Below the pieces are notes generated by a model. That model searched no databases, was not told where the DNA came from, and saw only the letters and a program-made list of their open reading frames with translations. DNA of 64,000 nt from contig JANWKT010000017.1 of assembly GCA_025451235.1 (NCBI GenBank), positions 62,001 to 126,000 of the forward strand, written 5' to 3'. Numbering within the stretch: the stretch's first letter is position 1; the number at the start of each line of letters is the position of its first letter. This DNA comes from Flavobacteriales bacterium (GTDB lineage Bacteria; Bacteroidota; Bacteroidia; CAIKAF01). Shown in pieces: positions 1-64,000 of this stretch. Both the position numbers and the translations under genes were made by a program.

Positions 1-1188
1 GATGGCAAAGTCATCAAAACTGGTATTCACAGGATAACCAATATTTTCAGGATCCCCAAAACTGCCTGCAGAATGCCGGGCAATAAAAATATCAAGACCC
101 CCTAATCCTACATGACCTTTTGAAGCGAAAAACAAATCTCCATCATGCGAAATGGATGGAAACATCTCATCATAGGCGGTATTGATCTTTGCTCCAAGGT
201 TTTCGGGTTGAGACCAGGATCCATTCATAAGGGTTGATTTATAAATATCCAATTTCCCATAACCTCCCGGCATATCGGAAACGAAATAAAGGGTATTCCC
301 ATCCGCTGAAAAGCAGGCATGACCTACATTATAAGAGGAGTTATTGTAAGGAAATGGCTTGATCTCCTTCTTATTAATCTTATTCGGGAATGTATTAGCA
401 TCAATGGTAACATAATACAATCCCAAACGGATAATTTCATTCTTGCCGTATTTACCAGGAATATTCATAGTTACCATCGCCAGGTTATTGGCCTCGCTAA
501 TGGCATAAGGTCCATCATGCGGAACCAGTTCCTTATCCACTGATATTTTTACCATTTTAGCAGACTTGTATTCTCCCTTTTTATTGGGTTGAGCGACATA
601 AGTATTCACAAAAAAAGTTTGATCCCAGCCGAATACCCTGTTTACAAAAGCCTGGTTATGCCTATAAGAAGTAAAAAGAATATTGTCTTTATAAATCATG
701 GGCGCAAAGTCTCCCAACCCCTTGCTAAAAGGAAGTTTTTTGATCTTAAAGCTAGCACTGTCGAGCTTTAATTCTGTATGGTAATTGGGTTGTTTTAGAT
801 ATTGATTGGCCCAGGTGTCTCCGGGGTTTTGAGCAACTATTGCCTGCATTACCTTATAGGCTGCCTCATAATTTCCTAAGGTCCTCAGCGTTTCTACAAA
901 ATTATGGTTATCCTCGGCGGTAGTCAGGTTTTTATCAAAAAGGATCTGGTATAACTTAGCAGCTTGCTTATAGTTTTGTGAAAGATAATAGGAAAGGGCT
1001 GCTTTTTTTACCACATCCCAGTCCTGGCTTTTTCCCTTAATGGTTTTATTGCCCAGATCATTATAAATAGGTGCGGCTGCTTCATATGCAAATGCATTGA
1101 AGTATTCATCGGCCATTTTTTTCTTCAGCCCTTGGGCTGAAATCCCTATGGTACATCCAAAAAAAATAATACTTAAAAATATTCTCAT
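1..1188 (-). CDS. OmpA/PD40-type outer-membrane protein, C-terminus cut by window edge
   Basis: The reading frame is open from the ATG at 1188 to base 1, giving 396 residues with no stop, so the 3' part lies outside the window. The N-terminus is a short signal peptide ending in ISAQG. Residues of about 30-130 look like helical TPR-type repeats (YKQAAKLYQILFDKN, LGNYEAAYKVMQAIV). From about residue 150 come WD40-like PD40 beta-propeller blades with the phrases SADGNTLYFVSD, GGLDIF and ISHDGDLFFAS. This layout is that of the TPR-PD40-OmpA proteins that sit beside porP/sprF in Bacteroidota and are linked to T9SS and gliding. The expected C-terminal OmpA peptidoglycan-binding domain would be beyond base 1. 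It lies 11 bases downstream of porP and is probably cotranscribed. Confidence 0.85.
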   Translation of the reverse strand, partial: MRIFLSIIFFGCTIGISAQGLKKKMADEYFNAFAYEAAAPIYNDLGNKTIKGKSQDWDVVKKAALSYYLSQNYKQAAKLYQILFDKNLTTAEDNHNFVETLRTLGNYEAAYKVMQAIVAQNPGDTWANQYLKQPNYHTELKLDSASFKIKKLPFSKGLGDFAPMIYKDNILFTSYRHNQAFVNRVFGWDQTFFVNTYVAQPNKKGEYKSAKMVKISVDKELVPHDGPYAISEANNLAMVTMNIPGKYGKNEIIRLGLYYVTIDANTFPNKINKKEIKPFPYNNSSYNVGHACFSADGNTLYFVSDMPGGYGKLDIYKSTLMNGSWSQPENLGAKINTAYDEMFPSISHDGDLFFASKGHVGLGGLDIFIARHSAGSFGDPENIGYPVNTSFDDFAI

Positions 1189-1199
1189 ACGACAGGGAA

Positions 1200-2147
1200 T
1201 TAAAAGTAACTGAAGTACCTGGGTGATAAATAATTCTTTTGTTTTTTGCGGATATCCACCTGGAACATTACCTCGTGGCTACCATATTGGTTGAATCGGA
1301 GATCGTTGTATGCAAAATCGAAGGCATAACCAATGGTAAACATATCCGCAAAGGTATAGGTTATATTAAATCCTGCAGATTCATTGAAACGCCACATGGC
1401 CCCGGCCCAAATTTTTTCGTAAAAAAGGAAACTGGCATTTAAATCAAAGGTAAGAGGTGAATTAGGAGTTATTTTAACCAGGGCCCCCGGTTTAAATTTT
1501 ATCACGCTGTTTAAATCAAAAACATAGCCCCCCATTATATAAAAATGTCTGGCTGATCTCGAGGTTCCTGCAACCGCAGGATTGTTGAGGTCATTTTCCA
1601 ATATTCTTGGTAAAGAAACCCCCACATAATGCTTTTTGCCATAATAATAAAGACCTCCTCCGATGTTCCCTACCGTATTGGAAAAAGCGACGGCCGTTGG
1701 ATCTGTTGGATCATTAATAATCATATTGTTAGGATTCATTTGCCAGAGATCCACCCCTGCATTTACCCCAAAAGCCAGGCGATGGTTATTTCGATTGAGC
1801 CTAATAGAAAAAGCAAAATCGGCGTAGATGGAGGTCCTGTTCCTGGCACCAATGATATCGTTCACAATGTTCAGTCCGAGTCCTATGTTCTGCTTGGCCA
1901 CAGGGGCATGAACAGATAGGAACTGGGTATTAGGCGCTCCATTGATTCCTACCCATTGGAACCGGCCTATGGCTGTGATATTTAAACTTCCCCTGCTCCC
2001 TGCATAAGCGGGGTTAAAATTAAGTGCATTGAACATATACAGAGAGCTCTGTTCCTCTTGCTGGGCAAAAGAATGAGAATAAAAAAGAACAGACAAGCAA
2101 AGTAATAAGCCGGTTTTTTTAAACAATTTTTGTGCTCTTCTTTTCAT
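1200..2147 (-). CDS. PorP/SprF family type IX secretion system membrane protein
   Basis: The 315-residue protein has a signal peptide ending near HSFAQQ, followed by the family-typical opening SLYMFNALNFNPAYAGSRG and a predicted outer-membrane beta-barrel ending in an aromatic residue (SPRYFSYF). In the family, PorP/SprF proteins are outer-membrane components or accessory factors of the T9SS and are often paired with an OmpA/PD40 protein, as here. The length is normal for the family. The start at 2147 is supported by the lysine/arginine-rich n-region (MKRRAQKLFKK). Many Bacteroidota carry several paralogues next to large adhesins, so this copy need not be the core PorP of the secretion machine. 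Confidence 0.9.
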   Translation of the reverse strand: MKRRAQKLFKKTGLLLCLSVLFYSHSFAQQEEQSSLYMFNALNFNPAYAGSRGSLNITAIGRFQWVGINGAPNTQFLSVHAPVAKQNIGLGLNIVNDIIGARNRTSIYADFAFSIRLNRNNHRLAFGVNAGVDLWQMNPNNMIINDPTDPTAVAFSNTVGNIGGGLYYYGKKHYVGVSLPRILENDLNNPAVAGTSRSARHFYIMGGYVFDLNSVIKFKPGALVKITPNSPLTFDLNASFLFYEKIWAGAMWRFNESAGFNITYTFADMFTIGYAFDFAYNDLRFNQYGSHEVMFQVDIRKKQKNYLSPRYFSYF

Positions 2148-2266
2148 CTAACTTAGGAATTTGGCAATATCCTTGATATCGTAACTTACAATATTATAAA
2201 TTTTTGTTGAAAACATCAAATTAAAGGCGTATTTGCTAGAAAGTTAAGAAAATCCCCGGATTATTT

Positions 2267-2274
2267 TATCTTTG
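2267..2274 (+). promoter_or_regulatory. -7 box TATCTTTG of the gene at 2328
   Basis: TATCTTTG matches the Bacteroidota primary-sigma -7 consensus TAnnTTTG and lies 53 bases before the start codon at 2328, giving a leader of roughly 50 bases. No convincing -33 TTTG is seen at the usual distance. Confidence 0.45.
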
Positions 2275-2327
2275 ACGCCGGGCCAAAAATGCATAATAAT
2301 TAAAGTGGCCCTATTGAATTTTAGCCT

Positions 2328-3929
2328 ATGAAAGTTAAATTATTGGTTCTGGCATCCATAGCGATCATTGCCTCAAATGCCTCAAATGCTCAACTTGCCG
2401 ACATTACTTGGGGCGATGCTTCCAAGTTGAACACAAAATCAGTAAACACAAGTATTTTTGCGAATGAAAGCGATTATCTGTATTCCGCTAGGACCCTTCC
2501 GGCGGTTTATGGCGATGGCCCGATCTATATTGATAAGGTAAACAAGAGCAGCTTAAATACCGAATCTTCTTTTGAGATCTATAATCCTACCATGTATTCT
2601 ACCGATGTGAAGGTAGCCCGCTATTTACAATACAATGAAGTGATTAAAACAAAGGATGGTTTTATCGTGTTTTTTACTGAGCCCGACTATGTGAAATATA
2701 CCTTCACTTCTTATTGCCAGAAGTTCGATAACAACGGTAAAAAGGTAGGGACTCTTACCTCTTTACAGATCTTCCAGGGGCACGAAAAAACAGTGATCGG
2801 GAAATTTATTGTGATTAGGTCACCATTGAATGATGGATTCTTCCTGATGTATTCCAGGCCTTTTATCCAATATGACAACGAATACCTTATTTTCGACTTC
2901 TTTGACTATAACCTGGAGAAAAAATGGGAGAGAAAACAAAAATTCCCATTAAACGGAAAAGAGTTTGAACCTCGTCAATACAAAACCAATATCCAGGACA
3001 GTACCCTATATTTGGTAGTAAGAGTTCTGGATGAAACGGAAGAAGAAAGGTTGAAGAAAAACAATCAAAAGACCAACTATTCTTTTGCGTTGCTATCGTT
3101 TAAATTTGACCCTGCCGACACCAACAGCACATTCAATAGTACAAATATTCATCTCCCTAAAAAATATATTTCTGATATTTCATTTGAGGTAAGTAACCAT
3201 GAGTTGATATTTGCCGGCTTATTTTCGGATAAAAAAGATATGGAAGCCAGTGGCGCTTATTGCATCGTATTAGAGGAATATAGTAAAAAGGTACGTTCCA
3301 CCCATATGATGGATTTTGATAAGACCTTTACAGAAAAGTTCCTTGAAAATGATAAAATGGCCGCACAAAGAGGGGAAGGGATCCGTGATTTTCAAGTAAA
3401 AGATTTACAAATTACCAATGATGGTTCAATTTATCTTCTGGCCGAAAATGTATTTGCTGCTTTTTATGCTGGAAAAGTAAGAGGCTTTACTGAAATTGTT
3501 TATGCCCCTTACTACAACAATGTAGTGGTGGTAAAAATCGGCAATGACCGTAAAGTAGGCTGGATCACCTCGGTGATTAAAAGACAAAAAGAGCCTAAAT
3601 TTACTACCAACGAATTTTCGGGATTTTCTTTGTCTTATACTTATGCCATCTACAATGATAAAGTGGTGGTGATCTATAATGATAATCTTCAAAACCTGAA
3701 AGTACAGTCTCCGCTTGAACTTAAATATGTGAGTTCCTACAAAGGGACTGTTCCTGTGCTTGCCACTATTAATAGCAAAGGCGAAGTGGGACGGGATGTT
3801 TTATTTGAGGGTGGGGACTCCAAAGTGGTTCTTTGTCCTAAAACAAGTGTGGTGGAAAAACAAAGCCAGATCTATATTTATACCATGCTGGGTAATACCC
3901 AACGTTGGGGATTGTTTAAATTCTATTAA
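2328..3929 (+). CDS. secreted or periplasmic protein of unknown function (533 aa)
   Basis: The protein has a clear signal peptide (residues 1-22, ending SNASNAQ) and is otherwise soluble. I do not recognise a named domain. Alternating beta-rich stretches such as FIVFFTEP, GFFLMYSRPF, IYLLAENVFAAFYAG and VVIYNDN, with aromatic-rich strands, suggest an all-beta fold such as a propeller. Similar large secreted proteins of unknown role are common in this phylum. It is divergent from porP and ends just before a strong hairpin terminator, so it is probably a single-gene transcript. Confidence 0.8.
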   Translation: MKVKLLVLASIAIIASNASNAQLADITWGDASKLNTKSVNTSIFANESDYLYSARTLPAVYGDGPIYIDKVNKSSLNTESSFEIYNPTMYSTDVKVARYLQYNEVIKTKDGFIVFFTEPDYVKYTFTSYCQKFDNNGKKVGTLTSLQIFQGHEKTVIGKFIVIRSPLNDGFFLMYSRPFIQYDNEYLIFDFFDYNLEKKWERKQKFPLNGKEFEPRQYKTNIQDSTLYLVVRVLDETEEERLKKNNQKTNYSFALLSFKFDPADTNSTFNSTNIHLPKKYISDISFEVSNHELIFAGLFSDKKDMEASGAYCIVLEEYSKKVRSTHMMDFDKTFTEKFLENDKMAAQRGEGIRDFQVKDLQITNDGSIYLLAENVFAAFYAGKVRGFTEIVYAPYYNNVVVVKIGNDRKVGWITSVIKRQKEPKFTTNEFSGFSLSYTYAIYNDKVVVIYNDNLQNLKVQSPLELKYVSSYKGTVPVLATINSKGEVGRDVLFEGGDSKVVLCPKTSVVEKQSQIYIYTMLGNTQRWGLFKFY

Positions 3930-3947
3930 TCCATCCTAAAATATTCA

Positions 3948-3976
3948 GAAAGCCACGATGTTCGTGGCTTTTTTTG
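3948..3976 (+). terminator. intrinsic terminator after the 533-aa gene
   Basis: A perfect 8-bp stem AGCCACGA/TCGTGGCT with a 3-base loop is followed by a run of seven T. It lies 20-45 bases after the stop at 3929 and 24 bases before the convergent AraC gene end; A-rich bases on the left side could give weaker termination on the other strand. Confidence 0.85.
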
Positions 3977-3999
3977 TTCCATGCAAAATGGACAAAAAA

Positions 4000-4872
4000 T
4001 TAGCGAAAACGTTTTTGGGATTCTTCCCTGTATTCTTTTACAGAAAGCCCGGTATATTGTTTGAAGAATTTGCTGAAATGCGCAGGATCTTCAAAATTCA
4101 GTTGGTAAGCAATTTCCTTGCTCATAAGATCTGTATTGAACAATAAACGCTTGGCCTCCAGGATAATTCTTTCGCGGATAATATCACTGGCATGCTTGGC
4201 TGAATAATGGGTACATTCGTTGTTCAACACCTTTAAGCTTGTATTCAATTCCTCAGCATATTGACCAGGCATATGCCACTCTTTGAATTTTGATTCAAGT
4301 AGTTTTTTGAATCTTGAAAATAATCTTCCTTCAGAAATATTATTCAGATCGTCTTTTTGAATCCCTCTTTGTAAATAATATTTATAGAGAATAATATAAA
4401 TATATGACCTGATGGCAGGTGTACAATCCAGGTTACATCCGTTGATCTCGTTGTTGATATGGTCAATCAGGTTATAGATCTTATAAAACTCCACCGGATT
4501 GAGTACGATCGTTTCAGCAGTATCCTTATGAGCTCCCAGGTTATTGATGAGGTCAATTAAATCCTGCGAGGGTAAAACAAAATTCTCGGTAAACGTAACC
4601 ACTTTTCCTTTGGAGTCCTGGCTGCGGTTTACCTTATGGATCTGGCCGGGAAATACAATATGCACACAGCCTGGCTGAATGGAATAAGGGGTAAAGTCGA
4701 TCAAATGCTCTCCTGTACCTTGTTCAAATAAAAATATCTCGTAATAATTATGCCTGTGAGCTGTATTGGTAGGGTAGCCTGCTTGAAATTCTAATCCCTG
4801 GATCTTAAAGGGCATGCCCAACGTATCTGCATCGTCAAAATGATGTACTGGAATAATGGCTTCTGTACTCAT
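4000..4872 (-). CDS. AraC family transcriptional regulator with N-terminal cupin domain
   Basis: Residues of about 20-90 form an AraC-type cupin sensor domain (HRHNYYEIFLFEQG, IQPGCVHIVFPGQIH). The C-terminal 100 residues form two helix-turn-helix motifs, the second typical of the family (SKEIAYQLNFEDPAHFSKFFKQY then TGLSVKEYR). The ATG at 4872 is preferred; a longer frame would begin with TTG at 4890. A weak -7-like TATATTCG lies upstream. It may belong to one transcript with the two small genes at 4919-5711, which run the same way, but it could also be independent. The target genes and the effector cannot be told from sequence. Confidence 0.9.
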   Translation of the reverse strand: MSTEAIIPVHHFDDADTLGMPFKIQGLEFQAGYPTNTAHRHNYYEIFLFEQGTGEHLIDFTPYSIQPGCVHIVFPGQIHKVNRSQDSKGKVVTFTENFVLPSQDLIDLINNLGAHKDTAETIVLNPVEFYKIYNLIDHINNEINGCNLDCTPAIRSYIYIILYKYYLQRGIQKDDLNNISEGRLFSRFKKLLESKFKEWHMPGQYAEELNTSLKVLNNECTHYSAKHASDIIRERIILEAKRLLFNTDLMSKEIAYQLNFEDPAHFSKFFKQYTGLSVKEYREESQKRFR

Positions 4873-4918
4873 AGGGGCTGTTTTATTCAACGAATATATG
4901 AATAAAATTGTATTTTAT

Positions 4919-5353
4919 TTACTCATAGAAAACCCGCCTTCCAAACCAACATCCTAATAATGAGCAGAATATAATAATTACCAGGGTGGCCTTAGAGAAG
5001 AAATTATACATTAAAAACTCCCTGATGGTCTGATCGGCGATCCCCAGGTAGGGGTGAAAAATAAAAACAAACAACACCCAGCTATGGTTCGCAATGGCTA
5101 AAAACCGCAAATTCACCAATGGGATCCCGGTAAACGACCAAAAATAGCTGGCAATGGCCGAACAAAAGGTAACCATCGTGATGGTAAAGATCAATACCAA
5201 TGCAATTCCCTGATTGAGTTCCTGCATTTTCCAAAACCAGGGAAAAACCAAGGTCCCTATGAATACAAAAATCAGGTTAGAAACTACAATACCGGCCGCT
5301 AAATATTTTTTTGAATGATTACTCGCCATGCTATTACTTTTAATGGAGTTCAT
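4919..5353 (-). CDS. small integral membrane protein (four predicted helices)
   Basis: The 144-residue protein has four hydrophobic segments of transmembrane length (about residues 18-38, 51-73, 85-103 and 118-138) and short polar ends. No family is recognised. I chose the ATG at 5353, four bases after the stop of the preceding gene; a longer frame would start with TTG at 5371, and a third ATG at 5329 is also possible. A TATTTTTG box lies about 15 bases before 5353 inside the end of the upstream gene, so it may have its own promoter in addition to read-through. Confidence 0.75.
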   Translation of the reverse strand: MNSIKSNSMASNHSKKYLAAGIVVSNLIFVFIGTLVFPWFWKMQELNQGIALVLIFTITMVTFCSAIASYFWSFTGIPLVNLRFLAIANHSWVLFVFIFHPYLGIADQTIREFLMYNFFSKATLVIIIFCSLLGCWFGRRVFYE

Positions 5354-5357
5354 GATA

Positions 5358-5711
5358 TCAATAAGGAACAAAAATAAAACCGGCGTCAGTCTCCGAAGCT
5401 ACCACGAACAAACAAATGTATTCTTTAACGGGTTTATACTGAGTAATAAAAAACCGGGCTTTATCCACCTGGATGATCCCAGCCTTGATAAGATCCTCGG
5501 CCGTACTGGCAAAGATTGACCAATTGGTTTGCAGCTCCTCCTTATCCAGGATCAATTCACCTATCGGGAAAAAATCCTTCGAGGCAATAAAAACCGGATA
5601 ATTGGATACTCCTTCGTCTACGATCGCATTGGAAGCCTCCATGATAGGCTCTTTAAAAAGGGCGAGGTCTTTTTCAAGACTTTCTAAATAAGAAGGTTTT
5701 TCGTTGATCAT
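5358..5711 (-). CDS. conserved-looking hypothetical cytoplasmic protein (117 aa)
   Basis: A small soluble protein without signal peptide or membrane segment. It contains an alternating alpha/beta pattern with phrases such as NYPVFIASKDFFPIGELIL and YICLFVVASETDAGFIFVPY. The function is unknown. A TACTTTTG -7 box lies about 15 bases before the ATG at 5711. The adjacent membrane-protein gene starts just after its stop, which suggests coupling between the two. Confidence 0.7.
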   Translation of the reverse strand: MINEKPSYLESLEKDLALFKEPIMEASNAIVDEGVSNYPVFIASKDFFPIGELILDKEELQTNWSIFASTAEDLIKAGIIQVDKARFFITQYKPVKEYICLFVVASETDAGFIFVPY

Positions 5712-5779
5712 TTTTTAACCGTCCCGCAAAAGTAGGTATTATCAACTAAAATGAGAGGAGAAGGAAAGAATAAATCAAA

Positions 5780-6319
5780 TTATTTCAATTCAGATTGAAA
5801 GGTCCCGGTATACGTTTCCCAGGGGGTGGATTTATAGGAGTTTGTGCCAAAAAACTTCAAAACCGGTTCTATCTGCTCCGGGGTTTGATAGCCCGAAATA
5901 GCTTGAATAATGTTCATTTCCTCATCCATATAGCAGATGGTAGGGTAGCCTCGCGACTGGTTGTTGAACAGTACCGTGGTGAGTTCATGGTACGCTTTTT
6001 TGGTATTGGGGTCAAATATCAGTTTATACACCTTGCCTTTATATTCCACATCAGCATCCTTTTCGGCATTGAATTTTACGGCATAAAAATATTGGTCTAT
6101 GATGGCAGCTATTTTGGTGTGCTGAAAAGTTTTTTGATCCATTACTTTACACCAACCACACCAATCCGTATAAATATCGATCAGAAATTTTTTGGGGGTC
6201 GTTTTGTTTAACTCCTTCGCCTCCGCCAACGTATGCCATTTCAAAGTTACTGTAGATTGGGCGATTGCCCCTGCTACTAGTAAAAATGTCATGGCCCCCA
6301 ATAAGATGGTCTTTTTCAT
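5780..6319 (-). CDS. secreted thioredoxin-fold protein (DUF255-like)
   Basis: The protein has a signal peptide (ending AGAIAQS) and a thioredoxin-like domain with the redox motif CGWC (Cys54 and Cys57) in the context IYTDWCGWCKVMD. This is the arrangement of periplasmic thioredoxin/DUF255-type proteins of Bacteroidota that reduce or isomerise disulfides. Length (179 aa) fits. A TATCTTTA box lies about 40 bases before the start. It appears to be transcribed alone. Confidence 0.88.
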   Translation of the reverse strand: MKKTILLGAMTFLLVAGAIAQSTVTLKWHTLAEAKELNKTTPKKFLIDIYTDWCGWCKVMDQKTFQHTKIAAIIDQYFYAVKFNAEKDADVEYKGKVYKLIFDPNTKKAYHELTTVLFNNQSRGYPTICYMDEEMNIIQAISGYQTPEQIEPVLKFFGTNSYKSTPWETYTGTFQSELK

Positions 6320-6473
6320 ACCTTAAAATAGATGATTAAATGTACCATTTTTCTACTAAAGATAGATCCCTTCGATCCATTCTTTAACAAAATTAACACG
6401 AAAAATTGACCTAAGAATTCTTAAATAGAGCTCGTGGGTTTGATTACAAAATATAACTAATACATACACGTTA

Positions 6474-7238
6474 TCAAAAAACGGCCAGTTCGTCAAAGCT
6501 TGCCTTGATGAGGAGATCATTCGCCAGTCGGCTGGCGCCTATACGTGTTAGTTCAGGGACGAGCCATTCAGCACCTAAAATACTATCAATAATTTCGCAG
6601 TATTCCAAGGCTTGGTCTACGGTAGATATACCCCCCGAAATTTTAATTCCTTTCCTCAAACCTGTTTCTGCATAAAAATCCTTGATCGCATAACAAATAT
6701 ACTTCGCGGCTTCCGGAGTAGCACCTATCGCCGATTTCCCGGTTGAGGTTTTTACAAAATCTGCCCCCACATGCAGGGCCAGAATCGACGCCCCGGTAAT
6801 ATTTTGTTCTGTTGCCAGCTCTCCTGACTCAATGATCACTTTTAATTTCCTGCTTCCCGCGATCTCCTTAATGAGCTTCATTTCTACCCCACAATCTTCC
6901 AGTTTTCCTGAAAGAAAATAACCCCTGTTGATCACCATATCAATTTCGGTGGCTCCTTTTTCAACGGCAGCATGTGTCTCCAACATTTTTACCTGGGTAA
7001 AGGTTTGCCCTGTTGGGAAGCCCACTACGGCTGCCAGCTCAACCGGCAAAGCATAAGCGTTGGCCTTTAATACCTCTATCCAGTTTGGAAATACACAGAT
7101 GGCGGCGGGTAAAAAAATTTCCTCTGTTTTTTCATAAACGGTTCTCACCTTCCTTGCCAGTCCCATGATCTTTACCTCATCATCCAATGGATCAAGTGAG
7201 GTGATATCTAAAAGACCATATAGTTTTTCAAGTCTCAT
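6474..7238 (-). CDS. deoC: deoxyribose-phosphate aldolase
   Basis: This cytoplasmic class I aldolase cleaves 2-deoxyribose 5-phosphate to glyceraldehyde 3-phosphate and acetaldehyde in deoxynucleoside breakdown. The Schiff-base lysine is Lys163 in GADFVKTSTGKS, with the partner residues Asp100 (EIDMV) and Lys199 (GIKISGG). The length (254 aa) matches the longer DeoC subgroup. No other deo genes are nearby in the window. No -7 box is obvious immediately upstream of its start at 7238. Confidence 0.95.
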   Translation of the reverse strand: MRLEKLYGLLDITSLDPLDDEVKIMGLARKVRTVYEKTEEIFLPAAICVFPNWIEVLKANAYALPVELAAVVGFPTGQTFTQVKMLETHAAVEKGATEIDMVINRGYFLSGKLEDCGVEMKLIKEIAGSRKLKVIIESGELATEQNITGASILALHVGADFVKTSTGKSAIGATPEAAKYICYAIKDFYAETGLRKGIKISGGISTVDQALEYCEIIDSILGAEWLVPELTRIGASRLANDLLIKASFDELAVF

Positions 7239-7496
7239 ATCTTACCAATTTTGGGCATTCCATCCTCCCTTTTAGGTAATGGATGAGTAGTAGGTTGTAA
7301 TATTAAGTTACCGGTTACCCATCAGCCATCACCATCCTACACTTCGGGTCGCCACGTTTTTGGTCCGGCTTCACCTCGGCCTTTTCACGTCACTAATGCC
7401 AACCCGAAAGAGATTTTCCTTCTAGAAGGCAAAATACATAAAATTTTAAATCTGGTTAAAGAATCCTTAATTCCCTTGCAACATAGGCCTTATTGT

Positions 7497-7504
7497 TAAC
7501 TTTG
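7497..7504 (+). promoter_or_regulatory. promoter with -7 box TAACTTTG abutting the start codon
   Basis: TAACTTTG lies four bases before the ATG at 7509, and a TTG that could be the -33 element is at 7476-7478 (18 bases between). Transcription would start at or next to the A of ATG, so the mRNA is predicted to be leaderless. Confidence 0.6.
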
Positions 7505-7508
7505 CACC

Positions 7509-9977
7509 ATGAAGAACGCATCGGCAATTGTATTCATCAGTTTTCTATTCACTATCCAGTCATTTTCACAATTCAACGGGGGGGGGACTATGCCTGAATT
7601 TACCCTGAGTGGAAAAGTGGTAGATGCCGACAATAAAAAACCCATCCCCTTTGCCACCGTTTATTTAAAACATTTAAAAGACTCTACCTATTTCTCAGGT
7701 GGATTGGCCAACGATAGCGGAACTTTTCTAATAGAGCAACTAAGACCAGGCAGGTACCAATTAAAGATCTCCTTTATTGGTTATACCAATTATCTGGATA
7801 CCATTATGCTCAAACCACCTGATTCAAAACTTGACCTTGGAACTATTCTGCTCTCCCCGGAGATGAAAAATATAGGCGAATATACAGTCTCAGAAGATAA
7901 AATTGATTTTCAATTGGGTATTGACAGGAAGATTTTCAATGTAGAAAAGAATTCTATTGCCGCAGGAGGTTCGGCCTTGGATGCATTAAGGCAAGTGCCT
8001 ACCGTTAATGTGGATGTAGATGGCTCGATTACCCTGAGAGGAACCGGGAGTTTCGTTATTTTTATCAATGGGAAAACATCCGGCCTTACCGTTGATAACA
8101 GGTCACAAATCCTGCAGCAGATCCCTGCAAGTAATATTGACCGGATCGAACTTATTACCAATCCATCGGCCAAGTTTGATGCCGAAGGGATGACAGGGAT
8201 CATCAATATCATTACTAAAAAGCAATTGGCTGACGGAAAGAGTGGGTCAGTTACCGTGGGCATAGGTACAGGGAACAAATATAATGCCTCCGGAACTTTT
8301 AACATGCGGGTGAAGAATTTCAGTATGAGCCATTCGCTAGGTTTCAGATATAATCGGAGGTGGTTCGATGGATATAGTCTTCGTACCACCACCTATGACA
8401 GTGTCCCACCAAGTTCTCTTAATCAATATAATAACGGATTCGGGTCAAACATTTCACCAACCATCAGTGGAAATTTCGATTGGACCTTAAAAAAAGATGC
8501 TTCCTTTTCCATCAATTATCTTTTCAGTTATAGCCACGGGCTGGATTATGATAGCCTCCGTTATAACTTTCTTGATTCTGCCGGCTGGCTTACAGGTCAA
8601 AGCTATAGGATCAGCGATGAATATGATGATAATTATTCAGCCGATGCTGGTTTTACCTATACCAAAAAATTCAAGAAGCTAAACGAAGTTTATTTCTCCT
8701 CCAACATCAATTATAACAACAACCAGGAAACCGCTAACTACCATCAAAGAGAACTCAATTTATTCAACGAGCCGGATACCAATTATAATATGTTACTTCA
8801 AAACAATTATACATCCAATGCTTCCATCGTTTCTGTTACTCAATTTGATTATACTCATCCGCTCAAAGAGAAATTTAAGTTCGAAACAGGGGCAAAAGTG
8901 ACCATTCGAAATACCGATAACTCCCTTACTGCTGATTCATTTGATTATAGCTTAAATCGCCTGGTACTGGATTCAAATATTACGAATCGATTCCATTATT
9001 TAGAAAATGTAAATGCAGTATATGGCACCTTTACTGCTTCTTTTAAAAAATGGGGGTTCCAAACTGGTTTGCGCATTGAGCAAACCAATAGCTGGGGGAA
9101 TCAGGAAATAGGCAATATTAACTTTACCAAAAACTATATCAATTTTTTTCCATCGGTATTTATCAACTATAAGATCAATGATAAGCATCAGTTGCAATTG
9201 GCTTATTCAAGAAGGATCAACCGCCCCGGACTCGGCCAATTGAATCCCTTTGCCGAATACGATGACCCCCTCAATCTGCGAGTAGGAAATCCAGATTTGA
9301 ATCCCGAAAATATTGATGCGGTTGAGTTGAATTACAATATGAGCCTGAAGTCTCATAATATTATTGCAACAGCATATTTCAGACATGTGGATGGGGTGAT
9401 ACAAAGATACCGTCAGATCAATAATGATATTTCTGTGGTTACTTTTTTGAACCTCGACCGCAGTATCAACTTCGGAGGCGAGCTGGTGATTAGAAATAAT
9501 TGGTTCAAGTGGTGGAACATGACCACTAATTTTAATATTTACCGGAACCAGGTTTTGGGAGCCTCACCTACAGGTAATCTGGAGGCCACCAATTTTAGTT
9601 ATAATATCAGGAACCAGCAGACCTTTAAAATGGCCAAGGTAGCTGAGATCCAGCTTTCATTTAACTACAATGCTCCTCAAACATTTACCCAAGGGCAAAT
9701 GAGAGAAATGTGGACCATGGATGCTGCTATAAAATTTGATCTCTTCAAAAGTCGTGCTTCGCTTACCTTTAATATATCCGATATATTTGATACCCGCAGG
9801 TTTGCCATTTATTCATACGATGACTATTTCTATGGGGATATATATCGCAAAAGGGAATCAAGGATATTCACCTTCCAGTTCACCTGGAAATTCGGAGATA
9901 TCAATGGGCAAAATACTAAGAGACGGAATAACAATAATAATAATCAGGGTGGTGGAGGAGAAGACATGGGAATGTAA
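7509..9977 (+). CDS. TonB-dependent-receptor-like outer-membrane barrel (CarboxypepD_reg + plug + OMP_b-brl_3)
   Basis: After a signal peptide (ending QSFSQF) there is a carboxypeptidase regulatory-like domain (about residues 28-110, FTLSGKVVDADNKKPIPFA). A plug domain follows (about 130-240; ALRQVPTVNV, FINGKTSGLT, IDRIELITNPSAKFDAEG, IINIITKK). The rest is a long beta-barrel with strands such as YSRRINRPGLGQLNPF. This is the OMP_b-brl_3 type of outer-membrane protein. The substrate is unknown, and there is no SusD partner next to it. The last residues are an unusual Asn/Gly-rich tail (RRNNNNNNQGGGGEDMGM) after the final strand. The start is supported by the promoter box just upstream. Confidence 0.9.
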   Translation: MKNASAIVFISFLFTIQSFSQFNGGGTMPEFTLSGKVVDADNKKPIPFATVYLKHLKDSTYFSGGLANDSGTFLIEQLRPGRYQLKISFIGYTNYLDTIMLKPPDSKLDLGTILLSPEMKNIGEYTVSEDKIDFQLGIDRKIFNVEKNSIAAGGSALDALRQVPTVNVDVDGSITLRGTGSFVIFINGKTSGLTVDNRSQILQQIPASNIDRIELITNPSAKFDAEGMTGIINIITKKQLADGKSGSVTVGIGTGNKYNASGTFNMRVKNFSMSHSLGFRYNRRWFDGYSLRTTTYDSVPPSSLNQYNNGFGSNISPTISGNFDWTLKKDASFSINYLFSYSHGLDYDSLRYNFLDSAGWLTGQSYRISDEYDDNYSADAGFTYTKKFKKLNEVYFSSNINYNNNQETANYHQRELNLFNEPDTNYNMLLQNNYTSNASIVSVTQFDYTHPLKEKFKFETGAKVTIRNTDNSLTADSFDYSLNRLVLDSNITNRFHYLENVNAVYGTFTASFKKWGFQTGLRIEQTNSWGNQEIGNINFTKNYINFFPSVFINYKINDKHQLQLAYSRRINRPGLGQLNPFAEYDDPLNLRVGNPDLNPENIDAVELNYNMSLKSHNIIATAYFRHVDGVIQRYRQINNDISVVTFLNLDRSINFGGELVIRNNWFKWWNMTTNFNIYRNQVLGASPTGNLEATNFSYNIRNQQTFKMAKVAEIQLSFNYNAPQTFTQGQMREMWTMDAAIKFDLFKSRASLTFNISDIFDTRRFAIYSYDDYFYGDIYRKRESRIFTFQFTWKFGDINGQNTKRRNNNNNNQGGGGEDMGM

Positions 9978-9985
9978 CTTCTTTT

Positions 9986-12913
9986 TTAGTTAAATTCTAT
10001 TTCGTCTATAAAAATATACGCTGGGTTTCCTGCTCCTGGATGGCCCTTCGGAAGATCACCATAATTTTCCACTACCACTTTTACATAGCGAAATTCCTTT
10101 CCTCCAAAACTACCTTCCATTTTTTTCAAATATATTTCTTCGTTTTTATCATCCCCTTGTTCTGCCTGAGCAGCCACCAATTCATAATTCTGCCCATCTG
10201 TTGACCCATAAAATTCTATCCCTACCGGCGCGATTATCCATGCACGTAGGTCGTGCAAAAACCCGCATGAAACGGTGTTCAGTTTGGTGGGTTTTTTTAA
10301 ATCAATAATGGCTTCAAAATTCTGACCCTGATAACCAAGCCAATTTCCTTTTCTCCAATCCCTGTCACCCTTTACACCATCCATTAAACTCAGAGGTCCA
10401 CCTGCACCATACTGAGGATGGACTTTGCTTTTTATCTCAATGCTATAATCATTTGGGCGCTGATGAGCCTCTGCCTCCGCAGTTGGGCTTTTAGCTCCCT
10501 TTTTTTGAGTTTGTACGTATGCAAAAATTTGGCAATTGGCCTTTACTTTGAAAGGTTTTTTGTAAGGTTTAAAGGTTGGTTTGCCTTTTGCATATTTAAG
10601 TATGTAAAATATTTTTGCTCCCGGATGATAAGATTTAATTTCAACCGTTGTTTCTTTTTCAAATATGGGAGAACCTATTTTAATAATAGGTGCTGGTATA
10701 TATTTTTCTCCCTTCATATCAGAAGTGCTCAGGATATCTCCTTCCTTAATATCAGTAGCCAGGGTAAGCTTATTCCCTACCGGTTTTTTAAAGTATAGCT
10801 CCCCTCCTTTCATCAACTCATCGTATGAAATATATAGTTTTTCATACTTGGCTCCATTCCAGAAAATACTGTTGATCGCATCGCCCTGATCTTTTTTGAT
10901 GGAAATGGTTTCTCCATTTTCCAAATGGATCTCTGCCGATAAAACCTGCGGTATGGTAATGGTATAATTGGGCGAACCCGGACTTACTTGGTACAGACCC
11001 AGTGAACTCAATACATACCATGCGCTCATCTGGCCACAGTCTTCATTGCCAGCCAAGCCATCTGGTTTATTTGAATAAAAATCATTACAGATCTTGGTGA
11101 TGATCTTGTTCGCATTTCTAAAGTCGCCTACATAATTATATAAATAAGCAACATGATGACTTGGTTCATTTCCATGTGCATACTGGCCAATAAGACCCGT
11201 AATATCCGCCTGTTCACGACCCGTCATATTACTACTCGTACCAAAAAGAGAATCCAGTTTACGGTGAAACTTTTCTCTTCCTCCATACAGTTCAATCATT
11301 CCGGTAATATCGTGTGGAACAAAAAAGGTATACTGCCAGGCATTCGCTTCCGTAAAATGATTGTTTACCTGCCGTGGATCAAATCCAGGTAGCCAGTTTC
11401 CATTGGACCTGGGAACAAAAAAACCAGTATCAGGATTAAATATGTTTTTATACCCCAAGCTTATGTTCTCAAATAAATTGGCTTCCACTTCCATTCCTGC
11501 CCAACGGCTGATCTTCGACATACAGTAAAACTGGTAACAATATTCCAGGGTTTTTGAAACAGATTCGCTTTCCATCTCCACCGTTAAATAATTGTTGGCA
11601 GCCATCATATCTAATCCTTTATAGCCTTCCATTCTGGCGGTTGCCACCATTGCCTCACCTAAAACCCCCTTGTATTTGTCCTCCACCAATCCTTTGCTCA
11701 CCGCATCCGCAATTACTGAAATAGAATGGATGCCGATCATACATTCCGTCTCATTGGAGGATAATTCCCAAACGGGCAATCTACCACCTTCCTGGTATTG
11801 GCGGATAAACGTAAGCACGTAATCCTTCGACCTCCGCTGATCGATCAAAGTATAGAGTGGATGGGCCGCCCTGAATGTATCCCATAAAGAAAAAACAGTA
11901 TAGTAGTTTCCCTCTTCCTTGGTATGGATCTGATCATCCCGTCCCCTATATTTCCCATCCACATCGTTCCATGTATTGGGAACCACCATCGTATGATAAA
12001 GAGCCGTGTAAAAAACTTCATAGTCCGATCTTTTTTCACAGATCACTTCAATCTTACTTAATTCCTTATTCCAAGCATCTTTGGCCTCTTGTTTAATCGC
12101 ATTGAAATTCCATCCGGGGTTTTCTTTTTGCAAATTGAGTCGGGCGCCTTCCACACTGGTTCCGGAGATCCCCACTTTCACCAGGAGTGTATCGTTCGTG
12201 TTAAGATCGAAAAAGAAATTGGCACATAATTGTTTCCCATTGATCCTTTTGAAACTTCTGAGTTTTATGCTATCATCCAATGCGGGGGCAGATTTGATCT
12301 TTCTTGAAAACTCTATATAATAAAATATTTTCTGGTTCTGTGCCCAGGCTTTGCTATAACGGTATCCGGAAACAGTATGGTCGTCCACCATTTCAATTTC
12401 TCCGTCCAATAATTCATCACGGTGATTTAGGTTGAGCACCACCATGGCATGTTCCTTTTCATGAAAAATATATTGATGGAAACCGGTTCTTAAAGTAGAA
12501 GTAAGATTCACTGTTACATCATTTCCCTGGAGTTTAACACTGTAAAATCCCGCTTCTGCTTTTTCGTCTGCATGGTCATACCGAGAAGCATAGTCGCCCT
12601 GTACAAAAGCTGATGGCTGATGAGTAACCGGCATGAGCATAATATCGCCATAATCGCTGCAACCCGTTCCACTTAAATGGGTATGGGAAAAACCATAGAT
12701 GATCTTGTCCTTATATGCATAGCCGCTGCATCCTTCCCAACTCCCATCTACCCTGGTATCCGGACTCAATTGCACCATGGCATAAGGCAAAGTGGCTCCA
12801 GGATAGGTATGGCCTGTACCTGCTGTGCCGATAATGGGTTTTACAAAATCGCTATAGTTTTGAGCAAAGAGAATCCCGAAAGAAAATAAAAACAGGAGGA
12901 AGGGTTTTTTCAT
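9986..12913 (-). CDS. GH92 family alpha-1,2-mannosidase-like glycoside hydrolase with C-terminal accessory domains
   Basis: The protein has a signal peptide (to about residue 18, GILFAQ) and the GH92 start (FVKPIIGTAGTGHTYPGA). Core motifs include GCSGYAYKDK, GNEPSHHVAYLYNY and DCGQMSAWYVLSSLGLY, which hold the catalytic acid and base region. GH92 enzymes are calcium-dependent exo-alpha-mannosidases, usually of the 1,2 linkage type, acting on N-glycan-like or yeast mannans. After about residue 720 there is a chitobiase C-terminal-like segment and then a discoidin/F5-8C-like lectin domain (residues about 850-975; DGVKGDRDWRKGNWLGY, RYVKVVVENYG). Length 975 aa. It is convergent with the barrel gene, not in an operon with it. 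Confidence 0.93.
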   Translation of the reverse strand: MKKPFLLFLFSFGILFAQNYSDFVKPIIGTAGTGHTYPGATLPYAMVQLSPDTRVDGSWEGCSGYAYKDKIIYGFSHTHLSGTGCSDYGDIMLMPVTHQPSAFVQGDYASRYDHADEKAEAGFYSVKLQGNDVTVNLTSTLRTGFHQYIFHEKEHAMVVLNLNHRDELLDGEIEMVDDHTVSGYRYSKAWAQNQKIFYYIEFSRKIKSAPALDDSIKLRSFKRINGKQLCANFFFDLNTNDTLLVKVGISGTSVEGARLNLQKENPGWNFNAIKQEAKDAWNKELSKIEVICEKRSDYEVFYTALYHTMVVPNTWNDVDGKYRGRDDQIHTKEEGNYYTVFSLWDTFRAAHPLYTLIDQRRSKDYVLTFIRQYQEGGRLPVWELSSNETECMIGIHSISVIADAVSKGLVEDKYKGVLGEAMVATARMEGYKGLDMMAANNYLTVEMESESVSKTLEYCYQFYCMSKISRWAGMEVEANLFENISLGYKNIFNPDTGFFVPRSNGNWLPGFDPRQVNNHFTEANAWQYTFFVPHDITGMIELYGGREKFHRKLDSLFGTSSNMTGREQADITGLIGQYAHGNEPSHHVAYLYNYVGDFRNANKIITKICNDFYSNKPDGLAGNEDCGQMSAWYVLSSLGLYQVSPGSPNYTITIPQVLSAEIHLENGETISIKKDQGDAINSIFWNGAKYEKLYISYDELMKGGELYFKKPVGNKLTLATDIKEGDILSTSDMKGEKYIPAPIIKIGSPIFEKETTVEIKSYHPGAKIFYILKYAKGKPTFKPYKKPFKVKANCQIFAYVQTQKKGAKSPTAEAEAHQRPNDYSIEIKSKVHPQYGAGGPLSLMDGVKGDRDWRKGNWLGYQGQNFEAIIDLKKPTKLNTVSCGFLHDLRAWIIAPVGIEFYGSTDGQNYELVAAQAEQGDDKNEEIYLKKMEGSFGGKEFRYVKVVVENYGDLPKGHPGAGNPAYIFIDEIEFN

Positions 12914-12917
12914 GGAA

Positions 12918-12925
12918 TAAAGATA
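12918..12925 (-). promoter_or_regulatory. -7 box TATCTTTA four bases before the GH92 start
   Basis: On the minus strand TATCTTTA is followed by TTCC and then the ATG at 12913, the same geometry as at 7509, so the mRNA is predicted to be leaderless. Confidence 0.5.
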
Positions 12926-13019
12926 AAGATTTTATATCAACTACTAATCGTATCCCATCATCCTATTGGCATAATAGCTTCATTTCATTATATTTCGCAG
13001 CAACAAAAAAACCAGTCAT

Positions 13020-13514
13020 ATGGAAAAGAAACTACTGCAGTATTTTAACATGCCCTCATTCAGACCGGATGAACTTGAGCAAAACTCGAGGGCAACCGAA
13101 TTCATTCAAGAAAAGAAAAATCGGGAAGCTTATGATATTCTGTTTTTAATGATCCAAAAATATAACAACAACGATTTAACGGATCGAAGAGCCAGGTATA
13201 TCAGCATCCGGATCGGACTTATCTATGTATATGCAAAAATGTGGGATGCTGCTATCAATGCATTTGCTGAAGCCATTAGCTATAAAGATTCTGTAGGAAA
13301 TCCTTTTCTTCATCTAAGGATTGGTGAATGTGCATTTCATCTGGGTTCTGCAAAAGATGCCGACGATAACCTGGCACGTGCATTGATCATGGGTGGATTG
13401 TCTGCATTTGATGGTGAGGATGAGGCACTCAAAAAAAGGGTCTTGCAAATCCTTCAACCTCCTCCGGATGGCTGGGATAGCTATACCGGCCAGGATTGGA
13501 GTGCTACGAAATAG
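13020..13514 (+). CDS. TPR-like helical protein, unknown function (164 aa)
   Basis: A soluble, cytoplasmic protein with no signal peptide. Residues of about 28-130 show the alternating helix pattern and small-residue spacing of tetratricopeptide repeats (EAYDILFLMIQKY; AAINAFAEAISYKDSVGNPFLHLRIGECAFHLG; AKDADDNLARALIMGG). Its C-terminus (PPPDGWDSYTGQDWS) is a conserved-looking tail. It probably mediates protein contacts; the partner is unknown. A TATATTTC box lies about 25 bases upstream of the ATG at 13020, and a terminator follows directly. Confidence 0.8.
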   Translation: MEKKLLQYFNMPSFRPDELEQNSRATEFIQEKKNREAYDILFLMIQKYNNNDLTDRRARYISIRIGLIYVYAKMWDAAINAFAEAISYKDSVGNPFLHLRIGECAFHLGSAKDADDNLARALIMGGLSAFDGEDEALKKRVLQILQPPPDGWDSYTGQDWSATK

Positions 13515-13524
13515 TCATAAAAAT

Positions 13525-13558
13525 AAAAACCCCCAACATGAAGCCGGGGGGGTTTTTA
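13525..13558. terminator. bidirectional terminator between convergent genes
   Basis: An AAAAACCCCC / GGGGGGGTTTTT stem with a short loop lies between the stop at 13514 and the stop of the adhesin gene at 13582. Poly-A on one side and poly-T on the other make it usable on both strands. Confidence 0.88.
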
Positions 13559-13581
13559 TAATGAAGTTTATTTTAAAAATA

Positions 13582-16500
13582 CTAATCCTTATGCGTAATG
13601 ATCAATTTCCTGGTTAAATTAACATCCTTGCCGATTATTTGAACATAATAGGTAGCTGCAGGCAGGTAACTAAAGTCATAGGATTGTGTTAGGTTCTGTA
13701 CCGCATTTGTATACAATACCTGTCCTAATTGATCTATGAGTTTTAACTCTGTTTCTCCCTGTGGTAATTGGCTCAGGGTGATGGTTACCAATCCATTGCC
13801 CGGATTTGGATACATGTTCAGATCAAAGCTTATTTCTTCATTTATTCCTGAACAATCAATAACGGTTACCGACTGTGTTTGGGTAGTAGTATTTCCATTA
13901 CCATCCGTATAAGACCAGGTTACCACAAAGCTACCCACTGTGCTATAAGTTAATGGATCACCTGTAGTGGCCGTTATAGCCCCGATACAGTTATCCGTAG
14001 CGGTAGGTGTTACTGTAATTGTAACACTGCATCCTGATAAGGCAGGTAAACTAGCGTTATCTGCTACTGGAGCGGTAAGGTCATCTACCGTTACCGTTTG
14101 AGTTGCCGTAGTTGTATTTCCGTTACCATCATCAAATGTCCAGGTGACCACAAATGTTCCCTGGGATGAATAAGAAGTAGGGTCACCGGTAGTTCCCGTA
14201 ACTGTGCCCGAACAATTATCAGTGGTAGTGGGTGCTGTAACATTTACGCTACATTGTCCACTGGCACCTGGAATGGAAGGAGTGGTTGGTGCAGTAACAT
14301 CATCAACATTTACCGTTTGAGTTGCAGTGGTTGTATTTCCATTGCCATCATCAAATGTCCAGGTGATCACAAAAATTCCCTGGGAAGAATAAGTGGTAGG
14401 GTCACCTGTAGTACCCGTAACTGTTCCTAAGCAATTATCAGTAGTGGTGGGAGCTGTAACACTTACACTACATTCTCCATTGGCATTTGGAATAGAAGGT
14501 GTGGCAGGAGCTGTTACATCATCTACCGTTACCGTCTGGGTTTGGGTAACGGTGTTACCATTTCCATCATCATAGGTCCAGGTAACCACAAAAGTTCCCT
14601 GTGATGAATAGGTAAGTGGATCACCGGTGGTTCCAGTAACCGTAGGAACACAATTATCAGTAGCAGTAGGGGCTGTTAACGTAGTACTACACTCAACCGT
14701 TACATCAATATTAGCTGCATTGGGAACAGGAGCAAGTATATCTGCATCACCGGTTCCCTGGATATTGAATGTATGTGGGTTCTCATCAGCATCATTGGTA
14801 GCAATATTAACGGTAGCCGTTCTTAATCCAACCCCTCCCGGATCAAAGGTAATGGTAAAGGTGGTAGAAGCTCCCCCTGCAACCGGACTGCCAGGATTTG
14901 CGGTTACCGTAAAATCAGCGGCATTCGTTCCGGTAATGGTTACTCCGGTAATGGTTAAGTTCAGATCTCCTAAATTACGTATTGTATAGGTTTTTGAGAT
15001 CGTGCCCGTACATTCCAATATATTTCCGAAATCAGTGCTGTCAGTAAATCCTGGAGTGATATCTCCATTATAAATAATATTCAGGTTACCCACTACTTCG
15101 ATATCAGGTTGTGCGGTGAATTCGTCGGCTCCAACATCAGGGGTTGTTACACTTCTCGGGTCCGTATCAATATCCACGGTTATTCCAGCAACCGGAATAC
15201 CTTCATTGCTTGGAAACGAAGAGGTACTGTTGTGCAGATCACCGGTTGTGGTAGAAACAAAAACCGTAGCACTTGGTTCCAGGATGTTGATAATTCTCTT
15301 ACTGTTGTTGTCTGCATTTGAAATGGTTTGCCATCCCGGCAGATCATATGTGTTGGTAGGTCCCCACTGGCCAATTTTAGTAGTATCCGTAACTATAAAA
15401 ACATTGTTGTTCACCTTCAAATTCGACCATAGTGCAGGTGTACCTGCCGCATTACCAATAGCGCAATGCGATGTTCCTGCGCCACCGGTTCGCTCGTTAT
15501 ACAATAAATTATTTTGCAAATATAGATTTGAATTATTTCCAGAGGTAAAGCAAAATGTGTTGGTACCTACTCCTATCATCGAACCTCCGATATAAACGGA
15601 ATTGTGGTGGAAATTAAGCGTTCCTGTACAAAATTCAGCCATCCCTGTAAAGTTGAGCGTATTTGTATTAGCTCCATTACTGATAGAGATCATATTATTA
15701 TGTACATTCCAACCATTTCCTGCCGACATATATATTCCCGACAATCCTCCATTACCACTTGTAGAAGGGTTCCGTAGATCAAAGATCCTATTGGATGACA
15801 TGGTTCCACCTAATGAACTTCCCTGAGTTTGAATTCCTATCACATAAGGACTTACACCCGCTGTACTGGTTCCATAAAGCGATGAGATCGTATTGTCCGA
15901 GATGTTATGGCCATTTCCCCCGTATCCCTGAACAGAGATTCCCAACAATGACAAGGTAGGAGCAGCTGGTGAAACAGCGGAAGAAATATTACGGATGGTA
16001 TTATTGGTAATAGTTAGCGGTGCCTGAGCACCAACTGTGCTGATCATCAACATTCCATACTCCGCAGTACCGGCATTTGTACTGGCATTTGAAAGATTCT
16101 GGATCGTGTTATTGTTGATAGTGGTCACCACACCCGTGTTAATGATATTACGAATAGCGAAAGAAACAACCGCAGGGCCTGTTGCAATTTGTCGAATACT
16201 ATTAGCTGTTGTGGTACTTCCTATGAGATTATTTGAAATAACATTGTTCTGTGCTGGAGTGCCTTGCACCTGGATCCATTGGGGAATAATACCTCCGGTT
16301 ACCGTAGTTCCACTAATGGTAATACCACCGATGGTATTATTCTGAATGTCATAGTAACCCGTTACACCCGCTGCAAGTATCCCAGCCAGAAAGGAGTTAA
16401 CTGCACCTCCTGCATTAATGGTAATCCTGATCAAGTCATTACCTGTTGCCCCTCCAATAATATTTCCTGTGGTGGCACCTACATTAAATATTCCCTGTCC

Positions 16501-19500
16501 TAAATTCATCCCGGCAAACATGGTTGCTGCAGCAGCAGGAGCATTGGTGGTATAATCAATCTTGCTGATCGTATTGTTCTGGATGCTATTCGGAATTAAC
16601 CCGGTTATAACAGACATCCCTATAAACTGATGGCTCACTCCGGCTCCGGATACCGTAAGTGTCATATCCCCGCCAGTAGCTCCTGGAGCTGTTCCTCCAA
16701 TAAAATTATTACTGATGGTAAAGCCTCCATTATTATTTAACACAGAAGTATTAGCAATATTGATCCCCCTGGTTACTGCACCCGAAACGGTATTTGTTCG
16801 TGTGGTGGTTTGGTAAAAGCTATTTCCGGTAATGGTAAAGCCTGAATTACCAACACCAATATTCATTCCATATTGAGCGTTTCCATTCAATAAGAACCAA
16901 TCATGGATATTGTTATTTGTAAAACTACAATTGTTGTTATACTGGGTGAAAGATCCTGTACTCCCCACACAATTAATTCCCATAGCTGGTGTGCCGGCCA
17001 CATCACTGCGGTCACGTATTTCACAAAAAGAGATCGTGTTGTTATCATTTCCATTTGTTCCGGTAGTAGCCCCTATATGCACTACTCCCCCCAATGTGGT
17101 AGAAGTGGCTGTGTTGCCACTTTCGAGAATTGAATACTGTACGGTATTGTTTTGCGCATCATTGAGGAAGCCAATGTCAGGAGCAGAATTAGAAGTGTTT
17201 CTGAACAATAAATAAGTTCCACTTCCTGCAAATCTTCCATCGATCGTAAAACGATCTGCACCATCAAAACGGACCAAGCTGCTGGCCGCACTGGCTCCTG
17301 AAATAGTTCGCAATACAGGTGCACTTGGCGCCATAGTAATCGTGTAGCCACTTCCACCGGTTTCGGCCCATTGGTTCAATGGGAAAGTCCCGGTTTCTGC
17401 TGTTAAGTCGCCAGTGATACTAATAGTAATATTCCCGCTAACTACACCACTGTTGATCAGGTTAAATATTCCACCTGCATTGGTTAAGGAAGTAATGGTT
17501 TCGGTTGGACCAACAGGAATCACACCGGAATATGCATTGGCAACGATGGTAAATTGATTGATGGTATTGGTAAGAGGGAAATTTGCAGCAGCCAAATTTA
17601 CGCTGGCGGGCTGTACAGTGAACCCTCCATTATTTAATCCAATTCTGGGTGTTGAATTCAAATCCTGAGCGGTTACAAAATATTGAATGATATCGCCAGC
17701 AACTACTCCGCCTCCGAATAGAAGGGTATAATTCATCGTAAAATCAAAAGGGCTCGTGGCATTCGATGCCTCTACAAATTTCCAGCCATCCGTTCCATTG
17801 GTATTGTTATTAAAAGTATTGGCATGCGTTGATTTCTTATAGTACAACCTGGGTCGGGTGCCTGGGGTATTATTGATTCCGGTAGGATCTGTAATGGTGG
17901 CAAAAGAGGGAATTACCCTATTTGCGACTACATTAGAATTTCCTAAAAGAACATATTGTATATCCGGAGACGCAATGTCATTCATGTTTCCACCGAATTC
18001 GTCGGCTCCAACATCAGGTGCAGCTGCAAAACCTGCCGTAGGAAAACCTGCAATCGGGTAACGGTTTTGACCGTCATAATCGGTTGTTACAAAAGTGGAA
18101 GCTTTTCCACCGCTTTCGCATTGGGTAGGTGATCCTGCCAAGATGTGCAGGTTATAGGGAGAAACAGCAACGTTTGTAAATGGTGGAAGCTCTGAAAAGG
18201 ATGCCTGCTCCCGAGGGCCTACCAGGTTTTTAAGTGCCTGGATGGTTTGAAGATTGTTAGTACCGTCCGAAAAGACCAGGTTAGAGGCACTTGGAACTCC
18301 GGCATATAAACAATTATGGCCTGATAACAGGTTATAGTTCGTTAAAGAGGTGCTACCTCTTACCAATGCCCGGGTGATTCCCGTTCCAATAGGTGTAGAA
18401 TTATTTGTAGCAATATTACCACGCAGATCGATGCTTATTGGCGTTGTACCACAAACGATGGCTGCCGTTCCAAAATTTGCACCAACACTGGTCGCATTTA
18501 AATAGACGGTATTGTTAGAGGCTTCTATAGTGGAGGCAGTGGTTCCCTGGAGCCAAAGACCATACGCGGCATTGGTATTATTCGCATTGGGTGCTTCAAT
18601 CTCAGAAATAAAATTATTGAATACTTGGTTCTGAACATTCACATTAACACCAATATTGATACCATATGCAGCAGGAACTGCACCTGTGGCGCTGTTATTG
18701 ATGATATTATAAACGTTGTTATTGTATACTTTACTTTCTAGACCATAATTAACCCAAATGGCCCCTACACTTGCGCCGGCTGGACTTCCGGTAAGATCAT
18801 GTATGGTATTGCCATACACAAGTTTGTTGGTGGTTCCTGTTCCGGATTGTACAAATAAGCCTATTACCTCTCCGGTGCCACCACTTAAATTGTATACCTG
18901 GTTGTTATATACGTTCTCAAGAATTCCAACCGCAAAATTATAGTAGCCGTAAACCTGGCCTGAAGAGCTGGTAGCAGAGTTATTGAAGAGTTGGTTCCCA
19001 AAACAATTGGTCTCCACAGTGCTTCCACTGGCATAAATACAATTAAAAATTCCGGCGGTGCCTGTCTTTGCATTACCACTAACGATATTATCATTGATGT
19101 TGACCTCTAAAACAAGGGTTGCAGAAGAACCAGAATAGTAGATTCCACTAAACATTCCTGTTCCAGGAATAGAATTATTCGAAACGGTATTATTGTATAT
19201 ATTAGAATAACTGGCTATAGCAGTATGTGATATTCCCCTGAATTCTCCTGTGGTATTGGTGGGATACGTACAACCCGTAATTACATTGTGATGGATATTA
19301 ATGGTATTTCCAGCGCCTGTTGCCCCTGAGGTGTTATTGATCCCTATAATGGTAGAAGTGGTTGCCGCACTGGTAAGGGTAATGGTATCGTTATAAACAT
19401 CAGTATTGGCGTTCGTTGCCGTGTTGATAAAAATTCCATTCATGGCACCTGTGGATCCTGCACCCCCATCAACACATGAATTAAATACTTTTATTTTATT

Positions 19501-20292
19501 TTGGTTAATGGTAACAATCCCATTGACTGTAGTAGCGCCGCCACCAAAATTAGTAACTAAACTTCTGCGGGTACTTATCCCATCCACACCAATTTCATTT
19601 TGCTGGTCATACAAATCATAAGGAGCTGCAGAAGCATAACCTACTAGAGAATAACCAATATAGCAGTTCTGAACCGTATTGTTGTAAAATTTATTATAGC
19701 TATGGGACCCTGCATGAGATGCAACCGTAAGACCGGTCGTGGAAGCAGAGGTATGATTTGCACTATAGATCCCTATAGAAGCAGTATTCGTCTTATTGAG
19801 TGTAACCGTACTGTTTTTAATGGTATTGAAATGACATCCATTGGTGGTGGATGTTTTTACCAGGGCATATCCCCATTCCATTTGGGTGGTGGGGGTAACA
19901 TTGGCAGCATTTTCCTGCAGGTCGATTCCATCGATGGTAACATTATTTACTCCATTCAGGATAAATATCCCATCCAAGGTGGTTGATACCCCGGTAAATG
20001 CTGTGATCAAGGGATTCGTTCCGGCACCTGACTTCTGAATCACCAAAGGGTTAACAGGATTGGGGGTATTGGTAGCGATAGTTAATAGCAGAGGGGCTGA
20101 AAGGGTTTCGGTATATCCGGCCGCTACAGCAATAGTAGCTCCACCAGCACCTACTCCTTGCGCATTAAGATCAGTAATCGCAGCCTGCAAGGTGGGGTAA
20201 GTGCCCGGTACGGTCTGTACTCCTGTAATTTGGCCTACCGCTCCAGTAAGACTTAAAAACAAGGCACAACTAAAAACAAATAATTTTTTCAT
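13582..20292 (-). CDS. giant secreted beta-helix adhesin-like protein with T9SS C-terminal domain (2236 aa)
   Basis: The start is placed at the ATG at 20292, where a canonical signal peptide begins (MKKLFVFSCALFLSLTGAVGQ); a longer frame to 20397 has no such signal. Two right-handed parallel beta-helix regions (Asn-rich turns such as YNNTVQN, GNTIHDL, NNNTIQNLSN) occupy about residues 100-700 and 1000-1560, each followed by DVGADEF. A choice-of-anchor D/ASPM-like domain follows (about 1690-1820; AADFTVTANPGSP, NIQGTGD). Then come four HYR-like 73-residue repeats and a T9SS type A sorting domain (LNMYPNPGNGLV to the end). It is expected to be exported through the T9SS and anchored on the surface. 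It is probably in one transcript with the 104-aa gene upstream. Confidence 0.9.
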   Translation of the reverse strand: MKKLFVFSCALFLSLTGAVGQITGVQTVPGTYPTLQAAITDLNAQGVGAGGATIAVAAGYTETLSAPLLLTIATNTPNPVNPLVIQKSGAGTNPLITAFTGVSTTLDGIFILNGVNNVTIDGIDLQENAANVTPTTQMEWGYALVKTSTTNGCHFNTIKNSTVTLNKTNTASIGIYSANHTSASTTGLTVASHAGSHSYNKFYNNTVQNCYIGYSLVGYASAAPYDLYDQQNEIGVDGISTRRSLVTNFGGGATTVNGIVTINQNKIKVFNSCVDGGAGSTGAMNGIFINTATNANTDVYNDTITLTSAATTSTIIGINNTSGATGAGNTINIHHNVITGCTYPTNTTGEFRGISHTAIASYSNIYNNTVSNNSIPGTGMFSGIYYSGSSATLVLEVNINDNIVSGNAKTGTAGIFNCIYASGSTVETNCFGNQLFNNSATSSSGQVYGYYNFAVGILENVYNNQVYNLSGGTGEVIGLFVQSGTGTTNKLVYGNTIHDLTGSPAGASVGAIWVNYGLESKVYNNNVYNIINNSATGAVPAAYGINIGVNVNVQNQVFNNFISEIEAPNANNTNAAYGLWLQGTTASTIEASNNTVYLNATSVGANFGTAAIVCGTTPISIDLRGNIATNNSTPIGTGITRALVRGSTSLTNYNLLSGHNCLYAGVPSASNLVFSDGTNNLQTIQALKNLVGPREQASFSELPPFTNVAVSPYNLHILAGSPTQCESGGKASTFVTTDYDGQNRYPIAGFPTAGFAAAPDVGADEFGGNMNDIASPDIQYVLLGNSNVVANRVIPSFATITDPTGINNTPGTRPRLYYKKSTHANTFNNNTNGTDGWKFVEASNATSPFDFTMNYTLLFGGGVVAGDIIQYFVTAQDLNSTPRIGLNNGGFTVQPASVNLAAANFPLTNTINQFTIVANAYSGVIPVGPTETITSLTNAGGIFNLINSGVVSGNITISITGDLTAETGTFPLNQWAETGGSGYTITMAPSAPVLRTISGASAASSLVRFDGADRFTIDGRFAGSGTYLLFRNTSNSAPDIGFLNDAQNNTVQYSILESGNTATSTTLGGVVHIGATTGTNGNDNNTISFCEIRDRSDVAGTPAMGINCVGSTGSFTQYNNNCSFTNNNIHDWFLLNGNAQYGMNIGVGNSGFTITGNSFYQTTTRTNTVSGAVTRGINIANTSVLNNNGGFTISNNFIGGTAPGATGGDMTLTVSGAGVSHQFIGMSVITGLIPNSIQNNTISKIDYTTNAPAAAATMFAGMNLGQGIFNVGATTGNIIGGATGNDLIRITINAGGAVNSFLAGILAAGVTGYYDIQNNTIGGITISGTTVTGGIIPQWIQVQGTPAQNNVISNNLIGSTTTANSIRQIATGPAVVSFAIRNIINTGVVTTINNNTIQNLSNASTNAGTAEYGMLMISTVGAQAPLTITNNTIRNISSAVSPAAPTLSLLGISVQGYGGNGHNISDNTISSLYGTSTAGVSPYVIGIQTQGSSLGGTMSSNRIFDLRNPSTSGNGGLSGIYMSAGNGWNVHNNMISISNGANTNTLNFTGMAEFCTGTLNFHHNSVYIGGSMIGVGTNTFCFTSGNNSNLYLQNNLLYNERTGGAGTSHCAIGNAAGTPALWSNLKVNNNVFIVTDTTKIGQWGPTNTYDLPGWQTISNADNNSKRIINILEPSATVFVSTTTGDLHNSTSSFPSNEGIPVAGITVDIDTDPRSVTTPDVGADEFTAQPDIEVVGNLNIIYNGDITPGFTDSTDFGNILECTGTISKTYTIRNLGDLNLTITGVTITGTNAADFTVTANPGSPVAGGASTTFTITFDPGGVGLRTATVNIATNDADENPHTFNIQGTGDADILAPVPNAANIDVTVECSTTLTAPTATDNCVPTVTGTTGDPLTYSSQGTFVVTWTYDDGNGNTVTQTQTVTVDDVTAPATPSIPNANGECSVSVTAPTTTDNCLGTVTGTTGDPTTYSSQGIFVITWTFDDGNGNTTTATQTVNVDDVTAPTTPSIPGASGQCSVNVTAPTTTDNCSGTVTGTTGDPTSYSSQGTFVVTWTFDDGNGNTTTATQTVTVDDLTAPVADNASLPALSGCSVTITVTPTATDNCIGAITATTGDPLTYSTVGSFVVTWSYTDGNGNTTTQTQSVTVIDCSGINEEISFDLNMYPNPGNGLVTITLSQLPQGETELKLIDQLGQVLYTNAVQNLTQSYDFSYLPAATYYVQIIGKDVNLTRKLIITHKD
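13861..14736 (-). repeat. four in-gene tandem repeats of about 219 bp (73 residues)
   Basis: Four copies of an HYR-like unit encode the pattern DDVTAP...C...TAPT.TDNC.GTVTGTTGDP..YSSQG.FV.TW..DDGNGN. The period is 219 bases between the middle copies, and the first and last copies are more diverged. The two middle copies are nearly identical at DNA level, a sign of recent duplication or gene conversion. Confidence 0.85.
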
Positions 20293-20329
20293 AGTTTGAA
20301 AATGATTAAGATGGATAGTATTAAAAATA

Positions 20330-20644
20330 TTATTCAGTAATAATAAAAGAAGCCTGGTCTTCGATAATAAATTTCTTTTTCTCAGGTGGTAAAGCATCGA
20401 AATCTGCTTTTTTAATAACGGTCTTGTTTCCTGGATTGGATCCTGTTGTTTTTACCAGGTTACCTTGTGCATCCGGAACGTAAACAATTATTTGATCTAC
20501 CACAGTTGATGTGGTACTCACTTTGTTTTGATCAACACTTAATTGTGGAGGATTGGTTGGGGTATTGGTTTGAGCGAAAGCCCTTGCTCCCATTAAAAAC
20601 AAAAAAGTTACCAATACTGCTGAACTGATGTGAATAGATTTCAT
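20330..20644 (-). CDS. small secreted protein of unknown function (104 aa)
   Basis: The protein has a signal peptide (ending ARAFAQT) followed by a Thr/Asn/Pro-rich linker and a compact segment (QIIVYVPDAQGNLVK; FDALPPEKKKFIIEDQASFIITE). No family is recognised. It lies 37 bases upstream of the giant adhesin gene on the same strand, so the two probably form an operon and it may be a partner or folding aid for the adhesin; this is inference. A TACATTTG box lies upstream at 20702-20709. Confidence 0.75.
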   Translation of the reverse strand: MKSIHISSAVLVTFLFLMGARAFAQTNTPTNPPQLSVDQNKVSTTSTVVDQIIVYVPDAQGNLVKTTGSNPGNKTVIKKADFDALPPEKKKFIIEDQASFIITE

Positions 20645-20701
20645 ACAACGGGGGTTTATTTAATTTTAAAGCCCAATGAAATGAATTAAATTGAGCGATA
20701 G

Positions 20702-20709
20702 CAAATGTA
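20702..20709 (-). promoter_or_regulatory. -7 box TACATTTG for the 104-aa gene and adhesin
   Basis: TACATTTG on the minus strand matches TAnnTTTG and sits about 57 bases before the ATG at 20644, leaving a leader of about 50 bases. Confidence 0.45.
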
Positions 20710-20796
20710 ACAGGATTAATCCCAAAAACAACCAAAGAATTTTACTAAATCCTTATTTTTTGAAGGTCATTCTTTGTGGCTAATAATCAATAAGAT

Positions 20797-20820
20797 ATCC
20801 CACGGCTTCAGCCGTAGGAT
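20797..20820. repeat. REP-like hairpin ATCC-N-ACGGCT/AGCCGT-N-GGAT
   Basis: An 11-bp stem with one mismatch and a 2-base loop is built around GGCTTCAGCC. It lies 35-58 bases beyond the response-regulator stop. There is no T-run, so it looks more like a dispersed palindromic unit than a classical terminator; it may still end transcription or protect a 3' end. The palindrome at 34273 shares the same GGCTT-AAGCC style core. Confidence 0.55.
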
Positions 20821-20854
20821 AAGCTAACAATTATAAAAAGTGTTTAGATTTTAT

Positions 20855-21559
20855 TTAGTTGCTATTTACCAGCAATTTAAAGCCTTTACCATGCACATTC
20901 AGGATCTCGATCTCTTTATCCTCTGCCAGGTATTTGCGCAATTTGGTAATATATACATCCATGCTTCGGGCATTGAAGTATGAATCATCATGCCAGATGG
21001 ATTTTAATGCAAAATTACGATCCAGGGTTTTATTCAGGTTCAATGCCAATAAGCGCAATAAATCCGATTCCTTAGAGGTTAATTTCTTTTCGGTATCTCC
21101 TATTTTCAGGATTTGTTTTACCGAATCGAAATGATATTTACCGATCACAAAATTACCCTCCTGGTCAACCGATCCTGCTACCACACTGGTTCTTTTCAAC
21201 ACCGCTTTGATCCGCATGATCAACTCTTCCATATTGAATGGCTTGGTTAGGTAATCATCAGCCCCTACTTTAAATCCTTCGATCTTATCATCAGGTAAAG
21301 ATTTAGCGGTTAAGAAAATAATGGGAACATATTGATCGCTTTGGCGGATCTCTTTCGCCAGGGTATATCCATCTTTTACCGGAAGCATGATGTCGATGAG
21401 GCAAATATCAAACTTCTGTTTGGTAAAGGCATCAAAGCCTTGCTGACCATCTGTGGCTAATGTGGTATCATATCCTTTGGCTAACAGATAATCTTTTAAA
21501 ATAACGCCCAGGTTGGCTTCGTCTTCTACCAATAGTATTTTGGGTTGTACTTCTTCCAT
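20855..21559 (-). CDS. OmpR/PhoB-type response regulator (RprY-like)
   Basis: An N-terminal receiver domain (about 1-120) carries the acidic pocket Glu12/Asp13 (LVEDE), the phospho-acceptor Asp56 in LIDIMLP, and Lys in the loop FLTAKS. A C-terminal winged-helix DNA-binding domain (about 135-232) has the family phrases LTSKESDLLRLLALNLNKTL and YITKLRKYL. The 234-aa length is standard. It lies 30 bases downstream of its histidine kinase. The pair resembles RprX/RprY of Bacteroides; the stimulus and regulon are unknown. Confidence 0.93.
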   Translation of the reverse strand: MEEVQPKILLVEDEANLGVILKDYLLAKGYDTTLATDGQQGFDAFTKQKFDICLIDIMLPVKDGYTLAKEIRQSDQYVPIIFLTAKSLPDDKIEGFKVGADDYLTKPFNMEELIMRIKAVLKRTSVVAGSVDQEGNFVIGKYHFDSVKQILKIGDTEKKLTSKESDLLRLLALNLNKTLDRNFALKSIWHDDSYFNARSMDVYITKLRKYLAEDKEIEILNVHGKGFKLLVNSN

Positions 21560-21589
21560 ATTCTTTAATTTATTATGCTTTTTAAATAG

Positions 21590-23173
21590 TTATTCTTTTG
21601 GTTGATTTAAAGGTAAAGTTATAATAAATTTACTTCCTTCACCCAATTTGCTGTTAACTGCTATGGACCCGTGGTGGTGATCCACGATTGACTTTACATA
21701 GCTCAATCCCAGACCATATCCTTTTACATTATGAATGTTCCCGGTGGGTACCCTGAAAAGCTTGTCGAATACCTTTTGCTGATGCTCTTTGGAGATCCCT
21801 ATCCCATTGTCTTCGATTTCAACAACCACCTGGTTCCATTCGTTGTTATAGGTTTTTACCCGGATGAATGATTCTCCGGGACGGAAATATTTAATGGCAT
21901 TGTCCACCAGGTTAAAGATCAAATTGGTGAGCATTACCTCATCTCCTTCTACATTGTATTTTCCTGCTTTAAACTCTTTGTAGATCTTTATTCCATGGGT
22001 TTGGGCCTGCATACTTAAACTGCTCAATGCTTTTTCAATACGTAAATGAAGGTCCACATTTTTTATCTTGAGCTTAAAATCCCCTTTCTCAAACACAGCA
22101 CTTTGCAATACATTTTCCACCAATAAGGCCAACCTTTTATTTTCCTCATTGATCATATTGATATACTTATCACGCAGAGGAGAATTCGCAAGATCAGGGT
22201 CTTCCATGGCCTGGCAGGCAAGAGATATGGTAGATATAGGTGTTTTTAATTCGTGGGTAATATTGTTCACCAGGTCACTTTTAATTTCCTGTACTTTTTT
22301 CTGTTTGATAATCGTATGGATGGTATAATAAAATAATAAAATGATGATCACCAGCAGCACAAAAAACGAAATGATCTGGAAGATCATGTTCTTGAAAAGA
22401 TATTGGGTTTGTGTAGGGAAATACAATACCAGCATGTATTCATCATAGTATTTGCCCATGGCCATGGGCATTACAAAATCTGATTTTTTCAACTTTTTGG
22501 TATGTGTGCTTCGTACACAGGAAAAGGTGTCGAGGTAGTTATTATATACTGCAAAATCGAATTTCGCAGTAACTCCCTGGTCACTTAATTTCTGAAAGAT
22601 GATGGAGTCCAAGCCGGCACTATCCACATAACTATTACTGGCTTTCATATAGGTATCCAGGAAATCATATAAGATCGTCTCCATCAAGCTTTGGCCGTGC
22701 AATGAGAGAAATTCAGCCTTGGTATTCCTGTCTTCCTGGCTCAGGCCCAGTTCACTTCCGGTAGGCATTTCAGGATACTGCTCAAAGCCGGTAACACCAA
22801 AGGGATCAGGGAAACCATATTGACCGCTGGAAAAAAATATATTGGTAAGCCCTCTGGGGTTTTCAATGGTTATACGTTCAATTTGGCCGTCTTCACCCTT
22901 CTTGATCGTTGATCGGCTCATGGAAATGGAATCCATGTATTCGATCATCTTTTCGTGCATGACATCCATGTCGAACAGACGCTCCATTTGTTTTTGCACG
23001 CGGTAACGTTCGTAGTCGTAAACCACTTCGTTCATGGCCTTAAAAACAGATTCGATGAATTGTTGCTGGCGTTGTTTATAGGCATCCGTCACCCAGTAAA
23101 CCTGTATGCTTACAAGGCCAACCATGGCCAGGGCAATTGAGAAAATAATAAATCGGAGTAATCGCGGATTCAT
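21590..23173 (-). CDS. membrane sensor histidine kinase (RprX-like)
   Basis: The 527-aa protein has two membrane helices (about residues 7-27 and 270-300) enclosing a 240-residue periplasmic sensor domain. These are followed by the HisKA dimerisation domain with His307 in NNITHELKTPIS and the HATPase domain with the N box (LVDNAIKYF), G1 (EDNGIGIS) and G2 (GYGLGLSYVKSIV). It should autophosphorylate His307 and pass the phosphate to Asp56 of the adjacent regulator. The start is supported by a typical short cytoplasmic n-region (MNPRLLRF). Confidence 0.93.
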   Translation of the reverse strand: MNPRLLRFIIFSIALAMVGLVSIQVYWVTDAYKQRQQQFIESVFKAMNEVVYDYERYRVQKQMERLFDMDVMHEKMIEYMDSISMSRSTIKKGEDGQIERITIENPRGLTNIFFSSGQYGFPDPFGVTGFEQYPEMPTGSELGLSQEDRNTKAEFLSLHGQSLMETILYDFLDTYMKASNSYVDSAGLDSIIFQKLSDQGVTAKFDFAVYNNYLDTFSCVRSTHTKKLKKSDFVMPMAMGKYYDEYMLVLYFPTQTQYLFKNMIFQIISFFVLLVIIILLFYYTIHTIIKQKKVQEIKSDLVNNITHELKTPISTISLACQAMEDPDLANSPLRDKYINMINEENKRLALLVENVLQSAVFEKGDFKLKIKNVDLHLRIEKALSSLSMQAQTHGIKIYKEFKAGKYNVEGDEVMLTNLIFNLVDNAIKYFRPGESFIRVKTYNNEWNQVVVEIEDNGIGISKEHQQKVFDKLFRVPTGNIHNVKGYGLGLSYVKSIVDHHHGSIAVNSKLGEGSKFIITLPLNQPKE

Positions 23174-23246
23174 GGTTATTTATGCAATCATAAAAGTAAC
23201 GGTAAGTTGATGATTATAAAAACCTTCTAACATATTTTAATGGTTT

Positions 23247-23400
23247 AGGGGCCCTTCCTGCTTTCCGTTTTATCCCAAGTCGGCTCAGATGGCCCTATAG
23301 GATTCTGGTAAACCCTCGGTCACCCGACCTGTGTAAGCATAACCGGCCCTCGCCGGCATGGGGAAATCACTTCAAACAGGGACCTATAACGGAAAAGTAA
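23247..23400. repeat. GC-rich palindromic intergenic element
   Basis: This gap stands out from its AT-rich surroundings. Its ends hold an imperfect inverted pair, CTTTCCGTTTTATCCC at 23261 and GGGACCTATAACGGAAAAG at 23379. Inside is a CCGGC/GCCGG hairpin at 23343-23356. It reads as a non-coding dispersed repeat or MITE-like unit between the kinase promoter region and the T9SS gene end. No open frame of note is present. Confidence 0.5.
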
Positions 23401-23424
23401 TCCCGGTTTTCCTAAATGGTAAAA

Positions 23425-24750
23425 TTATTCCTTGATGAATTTTGCGGGTGTAAAATTTAGCTGTTGATTTTCATCCAACACATTTACGATATACAAACCA
23501 TTATTCAAGCCTGTAATATCCAACCCTTCATTCTTCATTTGGTTATATGGAATAGTCATCACAGTTTTTCCAAAAACGTCCATGATCCTTACCTCTAATT
23601 CGGTCGAATACTCTGCGTTCAATTGAATACTAAGTCGATCAGATGAAGGATTCGGAAATACCAGCAGATCCATCGGTAAATTGGTCGCTGTCAGACAATC
23701 CATAAAAATTAAATGTGAATATGAAAAGTTTCCATCAAAATCAGTTTGCTTGAGCCGATAGTATACGTAACGAGGTGATTCATTGGAAATATTCTGTTCA
23801 TAATTGATCACCTCATTGCTATTACCTGACCCGTCTATAATAGCAATTCTATCAAAATGTATCGCATCCATGCTTGCTTCGAGCGTAAAAAAGTCATTAT
23901 TGGTTTCTGAAGCTGTTGACCAGAAAATGGTTTTTTCATATTCATTACATACACCCTTGAAGGAAAGCAACTCAATTGGAAGAGGAGTACAGCCGCCGGT
24001 AGGAGTATAGGTTAAATCCGAAATAGAAATATATTGATTAGCGGGTCTGAATGGGCCCGAAAAATTCCAATAGGCACATCCGCTGGTGCATGAAAAACTG
24101 GTACTTCCACCATAGGACGGCCTGTATCTAATATTAATACTTTGTAAGGGAACACCTGCCGGTGGAGTGATTGTAACTGTAGTAATATTACACGGAGATG
24201 AAGAAAAGGTAGAAGGGCTGCTGGCGGTCTCGGAAGCATTGTTATGTCCTACAATTTTTCTGACAGATCCTACATTCACTACGGTGGTGTTCGCCGGTGG
24301 GGTGATCGTAATATTTCCCACTGGTATTGCTACGCTATTTCCATCTACCGCAGAAATCTCTACGATGTCCAAAAATGTATTGACAGATTCATCTGAATTA
24401 ATATCCCTCATTGTAAAGGTAAACGCAGCACAACTTCCGTTAAACCCAGGGTTTAATATAATGCTTACATTATAAAAAGCGGTGGTAATATTTCCAAAGG
24501 TATTGGCATTTAACGCCAGGCTCCCGGCCACATAACAGGGAGTTCCTGGGTTGGTAGCGGTATACCTGGGTGTCCCATCCCCTGGAGTTAAAGAGTTGGT
24601 AGTAACCGTAGCAGTCATATTGTAAGGGGCTGTCCCACTATTAAATGGGATGCCAATAGATCCACCGGGATAACCATTCCAGGTAATAGTTTGGCTATTT
24701 ACAACCAGGTGAAAACAAAAAAATACGACCCATAATACTGGCTTTTTCAT
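23425..24750 (-). CDS. secreted protein with T9SS type A sorting domain (441 aa)
   Basis: The protein has a signal peptide (ending LVVNSQT) and an N-terminal beta-rich domain of unknown type (about 25-250) with four or more cysteines near SPCNITT and CTSGCAYW. A fibronectin-like module common in T9SS cargo follows (about 255-350; PLPIELLSFKG, YYRLKQTDFDGNF). The last 80 residues form the T9SS sorting domain (LLVFPNPSSDRLSI to PAKFIKE). It is a T9SS cargo; its function is unknown. A TACTTTTA box lies about 25-30 bases upstream of the start. Confidence 0.85.
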   Translation of the reverse strand: MKKPVLWVVFFCFHLVVNSQTITWNGYPGGSIGIPFNSGTAPYNMTATVTTNSLTPGDGTPRYTATNPGTPCYVAGSLALNANTFGNITTAFYNVSIILNPGFNGSCAAFTFTMRDINSDESVNTFLDIVEISAVDGNSVAIPVGNITITPPANTTVVNVGSVRKIVGHNNASETASSPSTFSSSPCNITTVTITPPAGVPLQSINIRYRPSYGGSTSFSCTSGCAYWNFSGPFRPANQYISISDLTYTPTGGCTPLPIELLSFKGVCNEYEKTIFWSTASETNNDFFTLEASMDAIHFDRIAIIDGSGNSNEVINYEQNISNESPRYVYYRLKQTDFDGNFSYSHLIFMDCLTATNLPMDLLVFPNPSSDRLSIQLNAEYSTELEVRIMDVFGKTVMTIPYNQMKNEGLDITGLNNGLYIVNVLDENQQLNFTPAKFIKE

Positions 24751-25073
24751 TAAGTGGCGAGGTGTTTATTGATCTAAAAGTAAATACAATATCCTGTTCC
24801 TCCAAATTTATCGATATTGCCGTTCATGGATCTTCACAACTACTATCTATCTTTCTCACCTTCCGTCACAAAACCCTGTGCAAACTTAATCCCTAATCTC
24901 CCTATTTTTGATGAACCTATGAAAAAAACCAATTCTGTTCAATCATTCTTGTTATAGCGGCTGGGGCTGCAAAGGAAAACCTTAGAAACCAAGGCCCTCC
25001 GGAGCCAAGAAGTGGAAGGGAAAGGAGGATCTCTAGAGAATAAGAATCCAGGATTTATTGTATTTTTGATCGA
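24751..25073. other. 323-base intergenic region with a possible gene remnant
   Basis: The gap separates two divergent genes. It holds the start-proximal promoter of the gene at 25074 and, at 24903-24921, a second box TATTTTTG followed by ATG. That ATG opens a 12-residue frame (MKKTNSVQSFLL, 24919-24957) which stops at TAG; a shift of one base would keep the frame open for another 30 codons. It also contains short palindromes (CTCCGGAG, TCTCTAGAGA). Nothing else is recognised. Confidence 0.4.
25061..25068 (+). promoter_or_regulatory. -7 box TATTTTTG five bases before the start at 25074
   Basis: TATTTTTG is followed by ATCGA and the ATG at 25074, again placing the transcription start at or beside the start codon. 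Confidence 0.5.
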
Positions 25074-26069
25074 ATGAAAAAGGTCATGGTGATTATTTTC
25101 TGGTGGGTGTCATTGCTCATATCGTGCACTAACCCCGCCATGACTCCGATGGGTTGTGAATTTCCAGAGGGGGATGTTCTTTATTCCCAAAATCTTGATA
25201 CAGCTAACTACTATTTCCCCTCATTTAATCCGGCAGATCCTAATGAATTCTGTTATGCGAAAGAATATATGGTCAATCAAACCACCATTGGTTATTCCAT
25301 TTGCAAGTATAACTTACAAACTCAAACAGGAGATACTATTAGAAATTGGAATGGCCCCACCAATTACATCGATCCTACTTTATCATGGGGAAGTTCAGGA
25401 TATATCCTTACCGCAGGTGGAGGGGAGCGGATCTATAGAATACATCCCGTAACAGGTGAAATTGTTTGGTTGAGTAATAATTTACCGACAGTTTATTGGC
25501 CCATATGGAGCTACGATGGAAGTAAGATTATTTACACGAATGCAAGTTCAATAGGTAACCATCGAATTGAATGGATGGATTTGAATGGAAATGTTTTGGA
25601 TAGTATCCATCAAAATTTCTATTGGAACTATATGTACTATGGAACATCGCTTTCCAATGGGCATTTTCTTGCCTTCTTTCCTAACCTGGATCTTTACGAA
25701 TATGATGAGAATCTTGATTCGGTTGCTCATTATTCCATTAATACAAATTGGGGACCATGCGGATCATTTGATTTTAACTGTCATGATGTAAGAGGAATTG
25801 CTCATGTAGGAACTACAAGCAAAATTGTTTTTAGCACCGCAACGGCCATTTATACCACTGATTTAAGTACAGGTATTACAACTACCATAGCCACTACCTG
25901 TGAAACAAATCCGTATTATGGTGATTTTTCGGTTTCAGGTGATGGACAAAAGCTCATATATACAAAATTGCATTTACAAAAAACTGGAACCATCAATTAT
26001 TTGATCCGCAGGAAAATTCATGTAATGAATATGGATGGAACCGGCGATCAGATCATACAGTTACCATAA
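25074..26069 (+). CDS. lipoprotein with TolB/WD40-like beta-propeller (331 aa)
   Basis: A lipoprotein signal ends in LLISC (Cys18). The rest shows propeller-like blades with phrases such as FPSFNPADPNEF, IWSYDGSKIIYTN, WMDLNGNVLDSI and VSGDGQKLIYTK, as in PD40/TolB-type proteins. It probably sits on the periplasmic side of a membrane and binds a partner; its role is unknown. Four bases separate it from the next gene, so it probably heads an operon that runs into the lipocalin-like gene and perhaps on to 29697. Confidence 0.82.
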   Translation: MKKVMVIIFWWVSLLISCTNPAMTPMGCEFPEGDVLYSQNLDTANYYFPSFNPADPNEFCYAKEYMVNQTTIGYSICKYNLQTQTGDTIRNWNGPTNYIDPTLSWGSSGYILTAGGGERIYRIHPVTGEIVWLSNNLPTVYWPIWSYDGSKIIYTNASSIGNHRIEWMDLNGNVLDSIHQNFYWNYMYYGTSLSNGHFLAFFPNLDLYEYDENLDSVAHYSINTNWGPCGSFDFNCHDVRGIAHVGTTSKIVFSTATAIYTTDLSTGITTTIATTCETNPYYGDFSVSGDGQKLIYTKLHLQKTGTINYLIRRKIHVMNMDGTGDQIIQLP

Positions 26070-26073
26070 GCCC

Positions 26074-26457
26074 ATGAAAAATATCAACTTCTGTTTATTC
26101 ATTCTTGTTTTAGTGGCTATTGGGAAAGCTCATTCGCAAACCAATCTATTGGAGGGCAAGTGGAAGAACTACAGAATTGCCGATAGAAATGGAATTGATA
26201 CCAATCAGGCTGGTGAACCATTCGCCACCTATTCCAAATGGGAGTTTACCAAGACCTATTTTTTTAATTACTGGCCAGATGGTTTTTATACAAAAATTGA
26301 ATACCAGCTGACGAATGATACCCTCCATTATTTAAAAGCACCTCATTATAAAGTTGAAAAAATAAGCGAAACAGAATTATTGTTCATCTCCATTGAAAAA
26401 TATCCAAAGTGGCATTATTTCAAAAGAGTAGAAAATTTCGATGAAAAAGTAGATTAA
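26074..26457 (+). CDS. small secreted lipocalin-like protein (127 aa)
   Basis: The start at 26074 is chosen because it gives a clean signal peptide (MKNINFCLFILVLVAIGKAHSQ); an earlier in-frame ATG at 26035 lies inside the upstream gene. The mature part opens with LLEGKWKN and has alternating beta strands (FNYWPDGFYTKIEYQLTND; YKVEKISETELLFIS), like lipocalin-like proteins of this phylum. Its ligand is unknown. One base separates its stop from the dehydrogenase start, implying cotranscription. Confidence 0.75.
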   Translation: MKNINFCLFILVLVAIGKAHSQTNLLEGKWKNYRIADRNGIDTNQAGEPFATYSKWEFTKTYFFNYWPDGFYTKIEYQLTNDTLHYLKAPHYKVEKISETELLFISIEKYPKWHYFKRVENFDEKVD

Positions 26458-26458
26458 T

Positions 26459-27901
26459 ATGATCACACTCTCCAATTATATCAATGGAAAATTAGTTCCA
26501 CCTGCTTCTGGAAACTATATCGATGGGGTCGATCCATCCCGGGGAAAAGTATTTTCCAAAGTTCCGGATTCTGATGAAAAAGATGTGCAGGCTGCTGTAG
26601 ATGCCGCCAAAGCCGCTTTCGAATCCTGGAGTAACCTGGGCAACGAAAAACGGCACGATTATTTGATGAAGATCGTTGAAGCGATCGAAATGAATCTGGA
26701 AAAATTAGCGAAGGCGGAAAGTTTGGATAATGGCAAGCCCGTTTGGTTAGCTACGGAGGTGGATATTCCCCGTGCTTCCTCCAATTTTAAATTCTTTGCG
26801 ACCGCTATCATGCATTTTGCTTCGGAAGCACATAACATGGAAAATACGGCCATTAATTATACCTTGAGAAGACCTATTGGTGTTGTAGGTTGTATATCCC
26901 CCTGGAATTTGCCCTTGTACCTATTCACCTGGAAAATTGCCCCGGCGTTGGCTGCTGGCAACACGGTGGTAGCAAAACCATCGGAAATTACCCCTTATAC
27001 TGCCTTTTTATTATCCGAGATCTGTGCAGAGATCCTACCTCCGGGAGTGTTGAATATTGTTCATGGATTAGGAGGGAAAACTGGAAATGCCATCGTTTCG
27101 CATCCTGAAATTACGGCTATTTCTTTTACCGGTGGTACCAAAACAGGTGAACATATTGCCAGGATCGCAGCTCCCATGTTCAAGAAGCTTTCCCTGGAGT
27201 TAGGGGGGAAAAACCCAACGGTGATCTTCGATGATTGCGATTATGAGCATGCATTAAAAACCGCTGTCCGATCTTCGTTTACCAACCAGGGAGAAATTTG
27301 TTTATGCGGATCAAGGATCTTTGTACAGAAAAAGATCTATGAGAAGTTCAAAACTGATTTTGTGCAAAAAGTAAAAGAGATCAAAGTGGGAGATCCCAAT
27401 CATAGAGAGAATTATATGGGGGCCATCGTATCAAAACCTCATTTAGAAAAAATTGAATATTATGTTGACCTAGCCAAAAAAGAAGGTGGAAAGATCTTAA
27501 CGGGAGGAAAAAGGATCCAGTTAGAAGGTGAATTTTCCGAAGGATATTATTTCGAACCTACGGTTATAGAAGGTCTGGCTTTTGATTGTAAAACCAATCA
27601 GGAAGAAATTTTTGGTCCGGTGGTATCCATTACACCCTTTGATGCGGAAGAAGAAGTGATCAACTATGCGAATGCATCCGTATATGGGTTAGCCGCCAAT
27701 GTATGGACCCTTGATCTTAACAGGGCACATCGGGTAGCGGAGAAAATAAAGACCGGGATCGTTTGGGTAAATTGCTGGTTATTACGTGACCTTAGGACTC
27801 CTTTCGGGGGCATGAAAAGTTCAGGTGTTGGTCGTGAAGGGGGCTGGGAGGCATTAAAATTTTTTACAGAAGCAAAAAATGTATGCATAAAGTTATCATA
27901 A
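26459..27901 (+). CDS. aldehyde dehydrogenase, ALDH8A1/2-aminomuconate-semialdehyde dehydrogenase-like
   Basis: An NAD(P)-dependent aldehyde dehydrogenase of 480 aa. The catalytic nucleophile is Cys281 in NQGEICLCGSR, the general base Glu247 is in SLELGGKNP, and the oxyanion Asn150 is in SPWNLPL. The glycine motif is FTGGTKTG. The phrases ISPWNLPLYLFTWKIAPA, QGEICLCGSRIFVQ and WVNCWLLRDLRTPFGGMKSSG match the ALDH8A1/AMSDH group, which oxidises muconic semialdehydes in tryptophan (kynurenine) or catechol breakdown. No other pathway genes are nearby, so the substrate is not certain. It is sandwiched in a dense cluster, with its stop only just beyond the first ATG of the next gene. Confidence 0.93.
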   Translation: MITLSNYINGKLVPPASGNYIDGVDPSRGKVFSKVPDSDEKDVQAAVDAAKAAFESWSNLGNEKRHDYLMKIVEAIEMNLEKLAKAESLDNGKPVWLATEVDIPRASSNFKFFATAIMHFASEAHNMENTAINYTLRRPIGVVGCISPWNLPLYLFTWKIAPALAAGNTVVAKPSEITPYTAFLLSEICAEILPPGVLNIVHGLGGKTGNAIVSHPEITAISFTGGTKTGEHIARIAAPMFKKLSLELGGKNPTVIFDDCDYEHALKTAVRSSFTNQGEICLCGSRIFVQKKIYEKFKTDFVQKVKEIKVGDPNHRENYMGAIVSKPHLEKIEYYVDLAKKEGGKILTGGKRIQLEGEFSEGYYFEPTVIEGLAFDCKTNQEEIFGPVVSITPFDAEEEVINYANASVYGLAANVWTLDLNRAHRVAEKIKTGIVWVNCWLLRDLRTPFGGMKSSGVGREGGWEALKFFTEAKNVCIKLS

Positions 27902-29697
27902 ATAACACCTCGAAAACCTTTGAATTTCTGCGTTGGACTGCAACCTCTAAATGCTCATTTACTAATGTAAACTTCGCATTTTCGGTTTCGTCCGCCTTGA
28001 AATTCTTTGTTTTTCGAGGTGTATTAGCATCGTTTTTTGTTTTAATATTTATTTCTCCTAATTGCTTATCTGCACAACAGGTAAGTAAAAATGCTACGGG
28101 TAAGAATGGAATGGTAGTTTCTGCCCGGGAAGAAGCTTCCCGCATAGGAATGGAAGTATTAATGAAAGGTGGGAATGCTTTTGATGCAGCCATTGCCGTG
28201 CATTTTGCTTTGGCGGTTGTATATCCGCAGGCCGGTAATATCGGTGGTGGCGGGTTTATGTTAGCTATAACAGCCAAGGGAGAAAATGTGGCGTTGGATT
28301 TTCGTGAAAAAGCCCCTGCTTTGGCCCATAGGGATATGTATCTGGATGCTGATGGAAATGTAATTGCGAATCTGAGTACCCTGGGACATCTTTCCGTAGG
28401 AGTGCCTGGTTCCGTAGATGGAATGGCCAAGATCCATGAAAAATATGGTACACTTCCGTGGAATGAGTTAATAATGCCAGCAGTTCTGTTGGCCGAAAAT
28501 GGATTCATCATTACGGAGTTGGATGCGATCGAAATGAACAAGCACCTGGCAGACCTTGACAGCCTCAATCCTAACAACGATTATTTTCAACCTGATAGGC
28601 CCTATAAGGCGGGTGATACCATTGTACAACAACATTTATCCCTGGTGCTTAGAAAAATTGCGCAGGCAGGAAAAAAGGGGTTTTACGATGGGCCGGTGGC
28701 CGCCATGATCGTGAGGGAAATGACCAAAGGAGGCGGCATCCTTAGTTTTGAGGACCTTCAAAACTATCAATCGGTATGGAGAACTCCTTTGGTGGGTAAG
28801 TTTTATGGCCATGAAGTGATCACTATGCCCCCGCCTTCCAGCGGAGGGATCGCCCTGTTACAAATGCTTTATATGCTCGAAAAACTGAAGATCAAAAATT
28901 ATCCCATAAATTCAGCGGAATATATTTCATTGTTGGTAGAAGTAGAAAGGCTGGCATATGCCGACAGGAGCCAACACATGGGTGATCCTGATTTTTACAA
29001 AGTAGATGCCGCAGGTTTGTTAAGTGCAGCCTATCTTAAAAAAAGATATGCTAATATAAAACCGCTTGCATATACTCCTTCTGCAAATGTAAAACCCGGA
29101 CATACCGAAAGCGAACAAACCACCCATTTTTCCATTATAGATCAATTTGGAAATGCAGTCGCTATCACCACTACCCTGAATAGCCGGTTTGGATCAAAAG
29201 TATTTGTGAGCAATGCAGGGTTTTTGCTCAACAACGAAATGGATGATTTCTCTTCCAAACCTGGAGTTCCCAATCAGTTTGGACTTTTAGGCGATTCTGC
29301 CAATGCAATACAGCCCGGAAAAAGAATGCTTAGTTCCATGACCCCTACCATTGTTTGTAAAAACAAGAAAACGGTATTGATCACCGGTTCGCCAGGAGGA
29401 GCGACCATCATCACCTCCGTGTTGCAAAATATTCTACAAACCCTGGTCTATAACAAATCGCTGGAGGAAGCATTGGCCATGCCCAGGTTCCATCATCAAT
29501 GGTATCCTGATAAGATCTATATGGAAGAAGGTTGGCAAAGTGGAATCTTTACCATGGTTGTTTCAACCCTTGAAAAAGCCGGATATCCTATCCAATACAG
29601 GGACCTGATCGGAAGAGTAGATGCGATCTTAAAAAAGGGAAATATGTATTATGGAGGTGGTGATCCCCGGGGGGATGATATGGCAGCAGGCTATTAA
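27883..29697 (+). CDS. ggt: gamma-glutamyltransferase (glutathione hydrolase)
   Basis: This secreted N-terminal-nucleophile enzyme splits the gamma-glutamyl bond of glutathione. It is made as a proenzyme cut before Thr413 in the motif EQTTHFS. Other family marks are GGNAFDAAIA, NIGGGGFMLAI (glutamate-binding loop), LDFREKAP, LNSRFGSKV, and SSMTPTIV near the end. The 5' end is unusual: ATG at 27883 overlaps the dehydrogenase gene, while a TTG at 27997 would begin a much cleaner signal peptide (KFFVFRGVLASFFVLIFIS... to LSAQ). A 118-base palindrome covers the intervening bases. The true start is probably TTG at 27997, but the longer frame is left here because it is open throughout. Confidence 0.9.
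   Translation: MHKVIINNTSKTFEFLRWTATSKCSFTNVNFAFSVSSALKFFVFRGVLASFFVLIFISPNCLSAQQVSKNATGKNGMVVSAREEASRIGMEVLMKGGNAFDAAIAVHFALAVVYPQAGNIGGGGFMLAITAKGENVALDFREKAPALAHRDMYLDADGNVIANLSTLGHLSVGVPGSVDGMAKIHEKYGTLPWNELIMPAVLLAENGFIITELDAIEMNKHLADLDSLNPNNDYFQPDRPYKAGDTIVQQHLSLVLRKIAQAGKKGFYDGPVAAMIVREMTKGGGILSFEDLQNYQSVWRTPLVGKFYGHEVITMPPPSSGGIALLQMLYMLEKLKIKNYPINSAEYISLLVEVERLAYADRSQHMGDPDFYKVDAAGLLSAAYLKKRYANIKPLAYTPSANVKPGHTESEQTTHFSIIDQFGNAVAITTTLNSRFGSKVFVSNAGFLLNNEMDDFSSKPGVPNQFGLLGDSANAIQPGKRMLSSMTPTIVCKNKKTVLITGSPGGATIITSVLQNILQTLVYNKSLEEALAMPRFHHQWYPDKIYMEEGWQSGIFTMVVSTLEKAGYPIQYRDLIGRVDAILKKGNMYYGGGDPRGDDMAAGY
27905..28022. repeat. 118-base imperfect palindrome (MITE/REP-like) at the ggt 5' end
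   Basis: The outer 24-base arms (27905-27928 and 27999-28022) match at about 20 positions, for example ACACCTCGAAAAC against GTTTTTCGAGGTGT. The inner parts also pair with small gaps, including GCATTT and GTAAAC against AAATGC and TTTAC. The centre is a short TAAT-like loop near 27963. It lies between the dehydrogenase stop and the likely TTG start of ggt, and its right arm supplies the first codons of ggt. Confidence 0.8.
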
Positions 29698-29706
29698 ACC
29701 GCTGTT

Positions 29707-30492
29707 TTAGAACGGAGAAAAGTTAAATCCAACGGTGAATGCATTTCCGGTTCTTCCTCCAAACTCAGGTTTATCCAGAAAAAATGTACTGATGGTATAT
29801 CCAACAAATGCATTGAAACGGCTATAACCGATGCGGCCATAAACCCCGTAACTAAGTCTGTTCACTGCGGGAACTTCAAAAGTAACCTGACGTAAATTGG
29901 TATTCAGGTCTTCACCTGCTAAGTAATTAGGTCCATTATATTTTTGCCAGGTATCTATTACATATCCAATTTTAAACCCAACAGCAAATTTGAAAGTATT
30001 TCTTTTATGGGGTTTCAAACGAAAGCGGAATTCAATAGGTAGTTCTATAATCGCATTGGCAATTTTTGCCTTGTTCCAATCTCTTTTTGTAGCTGGATTA
30101 TCCCGGTTGATCATCGGATCAATATTGTCGAAATAAAAGCTGTTTCCACCAGCTGAATCTCTTACTATCTGGTTCGTGAAAAAATTCTGGAAGGTAAAAT
30201 TAACTCCGGTAGCAAAACTAATCGGACTTCTTCCCAATGGAATATCGTACATCAATGCCACATCAAAACCTCTCGAAAACGGACTGATCCATAAACTATC
30301 CCCAGCACCTTTAGGTGCATTCAGCATGGTCATCCAATTAAAGTTAAACAGAATAACATCTTGTTTTTTGGGTTTTGGAAGTTTTTTTAGCGGGTTCAGG
30401 ATCGAATTATCATTTTTAGTATCAGTCGTTTGCATATACCCTTGGGCGATAGCAAAAACTGCAACCAAAACCGCAATACATAATCTTTTCAT
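29707..30492 (-). CDS. outer-membrane beta-barrel protein (OMP_b-brl_2/PorT-like)
   Basis: The 261-aa protein has a signal peptide (ending IAQGYMQT), a short basic-Pro linker (KKLPKPKKQ), then alternating amphipathic strands ending in an aromatic residue (FTVGFNFSPF), which is typical of small outer-membrane barrels of the OMP_b-brl_2/PorT-like type. PorT is a T9SS component in Porphyromonas, but this protein family is broad and the assignment to PorT is not proven. A TACGTTTG -7 box lies about 20 bases before the start. Confidence 0.8.
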   Translation of the reverse strand: MKRLCIAVLVAVFAIAQGYMQTTDTKNDNSILNPLKKLPKPKKQDVILFNFNWMTMLNAPKGAGDSLWISPFSRGFDVALMYDIPLGRSPISFATGVNFTFQNFFTNQIVRDSAGGNSFYFDNIDPMINRDNPATKRDWNKAKIANAIIELPIEFRFRLKPHKRNTFKFAVGFKIGYVIDTWQKYNGPNYLAGEDLNTNLRQVTFEVPAVNRLSYGVYGRIGYSRFNAFVGYTISTFFLDKPEFGGRTGNAFTVGFNFSPF

Positions 30493-30512
30493 AAGCTATA
30501 ATTGAGATGATA

Positions 30513-30520
30513 CAAACGTA
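30513..30520 (-). promoter_or_regulatory. -7 box TACGTTTG of the barrel gene
   Basis: TACGTTTG on the minus strand fits TAnnTTTG and lies 20 bases before the ATG at 30492. Confidence 0.45.
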
Positions 30521-30644
30521 GTTAAAATAATCGTATTATGCTCTGCATGCCTACTTTTATCATTTATTAAGGTATTCAATGGGTGCAATAACCGATCCAT
30601 CCTTGGTTACAAGGAATAGGTAACACTGGAAATAAAAGGAAAAA

Positions 30645-30788
30645 TTACATGATCCCCATAGGAACTCTTTGGCCTTTAACCCCGTTGCATTTGCGGGCAC
30701 CATAAGAAGAAGCGCAGGAAGCAAGGCTTATCATGGCTACAACCAGAACAACATATTTGAAGCGAAGAAGAAATTGTAATTTTTGCAT
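30645..30788 (-). CDS. 47-residue lipoprotein
   Basis: This short gene encodes a lipoprotein signal with lipobox ISLASC (Cys25) and a mature tail of only 23 residues containing a second cysteine (GARKCNGVKGQRVPMGIM). The ATG at 30788 has a TATTTTTG -7 box 20 bases upstream. Small Cys-Asn-Gly lipoproteins of this look recur in Bacteroidota, but I cannot name a family. It sits between the barrel gene and tatA and is divergent from tatA. Confidence 0.7.
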   Translation of the reverse strand: MQKLQFLLRFKYVVLVVAMISLASCASSYGARKCNGVKGQRVPMGIM

Positions 30789-30807
30789 AGTGTTAGTTTT
30801 CGAAGTA

Positions 30808-30815
30808 CAAAAATA
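30808..30815 (-). promoter_or_regulatory. -7 box TATTTTTG of the 47-residue lipoprotein gene
   Basis: TATTTTTG on the minus strand lies 19 bases before the ATG at 30788 and supports that small gene being real. Confidence 0.45.
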
Positions 30816-30854
30816 GTAAACGCAAATGGGCTATTAAAATTATATGCTAAGTTA

Positions 30855-30879
30855 TTTTTCACTAATAATAAGTGAAAAA
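30855..30879. promoter_or_regulatory. 9-bp inverted repeat TTTTTCACT-N7-AGTGAAAAA between divergent promoters
   Basis: A perfect 9-bp inverted repeat with a 7-base centre lies between the promoter of the 47-aa lipoprotein gene and that of tatA. It could be an operator or a hairpin; its role is unknown. Confidence 0.4.
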
Positions 30880-30913
30880 CCTCCAACTCCTGCATTGTTT
30901 GGTTAATATTATG

Positions 30914-30921
30914 TACATTTG
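30914..30921 (+). promoter_or_regulatory. -7 box TACATTTG of tatA
   Basis: TACATTTG lies 23 bases before the ATG at 30945. It probably drives tatA and gatA together. Confidence 0.5.
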
Positions 30922-30944
30922 AACTCAATTTTAGCTATCTATAT

Positions 30945-31127
30945 ATGTTTGGTAAATTCGGAGCTACTGAAATAATTATCATCTTGGTGATTGTATTGCT
31001 TTTCTTTGGTGGACGTAAGATCCCTGAATTAATGAAGGGACTCGGTAAAGGCGTAAAGGAGTTTAAAGACGGGGTAAAGGGAGAAGGAGAAGAAGGCAAT
31101 GACGCTAAAAAAGTAGAAAAAAAGTAA
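30945..31127 (+). CDS. tatA: Sec-independent protein translocase TatA
   Basis: The 60-residue protein has one N-terminal membrane helix ([12 protein letters not shown]), the hinge [21 protein letters not shown], and a charged cytoplasmic tail rich in Glu and Lys. TatA oligomers form the pore that passes folded twin-arginine substrates. No tatC lies next to it in this window. Eight bases separate it from gatA, so the two share a transcript. Confidence 0.95.
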
Positions 31128-31135
31128 TCGCTGGT

Positions 31136-32557
31136 ATGAACTTTCATTGCCTGGCAGAGGTACAGCGTGCCTGGAATGCAGGCGAAATAACCATTGAGCA
31201 ATTGGTAGACCACTATTTGCTTACCATTTCATCAAAAAATCCCGAAATCAATGCTTTTCTTGAGGTTTTTAGCCATGATGCTATTGAAAAAGCCCGTGAA
31301 ATCGATCAAAAAAAGAAATCTGGCCAGAAAACAGGTAGGCTGGCAGGAATGGTGATCGCTATTAAAGACAATATTTGTTTTGCTGGTCATAGGGTTTCCG
31401 CTTCCTCCAAGATCCTTGAAAATTACACCTCTGTATATTCATCCACTGTTGTATCGAGGCTGATAGCCGAAGATGCCATCATTATCGGGCGTACCAATTG
31501 TGATGAATTTGCCATGGGAAGCTCCAACGAAAATTCAGCTTTTGGGCCGGTAAAGAATCCTATTGATCCCAGCCGTGTTCCTGGTGGCTCCTCGGGAGGC
31601 AGTGTGGCCGCTGTAGCAGCTCATATGTGCCTGGCTGCACTGGGAAGTGATACCGGTGGTTCCATTCGTCAACCAGCTGCTTTTTGTGGCTTGGTAGGAT
31701 TAAAACCCACCTATGGCAGAGTATCCAGATATGGCTTATTGGCCTATGGCTCTTCTTTCGATCAGATCGGACCTATTACCCATTCTCTGGAAGATGCAGG
31801 ACTCATCCTGGAGATAATGGCTGGAAAAGACCCCTTGGATGCCACGAGTTCATCCGCACCGGTAGAGGCATATGGAAGTGTAAAAAAAATAACCGGAAAA
31901 AAAATCGCTGTATTGGAAGTGGTCATGGATAATCCAGCCATCCAGCCTTCTGTGATGGAAGCTTATAAATCAACCATTAAAAAACTGGAAGAAGAAGGAA
32001 ATGAAATCACAACAGTTCACTTTCCTTATCTCGATTTTCTTGTTCCGGTGTATTATGTACTCACCACAGCGGAGGCTTCCAGCAACCTTTCCAGGTATGA
32101 TGGGATCCATTATGGCTACAGAAGTAAAGCCGCAACAGATCTTGAATCCACCTATTTAAAAAGCAGAAGCGAAGGTTTTGGAAAAGAAGTAAAACGCCGC
32201 ATTATGCTTGGCACCTTTGTGTTGAGCTCGGGTTATTACGATGCCTATTATACAAAAGCACAAAAAGTCCGGAGGCTGGTAAAAGAAGCAACCGATAAAA
32301 TTTTCGAAAATTCCGATTTTATCTTGGTGCCTTCAACCCCTGGAACCGCCTTTAAATTCGGGCAAAACAGCAATGATCCAATCACCATGTACCTCGAAGA
32401 TCTTTTTACTGTTCAGGCAAATATTACCGGACATCCATCCGTTTCTGTGCCGGTTGCTCAAGATCCTCAAGGACTTCCTATCGGTATGCAACTCATGGCA
32501 CCTGCCTTTTCTGAGAAATCCATGCTTGAAATGGCCAGCTCAATCATGAATTATTAA
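31136..32557 (+). CDS. gatA: glutamyl-tRNA(Gln)/aspartyl-tRNA(Asn) amidotransferase subunit A
   Basis: This amidase-signature enzyme liberates ammonia from glutamine for tRNA-dependent amidation by the GatCAB complex. The Ser-cisSer-Lys triad is Lys77 (IAIKDN), Ser152 (GGSSGGS) and Ser176 (SDTGGSIRQPAAF), in the expected positions. Length (473 aa) is typical. gatB and gatC are not in the window, which is usual in this phylum. It follows tatA closely. Confidence 0.96.
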   Translation: MNFHCLAEVQRAWNAGEITIEQLVDHYLLTISSKNPEINAFLEVFSHDAIEKAREIDQKKKSGQKTGRLAGMVIAIKDNICFAGHRVSASSKILENYTSVYSSTVVSRLIAEDAIIIGRTNCDEFAMGSSNENSAFGPVKNPIDPSRVPGGSSGGSVAAVAAHMCLAALGSDTGGSIRQPAAFCGLVGLKPTYGRVSRYGLLAYGSSFDQIGPITHSLEDAGLILEIMAGKDPLDATSSSAPVEAYGSVKKITGKKIAVLEVVMDNPAIQPSVMEAYKSTIKKLEEEGNEITTVHFPYLDFLVPVYYVLTTAEASSNLSRYDGIHYGYRSKAATDLESTYLKSRSEGFGKEVKRRIMLGTFVLSSGYYDAYYTKAQKVRRLVKEATDKIFENSDFILVPSTPGTAFKFGQNSNDPITMYLEDLFTVQANITGHPSVSVPVAQDPQGLPIGMQLMAPAFSEKSMLEMASSIMNY

Positions 32558-32702
32558 CAGAATTTAATTACCTACTTTTCAGTACAGCACTGGAACAATA
32601 CCAGGTTGTTAACAGCGTTAACCCTATACCCACCTTGACGTTTAGCAAATATTTTTGTTTTTTTATGACCTGGTCATTTAAAATAATCACTAATTTAACT
32701 GA

Positions 32703-34226
32703 ATGAGGAGATTTAAAAAGATAGTATTGATCACCACCCTCGTACCCTTCTCTGTTGCCTTTGGGCAACTCAGTTCAGGGGATTTTTTGCCTGACGATCC
32801 TGTATTAGCACAAATGGATAGTTTGGATGTATTGCATTTTTTCAAGCATCATAATTTTACCACCGATGCCAGCAAACTCAATATTTACAACTATGCCAAA
32901 GACAGTATCCCCGCCTTTACTGACGAGGTATACAGAGATCGCATGTCCAAACTGGATCGGGAAACTCCCTTTCAATTGGATTACAATGATGAAATAAGAA
33001 GATATATTGAATTATATGCATTCAAGCGTCGAGGCACTGTTTCTAAGTGTTTGGGAATGGCTGAACTTTATTTCCCTCTATTCGAACAAAAATTGGCAGA
33101 ACATAAAATGCCGCTTGAATTAAAATACCTGGCCATTGTTGAATCCGCCATGAATCCTACCGCTAAGTCAAGAGTAGGCGCCGGCGGCTTGTGGCAGTTT
33201 ATGGTAGCTACTGGGAAAATGTATGGATTAAGGGTCACCTCTTACATCGATGAACGTTTCGATCCTGAAAAATCAACAGAGATCGCCTGTGTATATTTAA
33301 AATACCTGTACAAATATTTTGGTAACGACTGGCAATTGGCCCTGGCCGCCTATAATTGTGGTGCCGGTAATGTCAACAAAGCTATACGCCGCTCAGGAGG
33401 TAAAAAAACTTTCTGGGAGATCCGGCCCTTTTTGCCTAAAGAAACTGCGGGCTATGTTCCTGCTTTTATCGCGGTAAATTACATCATGGCTTATCATAAA
33501 GAGCATAATATATATCCAAGCACCCCTAAATATTTCAGCTATGAAATTGATAGCATTTGGGTAAGAAAGCCGGTAAAATTCAGTCAGGTTACCCAATATG
33601 TAAATGTAAGCATCGAAGACCTCCGCATGCTGAATCCAAGTTATATCCTGGATTATGTGCCGGGAGGAGATTATGGATATGCCCTTTATTTGCCTAAAAA
33701 TTTTATTGGTGATTTTCTGGCTAACGAAGAAAATATTTATAAATATTCAGAACCTGTCGAAACGTTATTGGTGGCCGTAACAACGGATACATCAAAAGCA
33801 GATACCAATAAAGCAAACCATGTTGTTAACCAACAAACCACTTATACCGATGGTAATTCAAAGATCATAGAACATAAGGTTTGTAAAGGAGAATATTTAT
33901 CTATTCTATCCCGCAATTATGGAGTGCCTATAGATAGCATAAAAGCCTGGAATAAGATGAATACAGAGGTGGTATATATTGGTCAGATCGTAAAAATAAA
34001 GGTGGCTAAAGATTTCAAAGAAGGAGGGTCGCAACAGGTGGTCAGCAATAATACCAACAATACACCTACTGCAGCCAATAAATACCATACCATTAAAAAG
34101 GGTGATACCCTTTGGGCATTGGCGCAGAAGTACAACACTTCGGTAGACAACCTCAAAAAATGGAACAAACTGTATAATGGCAAAACCATTTATATCGGCA
34201 TGAAACTCATCGTTAAGAAGGCGTAG
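32703..34226 (+). CDS. membrane-bound lytic murein transglycosylase (MltD-like) with LysM domains
   Basis: The protein has a signal peptide (ending VAFGQ) and a central GH23/SLT domain (about 120-260) with catalytic Glu147 in YLAIVESAMNP and the motifs GGLWQFM and ALAAYNCGAGNV. It ends with two LysM peptidoglycan-binding modules (about 400-445 and 460-505; HKVCKGEYLSILSRNYGV and HTIKKGDTLWALAQKYNT). It cleaves the MurNAc-GlcNAc bond of peptidoglycan to form 1,6-anhydro ends. The order tatA-gatA-mltD occurs in other Bacteroidota. Confidence 0.93.
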   Translation: MRRFKKIVLITTLVPFSVAFGQLSSGDFLPDDPVLAQMDSLDVLHFFKHHNFTTDASKLNIYNYAKDSIPAFTDEVYRDRMSKLDRETPFQLDYNDEIRRYIELYAFKRRGTVSKCLGMAELYFPLFEQKLAEHKMPLELKYLAIVESAMNPTAKSRVGAGGLWQFMVATGKMYGLRVTSYIDERFDPEKSTEIACVYLKYLYKYFGNDWQLALAAYNCGAGNVNKAIRRSGGKKTFWEIRPFLPKETAGYVPAFIAVNYIMAYHKEHNIYPSTPKYFSYEIDSIWVRKPVKFSQVTQYVNVSIEDLRMLNPSYILDYVPGGDYGYALYLPKNFIGDFLANEENIYKYSEPVETLLVAVTTDTSKADTNKANHVVNQQTTYTDGNSKIIEHKVCKGEYLSILSRNYGVPIDSIKAWNKMNTEVVYIGQIVKIKVAKDFKEGGSQQVVSNNTNNTPTAANKYHTIKKGDTLWALAQKYNTSVDNLKKWNKLYNGKTIYIGMKLIVKKA

Positions 34227-34272
34227 GTTTTTGTATGGGGCTAACGCCCATATTGTTTGTTGATATTTATTC

Positions 34273-34292
34273 CCGTTGGCTTAAGCCAACGG
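34273..34292. repeat. perfect 20-bp palindrome CCGTTGGCTTAAGCCAACGG
   Basis: A perfect palindrome lies between the transglycosylase stop and the pseudouridine-synthase promoter. A second small hairpin, GGGGCTAACGCCC, precedes it at 34237-34249. There is no T-run. The GGCTTAAGCC core resembles that of the hairpin at 20797, which points to a shared REP-like family. Confidence 0.7.
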
Positions 34293-34364
34293 CAAATGAT
34301 ACCATATTAAAAAGGGCTTTCCCCATAAAAAAGGATGGCACACTCTGGGCCGCTTACAGTTTAT

Positions 34365-34372
34365 TATCTTTA
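34365..34372 (+). promoter_or_regulatory. -7 box TATCTTTA five bases before a GTG start
   Basis: TATCTTTA is followed by CCCAC and the GTG at 34378. The geometry supports the GTG start and a leaderless mRNA. Confidence 0.5.
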
Positions 34373-34377
34373 CCCAC

Positions 34378-35025
34378 GTGAATCTCGAAAGCCATATCCT
34401 TTTTGAAGACAAAGACATCCTGGTTATTGATAAGCCGGCAGGCCTTCAAGTGGAAAGAGACCGCTTCGGGCATCCCAGCCTGGAAGAGGATGTGCAAAAT
34501 TACCTGGAAAAATATCACCGCAATCATTATGTAGGTATCGTGCATCGAATCGATCGACCTGTTAATGGCGTTATTATATTAGCTAAAACCTTGTCGATGC
34601 TAAAAAAACTCCAGCTACAAATGCAGGAGGATGATTGGGATAAAGTTTACAGGGCGATTGTCGCTGGCTCCATGCCTTCGGCTATGGGCAAAGTGGAAAA
34701 TTATTTGTTGAAAGATCCCAAGCAAAAAAAAGCCATCATTTTCGATGAAGAGCATCCGGAAGCAAAAAAATCTTCTTTAAGATATGCGGTGCTGGAGGAA
34801 AAAGAGGGTAAGAGCTTATTGGAAATTCAACTGATCACAGGCCGTTATCACCAGATCAGGGCCCAGCTAGGACATATGGACCGGCCCGTTATTGGGGATA
34901 AATTATATGGGAGTAATGTTGAACTGGAGAACAAGATATTGTTACAATCCTATTCGCTTTCATTTACCCATCCAAAAACAGGTGAGATGTTAGAAATAAA
35001 AACCAAGACCCCTTTGGAATTGTAA
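34378..35025 (+). CDS. RluA-family rRNA/tRNA pseudouridine synthase
   Basis: The catalytic aspartate is Asp59 in the loop HRIDRPVNG (canonical HRLDRxTSG). Other RluA-family marks are LVIDKPAGL at the start, LIELSLITGR-type text here as LEIQLITGRYHQIRAQL, and PVIGDKLYG. No S4 domain is present. The 215-aa length fits the short RluA-type group that modifies single uridines in rRNA or tRNA; the target is unknown. The gene starts with GTG, supported by the upstream -7 box. Confidence 0.9.
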   Translation: MNLESHILFEDKDILVIDKPAGLQVERDRFGHPSLEEDVQNYLEKYHRNHYVGIVHRIDRPVNGVIILAKTLSMLKKLQLQMQEDDWDKVYRAIVAGSMPSAMGKVENYLLKDPKQKKAIIFDEEHPEAKKSSLRYAVLEEKEGKSLLEIQLITGRYHQIRAQLGHMDRPVIGDKLYGSNVELENKILLQSYSLSFTHPKTGEMLEIKTKTPLEL

Positions 35026-35037
35026 TTGGTTGCAGGA

Positions 35038-37605
35038 TCAGAATCCTTGTTTCTTGAGATACCTTTTAAGTCGCCCATTCTTCTTCACCACATCAAATTC
35101 TGTATGTGCCATCAGATCTATATCTACAAAGCCTTGAATGCGCACCACTTCATCAAGATAAACAATGCATGCCTTCACATCGCCTCTCACCGCCATCACC
35201 ATAGCCATGCCCTTATAACCACCAACATAGGTGCTATCGAGCTCCATACACCTCTTAAAATAGGATTCAGCCTGCGCGTTCAATTGATTATCTGACTTCA
35301 GTAATGCCAATCCCAGGCGGGAGTGGTACGCCGCCATGTTGGGTTTTCTTTCAACTAGTTTGGTATAAATAGAAACTGCCCGATCATACTTTTGTAAATA
35401 ATTAAGATAAACAAATCCTAAATAATCAGTCCAAAGAGGGTTATAAGGATTCAACTCGGTGGCTTTCTTAAAACTTTCCTCTGCACGTTCATAGTCCCAT
35501 TGTTTAAAAAAACACAACCCCTTATCAAACCATGCTTCATCATTCAGGCTATCCAATTGAAGACATTTTTCCAGGTACATGATGGCCTCTCCATATTTTT
35601 CCAGCCCAATATATGTATCGGCCAAATATTCAATTGCATAAGGATCTTTCTTTGCAATTTGCATGATGCGGTCAACATAGATTTCAACGCTGTCTGTTTG
35701 ATCTGCCGCAAGTTTAAACGAAATAATATTACAAATCGCAGCATAGTTTGTGCTATCCAATTGCAAGGTGCGGTAATAACAAAATTGTGCAGAATCAGGT
35801 TGATCCAGTTTCTTAAACAGATGAGCCAATGTAACCCAGGAGTTTGCTTTTTGGGGGTTCAGGCTGATCCCTTTTTTGCAATAATAAAGGGCCGAGTCTT
35901 TTTTATTCAACTCGTAATTGATCCACGCCAATCTTCTATAAATGCTCACGTAATCTGCATCCAAGGCCAATGCTTGCAAATATAATACTTCAGATTCCTT
36001 GTAATTCCCCTGGTTCTCATATACACTTGCCATATTAAATACGGGATACATCCAATTAGGAGCTAAGAGATGGGCCTGGTGAAAACATTCATTCGCTTTT
36101 TCATATTCATACATAGATCTCAATACAAGTCCTTTGGCATTGATCAAATAGGCAGCCTCTGGCTTAATCGCAATTGCACTGTCAAGCTTTGCCAGCCCTG
36201 CAGATAATTGAACAGAACCCGGTGATGACCAGCAGGCCATTCCTTCCAAAAACAATAAATTCGATTTGGCGTCCTGGGGATTCAACAGGATGGGGTCAGT
36301 AATTTCAATGCATACTTTTAGCTTTCGTACTGCATTTTTATAATATTCATGCTCCGTAACAGAATCTTTATCGTTCGATTGAAGGTAACGGTTGATCACC
36401 TCATTCACTTGTTCATTCAGCACTGTGCTCAATTGGAATTTTAATTCCCTGGCCAGGTAGGGCGTCACCTTTTTGTTGGATAACAAATCTTTCAATGAAG
36501 CATAAGCTCCCTTTTCCCCTAAAAGCTGGTTGTTGTGAATGGCATTCAGGTAATATTGGTATTCGGATTCCAGGCCGATCGCCTTCATTTCATATTCTAT
36601 TCCTCCTCCATAAGATACCAGCTGGTTGCTATCCTTTGATCCGGTACCATAGTTTTTCAGCAGGGACTGCAATCGCTTTTTATCTTCAAAACTCACTAAG
36701 CTCAATACCTGGGCATCCTTTTCGCTACAGCAATAGTAGGGAGTTTGTAAATATTCTTCTTTGCCGGCATCAAACCGGTCGTATTGAACTTGTTTTTTTA
36801 CATAATTATAAAGTTCACCCAAGGTTACTTTTTCATTCTCAGGATTGTCATCCGCCATTCCTTTAAGCCCATTGATCAGATGCCAGGAAAATACGCTGCG
36901 GCCATTGCCCCATTGGTAATCCTCCACAGCCACCTGACCCGAAGAGCAGGATGTCAATTGAATTTCACCTGCATTTTTTTCTACTATTTTTTCATACACT
37001 TGATTCTGCCCGGTCTGACCTCCCGGAATTTCATTGCTCCTGCAGGCGTCAGAAATAAAGATCACTTTTACTTTCTGGAGGGTCATTTGACTAATGGCCC
37101 CTTTGAGGTCATTTAAGTTGATCACACCAATACCTGTGAAATAATGATTCTTTTCTTTGCCTCCATTGGCTGCTGGAGCATCGTAGGCAAGCAAATAGGC
37201 ATGTTGAGGCCCAATGGCATCTCCATGGCCTGCAAAATAAATATAGACCACATCATTGTCTTTCACCTGGCCCATAATATTGATCATGCTATTCCAAAAA
37301 AGTTCCTTGGTGGCGGTTTTATTAATTAAAAGATCTATGTTGGCAGAATCTACCTTCCCTCCGGCAGGAGATATCAGGTAGTCATAAAACTCCTTCATGT
37401 CCTCATCCACAAACCTCAAAGTTTTATAGGTAGATTTATTTTTGTATTCGCCTACACCACATAAAAGTGCATAGGTGGTGGAGGTCTTATTTGTATTGGA
37501 GGTAACCGTGGGATTTTGGCCCTGCAATCCGGCCATTGAATTCGCAAAAATAAAAAGTAGCGAATATTTTAAAATAGTCATTTTTAACAGTCTCCACTTT
37601 TTCAT
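35038..37605 (-). CDS. secreted caspase-like (C14) peptidase fused to TPR repeats (855 aa)
   Basis: A signal peptide (to about residue 30, LQGQ) is followed by a caspase/metacaspase-fold domain (about 42-290). It has the catalytic dyad His127 in YFAGHGD and Cys188 in FISDACRS, and a start typical of the family (YALLCGVGEY). From about residue 440 there are some ten TPR units (for example EKANECFHQAHLLAPNW, AEESFKKATELNPYNPLW) that reach the C-terminus. Metacaspase-like proteins usually cut after Arg or Lys. TPR units may recruit substrates or partners. The start at 37605 is supported by a TATATTTG box five bases upstream. Its cellular role is unknown. Confidence 0.9.
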   Translation of the reverse strand: MKKWRLLKMTILKYSLLFIFANSMAGLQGQNPTVTSNTNKTSTTYALLCGVGEYKNKSTYKTLRFVDEDMKEFYDYLISPAGGKVDSANIDLLINKTATKELFWNSMINIMGQVKDNDVVYIYFAGHGDAIGPQHAYLLAYDAPAANGGKEKNHYFTGIGVINLNDLKGAISQMTLQKVKVIFISDACRSNEIPGGQTGQNQVYEKIVEKNAGEIQLTSCSSGQVAVEDYQWGNGRSVFSWHLINGLKGMADDNPENEKVTLGELYNYVKKQVQYDRFDAGKEEYLQTPYYCCSEKDAQVLSLVSFEDKKRLQSLLKNYGTGSKDSNQLVSYGGGIEYEMKAIGLESEYQYYLNAIHNNQLLGEKGAYASLKDLLSNKKVTPYLARELKFQLSTVLNEQVNEVINRYLQSNDKDSVTEHEYYKNAVRKLKVCIEITDPILLNPQDAKSNLLFLEGMACWSSPGSVQLSAGLAKLDSAIAIKPEAAYLINAKGLVLRSMYEYEKANECFHQAHLLAPNWMYPVFNMASVYENQGNYKESEVLYLQALALDADYVSIYRRLAWINYELNKKDSALYYCKKGISLNPQKANSWVTLAHLFKKLDQPDSAQFCYYRTLQLDSTNYAAICNIISFKLAADQTDSVEIYVDRIMQIAKKDPYAIEYLADTYIGLEKYGEAIMYLEKCLQLDSLNDEAWFDKGLCFFKQWDYERAEESFKKATELNPYNPLWTDYLGFVYLNYLQKYDRAVSIYTKLVERKPNMAAYHSRLGLALLKSDNQLNAQAESYFKRCMELDSTYVGGYKGMAMVMAVRGDVKACIVYLDEVVRIQGFVDIDLMAHTEFDVVKKNGRLKRYLKKQGF

Positions 37606-37610
37606 GATCT

Positions 37611-37618
37611 CAAATATA
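37611..37618 (-). promoter_or_regulatory. -7 box TATATTTG five bases before the caspase-TPR start
   Basis: On the minus strand TATATTTG is followed by AGATC and the ATG at 37605. Confidence 0.5.
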
Positions 37619-37669
37619 GGAATTTCATCCTCTACTTAGTGCAAGGTCAACATTCTTTCACCGCTTGAT

Positions 37670-38575
37670 CTAATAGTATTCGTAACTAAATATCAGGGTT
37701 TCTGCCTCATGCCAGGCGGCACTGTATCCTTTGTTTTTGATGGTAACCAATTTCCCAGAGGCATCAAATTCAAAGAAAAAATCCACAAATGGATTTCCAT
37801 TTTCAATCCACTTCATTTCTTTTATCTGTCCATTCACATTATATACAATGGGATATTCGAATTTATATTCACCATCGTTTTTGATCAAAATTAACCTCCC
37901 TTTGGCATCATATACATAGGTAACCTCATTGGTGCCATACGGATCTTTTTGCACATAACCGATAAGCGTATCTCCTTTGTATTTATACGTGGTCCTTCTA
38001 TCACGCATATCATTCTTTTCTTCCGTTAATCTTCCTTCGCTGTATTTGTATTGGATGTTTTCTGTTATTCCTTCGGCGATCTCATTTTTTGTACTGATCA
38101 ACTTGCCATTGCTATAAGTATAATAGGTGGGGTCCGGCTCCGGGCCTCTTAAGTACATGATAAGATTCGACTGAACAAGTAGTCCGGATTGATAGATGAG
38201 TGTATCCTTTTTTATTTTATCCCCTGATTTCTCCCATAAATATCGGGTAACCTGGCCTTCGGTATTAAAGGTCCAGGAGACTTGTTCATAATTATCAATA
38301 TTTTTCCCATCCGCAACAATATTTTGTACAAATTTTACTTGTTTGATCTTGTTCTCTTTGATGTATTTTTCATCAAAGGCAAAAGGAACCCCGATCATCA
38401 TCTCCCTGAAATCCCGCGGAGTTACTTTGATCATCATCGGCCTGGGCATGGTATCATTCACCATCTGCTGACTGCTGTCAACTGTGGGTTGGTCTTGAGT
38501 TGATTTGGAAGATTTACCACAGGATAGGAGGGATAAAAAGCCGATTCCAATTACTAAAACGATGCTATATTTCAT
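37670..38575 (-). CDS. lipoprotein with YD/RHS-like beta repeats, unknown function (301 aa)
   Basis: The lipobox is LSLLSC (Cys19). The mature part has repeating two-strand units, for example EQVSWTFNTEGQVTRYLWE, YYTYSNGKLISTKNE, IQYKYSEGRLTEEKND and VTYVYDAKGRLILIKND, similar to the YD/RHS repeat style seen in many secreted Bacteroidota proteins. Its role is unknown. It follows the 163-aa gene with a gap of five bases and completes a three-gene transcription unit. Confidence 0.8.
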   Translation of the reverse strand: MKYSIVLVIGIGFLSLLSCGKSSKSTQDQPTVDSSQQMVNDTMPRPMMIKVTPRDFREMMIGVPFAFDEKYIKENKIKQVKFVQNIVADGKNIDNYEQVSWTFNTEGQVTRYLWEKSGDKIKKDTLIYQSGLLVQSNLIMYLRGPEPDPTYYTYSNGKLISTKNEIAEGITENIQYKYSEGRLTEEKNDMRDRRTTYKYKGDTLIGYVQKDPYGTNEVTYVYDAKGRLILIKNDGEYKFEYPIVYNVNGQIKEMKWIENGNPFVDFFFEFDASGKLVTIKNKGYSAAWHEAETLIFSYEYY

Positions 38576-38580
38576 GACAT

Positions 38581-39072
38581 TTATTTTTTTGTACTTGCTA
38601 ATTTGGCGCTAAAATCAGGAACCATGGATTTGAACAATGCCCTGGCATCATCTAATTTCCCCATAAGATTTCCATATTCCTTTCCTTTGCATTGACTCAT
38701 ATATCCATCCCATGGTGTGGTTCCATTCCATAAAAAGAAAAAAGAATCAGAACTCCCTCCGGCACAGCCTTTGGGGGCCGAGGTATAATCTTTGTCTTCT
38801 AATTTACAGGCCTTTAGTTTTTTTACAAAGCTTACAAATTGGATGGTGTTGATAGGATACGTTTCATCCAATAAGGCATCTTCCTTGCTTTGCACCATAA
38901 AATGTATTGAAATTTCTGATACCTCGATCATATAATTTCGTTGATCCTCAGGTAGTGCAGATTCGTCTTTAAAGCTATATAAAAAAGCCCCCACATAACC
39001 TTGGGCATATACGGTTGAGAAAAGAAACAGCGTAAATACAAGTTTTTTCATAAGCGATGAAGAGCTCTTCAT
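38581..39072 (-). CDS. secreted protein, paralogue of the upstream gene (163 aa)
   Basis: It has a signal peptide ending VYAQG and shares with the upstream gene the core pattern Y.I.V...I.F...S..D.LL.ETY.I.......FV.K..ACKL.DK.....GC.GG..D.F and the ending LFKSMVPDF..KLAST. The ATG at 39072 overlaps the upstream stop as ATGA, which implies translational coupling; an ATG at 39051 (MKKLVFTLFLF) is an alternative. Three cysteines in the mature part are shared. Function unknown. Confidence 0.78.
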   Translation of the reverse strand: MKSSSSLMKKLVFTLFLFSTVYAQGYVGAFLYSFKDESALPEDQRNYMIEVSEISIHFMVQSKEDALLDETYPINTIQFVSFVKKLKACKLEDKDYTSAPKGCAGGSSDSFFFLWNGTTPWDGYMSQCKGKEYGNLMGKLDDARALFKSMVPDFSAKLASTKK

Positions 39073-39554
39073 TTATTTTCTGTACTGGCTAATTTAACTC
39101 CAAAATCAGGAACCATGGATTTAAAAAGATCTTTGGCTTCGGCTATTTTTCCCCTGATATTCCCATAATCTTTCCCACCACAATGGTATACATAGCCCCA
39201 AAGCTCTCCCTTATTATTCGCATATTTTATGGTAAATGCATCTGTAGTTCCTCCAGTACAACCCTCGGTATCTTTATCAGCCAGTTTATCTTTTAATTTA
39301 CATGCTTGTATTTTTTGTACAAAATCATGGTATTGTGTAGAATCAATTTTATAGGTTTCATTCAATAAAACGTCTCCATAACTATCGATGCTGAATTGAA
39401 CCTGTGAATCGTCTACCTGTATGGTATAACTTCGATGGTAAGGGGGAGGAACTGAAGAATCGGTAAACCTGAAGGTAAAACTATCATTTGAATGCTGAGA
39501 ATGAATGATGGAGGCGATGAGCATACATAAAAGAATAAGTATGTTTTTTTTCAT
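39069..39554 (-). CDS. secreted protein, founder of a tandem paralogue pair (161 aa)
   Basis: The signal peptide ends IIHSQH. The conserved cysteines are in QACKLKDK, EGCTGGTTD and YHCGGKDYG, matching those of the following gene. The two are tandem duplicates that have diverged to perhaps a third identity. No known domain is recognised. It is the first gene of the unit 39554-37670. Confidence 0.78.
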   Translation of the reverse strand: MKKNILILLCMLIASIIHSQHSNDSFTFRFTDSSVPPPYHRSYTIQVDDSQVQFSIDSYGDVLLNETYKIDSTQYHDFVQKIQACKLKDKLADKDTEGCTGGTTDAFTIKYANNKGELWGYVYHCGGKDYGNIRGKIAEAKDLFKSMVPDFGVKLASTENK

Positions 39555-39685
39555 GGAAGGCTAAAATCTTATGGTCACAGCAAGATAATAAAATGTAAGA
39601 AAAAAGGGCTCCAAGGAGAAGCCTGCCTGCCAAGGCGCATGGCCTATGCATCGGCAGCCAGGCTATACGGTAGGGCCACAAAACC

Positions 39686-39794
39686 ACTTAAGACGGTAAG
39701 ACTTAGGACTTAAGATAACCAGGTATAGGCCTTTAGCCCGTCATTACTGCGATTAATTTGGTCTTTAGCCCTCAGTTGCTTTCATCTTAAGTCC
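39686..39794. repeat. CTTAAG-rich inverted and direct repeats in the intergenic gap
   Basis: The gap 39555-39832 holds several copies of ACTTAAGAC/GTAAGACTTAG/GGACTTAAGAT, and an 11-base perfect inverted pair GGACTTAAGAT (39706-39716) and ATCTTAAGTCC (39784-39794). No gene is seen. The repeats sit between the divergent paralogue unit and the methyltransferase gene. Confidence 0.55.
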
Positions 39795-39832
39795 CTTTTT
39801 ATTACCTTCGCAGCACTTTTAACAAAAAAATC

Positions 39833-41065
39833 ATGAGCAAAAACGCATTAGATTTCATTGAGGTAAAATCTCCTTCAGCCAGAAGCCGCTACCAGAAAGG
39901 TAAAAGAGGTTCATTCGGACACTTTGTAGAAGACTATATCAGTGGCAAAGTAGATGTAAACGGAGACTTTGAAGAGTTTATGGATTTGAGAGCTACTTTT
40001 TTTGATTTTCACTTAACCGGAGATCATGTAAAGTTCTTCTTTACCCGTATGATACCTGAAGTGGTAAGCCATTCTAAAAAACAAGACGAGAGAATTGTAC
40101 GTGACCATTACGATAGAGGAAATGATTTCTTCAGCTTTTTCTTAGGCCCACGCATGGTATATACCGGAGGTTTCTGGATCGACCGTGAAAATGAAACATT
40201 GGAGCAAGCGCAGGACCGTAAAATGACCATGGTTTGCGAAAAACTCATGATGAAACCAGGCGATAAACACTTAGATATTGGCTGCGGATGGGGAACCCTA
40301 ATTGCTTATGCTGCAAAGTTTTATGGAACAGATGGCACCGGAATCACCCTGGCACAGGATGGAACCGACCATGGTAACAAACAAATAGCTGCCCATGGCC
40401 TACAAGACCGTGCCCGGATCCTTAGAATGGACTATAGAGATATGTTGTATAACCCATCCAACACCCAGAAATTTGACAAGATCACATGTTTGGAAATGGG
40501 AGAACACGTAGGTATCCGTAAATTCCAGGGATTCATTAATAAGATCTATGATAAATTAAATGATGATGGTATGTTCTATATCCAGCAAGCTGGTTTAAGA
40601 GCAAACCCAGGGATCATGAAAAAAGGCCGCCACTGGGAAGATTTGGTTTGGGGCTTATTCATGAATAAATATATTTTCTCCGGAGCAGATGCTTCTACTC
40701 CATTGGCTTTCTTGGTAAAAACCTTACAGGATGCCAACTTTGAAGTACAAACGGTGGAGAACATTGGTATCCACTATTCTCATACTTTACATGAATGGTA
40801 TAAGAACTGGGAGAAAAACAAAGAAAAAGTATTGAGCACTTATGGCGAATGGTGGTACCGTTTATGGAGATTGTTCCTGTATTGGAGCGTAGTGATCGTT
40901 GCTAACGGATCATCTACCTGCTGGAGTATTGCAGCGTACAAAAACCTGAACATTGATAAAGTGAACAGGAACCGTTATATCGGCAGAGAAAATCTAGGCG
41001 AAAGAATGATGTTGAAAAACGTACGGACCTTTGCAGTGGAAACTCCTTCTGCTGTATTAGGTTAA
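39833..41065 (+). CDS. class I SAM methyltransferase of the CFA-synthase family, sphingolipid C9-methyltransferase-like
   Basis: The 410-aa protein has the SAM-binding motif HLDIGCGWGTL and the cyclopropane synthase-type ends. Several phrases resemble those of fungal sphingolipid C9-methyltransferases rather than bacterial Cfa: DHYDRGNDFFSFFLGPRMVYT, TCLEMGEHVGIRKF, HWEDLVWGLFMNKYIFSGADAS and HYSHTLHEWYKNW. The C-terminus has a hydrophobic stretch (LWRLFLYWSVVIVA) that could anchor it to the membrane. The substrate is probably an unsaturated acyl chain or sphingoid base; Bacteroidota often make sphingolipids. It is followed by a strong terminator and has no obvious pathway neighbours. Confidence 0.85.
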   Translation: MSKNALDFIEVKSPSARSRYQKGKRGSFGHFVEDYISGKVDVNGDFEEFMDLRATFFDFHLTGDHVKFFFTRMIPEVVSHSKKQDERIVRDHYDRGNDFFSFFLGPRMVYTGGFWIDRENETLEQAQDRKMTMVCEKLMMKPGDKHLDIGCGWGTLIAYAAKFYGTDGTGITLAQDGTDHGNKQIAAHGLQDRARILRMDYRDMLYNPSNTQKFDKITCLEMGEHVGIRKFQGFINKIYDKLNDDGMFYIQQAGLRANPGIMKKGRHWEDLVWGLFMNKYIFSGADASTPLAFLVKTLQDANFEVQTVENIGIHYSHTLHEWYKNWEKNKEKVLSTYGEWWYRLWRLFLYWSVVIVANGSSTCWSIAAYKNLNIDKVNRNRYIGRENLGERMMLKNVRTFAVETPSAVLG

Positions 41066-41087
41066 TTAACACAACATGTAACTGAAT

Positions 41088-41121
41088 AAAAAACCCCGGG
41101 CGTAAATGTCAGGGGTTTTTT
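41088..41121 (+). terminator. intrinsic terminator after the methyltransferase
   Basis: AAAAAACCCC pairs with GGGGTTTTTT around a 14-base loop, and the T-run follows the stem. It lies between the stop at 41065 and the start at 41139 and could act in both directions. Confidence 0.85.
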
Positions 41122-41138
41122 ATTGATCATAAACATCC

Positions 41139-42089
41139 ATGAAACAAAAATCCCTTACTGAAATTCTCGACATCCAATATCCCATCATCATGGCCCCCAT
41201 GTTTTTGGTGACCAATACCGACATGATGATAGAGGCCATGAACAGTGGAATTGCAGCAGCCGTTCCTGCCTTGAATTATCGAACCGATGAAGAGTTCAGA
41301 AAGGCGATATTAGAGATCAGAAGTAAAACAACCAGCAAGGGACTTGGCATCAACCTCATCGTGAACAAATCAAATTTAAAAGTAAAACAACAGCTCATTA
41401 CCTGTGTGGAATTAGGGGTGGATTTTATCATTACATCGCTGGGAAGTCCGGCCAAAGTAATTGAAGCCTGTAAATCCAAAGGCATTAAAGTGTTCTGTGA
41501 TGTAGTAGAGGAAAAATACGCCAAAAAAGTAGAAGCATTGGGAGCCGATGCATTGATCGCTGTGAATTGCTATGCCGGCGGCCATGCAGGCAATCTTCCT
41601 CCTGAAAAGCTGATCCCTCTCTTGAAAAAACACTGTACCATCCCGGTGATCTCTGCCGGTGGTGTGGGTACCAAAGAAGAAGCAGATCGTATATTTGCTT
41701 TGGGTGCTGATGGCCTTTCCATTGGAAGTCCTTTCATTGCCTGTAACGAAGCCGGTATTTCGGATGAATATAAAAATGCCTGTGTGGAATACGGGAAAGA
41801 TGATATTGTAATGACCACCAAGATCTCCGGCACTCCATGTTCGGTGATCAATACTCCTTATGTACAAAGCGTAGGAACGAAACAAAACTGGTTCGAAAGG
41901 GTGTTGAGTAAAAATAAGCGGATCAAAAAATGGATCAAGATGCTCACTTTTTTAAAGGGAATGAAAGCCATTAACAAGGCAGCTTTCAGCTCTACTTATA
42001 AAACGGTTTGGTGTGCAGGGCCTAGTATTGAGCATACCTTGAAGATCCTTCCGGTAAAGGAGATCGTGGGGCGGTTTGTGGGGAAATAG
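41139..42089 (+). CDS. NAD(P)H-dependent flavin oxidoreductase (nitronate monooxygenase/FabK family)
   Basis: The 316-aa TIM-barrel FMN enzyme begins with the family phrase YPIIMAPMF. It has ITSLGSPAKVIEACK, the signature VNCYAGGHAGNLP with the family histidine, VISAGGVGTKEEADRIFALGADG and IGSPFIA. Members act as nitronate monooxygenases, enoyl-ACP reductases (FabK) or quinone reductases, and sequence alone does not decide among them. The C-terminal 70 residues (ERVLSKNKRIKKW...) are specific to the group common in Bacteroidota. It is monocistronic, bounded by a terminator and a palindrome. Confidence 0.88.
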   Translation: MKQKSLTEILDIQYPIIMAPMFLVTNTDMMIEAMNSGIAAAVPALNYRTDEEFRKAILEIRSKTTSKGLGINLIVNKSNLKVKQQLITCVELGVDFIITSLGSPAKVIEACKSKGIKVFCDVVEEKYAKKVEALGADALIAVNCYAGGHAGNLPPEKLIPLLKKHCTIPVISAGGVGTKEEADRIFALGADGLSIGSPFIACNEAGISDEYKNACVEYGKDDIVMTTKISGTPCSVINTPYVQSVGTKQNWFERVLSKNKRIKKWIKMLTFLKGMKAINKAAFSSTYKTVWCAGPSIEHTLKILPVKEIVGRFVGK

Positions 42090-42097
42090 TTCCTGTG

Positions 42098-42145
42098 CTT
42101 CGCACCTCCGGATCCCGACGTAGGTCGGGATCCGGAGGTGCGAAG
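42098..42145. repeat. perfect 22-bp inverted repeat with 4-base loop
   Basis: The left arm (42098-42119, starting CTTCGCACCTCCGGATCC) and right arm (42124-42145) are exact reverse complements with loop GTAG. There is no T-run, so it looks like a palindromic dispersed unit or very strong hairpin after the oxidoreductase gene rather than an ordinary terminator. Confidence 0.9.
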
Positions 42146-42157
42146 AAATAATTTCCC

Positions 42158-42165
42158 TACATTTA
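42158..42165 (+). promoter_or_regulatory. -7 box TACATTTA five bases before the start at 42171
   Basis: TACATTTA is followed by ACCAT and ATG at 42171. Its position favours this ATG over the earlier in-frame ATG at 42138. Confidence 0.45.
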
Positions 42166-42170
42166 ACCAT

Positions 42171-42698
42171 ATGAAACATCTTATCTACGTTTTTGCTATT
42201 CTGCTAGCCGGCTGCTCCGGTAAAGGTGCTTTTACCCATAAAGAATATAAACAGAAACACCTCGAGTTCCACCAACAACAGCTTGATTTTATCGACAAGC
42301 AATTGGCAGAAATTCTCATAAACTCCCAAAACTTATTGGATAACCTGGACACCACCAGTGTACTGATGAGTGTGGATGACAATATCCGGTTTAACTTCCT
42401 TGAAGAAAAATGGAATGCCACCTGCCAGTATATAAATAAGCTCCATGATGGAAATGAGATATACTTGAAGAGTATTATTCGTAATAAAGCTTCAGAGGAT
42501 ATTTGGTTCCAAATGATGGACGAGAATCAAAAACTTCATAGTTATATGAATATTCATCAGGTCAAGACAAAGGAGGCATTGATGTCGGGAGATATGGAGG
42601 CCCCTAAGCCCATTGTTCTGGAACTCGTAGAACTTTGTAAAACCGTATCCATTAAATTAAAGAGTTTGATCCAGGAATACCTGAAACTTTGTTCTTAA
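42171..42698 (+). CDS. alpha-helical lipoprotein, unknown function (175 aa)
   Basis: The lipobox is AILLAGC (Cys15-16 region), and the mature part is highly charged and helical with possible coiled-coil segments (HLEFHQQQLDFIDKQLAEILINSQNLLDNL). No family is recognised. The start at 42171 gives a clean lipoprotein signal; an upstream ATG would add a polar extension. It is convergent with the DUF5686 gene. Confidence 0.78.
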   Translation: MKHLIYVFAILLAGCSGKGAFTHKEYKQKHLEFHQQQLDFIDKQLAEILINSQNLLDNLDTTSVLMSVDDNIRFNFLEEKWNATCQYINKLHDGNEIYLKSIIRNKASEDIWFQMMDENQKLHSYMNIHQVKTKEALMSGDMEAPKPIVLELVELCKTVSIKLKSLIQEYLKLCS

Positions 42699-42707
42699 GA
42701 AGTCGTT

Positions 42708-45155
42708 CTACAACCCTACTGAGATCGCCATTTTAAAATAGAAATTCTGCAAAGGATCACCACTGGCGGTGGACCCATATCTGTAAAAGGTTCCGATCCC
42801 GAGCCCCATATTGTTTAGAACAAGGATATTATCTAATACAATCCCGCCTTCAAAAAATCCATGTTTCATGGTCTTAAAAGGAATACCGGCATGCCTGGGT
42901 TGGTCCCTGAGCCAGCCAAATCCAAAGTTGTGTACCAGGGATAATTCGGGTCGCATGAATTTTTTTACCCTGAAAAGAGGGCCGAAATTATGGGTAAAAT
43001 AAAGGGATACATAACTATCCATCAAAAACTCATTCGACCGCATGGTCTCAAATCCATTTCTGGAAACGACAGAAAAGTTGGAAAAAGTCCCGCGATTGGC
43101 AAAGAGCTTGGCATAAGGTGCCTCCCCGAAAATATATCCCCCTTCCAGCATGAAAGTGGTTTTACCGAGTTTTCTTACGTAAAAGTTTTGGGTGATCCTC
43201 CCCAATAATTTTGTATAGGAAAATTGCCCCCCCAACGCCTGCAAACTTTGAGTAATATGTAAGTGGATCACAGGGAATTTAGTGGCCTTGGCAATATATC
43301 TTTTGCCTACAGCAATGTATTTTTCTTTGATCCCCCAACGGGAGGTAAGCTCCACTTCTGTAAAATTATAATGTTGGTTGCCACTAGTATCCGGCAAATA
43401 ACGGTAAGCAAGTGTGGGATCCATTTGCTGATGGTTCATGGCGAATCTTAATTGCCAGTTGAGGACGGGCTTAATAAAAATACTCCCTTCAAACACCTGG
43501 ATACTATCGAATACATTCAACACCAATTGGCTAATAGCATTGTTCAAAACAATCGGACCCATCAAAGGAAAATCGGTATGCCCGCTTGAAAAAACATCCC
43601 GCTTATAATCAAAACGAAGCCGGATATCCATTTTTCTATAAGGCAAAAATTCAACAAAGCCTCCATACTTAATAGCCTTGTCATTGAACCCATAAGCAAA
43701 ATGGCCCCCGATCTTCATCCATTTCAACATGCGATGGTTGGTCTCGAGTCCGACCCCTAAACGAAATCCTTCATAATTATTAAATCCTAATACCTTATCA
43801 ATGGGAATATCTAAAATGGAAACACGGATCTTACCATCGAGGGCTGCTTCTAAAAAGTCGATTCTCTTTTCTAACTTCATTTGTTTCGAAAGACTATCGA
43901 TGGTTGTATAAGTGGTGGAATCCTTTTTATCCAGCTCGTTCTGCCTGTATTGAGGTAAAATCTTTCCCTGGTCCTTCACTGCATTTTCATCCACCTCTAC
44001 TTCAGCAGCACCAAATTCATTTTGTTTCAGGGGTGGATTGATTTGCACGTCCTGGATATAGGTCCTGGCTTCCACCACCATTTTATGATTTCCGATTCGA
44101 AAATTGTTCAATAACATATCCGTATTGAGCTGAACGGGGAACCAATGTCCATCCTCGAATCGGGTATACATATGTTGCACCAATACCTGCATCTGATTGG
44201 TAGTGGCAGGTGAGGCCACAGCCCGTTCCAATGCATCATACTTGATATTTACATGCAGAAATCCCTTCAATCCTTCCGCCTTTTTCCCTTTTTTGGGCAT
44301 GAAAGAAATAACGATCACCGTATCAGGCCCACTGAAATTGGTATCAACAATATTGTATTTATAATTGTCAAAAGCATCATTCGATAACGGATTGTTGTAC
44401 TCAGTACTTAGAATTTTAAAACTGTTATTTTCATAAAAAGAAAATGATTGAAGTTGGGTGGTCAAGGTGGAAAAAATGGGTTCTTTCAACCCGGATGTCC
44501 TCGATGCAATAATGGTCTCACTAATATTTCCCGGTTTTTTATATTTTTTCTCGGTCACCGATTCGTTGATGAAAAGGTGCTGGCGCTTAAACAGGTCTTC
44601 TGCTGCTTTACTCATCGTATCCGTTCCGCCACCTCCAAAAAGACCGGCCAATGGATTCACAATGGTGTCTTTCCTCGCAGTAAAAAGTGTTTTGTTATAG
44701 GTATGATAAACATAAGTGGAAAGATTGTCAGGATTCAATGAATCCCTATGGTGGATCACTCTTCTAATGATCGCATCAGCAGGATTGAGTCCGGGTCTTA
44801 TGGTCACTTCCGTCAGGTCATACGTTGCAGGGACAAGCAGAATCATAAAGCCTTTCTGTTTGCCGGGTTCCACTGTAACAGTGGTGGTTTTATAGCCTAT
44901 CAAAGAGATGGATAGTTTTACCGGAAGGGATTTCACCTCGAGGGAGAATTTTCCATCAATATCAGAATTTGATCCATTGGCGTTCCCGGCTTCTACAATA
45001 GAGGCAAAGGAGATCGGTGTATTCGTCACCTCATCCTTGATGGTTCCGTAGATGGTAACCTGAGCATGGGTAATTGATCCGATCAAGAAAAATAAGGCTG
45101 TCCATATACCATATCCCCATCTTTTGCTGTTCCTTGTATAGTGCACCCATGCCAT
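42708..45155 (-). CDS. DUF5686 outer-membrane protein with N-terminal CarboxypepD_reg domain (815 aa)
   Basis: After a signal anchor or signal peptide (to SITHAQ) there is a carboxypeptidase regulatory-like domain (about 25-110; VTIYGTIKDEVTNTPISFASIVEA). A long DUF5686 region follows, with IIRRVIHHRDSLNPDNLSTYVYHTYNKT, LSTEYNNPL and a beta-barrel end. These proteins are outer-membrane barrels of unknown role in Bacteroidota. The start is put at 45155 (MAWVHYT) because a TAACTTTG box lies six bases upstream, inside the first codons of the longer frame that begins at 45173. Confidence 0.88.
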   Translation of the reverse strand: MAWVHYTRNSKRWGYGIWTALFFLIGSITHAQVTIYGTIKDEVTNTPISFASIVEAGNANGSNSDIDGKFSLEVKSLPVKLSISLIGYKTTTVTVEPGKQKGFMILLVPATYDLTEVTIRPGLNPADAIIRRVIHHRDSLNPDNLSTYVYHTYNKTLFTARKDTIVNPLAGLFGGGGTDTMSKAAEDLFKRQHLFINESVTEKKYKKPGNISETIIASRTSGLKEPIFSTLTTQLQSFSFYENNSFKILSTEYNNPLSNDAFDNYKYNIVDTNFSGPDTVIVISFMPKKGKKAEGLKGFLHVNIKYDALERAVASPATTNQMQVLVQHMYTRFEDGHWFPVQLNTDMLLNNFRIGNHKMVVEARTYIQDVQINPPLKQNEFGAAEVEVDENAVKDQGKILPQYRQNELDKKDSTTYTTIDSLSKQMKLEKRIDFLEAALDGKIRVSILDIPIDKVLGFNNYEGFRLGVGLETNHRMLKWMKIGGHFAYGFNDKAIKYGGFVEFLPYRKMDIRLRFDYKRDVFSSGHTDFPLMGPIVLNNAISQLVLNVFDSIQVFEGSIFIKPVLNWQLRFAMNHQQMDPTLAYRYLPDTSGNQHYNFTEVELTSRWGIKEKYIAVGKRYIAKATKFPVIHLHITQSLQALGGQFSYTKLLGRITQNFYVRKLGKTTFMLEGGYIFGEAPYAKLFANRGTFSNFSVVSRNGFETMRSNEFLMDSYVSLYFTHNFGPLFRVKKFMRPELSLVHNFGFGWLRDQPRHAGIPFKTMKHGFFEGGIVLDNILVLNNMGLGIGTFYRYGSTASGDPLQNFYFKMAISVGL

Positions 45156-45161
45156 TGAATT

Positions 45162-45169
45162 CAAAGTTA
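45162..45169 (-). promoter_or_regulatory. -7 box TAACTTTG of the DUF5686 gene
   Basis: On the minus strand TAACTTTG is followed by six bases and ATG at 45155. It overlaps the longer frame, which is evidence against the start at 45173. Confidence 0.5.
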
Positions 45170-45215
45170 GCATAAACCTTCAAAACTATTGGTATGAAAA
45201 GATTGACCAACCTAT

Positions 45216-45223
45216 TACCTTTG
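45216..45223 (+). promoter_or_regulatory. -7 box TACCTTTG four bases before the start at 45228
   Basis: TACCTTTG is followed by AACT and ATG at 45228. Together with the box at 45162 it makes a compact divergent promoter pair within 70 bases. Confidence 0.45.
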
Positions 45224-45227
45224 AACT

Positions 45228-46265
45228 ATGCCTATATTCCATAGCTGTCATCCAATGAGATATACATTCGCCTTCTTTGGTGTCCTATTTGCCTTTTTAT
45301 CCTGCGGTAAAACCAGCCGACCTGTTTCTATTCCTGTTTCCGAAACCTTCTTACAACAACCTGCTAATGCCTCCCTCATTTTGGCTGATCTCTTTCGATC
45401 CACCCATCTCGATATTGTTTTACCGGATAACAAAACGATCAAAGGCAAAAAGGTAAAACTTGACAAGGATAGTTTGTTGATCACCTTCTTTCCGGCAAGG
45501 CTCCAAAAGGATTATACGGAGACCGATACTTGCAAATATGTTCTATGGACCTGCTCTTCGTGTAATGTATCTGTGTGGAATAGTTGGCTGGATGAAGAGT
45601 ACAGGATCTCCTTTCCCGAAACCGGAATCACTGAAACCCGTTGCGAAAAAATCGTTCCTTTTAATGAAAACGGAAAAGAATATGCGGCTGTTTTTTTTGA
45701 TTCTCATGCACCCTCCTATTGTGAACCAAGTGGAGCAAGAGGGCTATGTTGTATTCTCGGGGCGGCCATTCTTCAAAAAGTTAACAACGAATGGATCGTC
45801 GTAGGATTCAATCCCAAAGTAGGTTGTTATGGGAGTTTTGGTACAACCATGGTTCCTGATCTATATACCGACTCTATTTCGGGAGAAAATTATTTTATAA
45901 CGAACGACCATAATAGCTGGAATGGTGGTAGGTGGTCCATTGGATACTACCATATTTTTTATATCCGGAATGGGGTTTTTCTTCCCGGTGATATTCTCAT
46001 GTACCAGGATTTTCTAAGTGGAGGAAATGAGTGGAACAGCGAATTGAAGCTGGTCAGAGATCATGATCAATCCTTGGTTGAAATTACTATCAAGGGTTAT
46101 ATCAATAAAAACAAGATGAGTGAATTCCCTCCTTTAGATCAATTGCCCCCCGGCCTCAGGGATATCTATGAAAAAGGAAAGGGGGAGCTTCGCTTTCAGC
46201 TGAAAAACAGGTACAAGATCAACCGTGAGGGAAAGGCCCGTTTGGTCAGTTCGAAAAAGGAGTAA
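45228..46265 (+). CDS. lipoprotein of unknown function (345 aa)
   Basis: The lipobox is AFLSC. Two starts are possible: 45228 (leaderless, with the extension MPIFHSCHP) and 45258 (MRYTFAFFGVLF), the latter giving the more usual lipoprotein signal. The mature part is beta-rich with several cysteines (CKYVLWTCSSCNVSVW; SYCEPSGARGLCCILGA). No family is recognised. It is convergent with the MORN-type gene, with only two bases between stops. Confidence 0.78.
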   Translation: MPIFHSCHPMRYTFAFFGVLFAFLSCGKTSRPVSIPVSETFLQQPANASLILADLFRSTHLDIVLPDNKTIKGKKVKLDKDSLLITFFPARLQKDYTETDTCKYVLWTCSSCNVSVWNSWLDEEYRISFPETGITETRCEKIVPFNENGKEYAAVFFDSHAPSYCEPSGARGLCCILGAAILQKVNNEWIVVGFNPKVGCYGSFGTTMVPDLYTDSISGENYFITNDHNSWNGGRWSIGYYHIFYIRNGVFLPGDILMYQDFLSGGNEWNSELKLVRDHDQSLVEITIKGYINKNKMSEFPPLDQLPPGLRDIYEKGKGELRFQLKNRYKINREGKARLVSSKKE

Positions 46266-46267
46266 AC

Positions 46268-47152
46268 TTATTTGGTTTTTTTACCTTTCAGGTAATAGAT
46301 CTTCCTGGGTTCTGATGAGGGGGTTTTTTCATCCCAATATAACCAAGGTCCCTCCTGCATACTTTCATGATATAATCCTTCTACAAGTTTAACCCCGGCC
46401 AGGCTATAAAAGGTATACTTCCCTTCTCCATCCGTTATCATTTGCTGGCCTTTACGATTCCAGGCATTGTGCACCAATTCTAAGCCATTGATGTATTCAC
46501 ATTCTTTTTGTTTGCTTCCATCCTCCCACCAAAAGGTCCAGTGGCCCACTTTATTATCAATAGGATGCTGTTTTCCCTCCATCATTTTTAAGCCACTTTC
46601 GTACCAGTAGACCGACATTCCGTTGATGGTATCATTCACATAGGTTCTTTCTTCCTTTAACTTTCCGTTGGGCCACCAATGATATAATTTCCCCACCTTC
46701 CTGTCTTCCTTATGATGCCCCTCGGCCTTTTTAACACCGTCCTCGTAGTATAAATACCAAGGGCCATTGAGGAACCCTTCAAAATAATTAAAGAGTCTCC
46801 ACAGCTTCCCATTTGGATAATATTCCTTGAACTCCCCATCGATATAATTTCCATTCATATGAAATTCGAAGCGCAAGCCTCCATCCGGATAATAACCTTT
46901 GGCGGGCCCGTTCAGCAGGTATTTTTTCATGGTATATTCCATGGCAACTTGCCCCCCTTCGTATAGCTGGACCCATTTACCATTGGGCAGGCTATCCCAT
47001 TCGCTGAACCGGGGAATATCTTTGATCGTTTTAAAAGCCTTGGCAAAAGTATAGGACCCTTTGGCCCCTGTAAAGCCAACATTTAACTGGGCCATCAGAG
47101 AGCCCGCAGAAAAAGCCAATAGTATTGCGAATACCTTTTTCATTTGCAACAT
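46268..47152 (-). CDS. secreted MORN-variant repeat protein (294 aa)
   Basis: The signal peptide ends SLMAQ. It has about seven repeats of the type YYPNGKLWRLFNYFEGFLNGPWYLYYEDG, as in MORN_2/YwqK-like proteins, which databases often label as antitoxins without support. The start is uncertain: ATG at 47152 is favoured by a TATTTTTG box five bases upstream; ATG at 47143 (MKKVFAILL) starts the classic signal sequence. The function of such secreted repeat proteins is unknown. Confidence 0.85.
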   Translation of the reverse strand: MLQMKKVFAILLAFSAGSLMAQLNVGFTGAKGSYTFAKAFKTIKDIPRFSEWDSLPNGKWVQLYEGGQVAMEYTMKKYLLNGPAKGYYPDGGLRFEFHMNGNYIDGEFKEYYPNGKLWRLFNYFEGFLNGPWYLYYEDGVKKAEGHHKEDRKVGKLYHWWPNGKLKEERTYVNDTINGMSVYWYESGLKMMEGKQHPIDNKVGHWTFWWEDGSKQKECEYINGLELVHNAWNRKGQQMITDGEGKYTFYSLAGVKLVEGLYHESMQEGPWLYWDEKTPSSEPRKIYYLKGKKTK

Positions 47153-47157
47153 ATAGC

Positions 47158-47165
47158 CAAAAATA
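47158..47165 (-). promoter_or_regulatory. -7 box TATTTTTG of the MORN-repeat gene
   Basis: On the minus strand TATTTTTG is followed by GCTAT and ATG at 47152. Confidence 0.45.
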
Positions 47166-47173
47166 ATGCCGTA

Positions 47174-47515
47174 TTATAGGTGGGTCTTCAGTTCGAGCAG
47201 GAAATCCTTGATCTTATTGAGAGACCTTACAATTTCCACCTGGTTCAACGTATCAGGTTTATTTTGTTTCAGCTTCTTTTTAGCTCCGTCTAAAGTATAG
47301 CCTCTTTCCTTTACCAGATGGTAGATGATATAAAAGTTATCGACATCCTCCTTTGTAAAAAGTCGGTTACCCTTCTTGTTCTTCTTTGGTTTAATGATAT
47401 CAAACTCCTTTTCCCAAAAGCGGATCAGCGATGTTTTTACCTCAAACATGTCTGCCACTTCACCTATGGTATAGTAAAGTTTTAGTTCCTTTTCCGTTCT
47501 TTCTTTGTAAGGCAT
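47174..47515 (-). CDS. MerR family transcriptional regulator
   Basis: The 113-aa protein has a MerR winged helix-turn-helix (about 8-75; YYTIGEVADMFEVKTSLIRFWEKEFDII) with the wing KPKKNKKGNRLFTKEDVDNF. It is followed by a short helix. There is no effector domain. Closely similar short MerR proteins occur throughout Bacteroidota. I chose ATG at 47515 (MPYKERT); a longer frame reaches ATG 47539, directly behind a TATATTTG box. Confidence 0.9.
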   Translation of the reverse strand: MPYKERTEKELKLYYTIGEVADMFEVKTSLIRFWEKEFDIIKPKKNKKGNRLFTKEDVDNFYIIYHLVKERGYTLDGAKKKLKQNKPDTLNQVEIVRSLNKIKDFLLELKTHL

Positions 47516-47604
47516 TTGCTGATAAATGGTGAATTCCATCAAATATAACGGTATTTTTAATATGGAAGATCCCCTGAATATATTTTTAATCTGGACCCAT
47601 CGGC

Positions 47605-49086
47605 TTACTTCCTTTTCATCAGATAGCCATGCTCCGTTTTCAGCTCAACGGTCCATAAATCCGTTCCGATGATGCTATCCATGGTAGGCTGAAAGGCAGC
47701 ACTATCCAAGGGATAGCTATAATAACCGTCGTTCACAGCCAATATATAATCTGCATCCTTTACTTCAGGAAACTGGTATATTTTCTTTCGGTTAGCTATA
47801 TGCGGCAATACATAAAACGTGGCCGAGACCGATGCTTTTTTGGGCAAAGCTTTGATCAGGCTATGGATCTCTTTTCGGCTGATCTCCCGTTTATAATGCG
47901 ATCGCTGGTAAAAATTGGTCAGCTCTTTTCCGTATGGCAGGGGTTTCCATAGACCCGAAAACTCCTTGGTGGCATCGAAGGATGCCAAAAAAAGTAATAC
48001 GCCTGCTAATATTTTTACGACAGCATTTTCTGATTTATTAATAAACGTAAATGCTGCCAACACAATAATGGGGACAAATTCAATGGAGTATTGCTGAAAA
48101 ATGCTCCATTTAACCGGGTCGTCACTAAACATTTTCTGGGCATAGATGGGCACAAGCATGAGCAAAAACTGGGGCCTCAACAATAGAAATATACCCCCTG
48201 ACAATAACACAAAAGTATGAAGCTGCCACTTGGCATGGTCGTTAAATACCATATCTCCTCCCGGCGAATGACTTTCAAACAGCAAGCGAAAGGTATAACC
48301 TGGCCTGGTAAAAACGGTTTGAATGGCTTCAGACCAATTAGAACCAAGGGCTGAGTATTTGAAGTGGAGGTAAGGAAGCTTTCCATCTGCAAAATAGGGC
48401 ATGATATATTGCATCACACCGATAAAATAAACCGCGCTGATCAGGGCGGTAAACAATCCTATATTGCGGCGTTTTTTATCCTTTATCCAATGAAAAAATA
48501 TGCCTAGCCCCACAAATACCATCCAAAGAGCTACGTTTTCCTTGCACAAAAGGATCAGGATCAATACCAATAACCATAGGGCATGTTTCTTTCGTTGGAT
48601 GGCAAAAAACAACCAGGGCACCATTACGGCTCCCAAGACATTGGTATGAAAATCAAATGAAAGAGCGCCGAACACTCCCCACATGGCATAAAACATTGCC
48701 ATTCCTAATGCTGAAAATATTCGGTCCCCACTAATTTCAGCCAGGTATTTATAGAGCCCATATCCGCCCAACAAAATAAAACCGATCTGAAAGATCAACA
48801 GGGTATAAGAGCCAAAGATATAATAGAAAGGCGCAATGAGGAACATCACCGGTTCAAAATGATTGGCCAAAACATTTACCTTACCATCCAGTTCGGGCAT
48901 AATGGTATTATAGTTCATCCGGCCATGGGCATAGTCCCATAACACCTGGTTTTTAATCCCCAGGTCAAAGGCAAAGGTTCTGAAATTATAATGGTTATAA
49001 ATGGAAATGGAAAAATAGATACAGCCGAAAAAAAGAATAATGACCCATACGAGCCATCGTGGATTGATTTTGTTGATAGCGCTCAT
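47605..49086 (-). CDS. DUF2079 polytopic membrane protein (493 aa)
   Basis: About ten membrane helices, with the DUF2079 opening [21 protein letters not shown] and the phrases [28 protein letters not shown] and YCMPYFADG-like text here as [10 protein letters not shown]. The fold is related to GT-C glycosyltransferases, and the first loop holds acidic residues that could bind a lipid-linked sugar donor. The start overlaps the stop of the GT2 gene as ATGA, so the two are translationally coupled. This suggests a two-step polyprenyl-phosphate sugar transfer system. Confidence 0.85.
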
Positions 49087-49808
49087 TTAAAGACTTTGCG
49101 GTCGAAAATATTGTACTTCAAGATACAATATAAAGCACGAAATGCGTCTTTCCATCCTATTTTTTTACCTTCTTCATAGGTGCGGCCATAATAAGAAATC
49201 CCTACTTCATAAATACGGATCTTCTTTACCCTCGATATTTTGGCGGTTACCTCAGGTTCGAAACCAAACCTCTTTTCCTTTAATAAGAGACTTTGAACGG
49301 TTTCTCTTTTGAAAAGCTTATAACAGGTTTCCATGTCGGTTAAATTCAGATTGGTAAACATATTGCTGGCAAAAGTAAGCCAGCGGTTACCAATGGAATG
49401 CCAGAAGAAAAGAATACGATGCGGGTTTCCTCCCATGAACCTGGACCCATATACCACATCGGCCATTCCATTTAAAACGGGTTTCAACAATAAATTATAC
49501 TCTTCTGGGTCATATTCCAGATCGGCATCCTGGATGATCACATAATCACCGGTCGCTTTTTCAATCCCGGTATGCAAGGCTGCTCCTTTGCCTTTGTTCA
49601 CTTCGTGGTTATACAAAACCAGTCCTGCCTCCGGATGCTCCAGCATATATTTTTCAATGGCACCTTTGGTATCGTCTTTCGAACAATCATTTACCAGAAT
49701 AATTTCCTTTCCCAGATTTCCATCCAGCTTTACAGCCAACACCTTGTCGAGGATGAGGTGAATGGTCCTTTCTTCATTATAGGCCGGGATGACGATGGAA
49801 AGTTTCAT
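49083..49808 (-). CDS. GT2 family glycosyltransferase, polyprenyl-phosphate mannose/glucose synthase-like
   Basis: The 241-aa protein has the GT-A start [14 protein letters not shown], the nucleotide-binding segment [45 protein letters not shown] with the DAD motif, and KLFKRETV. No C-terminal membrane helices are present. It resembles dolichyl-phosphate mannose synthase-type enzymes that load a sugar onto a polyprenyl phosphate. The following DUF2079 gene overlaps it by four bases and is a likely acceptor enzyme. Confidence 0.9.
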
Positions 49809-49829
49809 ATGGTATGGTTCGTCTTTGTA

Positions 49830-50486
49830 TTAGTTGATTTTCATTTCCGGGATCTCACCTTCTACAATCAAACGTCCTTCTGTTTTTGCTTTAATTTCAT
49901 CCACACTAATACCAGGGGCTCTTTCTAATAATTTAAATCCTTCAGGAGTAACATCAAAAACACCCAGGTCGCTTACCACTTTCTTTACACAACCTAAACC
50001 AGTAATGGGTAAGCTGCATTTCTTCAGCAGTTTGCTGTTGCCTGCCTTATCGCAATGCTGCATGGCAACAATAATATTTTTAGCACTGGCCACCAGATCC
50101 ATGGCCCCTCCCATTCCCTTCACCATTTTGCCTGGAACTTTCCAGTTGGCAATATCTCCATTGTCAGCCACTTCCATGGCTCCCAACACAGTAAGGTCTA
50201 CTTTACCGGCTCTTATCATTCCAAAACTCATAGCACTATCAAAAATGCTTGATCCCGGTAAGGTGGTAATGGTTTGTTTGCCTGCATTAATGGTATCAGG
50301 GTCTTCATCTCCTTCATAAGGAAATGGACCCATGCCGAGCAATCCGTTTTCGCTTTGTAAAATAATGGTCATGCCTTGGGGAACATAGTTGGCTACCAGG
50401 GTTGGAATCCCAATCCCCAGGTTTACATACATTCCGTCTTTTAGTTCACGGGCAATTCGCTGTGCTATACCGAACTTATCGAGCAT
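49830..50486 (-). CDS. scoB: 3-oxoacid CoA-transferase subunit B
   Basis: The catalytic glutamate is Glu46 in the motif QSENGLLGMG, and the protein starts with the family phrase IAQRIARELKDGMYVNLGIGIPTLVANY. It transfers CoA from succinyl-CoA to acetoacetate with subunit A. Length (218 aa) is standard. Subunit A is not adjacent: the upstream neighbour is a divergent lipoprotein gene. The subunit A gene must be elsewhere in the genome. Confidence 0.95.
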   Translation of the reverse strand: MLDKFGIAQRIARELKDGMYVNLGIGIPTLVANYVPQGMTIILQSENGLLGMGPFPYEGDEDPDTINAGKQTITTLPGSSIFDSAMSFGMIRAGKVDLTVLGAMEVADNGDIANWKVPGKMVKGMGGAMDLVASAKNIIVAMQHCDKAGNSKLLKKCSLPITGLGCVKKVVSDLGVFDVTPEGFKLLERAPGISVDEIKAKTEGRLIVEGEIPEMKIN

Positions 50487-50595
50487 GGTTTTTACTATTG
50501 AAGGGCCGAAAGTAGTGATTTTTATTGACTTTTGGGACGCCTTTCCGAATGCTCCGAATTCGCTGTCACAAAATTGATATATTTATCAAAAAAAA

Positions 50596-51390
50596 ATGAA
50601 AAAATTAGCCTTGTTATTTGCCATAGCAATCCTCTTTTCATGCAAACAAAAATCGGCTAACCATGATCCATCTCCGGATGAAAAAATGTTGGAGGTAAAA
50701 GAAAATATTCAGGAATTGGAAAACAGAGAAGATATAACCGAAGATCAAAAGACCAGAAAAACAAGGTCGGAAAAACTTCTTCAGTCCAAAAATATTAAGA
50801 TCAATCAAACCTTACCTTATATTGAAAGTGAGGGGCGAACAACGATCCGGACTCCTAAAGAAGTGGCCCAAAGAGTTACCATTCTGGCTATGACCAATCT
50901 GGTAGCTTTTGGTAATTATACCTCGGTAGAGGCCACCGAATATTTAAAAAAATACCATTTATGGGAATATGTTACTCCCAACGAAAAAGCCTTTTTACAA
51001 AACCCATCGAAAGAAGCCAAAAACGCGGAAACCTGGAAGGCCGAATGTATATGGGTCCTTCTATGGGCGTTGAAAGCTGTGCCCGAGTTAGCATTTCCTA
51101 ACCAATTGGTCGACCTCAACCAGGTTCCTGAAGAAAACTATCCTTTCAGGGGATTGAAAAAGGACCCTCATGAATTTATTTCCCGCATGACCGAAATGAG
51201 ATCAAAATCCGAAATCCTGGATGCATGTGATCTCTATTATCGATATGACTGGGCTTGTGTAGATGCCCGGGTCAACAAAGAAGAAATGACCAATATCAAT
51301 GGGGACGTCGTTTACGAACGACACTATGCATTGAACTGGCTGGTAAATTATATGAACCAGGAATGGGATGAAATTACCTGCGATACCTAA
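50596..51390 (+). CDS. DUF4272 domain lipoprotein (264 aa)
   Basis: The lipobox is AILFSC (Cys16), followed by a charged linker (DEKMLEVKENIQELENREDITED) and a DUF4272 domain (about 80-262; RVTILAMTNLVAFG, ECIWVLLWALKAVPELAFPNQ, DLYYRYDWACVDAR). DUF4272 is widespread and uncharacterised; most members are cytoplasmic, so the lipoprotein form is a variant. It is divergent from scoB. Confidence 0.85.
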   Translation: MKKLALLFAIAILFSCKQKSANHDPSPDEKMLEVKENIQELENREDITEDQKTRKTRSEKLLQSKNIKINQTLPYIESEGRTTIRTPKEVAQRVTILAMTNLVAFGNYTSVEATEYLKKYHLWEYVTPNEKAFLQNPSKEAKNAETWKAECIWVLLWALKAVPELAFPNQLVDLNQVPEENYPFRGLKKDPHEFISRMTEMRSKSEILDACDLYYRYDWACVDARVNKEEMTNINGDVVYERHYALNWLVNYMNQEWDEITCDT

Positions 51391-51465
51391 AAAGGTAAAG
51401 CCGGCAGAAAGTGTTTTTTATTCACCCTCAACCGGCCCAACCCCATTTAACTCGTAAATGATCCA

Positions 51466-51879
51466 TTATTTAATAGGAGGAGGAATTTGAGTTTTCATCC
51501 ATTCCATTTTTAACTGGTCCTGTTCTCTTTTTTTGGAAGCTTTTTTGCCTCTGAAAAACAACATCATGTTGAAGAATAACATCAGTCCCAGATAAATGGA
51601 ATATCCTCCCAATTTTTTACTCAGGACTTCCATGAGTTCCTGTTGATCGGAAATCCCACGACTAATTTCCATGATCAATAATGCGAATCCAACATTCAAC
51701 AAGTAAAATCCAAGCTCAAATAACTTATTGGTGCAGGTGGCAATTTCAACCCTTCCATGGAAAATATCTACCATAAATATTTTCCCGTTCTTAAAAAGGG
51801 TTCTGGCAACATACCAGGTAAGGGCAATAACAACAGGCAGGTAAACAAAGTAAGCGATTGCAACAAATGAGGTTTCCAT
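51466..51879 (-). CDS. small membrane protein, paralogue of the upstream gene (137 aa)
   Basis: About four hydrophobic helices are predicted, followed by a basic-acidic tail (GKKASKKREQDQLKMEW). It shares with the upstream gene the layout of helix, short basic loop (FKNGKIFMVDIFHGRVE), helix with YYLVN-like or FYLLNVGFALL text, and a last helix with NM. No known family is recognised. Its start is only four bases from the stop of that gene. Confidence 0.75.
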   Translation of the reverse strand: METSFVAIAYFVYLPVVIALTWYVARTLFKNGKIFMVDIFHGRVEIATCTNKLFELGFYLLNVGFALLIMEISRGISDQQELMEVLSKKLGGYSIYLGLMLFFNMMLFFRGKKASKKREQDQLKMEWMKTQIPPPIK

Positions 51880-51883
51880 ATAT

Positions 51884-52237
51884 TTATTGTTTTAAAGTTT
51901 TCTTGTGACGGACACTGAGTAAATAGATCGCGAACATATTGCAATAATGCAAAATGGCCAGGGTAATAACGAGCCTTCCGAGCATGGTGGTAATGCTGCT
52001 TACCAACTCTGCCAACGTGGTTATTTCATTCCAGAAGCTGACCATCACGGCAGCATATCCCAGGTTCACCAGGTAATAACAGATCAAAAGAAGTCGGTTA
52101 ATGGCATCTGAATAATCTACATCCCCTTTCATTAAAAAGAGAATATACACTCTTCCTTTTCTAAAAAATACCAAGCCTACATGTACTGTGATGAGGTAGG
52201 CTACCGCTAAAAAAATGATATATCCGATCAGGTTCAT
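51884..52237 (-). CDS. small membrane protein, first gene of a paralogous pair (117 aa)
   Basis: Three or four hydrophobic helices (residues about 3-25, 48-65 and 85-107) with loop FRKGRVYILFLMKGDVDYSDAINRL. The resemblance to the next gene (RVYILFLMKGDV against KIFMVDIFHGRV; NLGYAAVMV against NVGFALLIM) suggests an ancient tandem duplication. It is downstream of the GbsR-type regulator and has its own copy of the shared operator at 52253. Confidence 0.75.
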   Translation of the reverse strand: MNLIGYIIFLAVAYLITVHVGLVFFRKGRVYILFLMKGDVDYSDAINRLLLICYYLVNLGYAAVMVSFWNEITTLAELVSSITTMLGRLVITLAILHYCNMFAIYLLSVRHKKTLKQ

Positions 52238-52252
52238 ACGTTGAATGTTTCT

Positions 52253-52278
52253 AAACTTTCAATATTTTTTGAAACTTT
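52253..52278. promoter_or_regulatory. operator copy 2 of the GbsR/MarR regulator (26 bp)
   Basis: On the minus strand AAAGTTTCA-N8-TGAAAGTTT, with identical 9-base arms and identical spacing to the site at 52816-52841. It lies in the 53-base gap between the regulator stop and the start of the first membrane gene, which suggests that the regulator controls that promoter. Confidence 0.7.
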
Positions 52279-52290
52279 TTCATAAAAAAA

Positions 52291-52791
52291 TTACTTGGCG
52301 ATATAACTAAATATTTTCATCATCCAGCTATTATTGCTTTTTATAAACTTCTCCAATATCGAGTCGACCATAGCTGTGAATTTATACACTTCTTCTATTT
52401 GCTTTTTAAATTTTTTCGTAGAGGCGTCGGTATCCTTTACTGCCCTTATTTCTTCCAATAATCTTAGGGCAGGCTCCAACTCTCTTTTTCTTCTTTCCCT
52501 GGCAATCAACCTGGATACTTTCCATATATCCTTCTCCGCCATAAAATATTCCCTTCTTTCTCCCGTGATATGTTCTTTTTGAATGAGTCCCCAATCCATT
52601 AATGCCCTTAGGTTCATATTTGTATTACCCCTTGAGATTTTCAGTTTTTCCATAATATCCTCTGTAGAGAGCGCATTCTCGCTGATCAATAACAAAGCAT
52701 GGATCTGAGCCATTGTTTTATTGATCCCCCAGTTGGACCCTAAAGAGCCCCATGCCTGGTAAAATTTTTCCGCTTGTTGATTTAATTCCAT
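52291..52791 (-). CDS. GbsR/MarR family transcriptional regulator
   Basis: The 166-aa protein has a winged helix-turn-helix (about 25-95; KTMAQIHALLLISENALSTEDIMEKLKISRGNTNMNLRALMDWGLI and ITGERREYFMAEKDIW) and a helical C-terminal half that may dimerise. This is the GbsR type found in many Bacteroidota. The start is ATG at 52791; a TACATTTG -7 box lies only three bases upstream. Two operator-like sites, one in front of itself and one in front of its downstream neighbours, suggest autoregulation. Confidence 0.9.
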   Translation of the reverse strand: MELNQQAEKFYQAWGSLGSNWGINKTMAQIHALLLISENALSTEDIMEKLKISRGNTNMNLRALMDWGLIQKEHITGERREYFMAEKDIWKVSRLIARERRKRELEPALRLLEEIRAVKDTDASTKKFKKQIEEVYKFTAMVDSILEKFIKSNNSWMMKIFSYIAK

Positions 52792-52794
52792 GCT

Positions 52795-52802
52795 CAAATG
52801 TA
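52795..52802 (-). promoter_or_regulatory. -7 box TACATTTG of the GbsR/MarR gene
   Basis: On the minus strand it lies three bases before the ATG at 52791. A -33 TTTG falls 20 bases upstream, inside the operator, so regulator binding would block RNA polymerase. Confidence 0.65.
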
Positions 52803-52810
52803 AAATGAAT

Positions 52811-52841
52811 TTCTGAAACTTTCAAATATTTCTGAAACTTT
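52811..52841. promoter_or_regulatory. operator copy 1 of the GbsR/MarR regulator with 12-bp direct repeat
   Basis: Plus-strand TTCTGAAACTTT occurs at 52811-52822 and again at 52830-52841 (19-base period). The 26-base unit 52816-52841, read on the minus strand, is AAAGTTTCA-N8-TGAAAGTTT, exactly the arm sequences and spacing of the site at 52253-52278. It covers the -33 region of the regulator promoter. Confidence 0.75.
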
Positions 52842-53013
52842 ATTCTATATTAATACTTATCTGATTGATTATCATAGAAATTAAATTCTAAATGGCTGTA
52901 GGAAGGCCCTTAATTATCACCCTCCAACTAAAAATCGCCCAGGACTTTATTAACATCCTTTCTGTTTTTTAAGCCGACCAGACTCCCTATATTTATCTGA
53001 TAAACATTTCATC

Positions 53014-53499
53014 ATGAAAAAACAGAAACCCATTCCTATCATTATTTTCTTTTTTTCCCTTGCATTCGTCCAGTTATATGCACAAAACGGCCCGGTTGCT
53101 GCCGGAGGAGAATCCTCAGGTGCAGGAGGAACTGTGAGTTATTCCATTGGCCAGGTTGATTACATTGCCCCCGCAGGAAGCAATGGAAATACAAACGAAG
53201 GATTGCAACAACCCTACGAGTTTTTTTCGATGGGGGTCGAAGAAGATCCATCCATCCAGTTGGAACTTTCTTTATACCCAAATCCAACCTCCAGTCATGT
53301 GGTACTTAACATCAGCAAACCGGATCTATCCGGATTATACTATCAGTTATATGATATGAATGGTCAGCTATTGGTGAGTAAAGCCATCTCAGGTCCTATT
53401 ACCGAAATTATATTGGGAAATTACGCTTCAGCATCTTACCTGCTCAAGGTAAGTGATACAAAAAAAGAATTGAAAACATTTAAAATCATAAAAAAATAG
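53014..53499 (+). CDS. short T9SS-exported protein (161 aa)
   Basis: Signal peptide (ending LYAQN), then a 50-residue glycine-rich segment (AAGGESSGAGGTVSYSIGQVDY) common in short T9SS cargo, and a C-terminal T9SS type A sorting domain (SLYPNPTSSHVVLN to the basic end KTFKIIKK). There is hardly any functional domain between signals. It is six bases upstream of the next gene and probably forms an operon with it. Confidence 0.85.
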   Translation: MKKQKPIPIIIFFFSLAFVQLYAQNGPVAAGGESSGAGGTVSYSIGQVDYIAPAGSNGNTNEGLQQPYEFFSMGVEEDPSIQLELSLYPNPTSSHVVLNISKPDLSGLYYQLYDMNGQLLVSKAISGPITEIILGNYASASYLLKVSDTKKELKTFKIIKK

Positions 53500-53505
53500 A
53501 TCGCC

Positions 53506-54738
53506 ATGAAAAGATTATTGACCATCCTACTAGTTGCTCTTGCCAGTTCATTGGCATTTGCACAAGCTCCTAACAAAATGAGCTACCAAGCAGTTATTCG
53601 CAATGCCAGCAATAACCTGGTGGTAAGTTCCCCCATTGGCATGCGGATAAGTATTTTACAAGGCTCTCCAACAGGAACTGCAGTATATGTTGAAACACAA
53701 GGGATCTCTTCCAATGCAAATGGATTGGTGAGCATAGAGATCGGAGGAGGAATTATTGTGAGTGGAAATTTTACCACCATCGATTGGAGCAATGGCCCTT
53801 ATTTTGTAAAAACCGAAACAGATCCTGCCGGTGGCACCAGTTATACCATTACAGGAACCAGTCAACTACTCAGTATGCCTTATGCCTTATATGCAAAAAC
53901 TGCAGAGAATGTTCCCACCAATGTAAGTGCCTTTACCAACGATGCAGGATATTTAACATCGGAAGTAGATGGGTCCGTGACGAATGAAATTCAAACCATC
54001 TCAAGGACTGGAACTACCATTACGTTGAGTCCGGGAGGAGGTTCCATTACTGATAGTGTGAATATTTACACAGCCGGAAATGGTATTGACATTACAGGCA
54101 ATATCATTACTAACTTATCCATTACCGTAGGTGATGTAAAACATGGTTATCAGTCAGGAGATCATAGTGGCTGGTATTTATTGGATGGAAGGGCATTGAC
54201 TTTATTGCCTGCAGTTGCACAAGCCAATGCCGGTATTTTAGGTATTTCCGGATCTCTTCCAGATGCTACCGGTCGATTTTTAGGAGACATGGGTGCCATG
54301 GGATCAACAGGAGGAAGTAATTCGATCACCCTTGTACAAAATAATTTGCCGAGTGTAAACTTCTCAGGCACTGCAGCCGCAAATGGCAACCACAACCATA
54401 CGGTAGATCCGGCAGCTGTTACAAGTACCGTAGACGGTTTGCATGGCCATGTTTTCCATACAGCCATTGCAGATTTTAATACTCCTTCATGCCAAGGTTG
54501 GCCCTGGCTCGACCATGATGCTATGAGAACAACAGATAGAAGAGAAATCACCCAGGATAATGGCAATATCATCCCCAATGGGGCACATAGCCATTCGGTT
54601 GATGTGGCCACTACTACCAGTTCTACTGCAGGAAGTCATACACATACAGTAACAGTTGCCAGTGGGGGAATAGGACAGACTATCAATTCAACTCCTTCGT
54701 ATTTAAGTGTAAATGCTTTTATTTACTTAGGCCAATAG
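53506..54738 (+). CDS. secreted tail-collar/tail-fiber-like protein (410 aa)
   Basis: The signal peptide ends ALASSLAFAQ. Residues 20-140 are a beta domain common in Bacteroidota surface proteins (MSYQAVIRNASNNLV; SMPYALYAKTAEN). The C-terminal half resembles phage tail-collar/microcystin-dependent protein domains (GDHSGWYLLDGRAL; LPDATGRFLGDMG; histidine pairs NHNHTVD, AHSHSVD and SHTHTV; LSVNAFIYLG). Histidine-rich loops of such fibers bind metal ions in phage relatives. No phage genes flank it, so it is likely a domesticated fiber-like surface protein. Confidence 0.82.
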   Translation: MKRLLTILLVALASSLAFAQAPNKMSYQAVIRNASNNLVVSSPIGMRISILQGSPTGTAVYVETQGISSNANGLVSIEIGGGIIVSGNFTTIDWSNGPYFVKTETDPAGGTSYTITGTSQLLSMPYALYAKTAENVPTNVSAFTNDAGYLTSEVDGSVTNEIQTISRTGTTITLSPGGGSITDSVNIYTAGNGIDITGNIITNLSITVGDVKHGYQSGDHSGWYLLDGRALTLLPAVAQANAGILGISGSLPDATGRFLGDMGAMGSTGGSNSITLVQNNLPSVNFSGTAAANGNHNHTVDPAAVTSTVDGLHGHVFHTAIADFNTPSCQGWPWLDHDAMRTTDRREITQDNGNIIPNGAHSHSVDVATTTSSTAGSHTHTVTVASGGIGQTINSTPSYLSVNAFIYLGQ

Positions 54739-54756
54739 GATTTTTTTTATCGAAGT

Positions 54757-54816
54757 ACGAACTTTTTACGAACCTACGAACCGCTCTAATTGTGGTTCGT
54801 AGGTTCGTAAGTTCGT
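54757..54816. terminator. long hairpin with tandem CGAAC(T/C) units, likely bidirectional terminator
   Basis: The left arm (54757-54782, ACGAAC...ACGAACC) pairs with the right arm (54794-54816, GGTTCGTAGG...GTTCGT) around an 11-base loop. Each arm holds three short copies of the unit ACGAACC/T. It lies between two convergent genes, and T-rich runs flank it. Confidence 0.7.
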
Positions 54817-54903
54817 TGGGTTTTATTCGTACTCCGGTGGAAAAAAAAGATATAGGACTATACGATAGCCGTTCTCTGTCTTATCTCCTGCTTCTTACGT
54901 CCC

Positions 54904-57255
54904 TTACTTATTCTTTGCTTTCTGCATTGGATTGTTGGCATTGTTTCCTCCGCGAACAACCGTTTTGTTCTTAAACAATTCGAACCTGGTGGAGGCTCCT
55001 GCTTTGGGCCATTGGTTGTTCTTGGTATCAATATCTGATGTTTCCAGATAAGGATCCAAAACAATACTTTCCACTTCCTTATCCTTCACAAATGCTTTTA
55101 CCACATTGTTCTCATTCTTCCTCCAGATATAGGCACTGATCCTTTCTACTTCGCTAGACCCATCTTTAAAATTCCATTGCAAAATAATAGGCATTACCAT
55201 CCCTCCCTTATTGGTAAAATATAATTCATAAATATATTTCCCTTCGTATTTTTTGAAATCCTCCGGTGCTAATTTTTCCAGGTTTGCATAACGGTTCTCT
55301 ATTACTTCTTTGCCGGCGGTTTCTTCGGGTTTATAGTAATAATAAAAATCTCTTAAACTCGTATCCTTATCCACCAGGAACTCTATTCCACTCTCCTTAT
55401 TCCTGATCTTCGAAATATGATCGTATTCTTTTTTGTTGTTTCCCCTACGGGTAAAGGTATCCATTTTTACAGGCAAGGTGGTTCCTAAAACCACCTGGTA
55501 AGATTTTACAGAGTCCATAGAAATATCTACCGGTTCAATATCGTAGAACCATGCTCTCCAGAACCAGTCGAGGTCTACGCCTGAAGCGTCTTCCATGGTG
55601 CGGAAAAGATCCGCCGGAGTGGGATGCTTAAAGGCCCATCGTTTACAATATTGCTTAAATGCATAATCAAATAATTCACGACCCATGATGGTTTCACGTA
55701 AGATGTTCAATCCTGTGCATGGTTTTCCATACGCATTGTTCCCAAAACCGATAATGTTTTCACTGTTGGTCATAATAGGCTCCAGCTGGTCTTTGGGAAG
55801 TTTCATATAGTCAACAATTTTATGGGCAGGGCCTCTTCGACTTGGATAGTTATTGTCAAATTCCTGTTCAGTTAAAAACTGGACAAATGTATTCAACCCC
55901 TCATCCATCCAGCTCCATTGCCTTTCATCACTATTGATGATCATAGGAAAAAAGTTATGTCCCACTTCATGAATGATCACTCCAATCATTCCATATTTGG
56001 TGGCTTCGCTATAGGTTCCATCCGGCTCGGTTCTGCCGAAGTTGAAAGAGATCATTGGATATTCCATTCCACTGGCCGCTTCAACACTGATCGCCACCGG
56101 ATATGTATAAGGTATGGTAAATTTGGAATATACCTTGATGGTATGAGCAACTACTTTGGTTGAGTACCGGCTGTATAGCGCATAGGCTTCATCCGGATAA
56201 TAACTCATGCACATGGTTTTTTTACCTTCCACATTAATTCCCATGGCGTCCCAAATAAATTTCCTAGAGCTTCCCCAGGCAAAATCCCTTACATTGGTTG
56301 CTTTAAAGTTCCATGTTTTATAATTTGTAAGATCCGGATTTTTTTCTTTGGCCAAGGCTTCTTCGCGGGTAACAATTTCAACCGGTTGATCAGAAGTCTG
56401 GGCTTTTTTCCAACGATCGGCTTCCGTTTTATTGAGGATCTTTGAGTAGTTCGTGCATTCTCCGGTGGCTCCAATTACATGGTCGGCTGGGACCTTCATT
56501 GTTACATCATAATTTCCGAAAGTCAATGCAAATTCCCCCCGGCCGGTAAACTGTTTATTGTTCCATCCTTGAAAATCACTGTATACACACATCCTTGGAT
56601 ACCATTGGGTAATGGTAAAAACAGATTGTCCATCATCCGCAAATTTTTCATAACCCCCCCGGCCTCCTATTTTCATTCGCTCAGGAATTTTATAATTCCA
56701 TTTGATCTTCAATACGTATTTGCCCTTTGATTTTAAGGCGACAGGAAGGTCAACCCTCATCATGGTATAGTTGATCGTATAAGGTAATGGGTTGCCTTTA
56801 GCGTCGGTAACCGATATGATATTTACCCCATAACCCTGGAGATTTTCCTTATCATTCATTCTGTTAATATCGCCTGTTGTTAAGGGAGCATCCACGTTGC
56901 TTCCATCGAAACTATTGCTTTCGGCATTGGGTTGATGCTGGTTTTCGTCGAGCTGCAACCATAAATAACCCAATGGGTCGGGTGAATTATTATAATAGGT
57001 AATTTCCTCTTCCCCTTCAAGCCTGAGGTCTTTTTCATTCAAAAAAGCGCTGATCTTATAATCCGCCCTTTGCTGCCAGTACTCATGACCTGGGGCACCT
57101 GAAGCTGTGCGATAATTGTTGGCATCCGGTAAAATAGTCCCAAGCTGTTCGAATTTATTTCCATGATTCGAGGTGGGATTGTTTTGGATGTTTTGTGAAA
57201 AAATAAATAAATGAATACTTAGAAAACTAGTGGTTAGGAGGAGTGATCTCTTCAT
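54904..57255 (-). CDS. M1 family metallopeptidase (aminopeptidase-like, 783 aa)
   Basis: The signal peptide ends FIFSQN. The zinc motif is HEVGH (His429, Glu430, His433) with the third ligand Glu452 in MDEGLN, and the substrate region is GMEYPM. Length and layout match M1 peptidases of Bacteroidota, which are periplasmic or surface-exposed and may act as aminopeptidases. The C-terminal 200 residues are an M1-associated beta/helical region. The neighbours HupE/UreJ-like and DUF6702 are commonly found with M1 peptidases in this phylum. Confidence 0.93.
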   Translation of the reverse strand: MKRSLLLTTSFLSIHLFIFSQNIQNNPTSNHGNKFEQLGTILPDANNYRTASGAPGHEYWQQRADYKISAFLNEKDLRLEGEEEITYYNNSPDPLGYLWLQLDENQHQPNAESNSFDGSNVDAPLTTGDINRMNDKENLQGYGVNIISVTDAKGNPLPYTINYTMMRVDLPVALKSKGKYVLKIKWNYKIPERMKIGGRGGYEKFADDGQSVFTITQWYPRMCVYSDFQGWNNKQFTGRGEFALTFGNYDVTMKVPADHVIGATGECTNYSKILNKTEADRWKKAQTSDQPVEIVTREEALAKEKNPDLTNYKTWNFKATNVRDFAWGSSRKFIWDAMGINVEGKKTMCMSYYPDEAYALYSRYSTKVVAHTIKVYSKFTIPYTYPVAISVEAASGMEYPMISFNFGRTEPDGTYSEATKYGMIGVIIHEVGHNFFPMIINSDERQWSWMDEGLNTFVQFLTEQEFDNNYPSRRGPAHKIVDYMKLPKDQLEPIMTNSENIIGFGNNAYGKPCTGLNILRETIMGRELFDYAFKQYCKRWAFKHPTPADLFRTMEDASGVDLDWFWRAWFYDIEPVDISMDSVKSYQVVLGTTLPVKMDTFTRRGNNKKEYDHISKIRNKESGIEFLVDKDTSLRDFYYYYKPEETAGKEVIENRYANLEKLAPEDFKKYEGKYIYELYFTNKGGMVMPIILQWNFKDGSSEVERISAYIWRKNENNVVKAFVKDKEVESIVLDPYLETSDIDTKNNQWPKAGASTRFELFKNKTVVRGGNNANNPMQKAKNK

Positions 57256-57349
57256 TTCATCGAGGAATTAGCGGCTAAATCTAAATAAATATCTCATTAA
57301 AAAATTCCAAAATCAGTTAAAGGAATCTAAAATCAACATAAAGACATCA

Positions 57350-57925
57350 TTATAATCGCTCCAGAGTCATGATAAGAGCTATTCCAAAAGCCGCCGCAGA
57401 AAGGAAAAACCTCCAACGATAGGAGGAGACCCTCAGAAGTTTGTTAAAAAACAAGGTTATTAAAAATATGATGGCTATGATCAATAATTGCCCTGCCTCT
57501 ATTCCCAGGTTAAACGAAAACAAAGGCCCGGCCATTTGCTGGGTTTTTCCTAACATAGATCTCAGAAGAACAGAAAATCCCAATCCATGGATAAGTCCAA
57601 AAAAAAGAGCCATTATAAAATTCAGTACAATATTTCTTTGGGCATGATTTTTTAGCATGATGATATTGTATATGGCAGTAGCCAATATCGTACAAGGAAT
57701 GAGGAGCTCTACCAAATCCGTTTTGATCCTCACGATCGACATTACGCTGAAGGCAAGGGTGATTGAGTGACCAATGGTAAAGGCGGTGATGAGCCATAGT
57801 ATCTTTTTCCAGTCCCTCAGCTCAAAACCACCAAACAGGACGATCAGAAAAAGAATATGATCATAGGCCTTTATATCGGCTATATGCCATAGTCCTTCGG
57901 TAAACCAAAGTGTAAAATCGGTCAA
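57350..57925 (-). CDS. HupE/UreJ-like membrane protein (191 aa), TTG start
   Basis: About six membrane helices, with the family phrases YDHILFLIVLFGGF and LITAFTIGHSITLAFSV at the N-terminal side and GLIHGLGFSVLL in the middle, whose histidines are typical of HupE/UreJ transporters of nickel or cobalt. There is no in-frame ATG near the N-terminus; the start is the TTG at 57925. It is divergent from the DUF6702 gene and shares its promoter region. Whether it moves a metal is not shown. Confidence 0.85.
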   Translation of the reverse strand: MTDFTLWFTEGLWHIADIKAYDHILFLIVLFGGFELRDWKKILWLITAFTIGHSITLAFSVMSIVRIKTDLVELLIPCTILATAIYNIIMLKNHAQRNIVLNFIMALFFGLIHGLGFSVLLRSMLGKTQQMAGPLFSFNLGIEAGQLLIIAIIFLITLFFNKLLRVSSYRWRFFLSAAAFGIALIMTLERL

Positions 57926-57932
57926 TGCTTTG

Positions 57933-57940
57933 TATATTTG
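57933..57940 (+). promoter_or_regulatory. -7 box TATATTTG five bases before the DUF6702 start
   Basis: TATATTTG is followed by TACAA and ATG at 57946. The box lies inside a longer frame from 57925, showing that the longer start is wrong. Confidence 0.55.
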
Positions 57941-57945
57941 TACAA

Positions 57946-58446
57946 ATGAAAAGCAAGTTTACCATTTTTTTCATTATCAGCCTTAGCTTCCTTATAAAAG
58001 GATATGCCCACCCTTATTTTGTTAGTGTTACCGAGATCCATATTTATCCGGAAAAAAAAACCTTTGAAGTAAGTTGCAGCATGTTTACAGAAGACCTGGA
58101 ATCGGCCATTAAATCACTCTATATAACTAATACCGATCTGCAAAAAGAATTAGGGGCCAAAGAGGTGCTGGACCTTATTTATAAATATATAAGTGCAAGG
58201 TTTGAGATCGCTATTGATGGAACACCCCTGGCCTATACATTGGTTGGATGCGAAAACCAGGAAGAATCCACCTGGTGCTACCTGGAGGGAAAATGCTGCT
58301 CTGTTGACCGAAAGGTGTCTGTTGTTAACTCCTTGCTCTTCGATTTTTTAGAAGAGCAGACCAATATGGTGCACGTATATTGGAATGAAGAAAGGCAAAG
58401 CACGAAGCTGAACAATCCGAATAAGGTGGCCCAATTTTCTTTTTAA
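57946..58446 (+). CDS. DUF6702 family secreted protein (166 aa)
   Basis: The start at 57946 gives a clean signal peptide (MKSKFTIFFIISLSFLIKGYA) and a mature start HPYFVSVTEIHIYPEKKTFEVSC, the family hallmark. The N-terminal histidine of the mature protein and two to three later cysteines (GCENQEESTWCYLEGKCC) may bind a metal; this is speculative. It is divergent from the HupE/UreJ-like gene, and M1 peptidase follows that. The role of DUF6702 is unknown. Confidence 0.86.
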   Translation: MKSKFTIFFIISLSFLIKGYAHPYFVSVTEIHIYPEKKTFEVSCSMFTEDLESAIKSLYITNTDLQKELGAKEVLDLIYKYISARFEIAIDGTPLAYTLVGCENQEESTWCYLEGKCCSVDRKVSVVNSLLFDFLEEQTNMVHVYWNEERQSTKLNNPNKVAQFSF

Positions 58447-58540
58447 TGCAACGGTGGTGCCTTTGAAAATCCAATAGTTTTTTTTACTTTTCACCACCGA
58501 ATTCTATATAATAAATCACCACGAGTAAAAAATCCCGGCT

Positions 58541-59266
58541 ATGCTAAATGATGTAAGAAAGGAGAATATTTTGTTCATAGATGTGGAAACCGTTCCTCAA
58601 TATAAAGACTATGGGACGGTTCCTGAAAGCAAACGAAAATTCTGGGACCACAAAGCCTCTTTCCTCGCTAAAACAGAAGAACAAACACCTGAAATTTTAT
58701 ATGAACGGGCTGGAATTTACAGCGAGTTTGGAAAGATCATCTGTATCAGCAGTGGGTTCCTCAAAACAAATGAAGGGACCGTTGAGTTACACATCAAATC
58801 CATGTATGGCCATGATGAAAGAGCGATTTTAACCCAGTTTCTGGAGATCATTAAAAAATTAGCACAAAGTCCTCAAAAATGGTACTTATGCGCCCATAAT
58901 GGAAAAGAGTTTGATTTTCCCTACATCAGCCGCAGGCTGCTGGTCAATGGACTTCAGGTACCAGGTATTTTAGATGTTAGAGGTAAGTATGCCAAGGAAA
59001 TACAATTGTTGGATACCATGGAAATGTGGAAGTTTGGGGATTATAAGAGTTTCGTTTCCTTAGATCTCTTAGCAGATATTTTTAACATTCCTTCTCCTAA
59101 AGATGATATGGATGGGAGTATGGTAAGAAAGGTATATTATGAGGAAGAAAATATCGAAAGGATCGTGGAATATTGTAGTAAAGATGTAGTTACCCTTGCG
59201 CAGGTGGTGATGAGATATAAGGCGGAACCTTTTATTCCGGTTGAAAATATTAAAATGGTTCCATGA
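58541..59266 (+). CDS. DEDDy 3'-5' exonuclease (DNA polymerase B-like, PF10108 type)
   Basis: The four acidic residues and the tyrosine are visible: Asp14 and Glu16 in FIDVET, Asp125 in HNGKEFDFPY, and Tyr211 and Asp215 in YCSKDVVT. The 241-aa RNase H-like fold fits predicted 3'-5' exonucleases related to polysaccharide or DNA-polymerase B exonuclease domains. It is cytoplasmic, and its substrate is unknown. The last codon overlaps the next start as ATGA, so a transcript covering 58541-59778 and probably 61528 is likely. Confidence 0.9.
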   Translation: MLNDVRKENILFIDVETVPQYKDYGTVPESKRKFWDHKASFLAKTEEQTPEILYERAGIYSEFGKIICISSGFLKTNEGTVELHIKSMYGHDERAILTQFLEIIKKLAQSPQKWYLCAHNGKEFDFPYISRRLLVNGLQVPGILDVRGKYAKEIQLLDTMEMWKFGDYKSFVSLDLLADIFNIPSPKDDMDGSMVRKVYYEEENIERIVEYCSKDVVTLAQVVMRYKAEPFIPVENIKMVP

Positions 59267-59778
59267 AAAGGTGGTGTTTAGCATTTGCTTGTTTGACCCT
59301 TCTTGCGTGCAATAGCAAGAAGCCGTTTGAAAAAAGGATTGACACCATTTTCAAAGGTCCGGTTTTCAGGGACCTAACGATTAGTGATAGTTATGACAAG
59401 GTATTAAGCACAGAAAATAGTGAATACCTGTTATTCTCGGATACCAATATGCTCAGATATTCTTACCATGTTTCGGACTCAGAAGAGTATCATTGGGCCT
59501 ATGTTTTTGAGGAGGACAGACTATCAGGGATCCAGTTTGACGCTTACCTGGGAGCTAAAGAAAATGGAACTATCTATTTTCGTTGTCTTGAAAAAAAATA
59601 TGACAAAATTTTAGCTCGTGAGGTGGCGTTCGGAAACGAAGTTACCTGGAAAGCCGATGAAATATATGCCCGGCTCGTGAATGAAAGTGAAGAGGCCATG
59701 ATGGGTAAAATAAGATTGAGTATTTTTGGAAAACCGGACACTTCCGCTCCAAAAGAAATACCTCTGTTTAAACAATAG
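59263..59778 (+). CDS. lipoprotein of unknown function (171 aa)
   Basis: The lipobox is LTLLAC (Cys16). The mature part is alpha/beta with phrases VFEEDRLSGIQFDAYLGAKENGTIYF. No family is recognised. Start overlaps the exonuclease stop (ATGA), and one base separates its stop from the ABC gene start, so it is in a dense operon. Confidence 0.78.
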   Translation: MKRWCLAFACLTLLACNSKKPFEKRIDTIFKGPVFRDLTISDSYDKVLSTENSEYLLFSDTNMLRYSYHVSDSEEYHWAYVFEEDRLSGIQFDAYLGAKENGTIYFRCLEKKYDKILAREVAFGNEVTWKADEIYARLVNESEEAMMGKIRLSIFGKPDTSAPKEIPLFKQ

Positions 59779-59779
59779 C

Positions 59780-61528
59780 ATGGGCCTTTTACTCGATATA
59801 CAACATTTGTCCACCTCCTTCAAAAATGAGGAAAGAGAATTTGTTGCCGTAGATGATATTTCCTTTTCGCTCAACCAGGGTGAAACCATTGCCATTGTAG
59901 GGGAGTCAGGATCCGGTAAATCGGTTACCTCCCTGTCCATTATGCGCCTGTTGAATGAAAAGAGTTCCAGGATCTCTGGTAATATTCTGTTTAGCCGGAA
60001 CGGCCATACAACGGATCTTTTGAAATTACCCGAACGGGGAATTCGGCGTTTTCGTGGAAAAGAAATTTCCATGATTTTCCAGGAGCCTATGACCTCATTG
60101 AACCCAGTATTGAAATGCGGTGAACAGGTATCGGAGAGTTTAAGATTACACCTGGGAATGAGCAGGCAAAAGGCCAAAGAAAAAACGATTGCTTTGTTTG
60201 AAAAAGTAAAGTTACCAAGGCCGGAACATATCTATCATTCCTATCCACACCAATTAAGCGGTGGGCAAAAGCAGAGAATTATGATCGCCATGGCCATTAG
60301 CTGTAATCCTTCCTTGTTGATTGCAGATGAGCCTACCACAGCACTGGATGTTACCGTTCAAAAAAACATACTTGAATTGCTGAAAGAGATACAAGAGGAA
60401 TATAAAATGAGTATGATATTCATCACTCATGACCTAGGTATTGTATCGGAACTGGCACATCAGGTAGCTATCATGTATAAAGGAAAAATCGTGGAAGCCG
60501 GTAAAGTAAAAGATATATTTTCGGCACCTCAACATCCTTACACAAAAGGGTTGTTAGCTTGCAAACCTAACCTGGAGGTGAGATGGAAGTCCTTGCCTAC
60601 CATTCATGATTTTATGAAGGAAGATGAAAAGGGTGGCTTTTCTTCCACAGGTCGTTCATTTTCCATTCAGGATAAAAGCCTCATTGAGGATACAACAGAA
60701 AGAGAAAAAAGGCTGGAGGATCTATATAAAAAAGAGCCCCTTCTGACCATAAAAAATATCCATAAAACATTTTCCATCAGGGGCCGGGGATGGGGACTTT
60801 CTTCTACCAAAATACATGCGGTAGATGATGTAAGTTTTTCTGTTTATCCAGGGGAAACGTTGGGGTTGGTAGGAGAAAGTGGATGTGGAAAATCCACCCT
60901 GGGAAAGATCATTCTCCGTTTATTAGAACCCAATTCAGGCGAAATTGAATACGGGGGTAGGAACCTGCGGAATTTAGGAACAAAAGACATGCGGCTGATG
61001 AGAAAAAAGATGCAGGTAATATTCCAGGACCCCTATTCCTCGTTAAACCCCATTAAAAGGATCGGAGAGGCCATATCAGAGCCAATGATGGTACACAAGA
61101 TATACCCATCTAAAAATGCCTGTAAAAACGCTACTATTGAGCTTTTGGAAAAAGTAGGACTAAAGCCGGAACATTATCATTGCTATCCTCATGAATTCAG
61201 TGGAGGCCAACGCCAACGGATTGTTATTGCCAGGGCACTTTCGGTGCAGCCTGAGTTTATTGTTTGTGACGAATGTGTTTCTGCTCTTGATGTGAGTGTC
61301 CAGGCTCAGATCATCAATCTGCTTCAGGAGCTGAAAAAACAGCATGGGTTTTCCTATATTTTCATTTCACATGACCTGGGAGTAGTAAAATACTTCAGCG
61401 ATCGGATAGCCGTGATGCATCAGGGTAAAATTGTAGAGATCGGAGAGGCAGACCAGGTTTACCATTCTCCAGCATCGGAATATACACGCCTACTTATTGA
61501 TGCCATCCCTAAATTGGTGGCCGTTTAA
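59780..61528 (+). CDS. ABC transporter ATP-binding protein, two fused dipeptide/oligopeptide ATPases (DppD-DppF-like)
   Basis: The 582-aa protein holds two ABC cassettes in tandem: Walker A GESGSGKS, signature LSGGQ and Walker B LLIADEPT in the first half (about 1-260), and [13 protein letters not shown] and [12 protein letters not shown] in the second half (about 335-582). It resembles the peptide/nickel importer ATPases DppD/DppF or the fused YejF-type protein. The second Walker B has Cys-Asp-Glu-Cys instead of the usual ADEP. No permease or binding protein lies nearby. I placed the start at 59780 ([10 protein letters not shown]); an upstream in-frame ATG would overlap the lipoprotein. Confidence 0.93.
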
Positions 61529-61538
61529 TTTTTTGAAC

Positions 61539-61546
61539 TATTTTTG
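61539..61546 (+). promoter_or_regulatory. -7 box TATTTTTG of the gene at 61567
   Basis: TATTTTTG lies 20 bases before ATG at 61567, giving a leader of about 15 bases. Confidence 0.45.
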
Positions 61547-61566
61547 CATACTCTTTCTTATCAATC

Positions 61567-62052
61567 ATGAATAAACTAATTATATTTTTTGCTGCATTCG
61601 CTTTCTTCTCCTGCGGTTCAGGAAAAAACACTCCTGAGGAAAATAAAAAAAATGACACCACTTCGGCACAAGTGAATCCTCCGGTTGATAAAAGCTATCT
61701 AAAGAAAAGGCCGGAAGAATTTAAAGAATTCTTTATGCTGAACAGTGTAACAGCTTTTAAAGGTAAAGTAGCTACTAAGAAAGATGTCGCCAGCGGAGAC
61801 GCTGTTTTCAATATGGATAGCAAAGGAGATACTTCTCATAAAGCATTGAATATCCGTATTCCTTTTTTTGCTTTTCTCATTCAAAAAAACAATCAGCCCC
61901 CAAAATTTGTAGCTATTATGCAAGCAGAAGTATTAAGGGGGGATACGATCATGGGATATAAAGAAGCCAATGGGCTTTTTGGAATATGTAATCCCAAGGA
62001 GCTTGAATATTTTGAGTCCCAAAAAAGCTTAATCTTTAACCCGGGTAAATAA
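61567..62052 (+). CDS. lipoprotein of unknown function (161 aa)
   Basis: The lipobox is AFFSC (Cys16), with a charged, low-complexity linker (KNTPEENKKNDTTSAQV) and a compact beta-like domain (FFAFLIQKNNQPPKFVAIMQAEVL). No family is recognised. It is convergent with purN, with only six bases between the stops, and has its own promoter. Confidence 0.78.
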   Translation: MNKLIIFFAAFAFFSCGSGKNTPEENKKNDTTSAQVNPPVDKSYLKKRPEEFKEFFMLNSVTAFKGKVATKKDVASGDAVFNMDSKGDTSHKALNIRIPFFAFLIQKNNQPPKFVAIMQAEVLRGDTIMGYKEANGLFGICNPKELEYFESQKSLIFNPGK

Positions 62053-62058
62053 TATTTT

Positions 62059-62631
62059 TTATCCTTCAATCCATTTTTCAATTACTTCCGGATAATGCTG
62101 ATGTTCTAATAACTGAACTTTCTCAGCGATGGAGAAAGGTGTTTCTTCTCCCGTAAGGGGGGTTATATATTGGGCCAGAAATTTTCCTTCATCATAATTT
62201 TCATTGACCAAATGAATGGTTATTCCAGTCTCTTTTTCTCCGGCTTCCTTGATCGCCTGATGAACATTCATTCCATACATTCCCTTTCCACCGAATTTGG
62301 GCAATAAGGCCGGATGAACGTTTACTATCCGATGATGATATGCCTGAATAAGATCGGGGGGCATCAGCCATAAAAATCCTGCCAGTACAATATGGGTGAT
62401 CCCTTCCTTTTCCAGTTTGTTCAATACCTCTCTGGACCCATAGAGGTCATTTCTGGAAAACAGATATACCGGAATTTTATAGCTTTTCCCAACTTCTATA
62501 ACCCCAGAATCGGGCTTATTGGTACAAACCAAGCCTACTTTAATGTGAGGATGATCTTTAAAATATTGGGCGATTTTTTCGGCATTGCTCCCTTTTCCGG
62601 TAGCAAAAATGGCTATTCGGGCATCTTTCAT
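62059..62631 (-). CDS. purN: phosphoribosylglycinamide formyltransferase
   Basis: This enzyme passes a formyl group from 10-formyltetrahydrofolate to glycinamide ribonucleotide in purine synthesis. Catalytic residues are Asn104 and His106 (NVHPALLP) and Asp147 (NENYDEGK). The phosphate loop is TGKGSNAEK. The 190-aa length is standard. A TATCTTTG box lies eight bases before the ATG at 62631. Confidence 0.95.
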   Translation of the reverse strand: MKDARIAIFATGKGSNAEKIAQYFKDHPHIKVGLVCTNKPDSGVIEVGKSYKIPVYLFSRNDLYGSREVLNKLEKEGITHIVLAGFLWLMPPDLIQAYHHRIVNVHPALLPKFGGKGMYGMNVHQAIKEAGEKETGITIHLVNENYDEGKFLAQYITPLTGEETPFSIAEKVQLLEHQHYPEVIEKWIEG

Positions 62632-62639
62632 TCAGGACT

Positions 62640-62647
62640 CAAAGATA
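62640..62647 (-). promoter_or_regulatory. -7 box TATCTTTG of purN
   Basis: On the minus strand TATCTTTG lies eight bases before the ATG at 62631. Confidence 0.5.
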
Positions 62648-62686
62648 GTTTTTTGGCCAATTATTTGGCTGCTTTACAAAATCCCC

Positions 62687-62694
62687 TACTTTTG
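62687..62694 (+). promoter_or_regulatory. promoter of the 59-residue membrane protein gene (TTTG-N19-TACTTTTG)
   Basis: The -33 TTTG is at 62664-62667 and the -7 box TACTTTTG at 62687-62694, with ideal spacing. The ATG follows at 62712. Confidence 0.65.
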
Positions 62695-62711
62695 TTTTAA
62701 ATTCTTTTACT

Positions 62712-62891
62712 ATGGATTGGCTATTCAGACCTATTGGAGACTTTTTTGTTTGGACCTTTAAGATCATTTCAGGATTGAACTGGAAGGCAGACCTGTTCAT
62801 TATTTTTGCCACTGCAGCCCTGATGTTATATTGGTTCCAGCAAACCTGGAAACACAGGAAAAACGACAAAGGACTTTTCAAGAAACAATAA
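62712..62891 (+). CDS. 59-residue single-helix membrane protein
   Basis: The short gene encodes an amphipathic start (MDWLFRPIGDFFVWTFKII), a membrane helix (LFIIFATAALMLYWF) and a basic tail (KHRKNDKGLFKKQ). It is reminiscent of small conserved membrane proteins of Bacteroidota (for example DUF6341), but the match is not certain. A consensus promoter precedes it. It is divergent from purN. Confidence 0.75.
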   Translation: MDWLFRPIGDFFVWTFKIISGLNWKADLFIIFATAALMLYWFQQTWKHRKNDKGLFKKQ

Positions 62892-63034
62892 TATTCATCG
62901 ATTTTTATTTTCCCATCCTGTTGTATTATATAGCGGGGTGGGTTTTTTATTCCCACTCCAATTTGCGCTTAGGTGTTAGTCTTATTTTATTGGAAGGATA
63001 ATGATTTATTAGTATTGGGTATTTTTCTTTTTCA

Positions 63035-63042
63035 TATATTTG
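63035..63042 (+). promoter_or_regulatory. promoter of the PhoD-like gene (TTG-N17-TATATTTG)
   Basis: TATATTTG ends four bases before the ATG at 63047, with a TTG at 63015-63017 as a possible -33. A leaderless mRNA is predicted. Confidence 0.55.
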
Positions 63043-63046
63043 ATAC

Positions 63047-64000
63047 ATGGTCACCAGGAAAGGGGTTCTAGTGCTTTGTATATTGCTGTTGCAGGGGTGG
63101 ACCCTTCTGCAGGCACAAATCACTTATCCTCCCAGGATATTCGGAGACAGCATCCATGCTCCTTTTTATCATGGAGTGGCTTCGGGAGACCCTTTATCCA
63201 ATGCGGTTATTATTTGGACCAGGATCACCCCTGCGCCCAGCGATTTTACTCCATTAACCGTAAATTATCAGGTATCTTCTGATTCCCTTTTTGGATCCAT
63301 CGTTGCAAGTGGATCGGTAACCACCGATAGTTCCTACGACTGGACCATTAAAAAGGACATTACCGGCCTATCACCTAACAGTATTTATTATTATCGATTC
63401 GACAATGGTTTAGGAAGCTATAGCCTCAGAGGCAGAACACGAACGGCTCCAAGCGGGAGTATTTCGGACCTAAAATTCGCCGTTTTTTCCTGCAGCAGTA
63501 TTTTTTCGGGGTATTTCAACTCTTATGCAAGGGTGGCTGAAAAGGCCGATAGCCTAAATGCCGCCATTCATTTGGGAGATTATATTTATGATTTTGTGGA
63601 TGCAGAAGAACAGGTAAGGGTTCCTGTCCCTTATCCGGGCGATCCGGTTACACTCACTGAATGGAGGGGCAGACAAGCTTATTATTTGCTGGATCCGGAC
63701 CTGCGAGCTGCCAAGGCTTCGCTACCATGGATCTGCTTATGGGATAACCATGACCAGGATTGCGGGGGCTCCATACAATGCCCTTTTGGCCCGGGTACTG
63801 AAGCCTTCCTGGAATGGGTTCCGGTTCGGGTACCAGATACCCTCAATCCACTTGAGATCTTCCGCACCTTGTCTTATGGAGATCTGGCGGATATTATTAT
63901 TGCGGATGTACTCATGTTTAGGCATATTGATACACTGCCCAATGGAGAATATAATATGCTGGGGACCTCTCAATTTCTTTGGATACAACAACAGCTCCAA
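63047..64000 (+). CDS. PhoD-like alkaline phosphatase, C-terminus cut by window edge
   Basis: The reading frame is open for 318 codons to the window edge. The signal peptide ends LLQAQ. The N-terminal beta domain is typical of PhoD (HGVASGDPLSNAVIIWTRITP), followed by the metallophosphatase core with GDYIYD and WDNHDQD, in place of the more common WDDHD. PhoD enzymes are secreted phosphodi-/monoesterases that use Fe and Ca and help scavenge phosphate. The C-terminal half lies outside the window. Confidence 0.88.
   Translation, partial: MVTRKGVLVLCILLLQGWTLLQAQITYPPRIFGDSIHAPFYHGVASGDPLSNAVIIWTRITPAPSDFTPLTVNYQVSSDSLFGSIVASGSVTTDSSYDWTIKKDITGLSPNSIYYYRFDNGLGSYSLRGRTRTAPSGSISDLKFAVFSCSSIFSGYFNSYARVAEKADSLNAAIHLGDYIYDFVDAEEQVRVPVPYPGDPVTLTEWRGRQAYYLLDPDLRAAKASLPWICLWDNHDQDCGGSIQCPFGPGTEAFLEWVPVRVPDTLNPLEIFRTLSYGDLADIIIADVLMFRHIDTLPNGEYNMLGTSQFLWIQQQLQ

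Follow-up and report, generated by a model that had tools for sequence, protein, structure and literature searches.

The sphingolipid C9-methyltransferase of fungi (EC 2.1.1.317) is represented by NCU07859, or scumbo, in Neurospora crassa and by MTS1 in Candida albicans. Sulfonolipids are the sulfonate analogues of sphingolipids. In the part of the N. crassa study available to us, the enzyme has 525 amino acids, transmembrane segments at residues 53-75 and 87-109 and an EHV triplet at 341, which the scumbo allele EHV341D alters (PMC9325734). In the same fungus, according to the accessible portion of a second report, mutants without the Δ8-desaturase send flux towards an unmethylated product while small amounts of the regular products remain (PMC6471014), and a desaturase partner is therefore expected for a relative that is read as acting on a sphingoid base. 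C9-methylation of glycosphingolipids and the C9-methyltransferases themselves are described as a fungal speciality in the available sections of two papers (PMC12942302 and PMC13161914).

Two other systems are relevant for comparison. Escherichia coli Cfa binds its catalytic bicarbonate through Glu239, His266 and Tyr317, and removal of the bicarbonate or of a ligand lowers its cyclopropanation activity, as stated in the accessible text (PMC11387697). BfaB and TmpB are homologous to Cfa and introduce a methyl branch in place of a ring; the available part of their description says that a conserved bicarbonate site was the basis for choosing them and that these 10-methyl fatty acid systems have a constant FAD-type partner (PMC7791843).

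Here we follow up a gene in a 64,000-nucleotide stretch of a Flavobacteriales genome (the window, meaning the whole stretch analysed), which an original prediction, made from the letters alone, had likened to fungal C9-methyltransferases more than to E. coli Cfa. Among the open-licence papers listed, judged by title and the start of the abstract, we found none describing the clade to which this gene belongs; the topics covered were C9-methyltransferases of bacteria, myxobacteria included, bacterial sphingolipids with methyl branches, and desaturases or methyltransferases of sulfonolipids.

The gene and its predicted fold

The gene and the sites discussed below are as follows.

39833..41065, + strand: gene for a predicted SAM-dependent lipid C-methyltransferase of a CMAS clade ('C9MT-like'), 410 aa, ATG start, zero internal stops
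40271..40294, + strand: SAM-binding motif LDIGCGWG, residues 147-154, invariant across the 17-member alignment A1
40502..40510, + strand: EHV, residues 224-226; E224 corresponds in the alignments to the E. coli Cfa bicarbonate ligand Glu239
40583..40585, + strand: Q251, in the column of the E. coli Cfa bicarbonate ligand His266 (alignments)
40649..40696, + strand: WGLFMNKYIFSGADAS, residues 273-288, clade signature region; A285, D286 and A287 are A, D and A in 50/50 clade rows, G284 and S288 are kept in 49/50
40775..40777, + strand: Y315, equivalent to the E. coli Cfa bicarbonate ligand Tyr317; kept in 50/50 clade rows and 96/96 others

All four phrases on which the original prediction drew are present in this reading frame: DHYDRGNDFFSFFLGPRMVYT at residues 91-111, EMGEHVGIRKF at 221-231, WEDLVWGLFMNKYIFSGADAS at 268-288 and HYSHTLHEWY at 314-323. 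Judged by the recurrence of close relatives in other genomes, it is no chance ORF, and its GC content is 0.41 (window, 0.405). At 215 bits, the protein clears the 27-bit cut-off of Pfam CMAS (PF02353). It stays far below what the more specific NCBIfam models require: 194.7 of 400 bits for E. coli-type Cfa (NF008686), 196.5 of 650 for CfaB, 161.5 of 600 for the Brucella type and 122.9 of 390 for the mycolic acid methyltransferases. The genome has no second strong CMAS match, five others reaching at most 59 bits. A viral origin was considered and set aside, as a scan of viral contigs returned ten relatives, none above 38% identity; two motif scans of viral contigs gave 0 matches, no plasmid copy was found in PLSDB at E 1e-40, and a search of the literature for the motif strings as text found no paper.

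An AlphaFold2 model built from a 38-row alignment has a mean pLDDT of 86.9, and on this model the 410-residue product of what is a real gene has the CFA-synthase fold. Solved CFA synthases share this fold along almost the entire model, with Z 31.5 and 35.7, the higher score belonging to the Aquifex aeolicus enzyme 7QOS (rmsd 2.4 over 321 residues, model residues 1-388 aligned). The catalytic domain is likewise shared with the mycolic acid methyltransferases and UmaA of Mycobacterium tuberculosis, with Z 35.6 over 281 residues for mycobacterial CmaA1 and 30.2-30.9 for UmaA. Two features of this comparison would suit an enzyme that methylates phospholipid-bound acyl chains at a double bond made by a co-occurring desaturase: the closest matches among solved structures bear the names of CFA synthases and mycolic acid methyltransferases, and the 7QOS alignment takes in the N-terminal part. 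The product would then be a mid-chain methyl-branched (or methylene) fatty acid, and sphingoid bases would play no part. We consider this a possible reading, if not a probable one, and return to it below.

A multi-phylum clade apart from ordinary Cfa

Within the window's own family, 10 of 16 genomes carry the methyltransferase (own genome included) at 74-100% identity, the nine carriers among the 15 other genomes lying at 74-95%. A search of 40 genomes (own included) found, outside this family, just Cfa-like matches of 27-33% identity in four genomes. On a broader scale, 13 genomes of a 395-genome phylum sample (own included) have the methyltransferase at 52-100% identity and at least 435 bits, the relatives in the 12 others lying at 52-69%; the scores form two groups, because the other 10 matching genomes reach at most 165 bits.

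A scan of named contigs with two generic peptide patterns revealed, among the matches listed, at least five more members, in MAGs of Bacteroidetes (64%), Kiritimatiellae (50%), Polyangia (46%) and Myxococcales (47%) and in Aureispira (48%), the next rows listed being at 37% identity or less. In Myxococcota, the phylum of the Myxococcales MAG, 23 of 282 genomes carry the gene at 42-51% identity, one of them (G516) as a fragment that was left out of the tree.

For the tree, 167 loci were reduced to 146 rows once duplicates and short rows were dropped. The clade label was set beforehand, at 40% identity or more and above 200 bits, and takes in 50 rows from Bacteroidota, Myxococcota and Kiritimatiellae; the best row outside the label has 202 bits, and identity outside it peaks at 37.2%. 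A single branch of length 1.2 (SH-aLRT 100) separates the 50 labelled rows from the 96 other CMAS rows, in what is a quick tree without bootstrap, rooted for drawing only, with the solved Cfa proteins themselves outside its rows. These sequences thus give strong support to a placement apart from ordinary Cfa, and the tree result that the original prediction had named as refuting it, a place firmly inside the ordinary Cfa enzymes, did not occur; placement as an ordinary Cfa was ruled out by this tree together with the active-site residues.

An altered bicarbonate site

The protein shares the SAM motif and the equivalents of Glu239 and Tyr317 with Cfa of the E. coli and Aquifex type. It differs from the solved Cfa enzymes, to which it is 25-30% identical, in the replacement of His266 by Gln, in its GADAS region and in belonging to a clade separate from the Cfa-type rows. 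Alignments to the E. coli, Lactobacillus and Aquifex enzymes all put Q251 at the His266 position, so that of the bicarbonate triad Glu (E224) and Tyr (Y315) are kept and the full three-ligand set of Cfa is broken. UmaA and MmaA1 differ from the window protein here too, as they keep the Cys and His columns.

Across the 146 rows, the His266 column is Gln in 50/50 clade members, whereas of the 96 others 81 have His, 11 have Gln and 4 have some other residue. Since 6 of these 11 rows are actinobacterial, Gln in this column does not by itself define the clade. An actinobacterial sub-clade (L089, L069, L100, L104, L093 and L121) also has Gln at the bicarbonate-His column. Glu239 is conserved on both sides of the split (50/50 and 94/96), and the Ile268 column is Ala or Thr in 50/50 clade rows and Ile in 85/96 others. 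The GADAS residues have the conservation given in the feature list, and W326 is found in 50/50 clade rows. With the His266 ligand replaced by Gln, the cation left after methyl transfer would probably be resolved by loss of a chain proton and not by ring closure.

A cyclopropane fatty acid synthase that has rearranged its active site and kept ordinary chemistry would explain the common fold, the retained Glu and Tyr bicarbonate ligands and SAM site, and the lack of any other CMAS match above 59 bits in the genome. We judge it improbable in view of the separate clade on its long stem, Gln at the His266 column and Ala or Thr at the Ile268 column in every clade row, and scores under the NCBIfam Cfa cut-offs.

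Gene neighbourhood in the window

Seven neighbouring proteins of the window (35038-45173) were scanned, and none matched a sphingolipid family. Directly downstream of the methyltransferase, at 41139-42089 (+), lies a FabK/nitronate-monooxygenase (NMO)-like flavoprotein that reaches 135 of the 453 bits of the FabK cut-off. A flavoprotein as next gene recalls the 10-methyl fatty acid operons of BfaB and TmpB, where a flavoprotein is encoded as partner, and so speaks for methylation of phospholipid acyl chains. The two cases also differ: the window flavoprotein is NMO/FabK-like and adjoins the methyltransferase in 2/26 loci, whereas the partner of BfaB and TmpB is of FAD type and constant, and their conserved bicarbonate site is changed in the window protein, all in so far as the available part of the source describes these systems (PMC7791843). 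A general operon with the downstream gene was rejected on the same count, 2/26 compared loci, and no conserved neighbourhood was found in Bacteroidota beyond close relatives.

Other ORFs of the window were noted in passing. On the minus strand, 35038-37605 encodes an 855-residue protein in which a caspase-like Peptidase_C14 domain at the N-terminus precedes TPR repeats, and 13582-20397 is an ORF of 2271 aa. The neighbouring ORFs 38581-39072 and 39069-39554 (both -), each of about 160 aa and with a slight overlap, are paralogues that share 66 identities over 166 aligned columns; Pfam gave no match for either.

Comparison with the fungal enzyme

The motifs may closely resemble those of fungal C9-methyltransferases, as the original prediction supposed. 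The layout of the proteins can be compared in numbers. The EHV triplet, at residue 224 of the window protein, is followed by 186 residues, against 184 in N. crassa. Unlike the two-transmembrane fungal enzyme, the window protein lacks a pair of hydrophobic segments at its N-terminus (no 19-mer before EHV reaches the cut-off). Such a pair is present in some of its relatives: an eight-row myxobacterial sub-clade (SH-aLRT 100) has N-terminal extensions, and in the seven rows measured (all except L287) two segments, assigned by hydropathy and not by a transmembrane predictor, start 278-283 and 247-262 residues before EHV, where N. crassa has 288 and 254. In these seven rows 174 residues follow the triplet.

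The two-segment sub-clade and the window gene fall inside one 34-row group (SH-aLRT 99), and the fungal layout is therefore present in bacteria, in the same group as the window gene. Kinship with the fungal enzyme would rest on this layout, set against published fungal figures, and on the presumed likeness of the motifs. A desaturase partner, in fungi the Δ8 enzyme, may be a further trait common to the fungal enzyme and the bacterial clade.

Desaturase and hydroxylase partners of the clade

In three genomes of the window's own family (G008, G011 and G013), the ORF next to the methyltransferase encodes a membrane desaturase. A desaturase 43-45% identical to the own-family one adjoins it on the same strand in a myxobacterium (G601), and FA_desaturase adjoins it at locus L289. 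In another myxobacterium (G525), an FA_hydroxylase (PF04116, -), the methyltransferase (+) and a Lipid_DES desaturase (PF08557, -), which has the N-terminal domain of sphingolipid Δ4-desaturases, stand in a row at L281:8330-11994, and in the Kiritimatiellae MAG (L045) Cyt-b5 and FA_desaturase ORFs lie just upstream of the methyltransferase on the same strand. The three-gene row at L281:8330-11994 is in its own right a candidate bacterial sphingolipid-modification locus. These two loci argue against phospholipid acyl chains as the substrate.

We searched 80 genomes for the adjoining desaturase family at E 1e-30 or better, with a query from carrier G013. Matches were found in 34/49 methyltransferase carriers and in 1/31 non-carriers, and the association recurs in Bacteroidota (18/22 against 0/17) and in Myxococcota (14/23 against 1/14, these 14 non-carriers being the first handles listed of 259 and no random draw); other carriers contribute 2/4. 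Within the window's own family, 9/10 carriers have the desaturase, each in two copies, against 0/6 non-carriers. Carrier G009 has no match to this desaturase. Matches above 200 bits are confined to carriers (19/49 against 0/31). Bacteroidota carriers outside the own family have matches of just 32-37% identity, which by sequence may perhaps represent another sub-family. NCBIfam gave no specific family for the co-occurring desaturase, a point in favour of the acyl-chain reading.

The Lipid_DES family (PF08557) itself is found in 4/23 myxobacterial carriers and 6/259 other Myxococcota (Fisher p 0.005), a p-value that, like the others given here, overstates independence because the sampled genomes are related. 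The association does not extend to Bacteroidota, where 1/22 carriers and 1/10 non-carriers have it.

Base-forming enzymes in the window's genome

The original prediction had proposed looking for serine palmitoyltransferase (SPT) in the genome. In our hands the genome, which is 98% complete, yielded three α-oxoamine synthase genes at E 1e-30 and no SPT, and what stands in its place is a cysteate acyltransferase. This protein scores 544 bits to 28EH against 232 to SPT 3A2B, has AKS where 3A2B has SAS and thus contains the diagnostic Lys; in the available text of the source, SulA/CFAT has Lys281 in place of the Ala of SPT (PMC9304779). The other two are KBL (536 bits to E. coli KBL) and a 234-bit match that is BioF-like by score only. 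The host thereby differs from the sphingolipid-making hosts of the fungal enzyme. As the cysteate acyltransferase is the nearest SPT-like enzyme in a genome where no SPT was found, the base is likely to be capnoid, that of a sulfonolipid, and not a true sphingoid one; from these sequences we take a capnoid base to be the most likely substrate base in this organism. The proposal of a methyl-branched sphingoid base or a related lipid as product is narrowed accordingly: a true sphingoid base loses ground and its capnoid relative is left as the likely one.

The genome also encodes a Δ4-type desaturase with both PF08557 and FA_desaturase matches (G000:C14:124024-124887; L197:1447-2475), at 60.9 bits for a family found in 0/14 control genomes. 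By eye, it lies a few kilobases from ribosomal-protein and EF-G ORFs, among look-alike small ORFs. FA_desaturase matches number 10 in this genome, so that a wide range of unsaturated lipids is conceivable, and the methyltransferase could act on another of them, for instance a terpenoid-like lipid or a chain that is polyunsaturated or hydroxylated. We regard this as very improbable, having found no specific evidence for it, while the linked genes to which a name can be given encode lipid desaturases and a fatty-acid hydroxylase. Two FA_desaturase pairs, each within a few kilobases, were noted at G000:C17:256500-264500 and 286000-295500. The genome's copies of the co-occurring desaturase are at G000:C17:258711-259604 and 261446-262366.

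Base-forming enzymes across carriers

In Myxococcota, an SPT-type match at E 1e-112 or better occurs in 11/23 carriers and 51/259 non-carriers (Fisher p 0.004); 12/23 carriers have no match at this threshold, and none of the 282 genomes reaches the curated SPT cut-off of 640 bits. Divided at 470 bits, a cut chosen post hoc and a lead only, the lower matches are found in 11/23 carriers against 14/259 non-carriers (p 1.8e-7) and those at or above it in 0/23 against 37/259. Two SPT-type matches, one per phylum, were compared with solved structures, and for both the closest is SPT 3A2B.

In Bacteroidota, all 12 carriers outside the own family show an SPT-type match that falls short of the curated cut-off (472-493 bits), and non-carriers (G264, G091, G220 and G184) have one too, at 463-495 bits. 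Cysteate acyltransferase was found in 16/16 own-family genomes searched (as a fragment in G001); being present in carriers and non-carriers alike, it does not track the methyltransferase. The idea that either base-forming enzyme tracks it in Bacteroidota was dropped, as both occur with and without it.

The Aureispira (G432) and Polyangia (G434) carriers, MAGs whose completeness is not established, have KBL and neither an SPT-type match nor a cysteate acyltransferase; G432 has one further, weaker α-oxoamine-type match at E 1e-30 without assignment. In the Kiritimatiellae carrier (G433, likewise a MAG of completeness not established), the search returned two enzymes without assignment. Carriers in which neither SPT nor cysteate acyltransferase was detected would fit methylation of phospholipid acyl chains, against which stand the SPT and Lipid_DES associations in Myxococcota. 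The occurrence of the methyltransferase with either base-forming enzyme fits a tail-modifying enzyme, without proving one.

Discussion

The idea of a sphingolipid-type enzyme fares unevenly. The tree, the lost Cfa ligand, the two-segment myxobacterial relatives and the desaturase and hydroxylase neighbours of sphingolipid type all speak for it, and the absence of a detectable SPT from the window's own genome speaks against it. Of the several readings weighed here, the best supported by the sequences is that the methyltransferase C-methylates a double bond in a sphingoid-like base, which we put forward tentatively and at somewhat less than an even chance.

The substrate, methylated position, quenching and product that we infer for this reading would combine as follows. 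A membrane lipid of sphingoid-like type would first receive a C=C double bond in its long-chain base from the membrane desaturase, and the soluble SAM-dependent methyltransferase would then move a methyl group onto a double-bond carbon. In the window's organism the base would most likely be the capnoid base of a sulfonolipid. The resulting cation would probably be quenched by loss of a chain proton, leading to a methyl-branched alkene, as in fungal C9-methylation, and not to a cyclopropane.

A wider scenario, which we think doubtful as a whole, is that a desaturase and C-methyltransferase module spread over several bacterial phyla makes mid-chain methyl-branched sphingoid or sulfonolipid bases, that gene transfer gave rise to the fungal C9-methyltransferase from the two-segment myxobacterial branch, or to that branch from the fungal enzyme, and that the module was re-used on sulfonolipids in the window's lineage. 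If true, the fungal C9-methyltransferase would gain a possible bacterial origin to test, a methyl-branched class would be added to bacterial sphingolipids and sulfonolipids, and genes annotated merely as 'Cfa' would become testable for another lipid.
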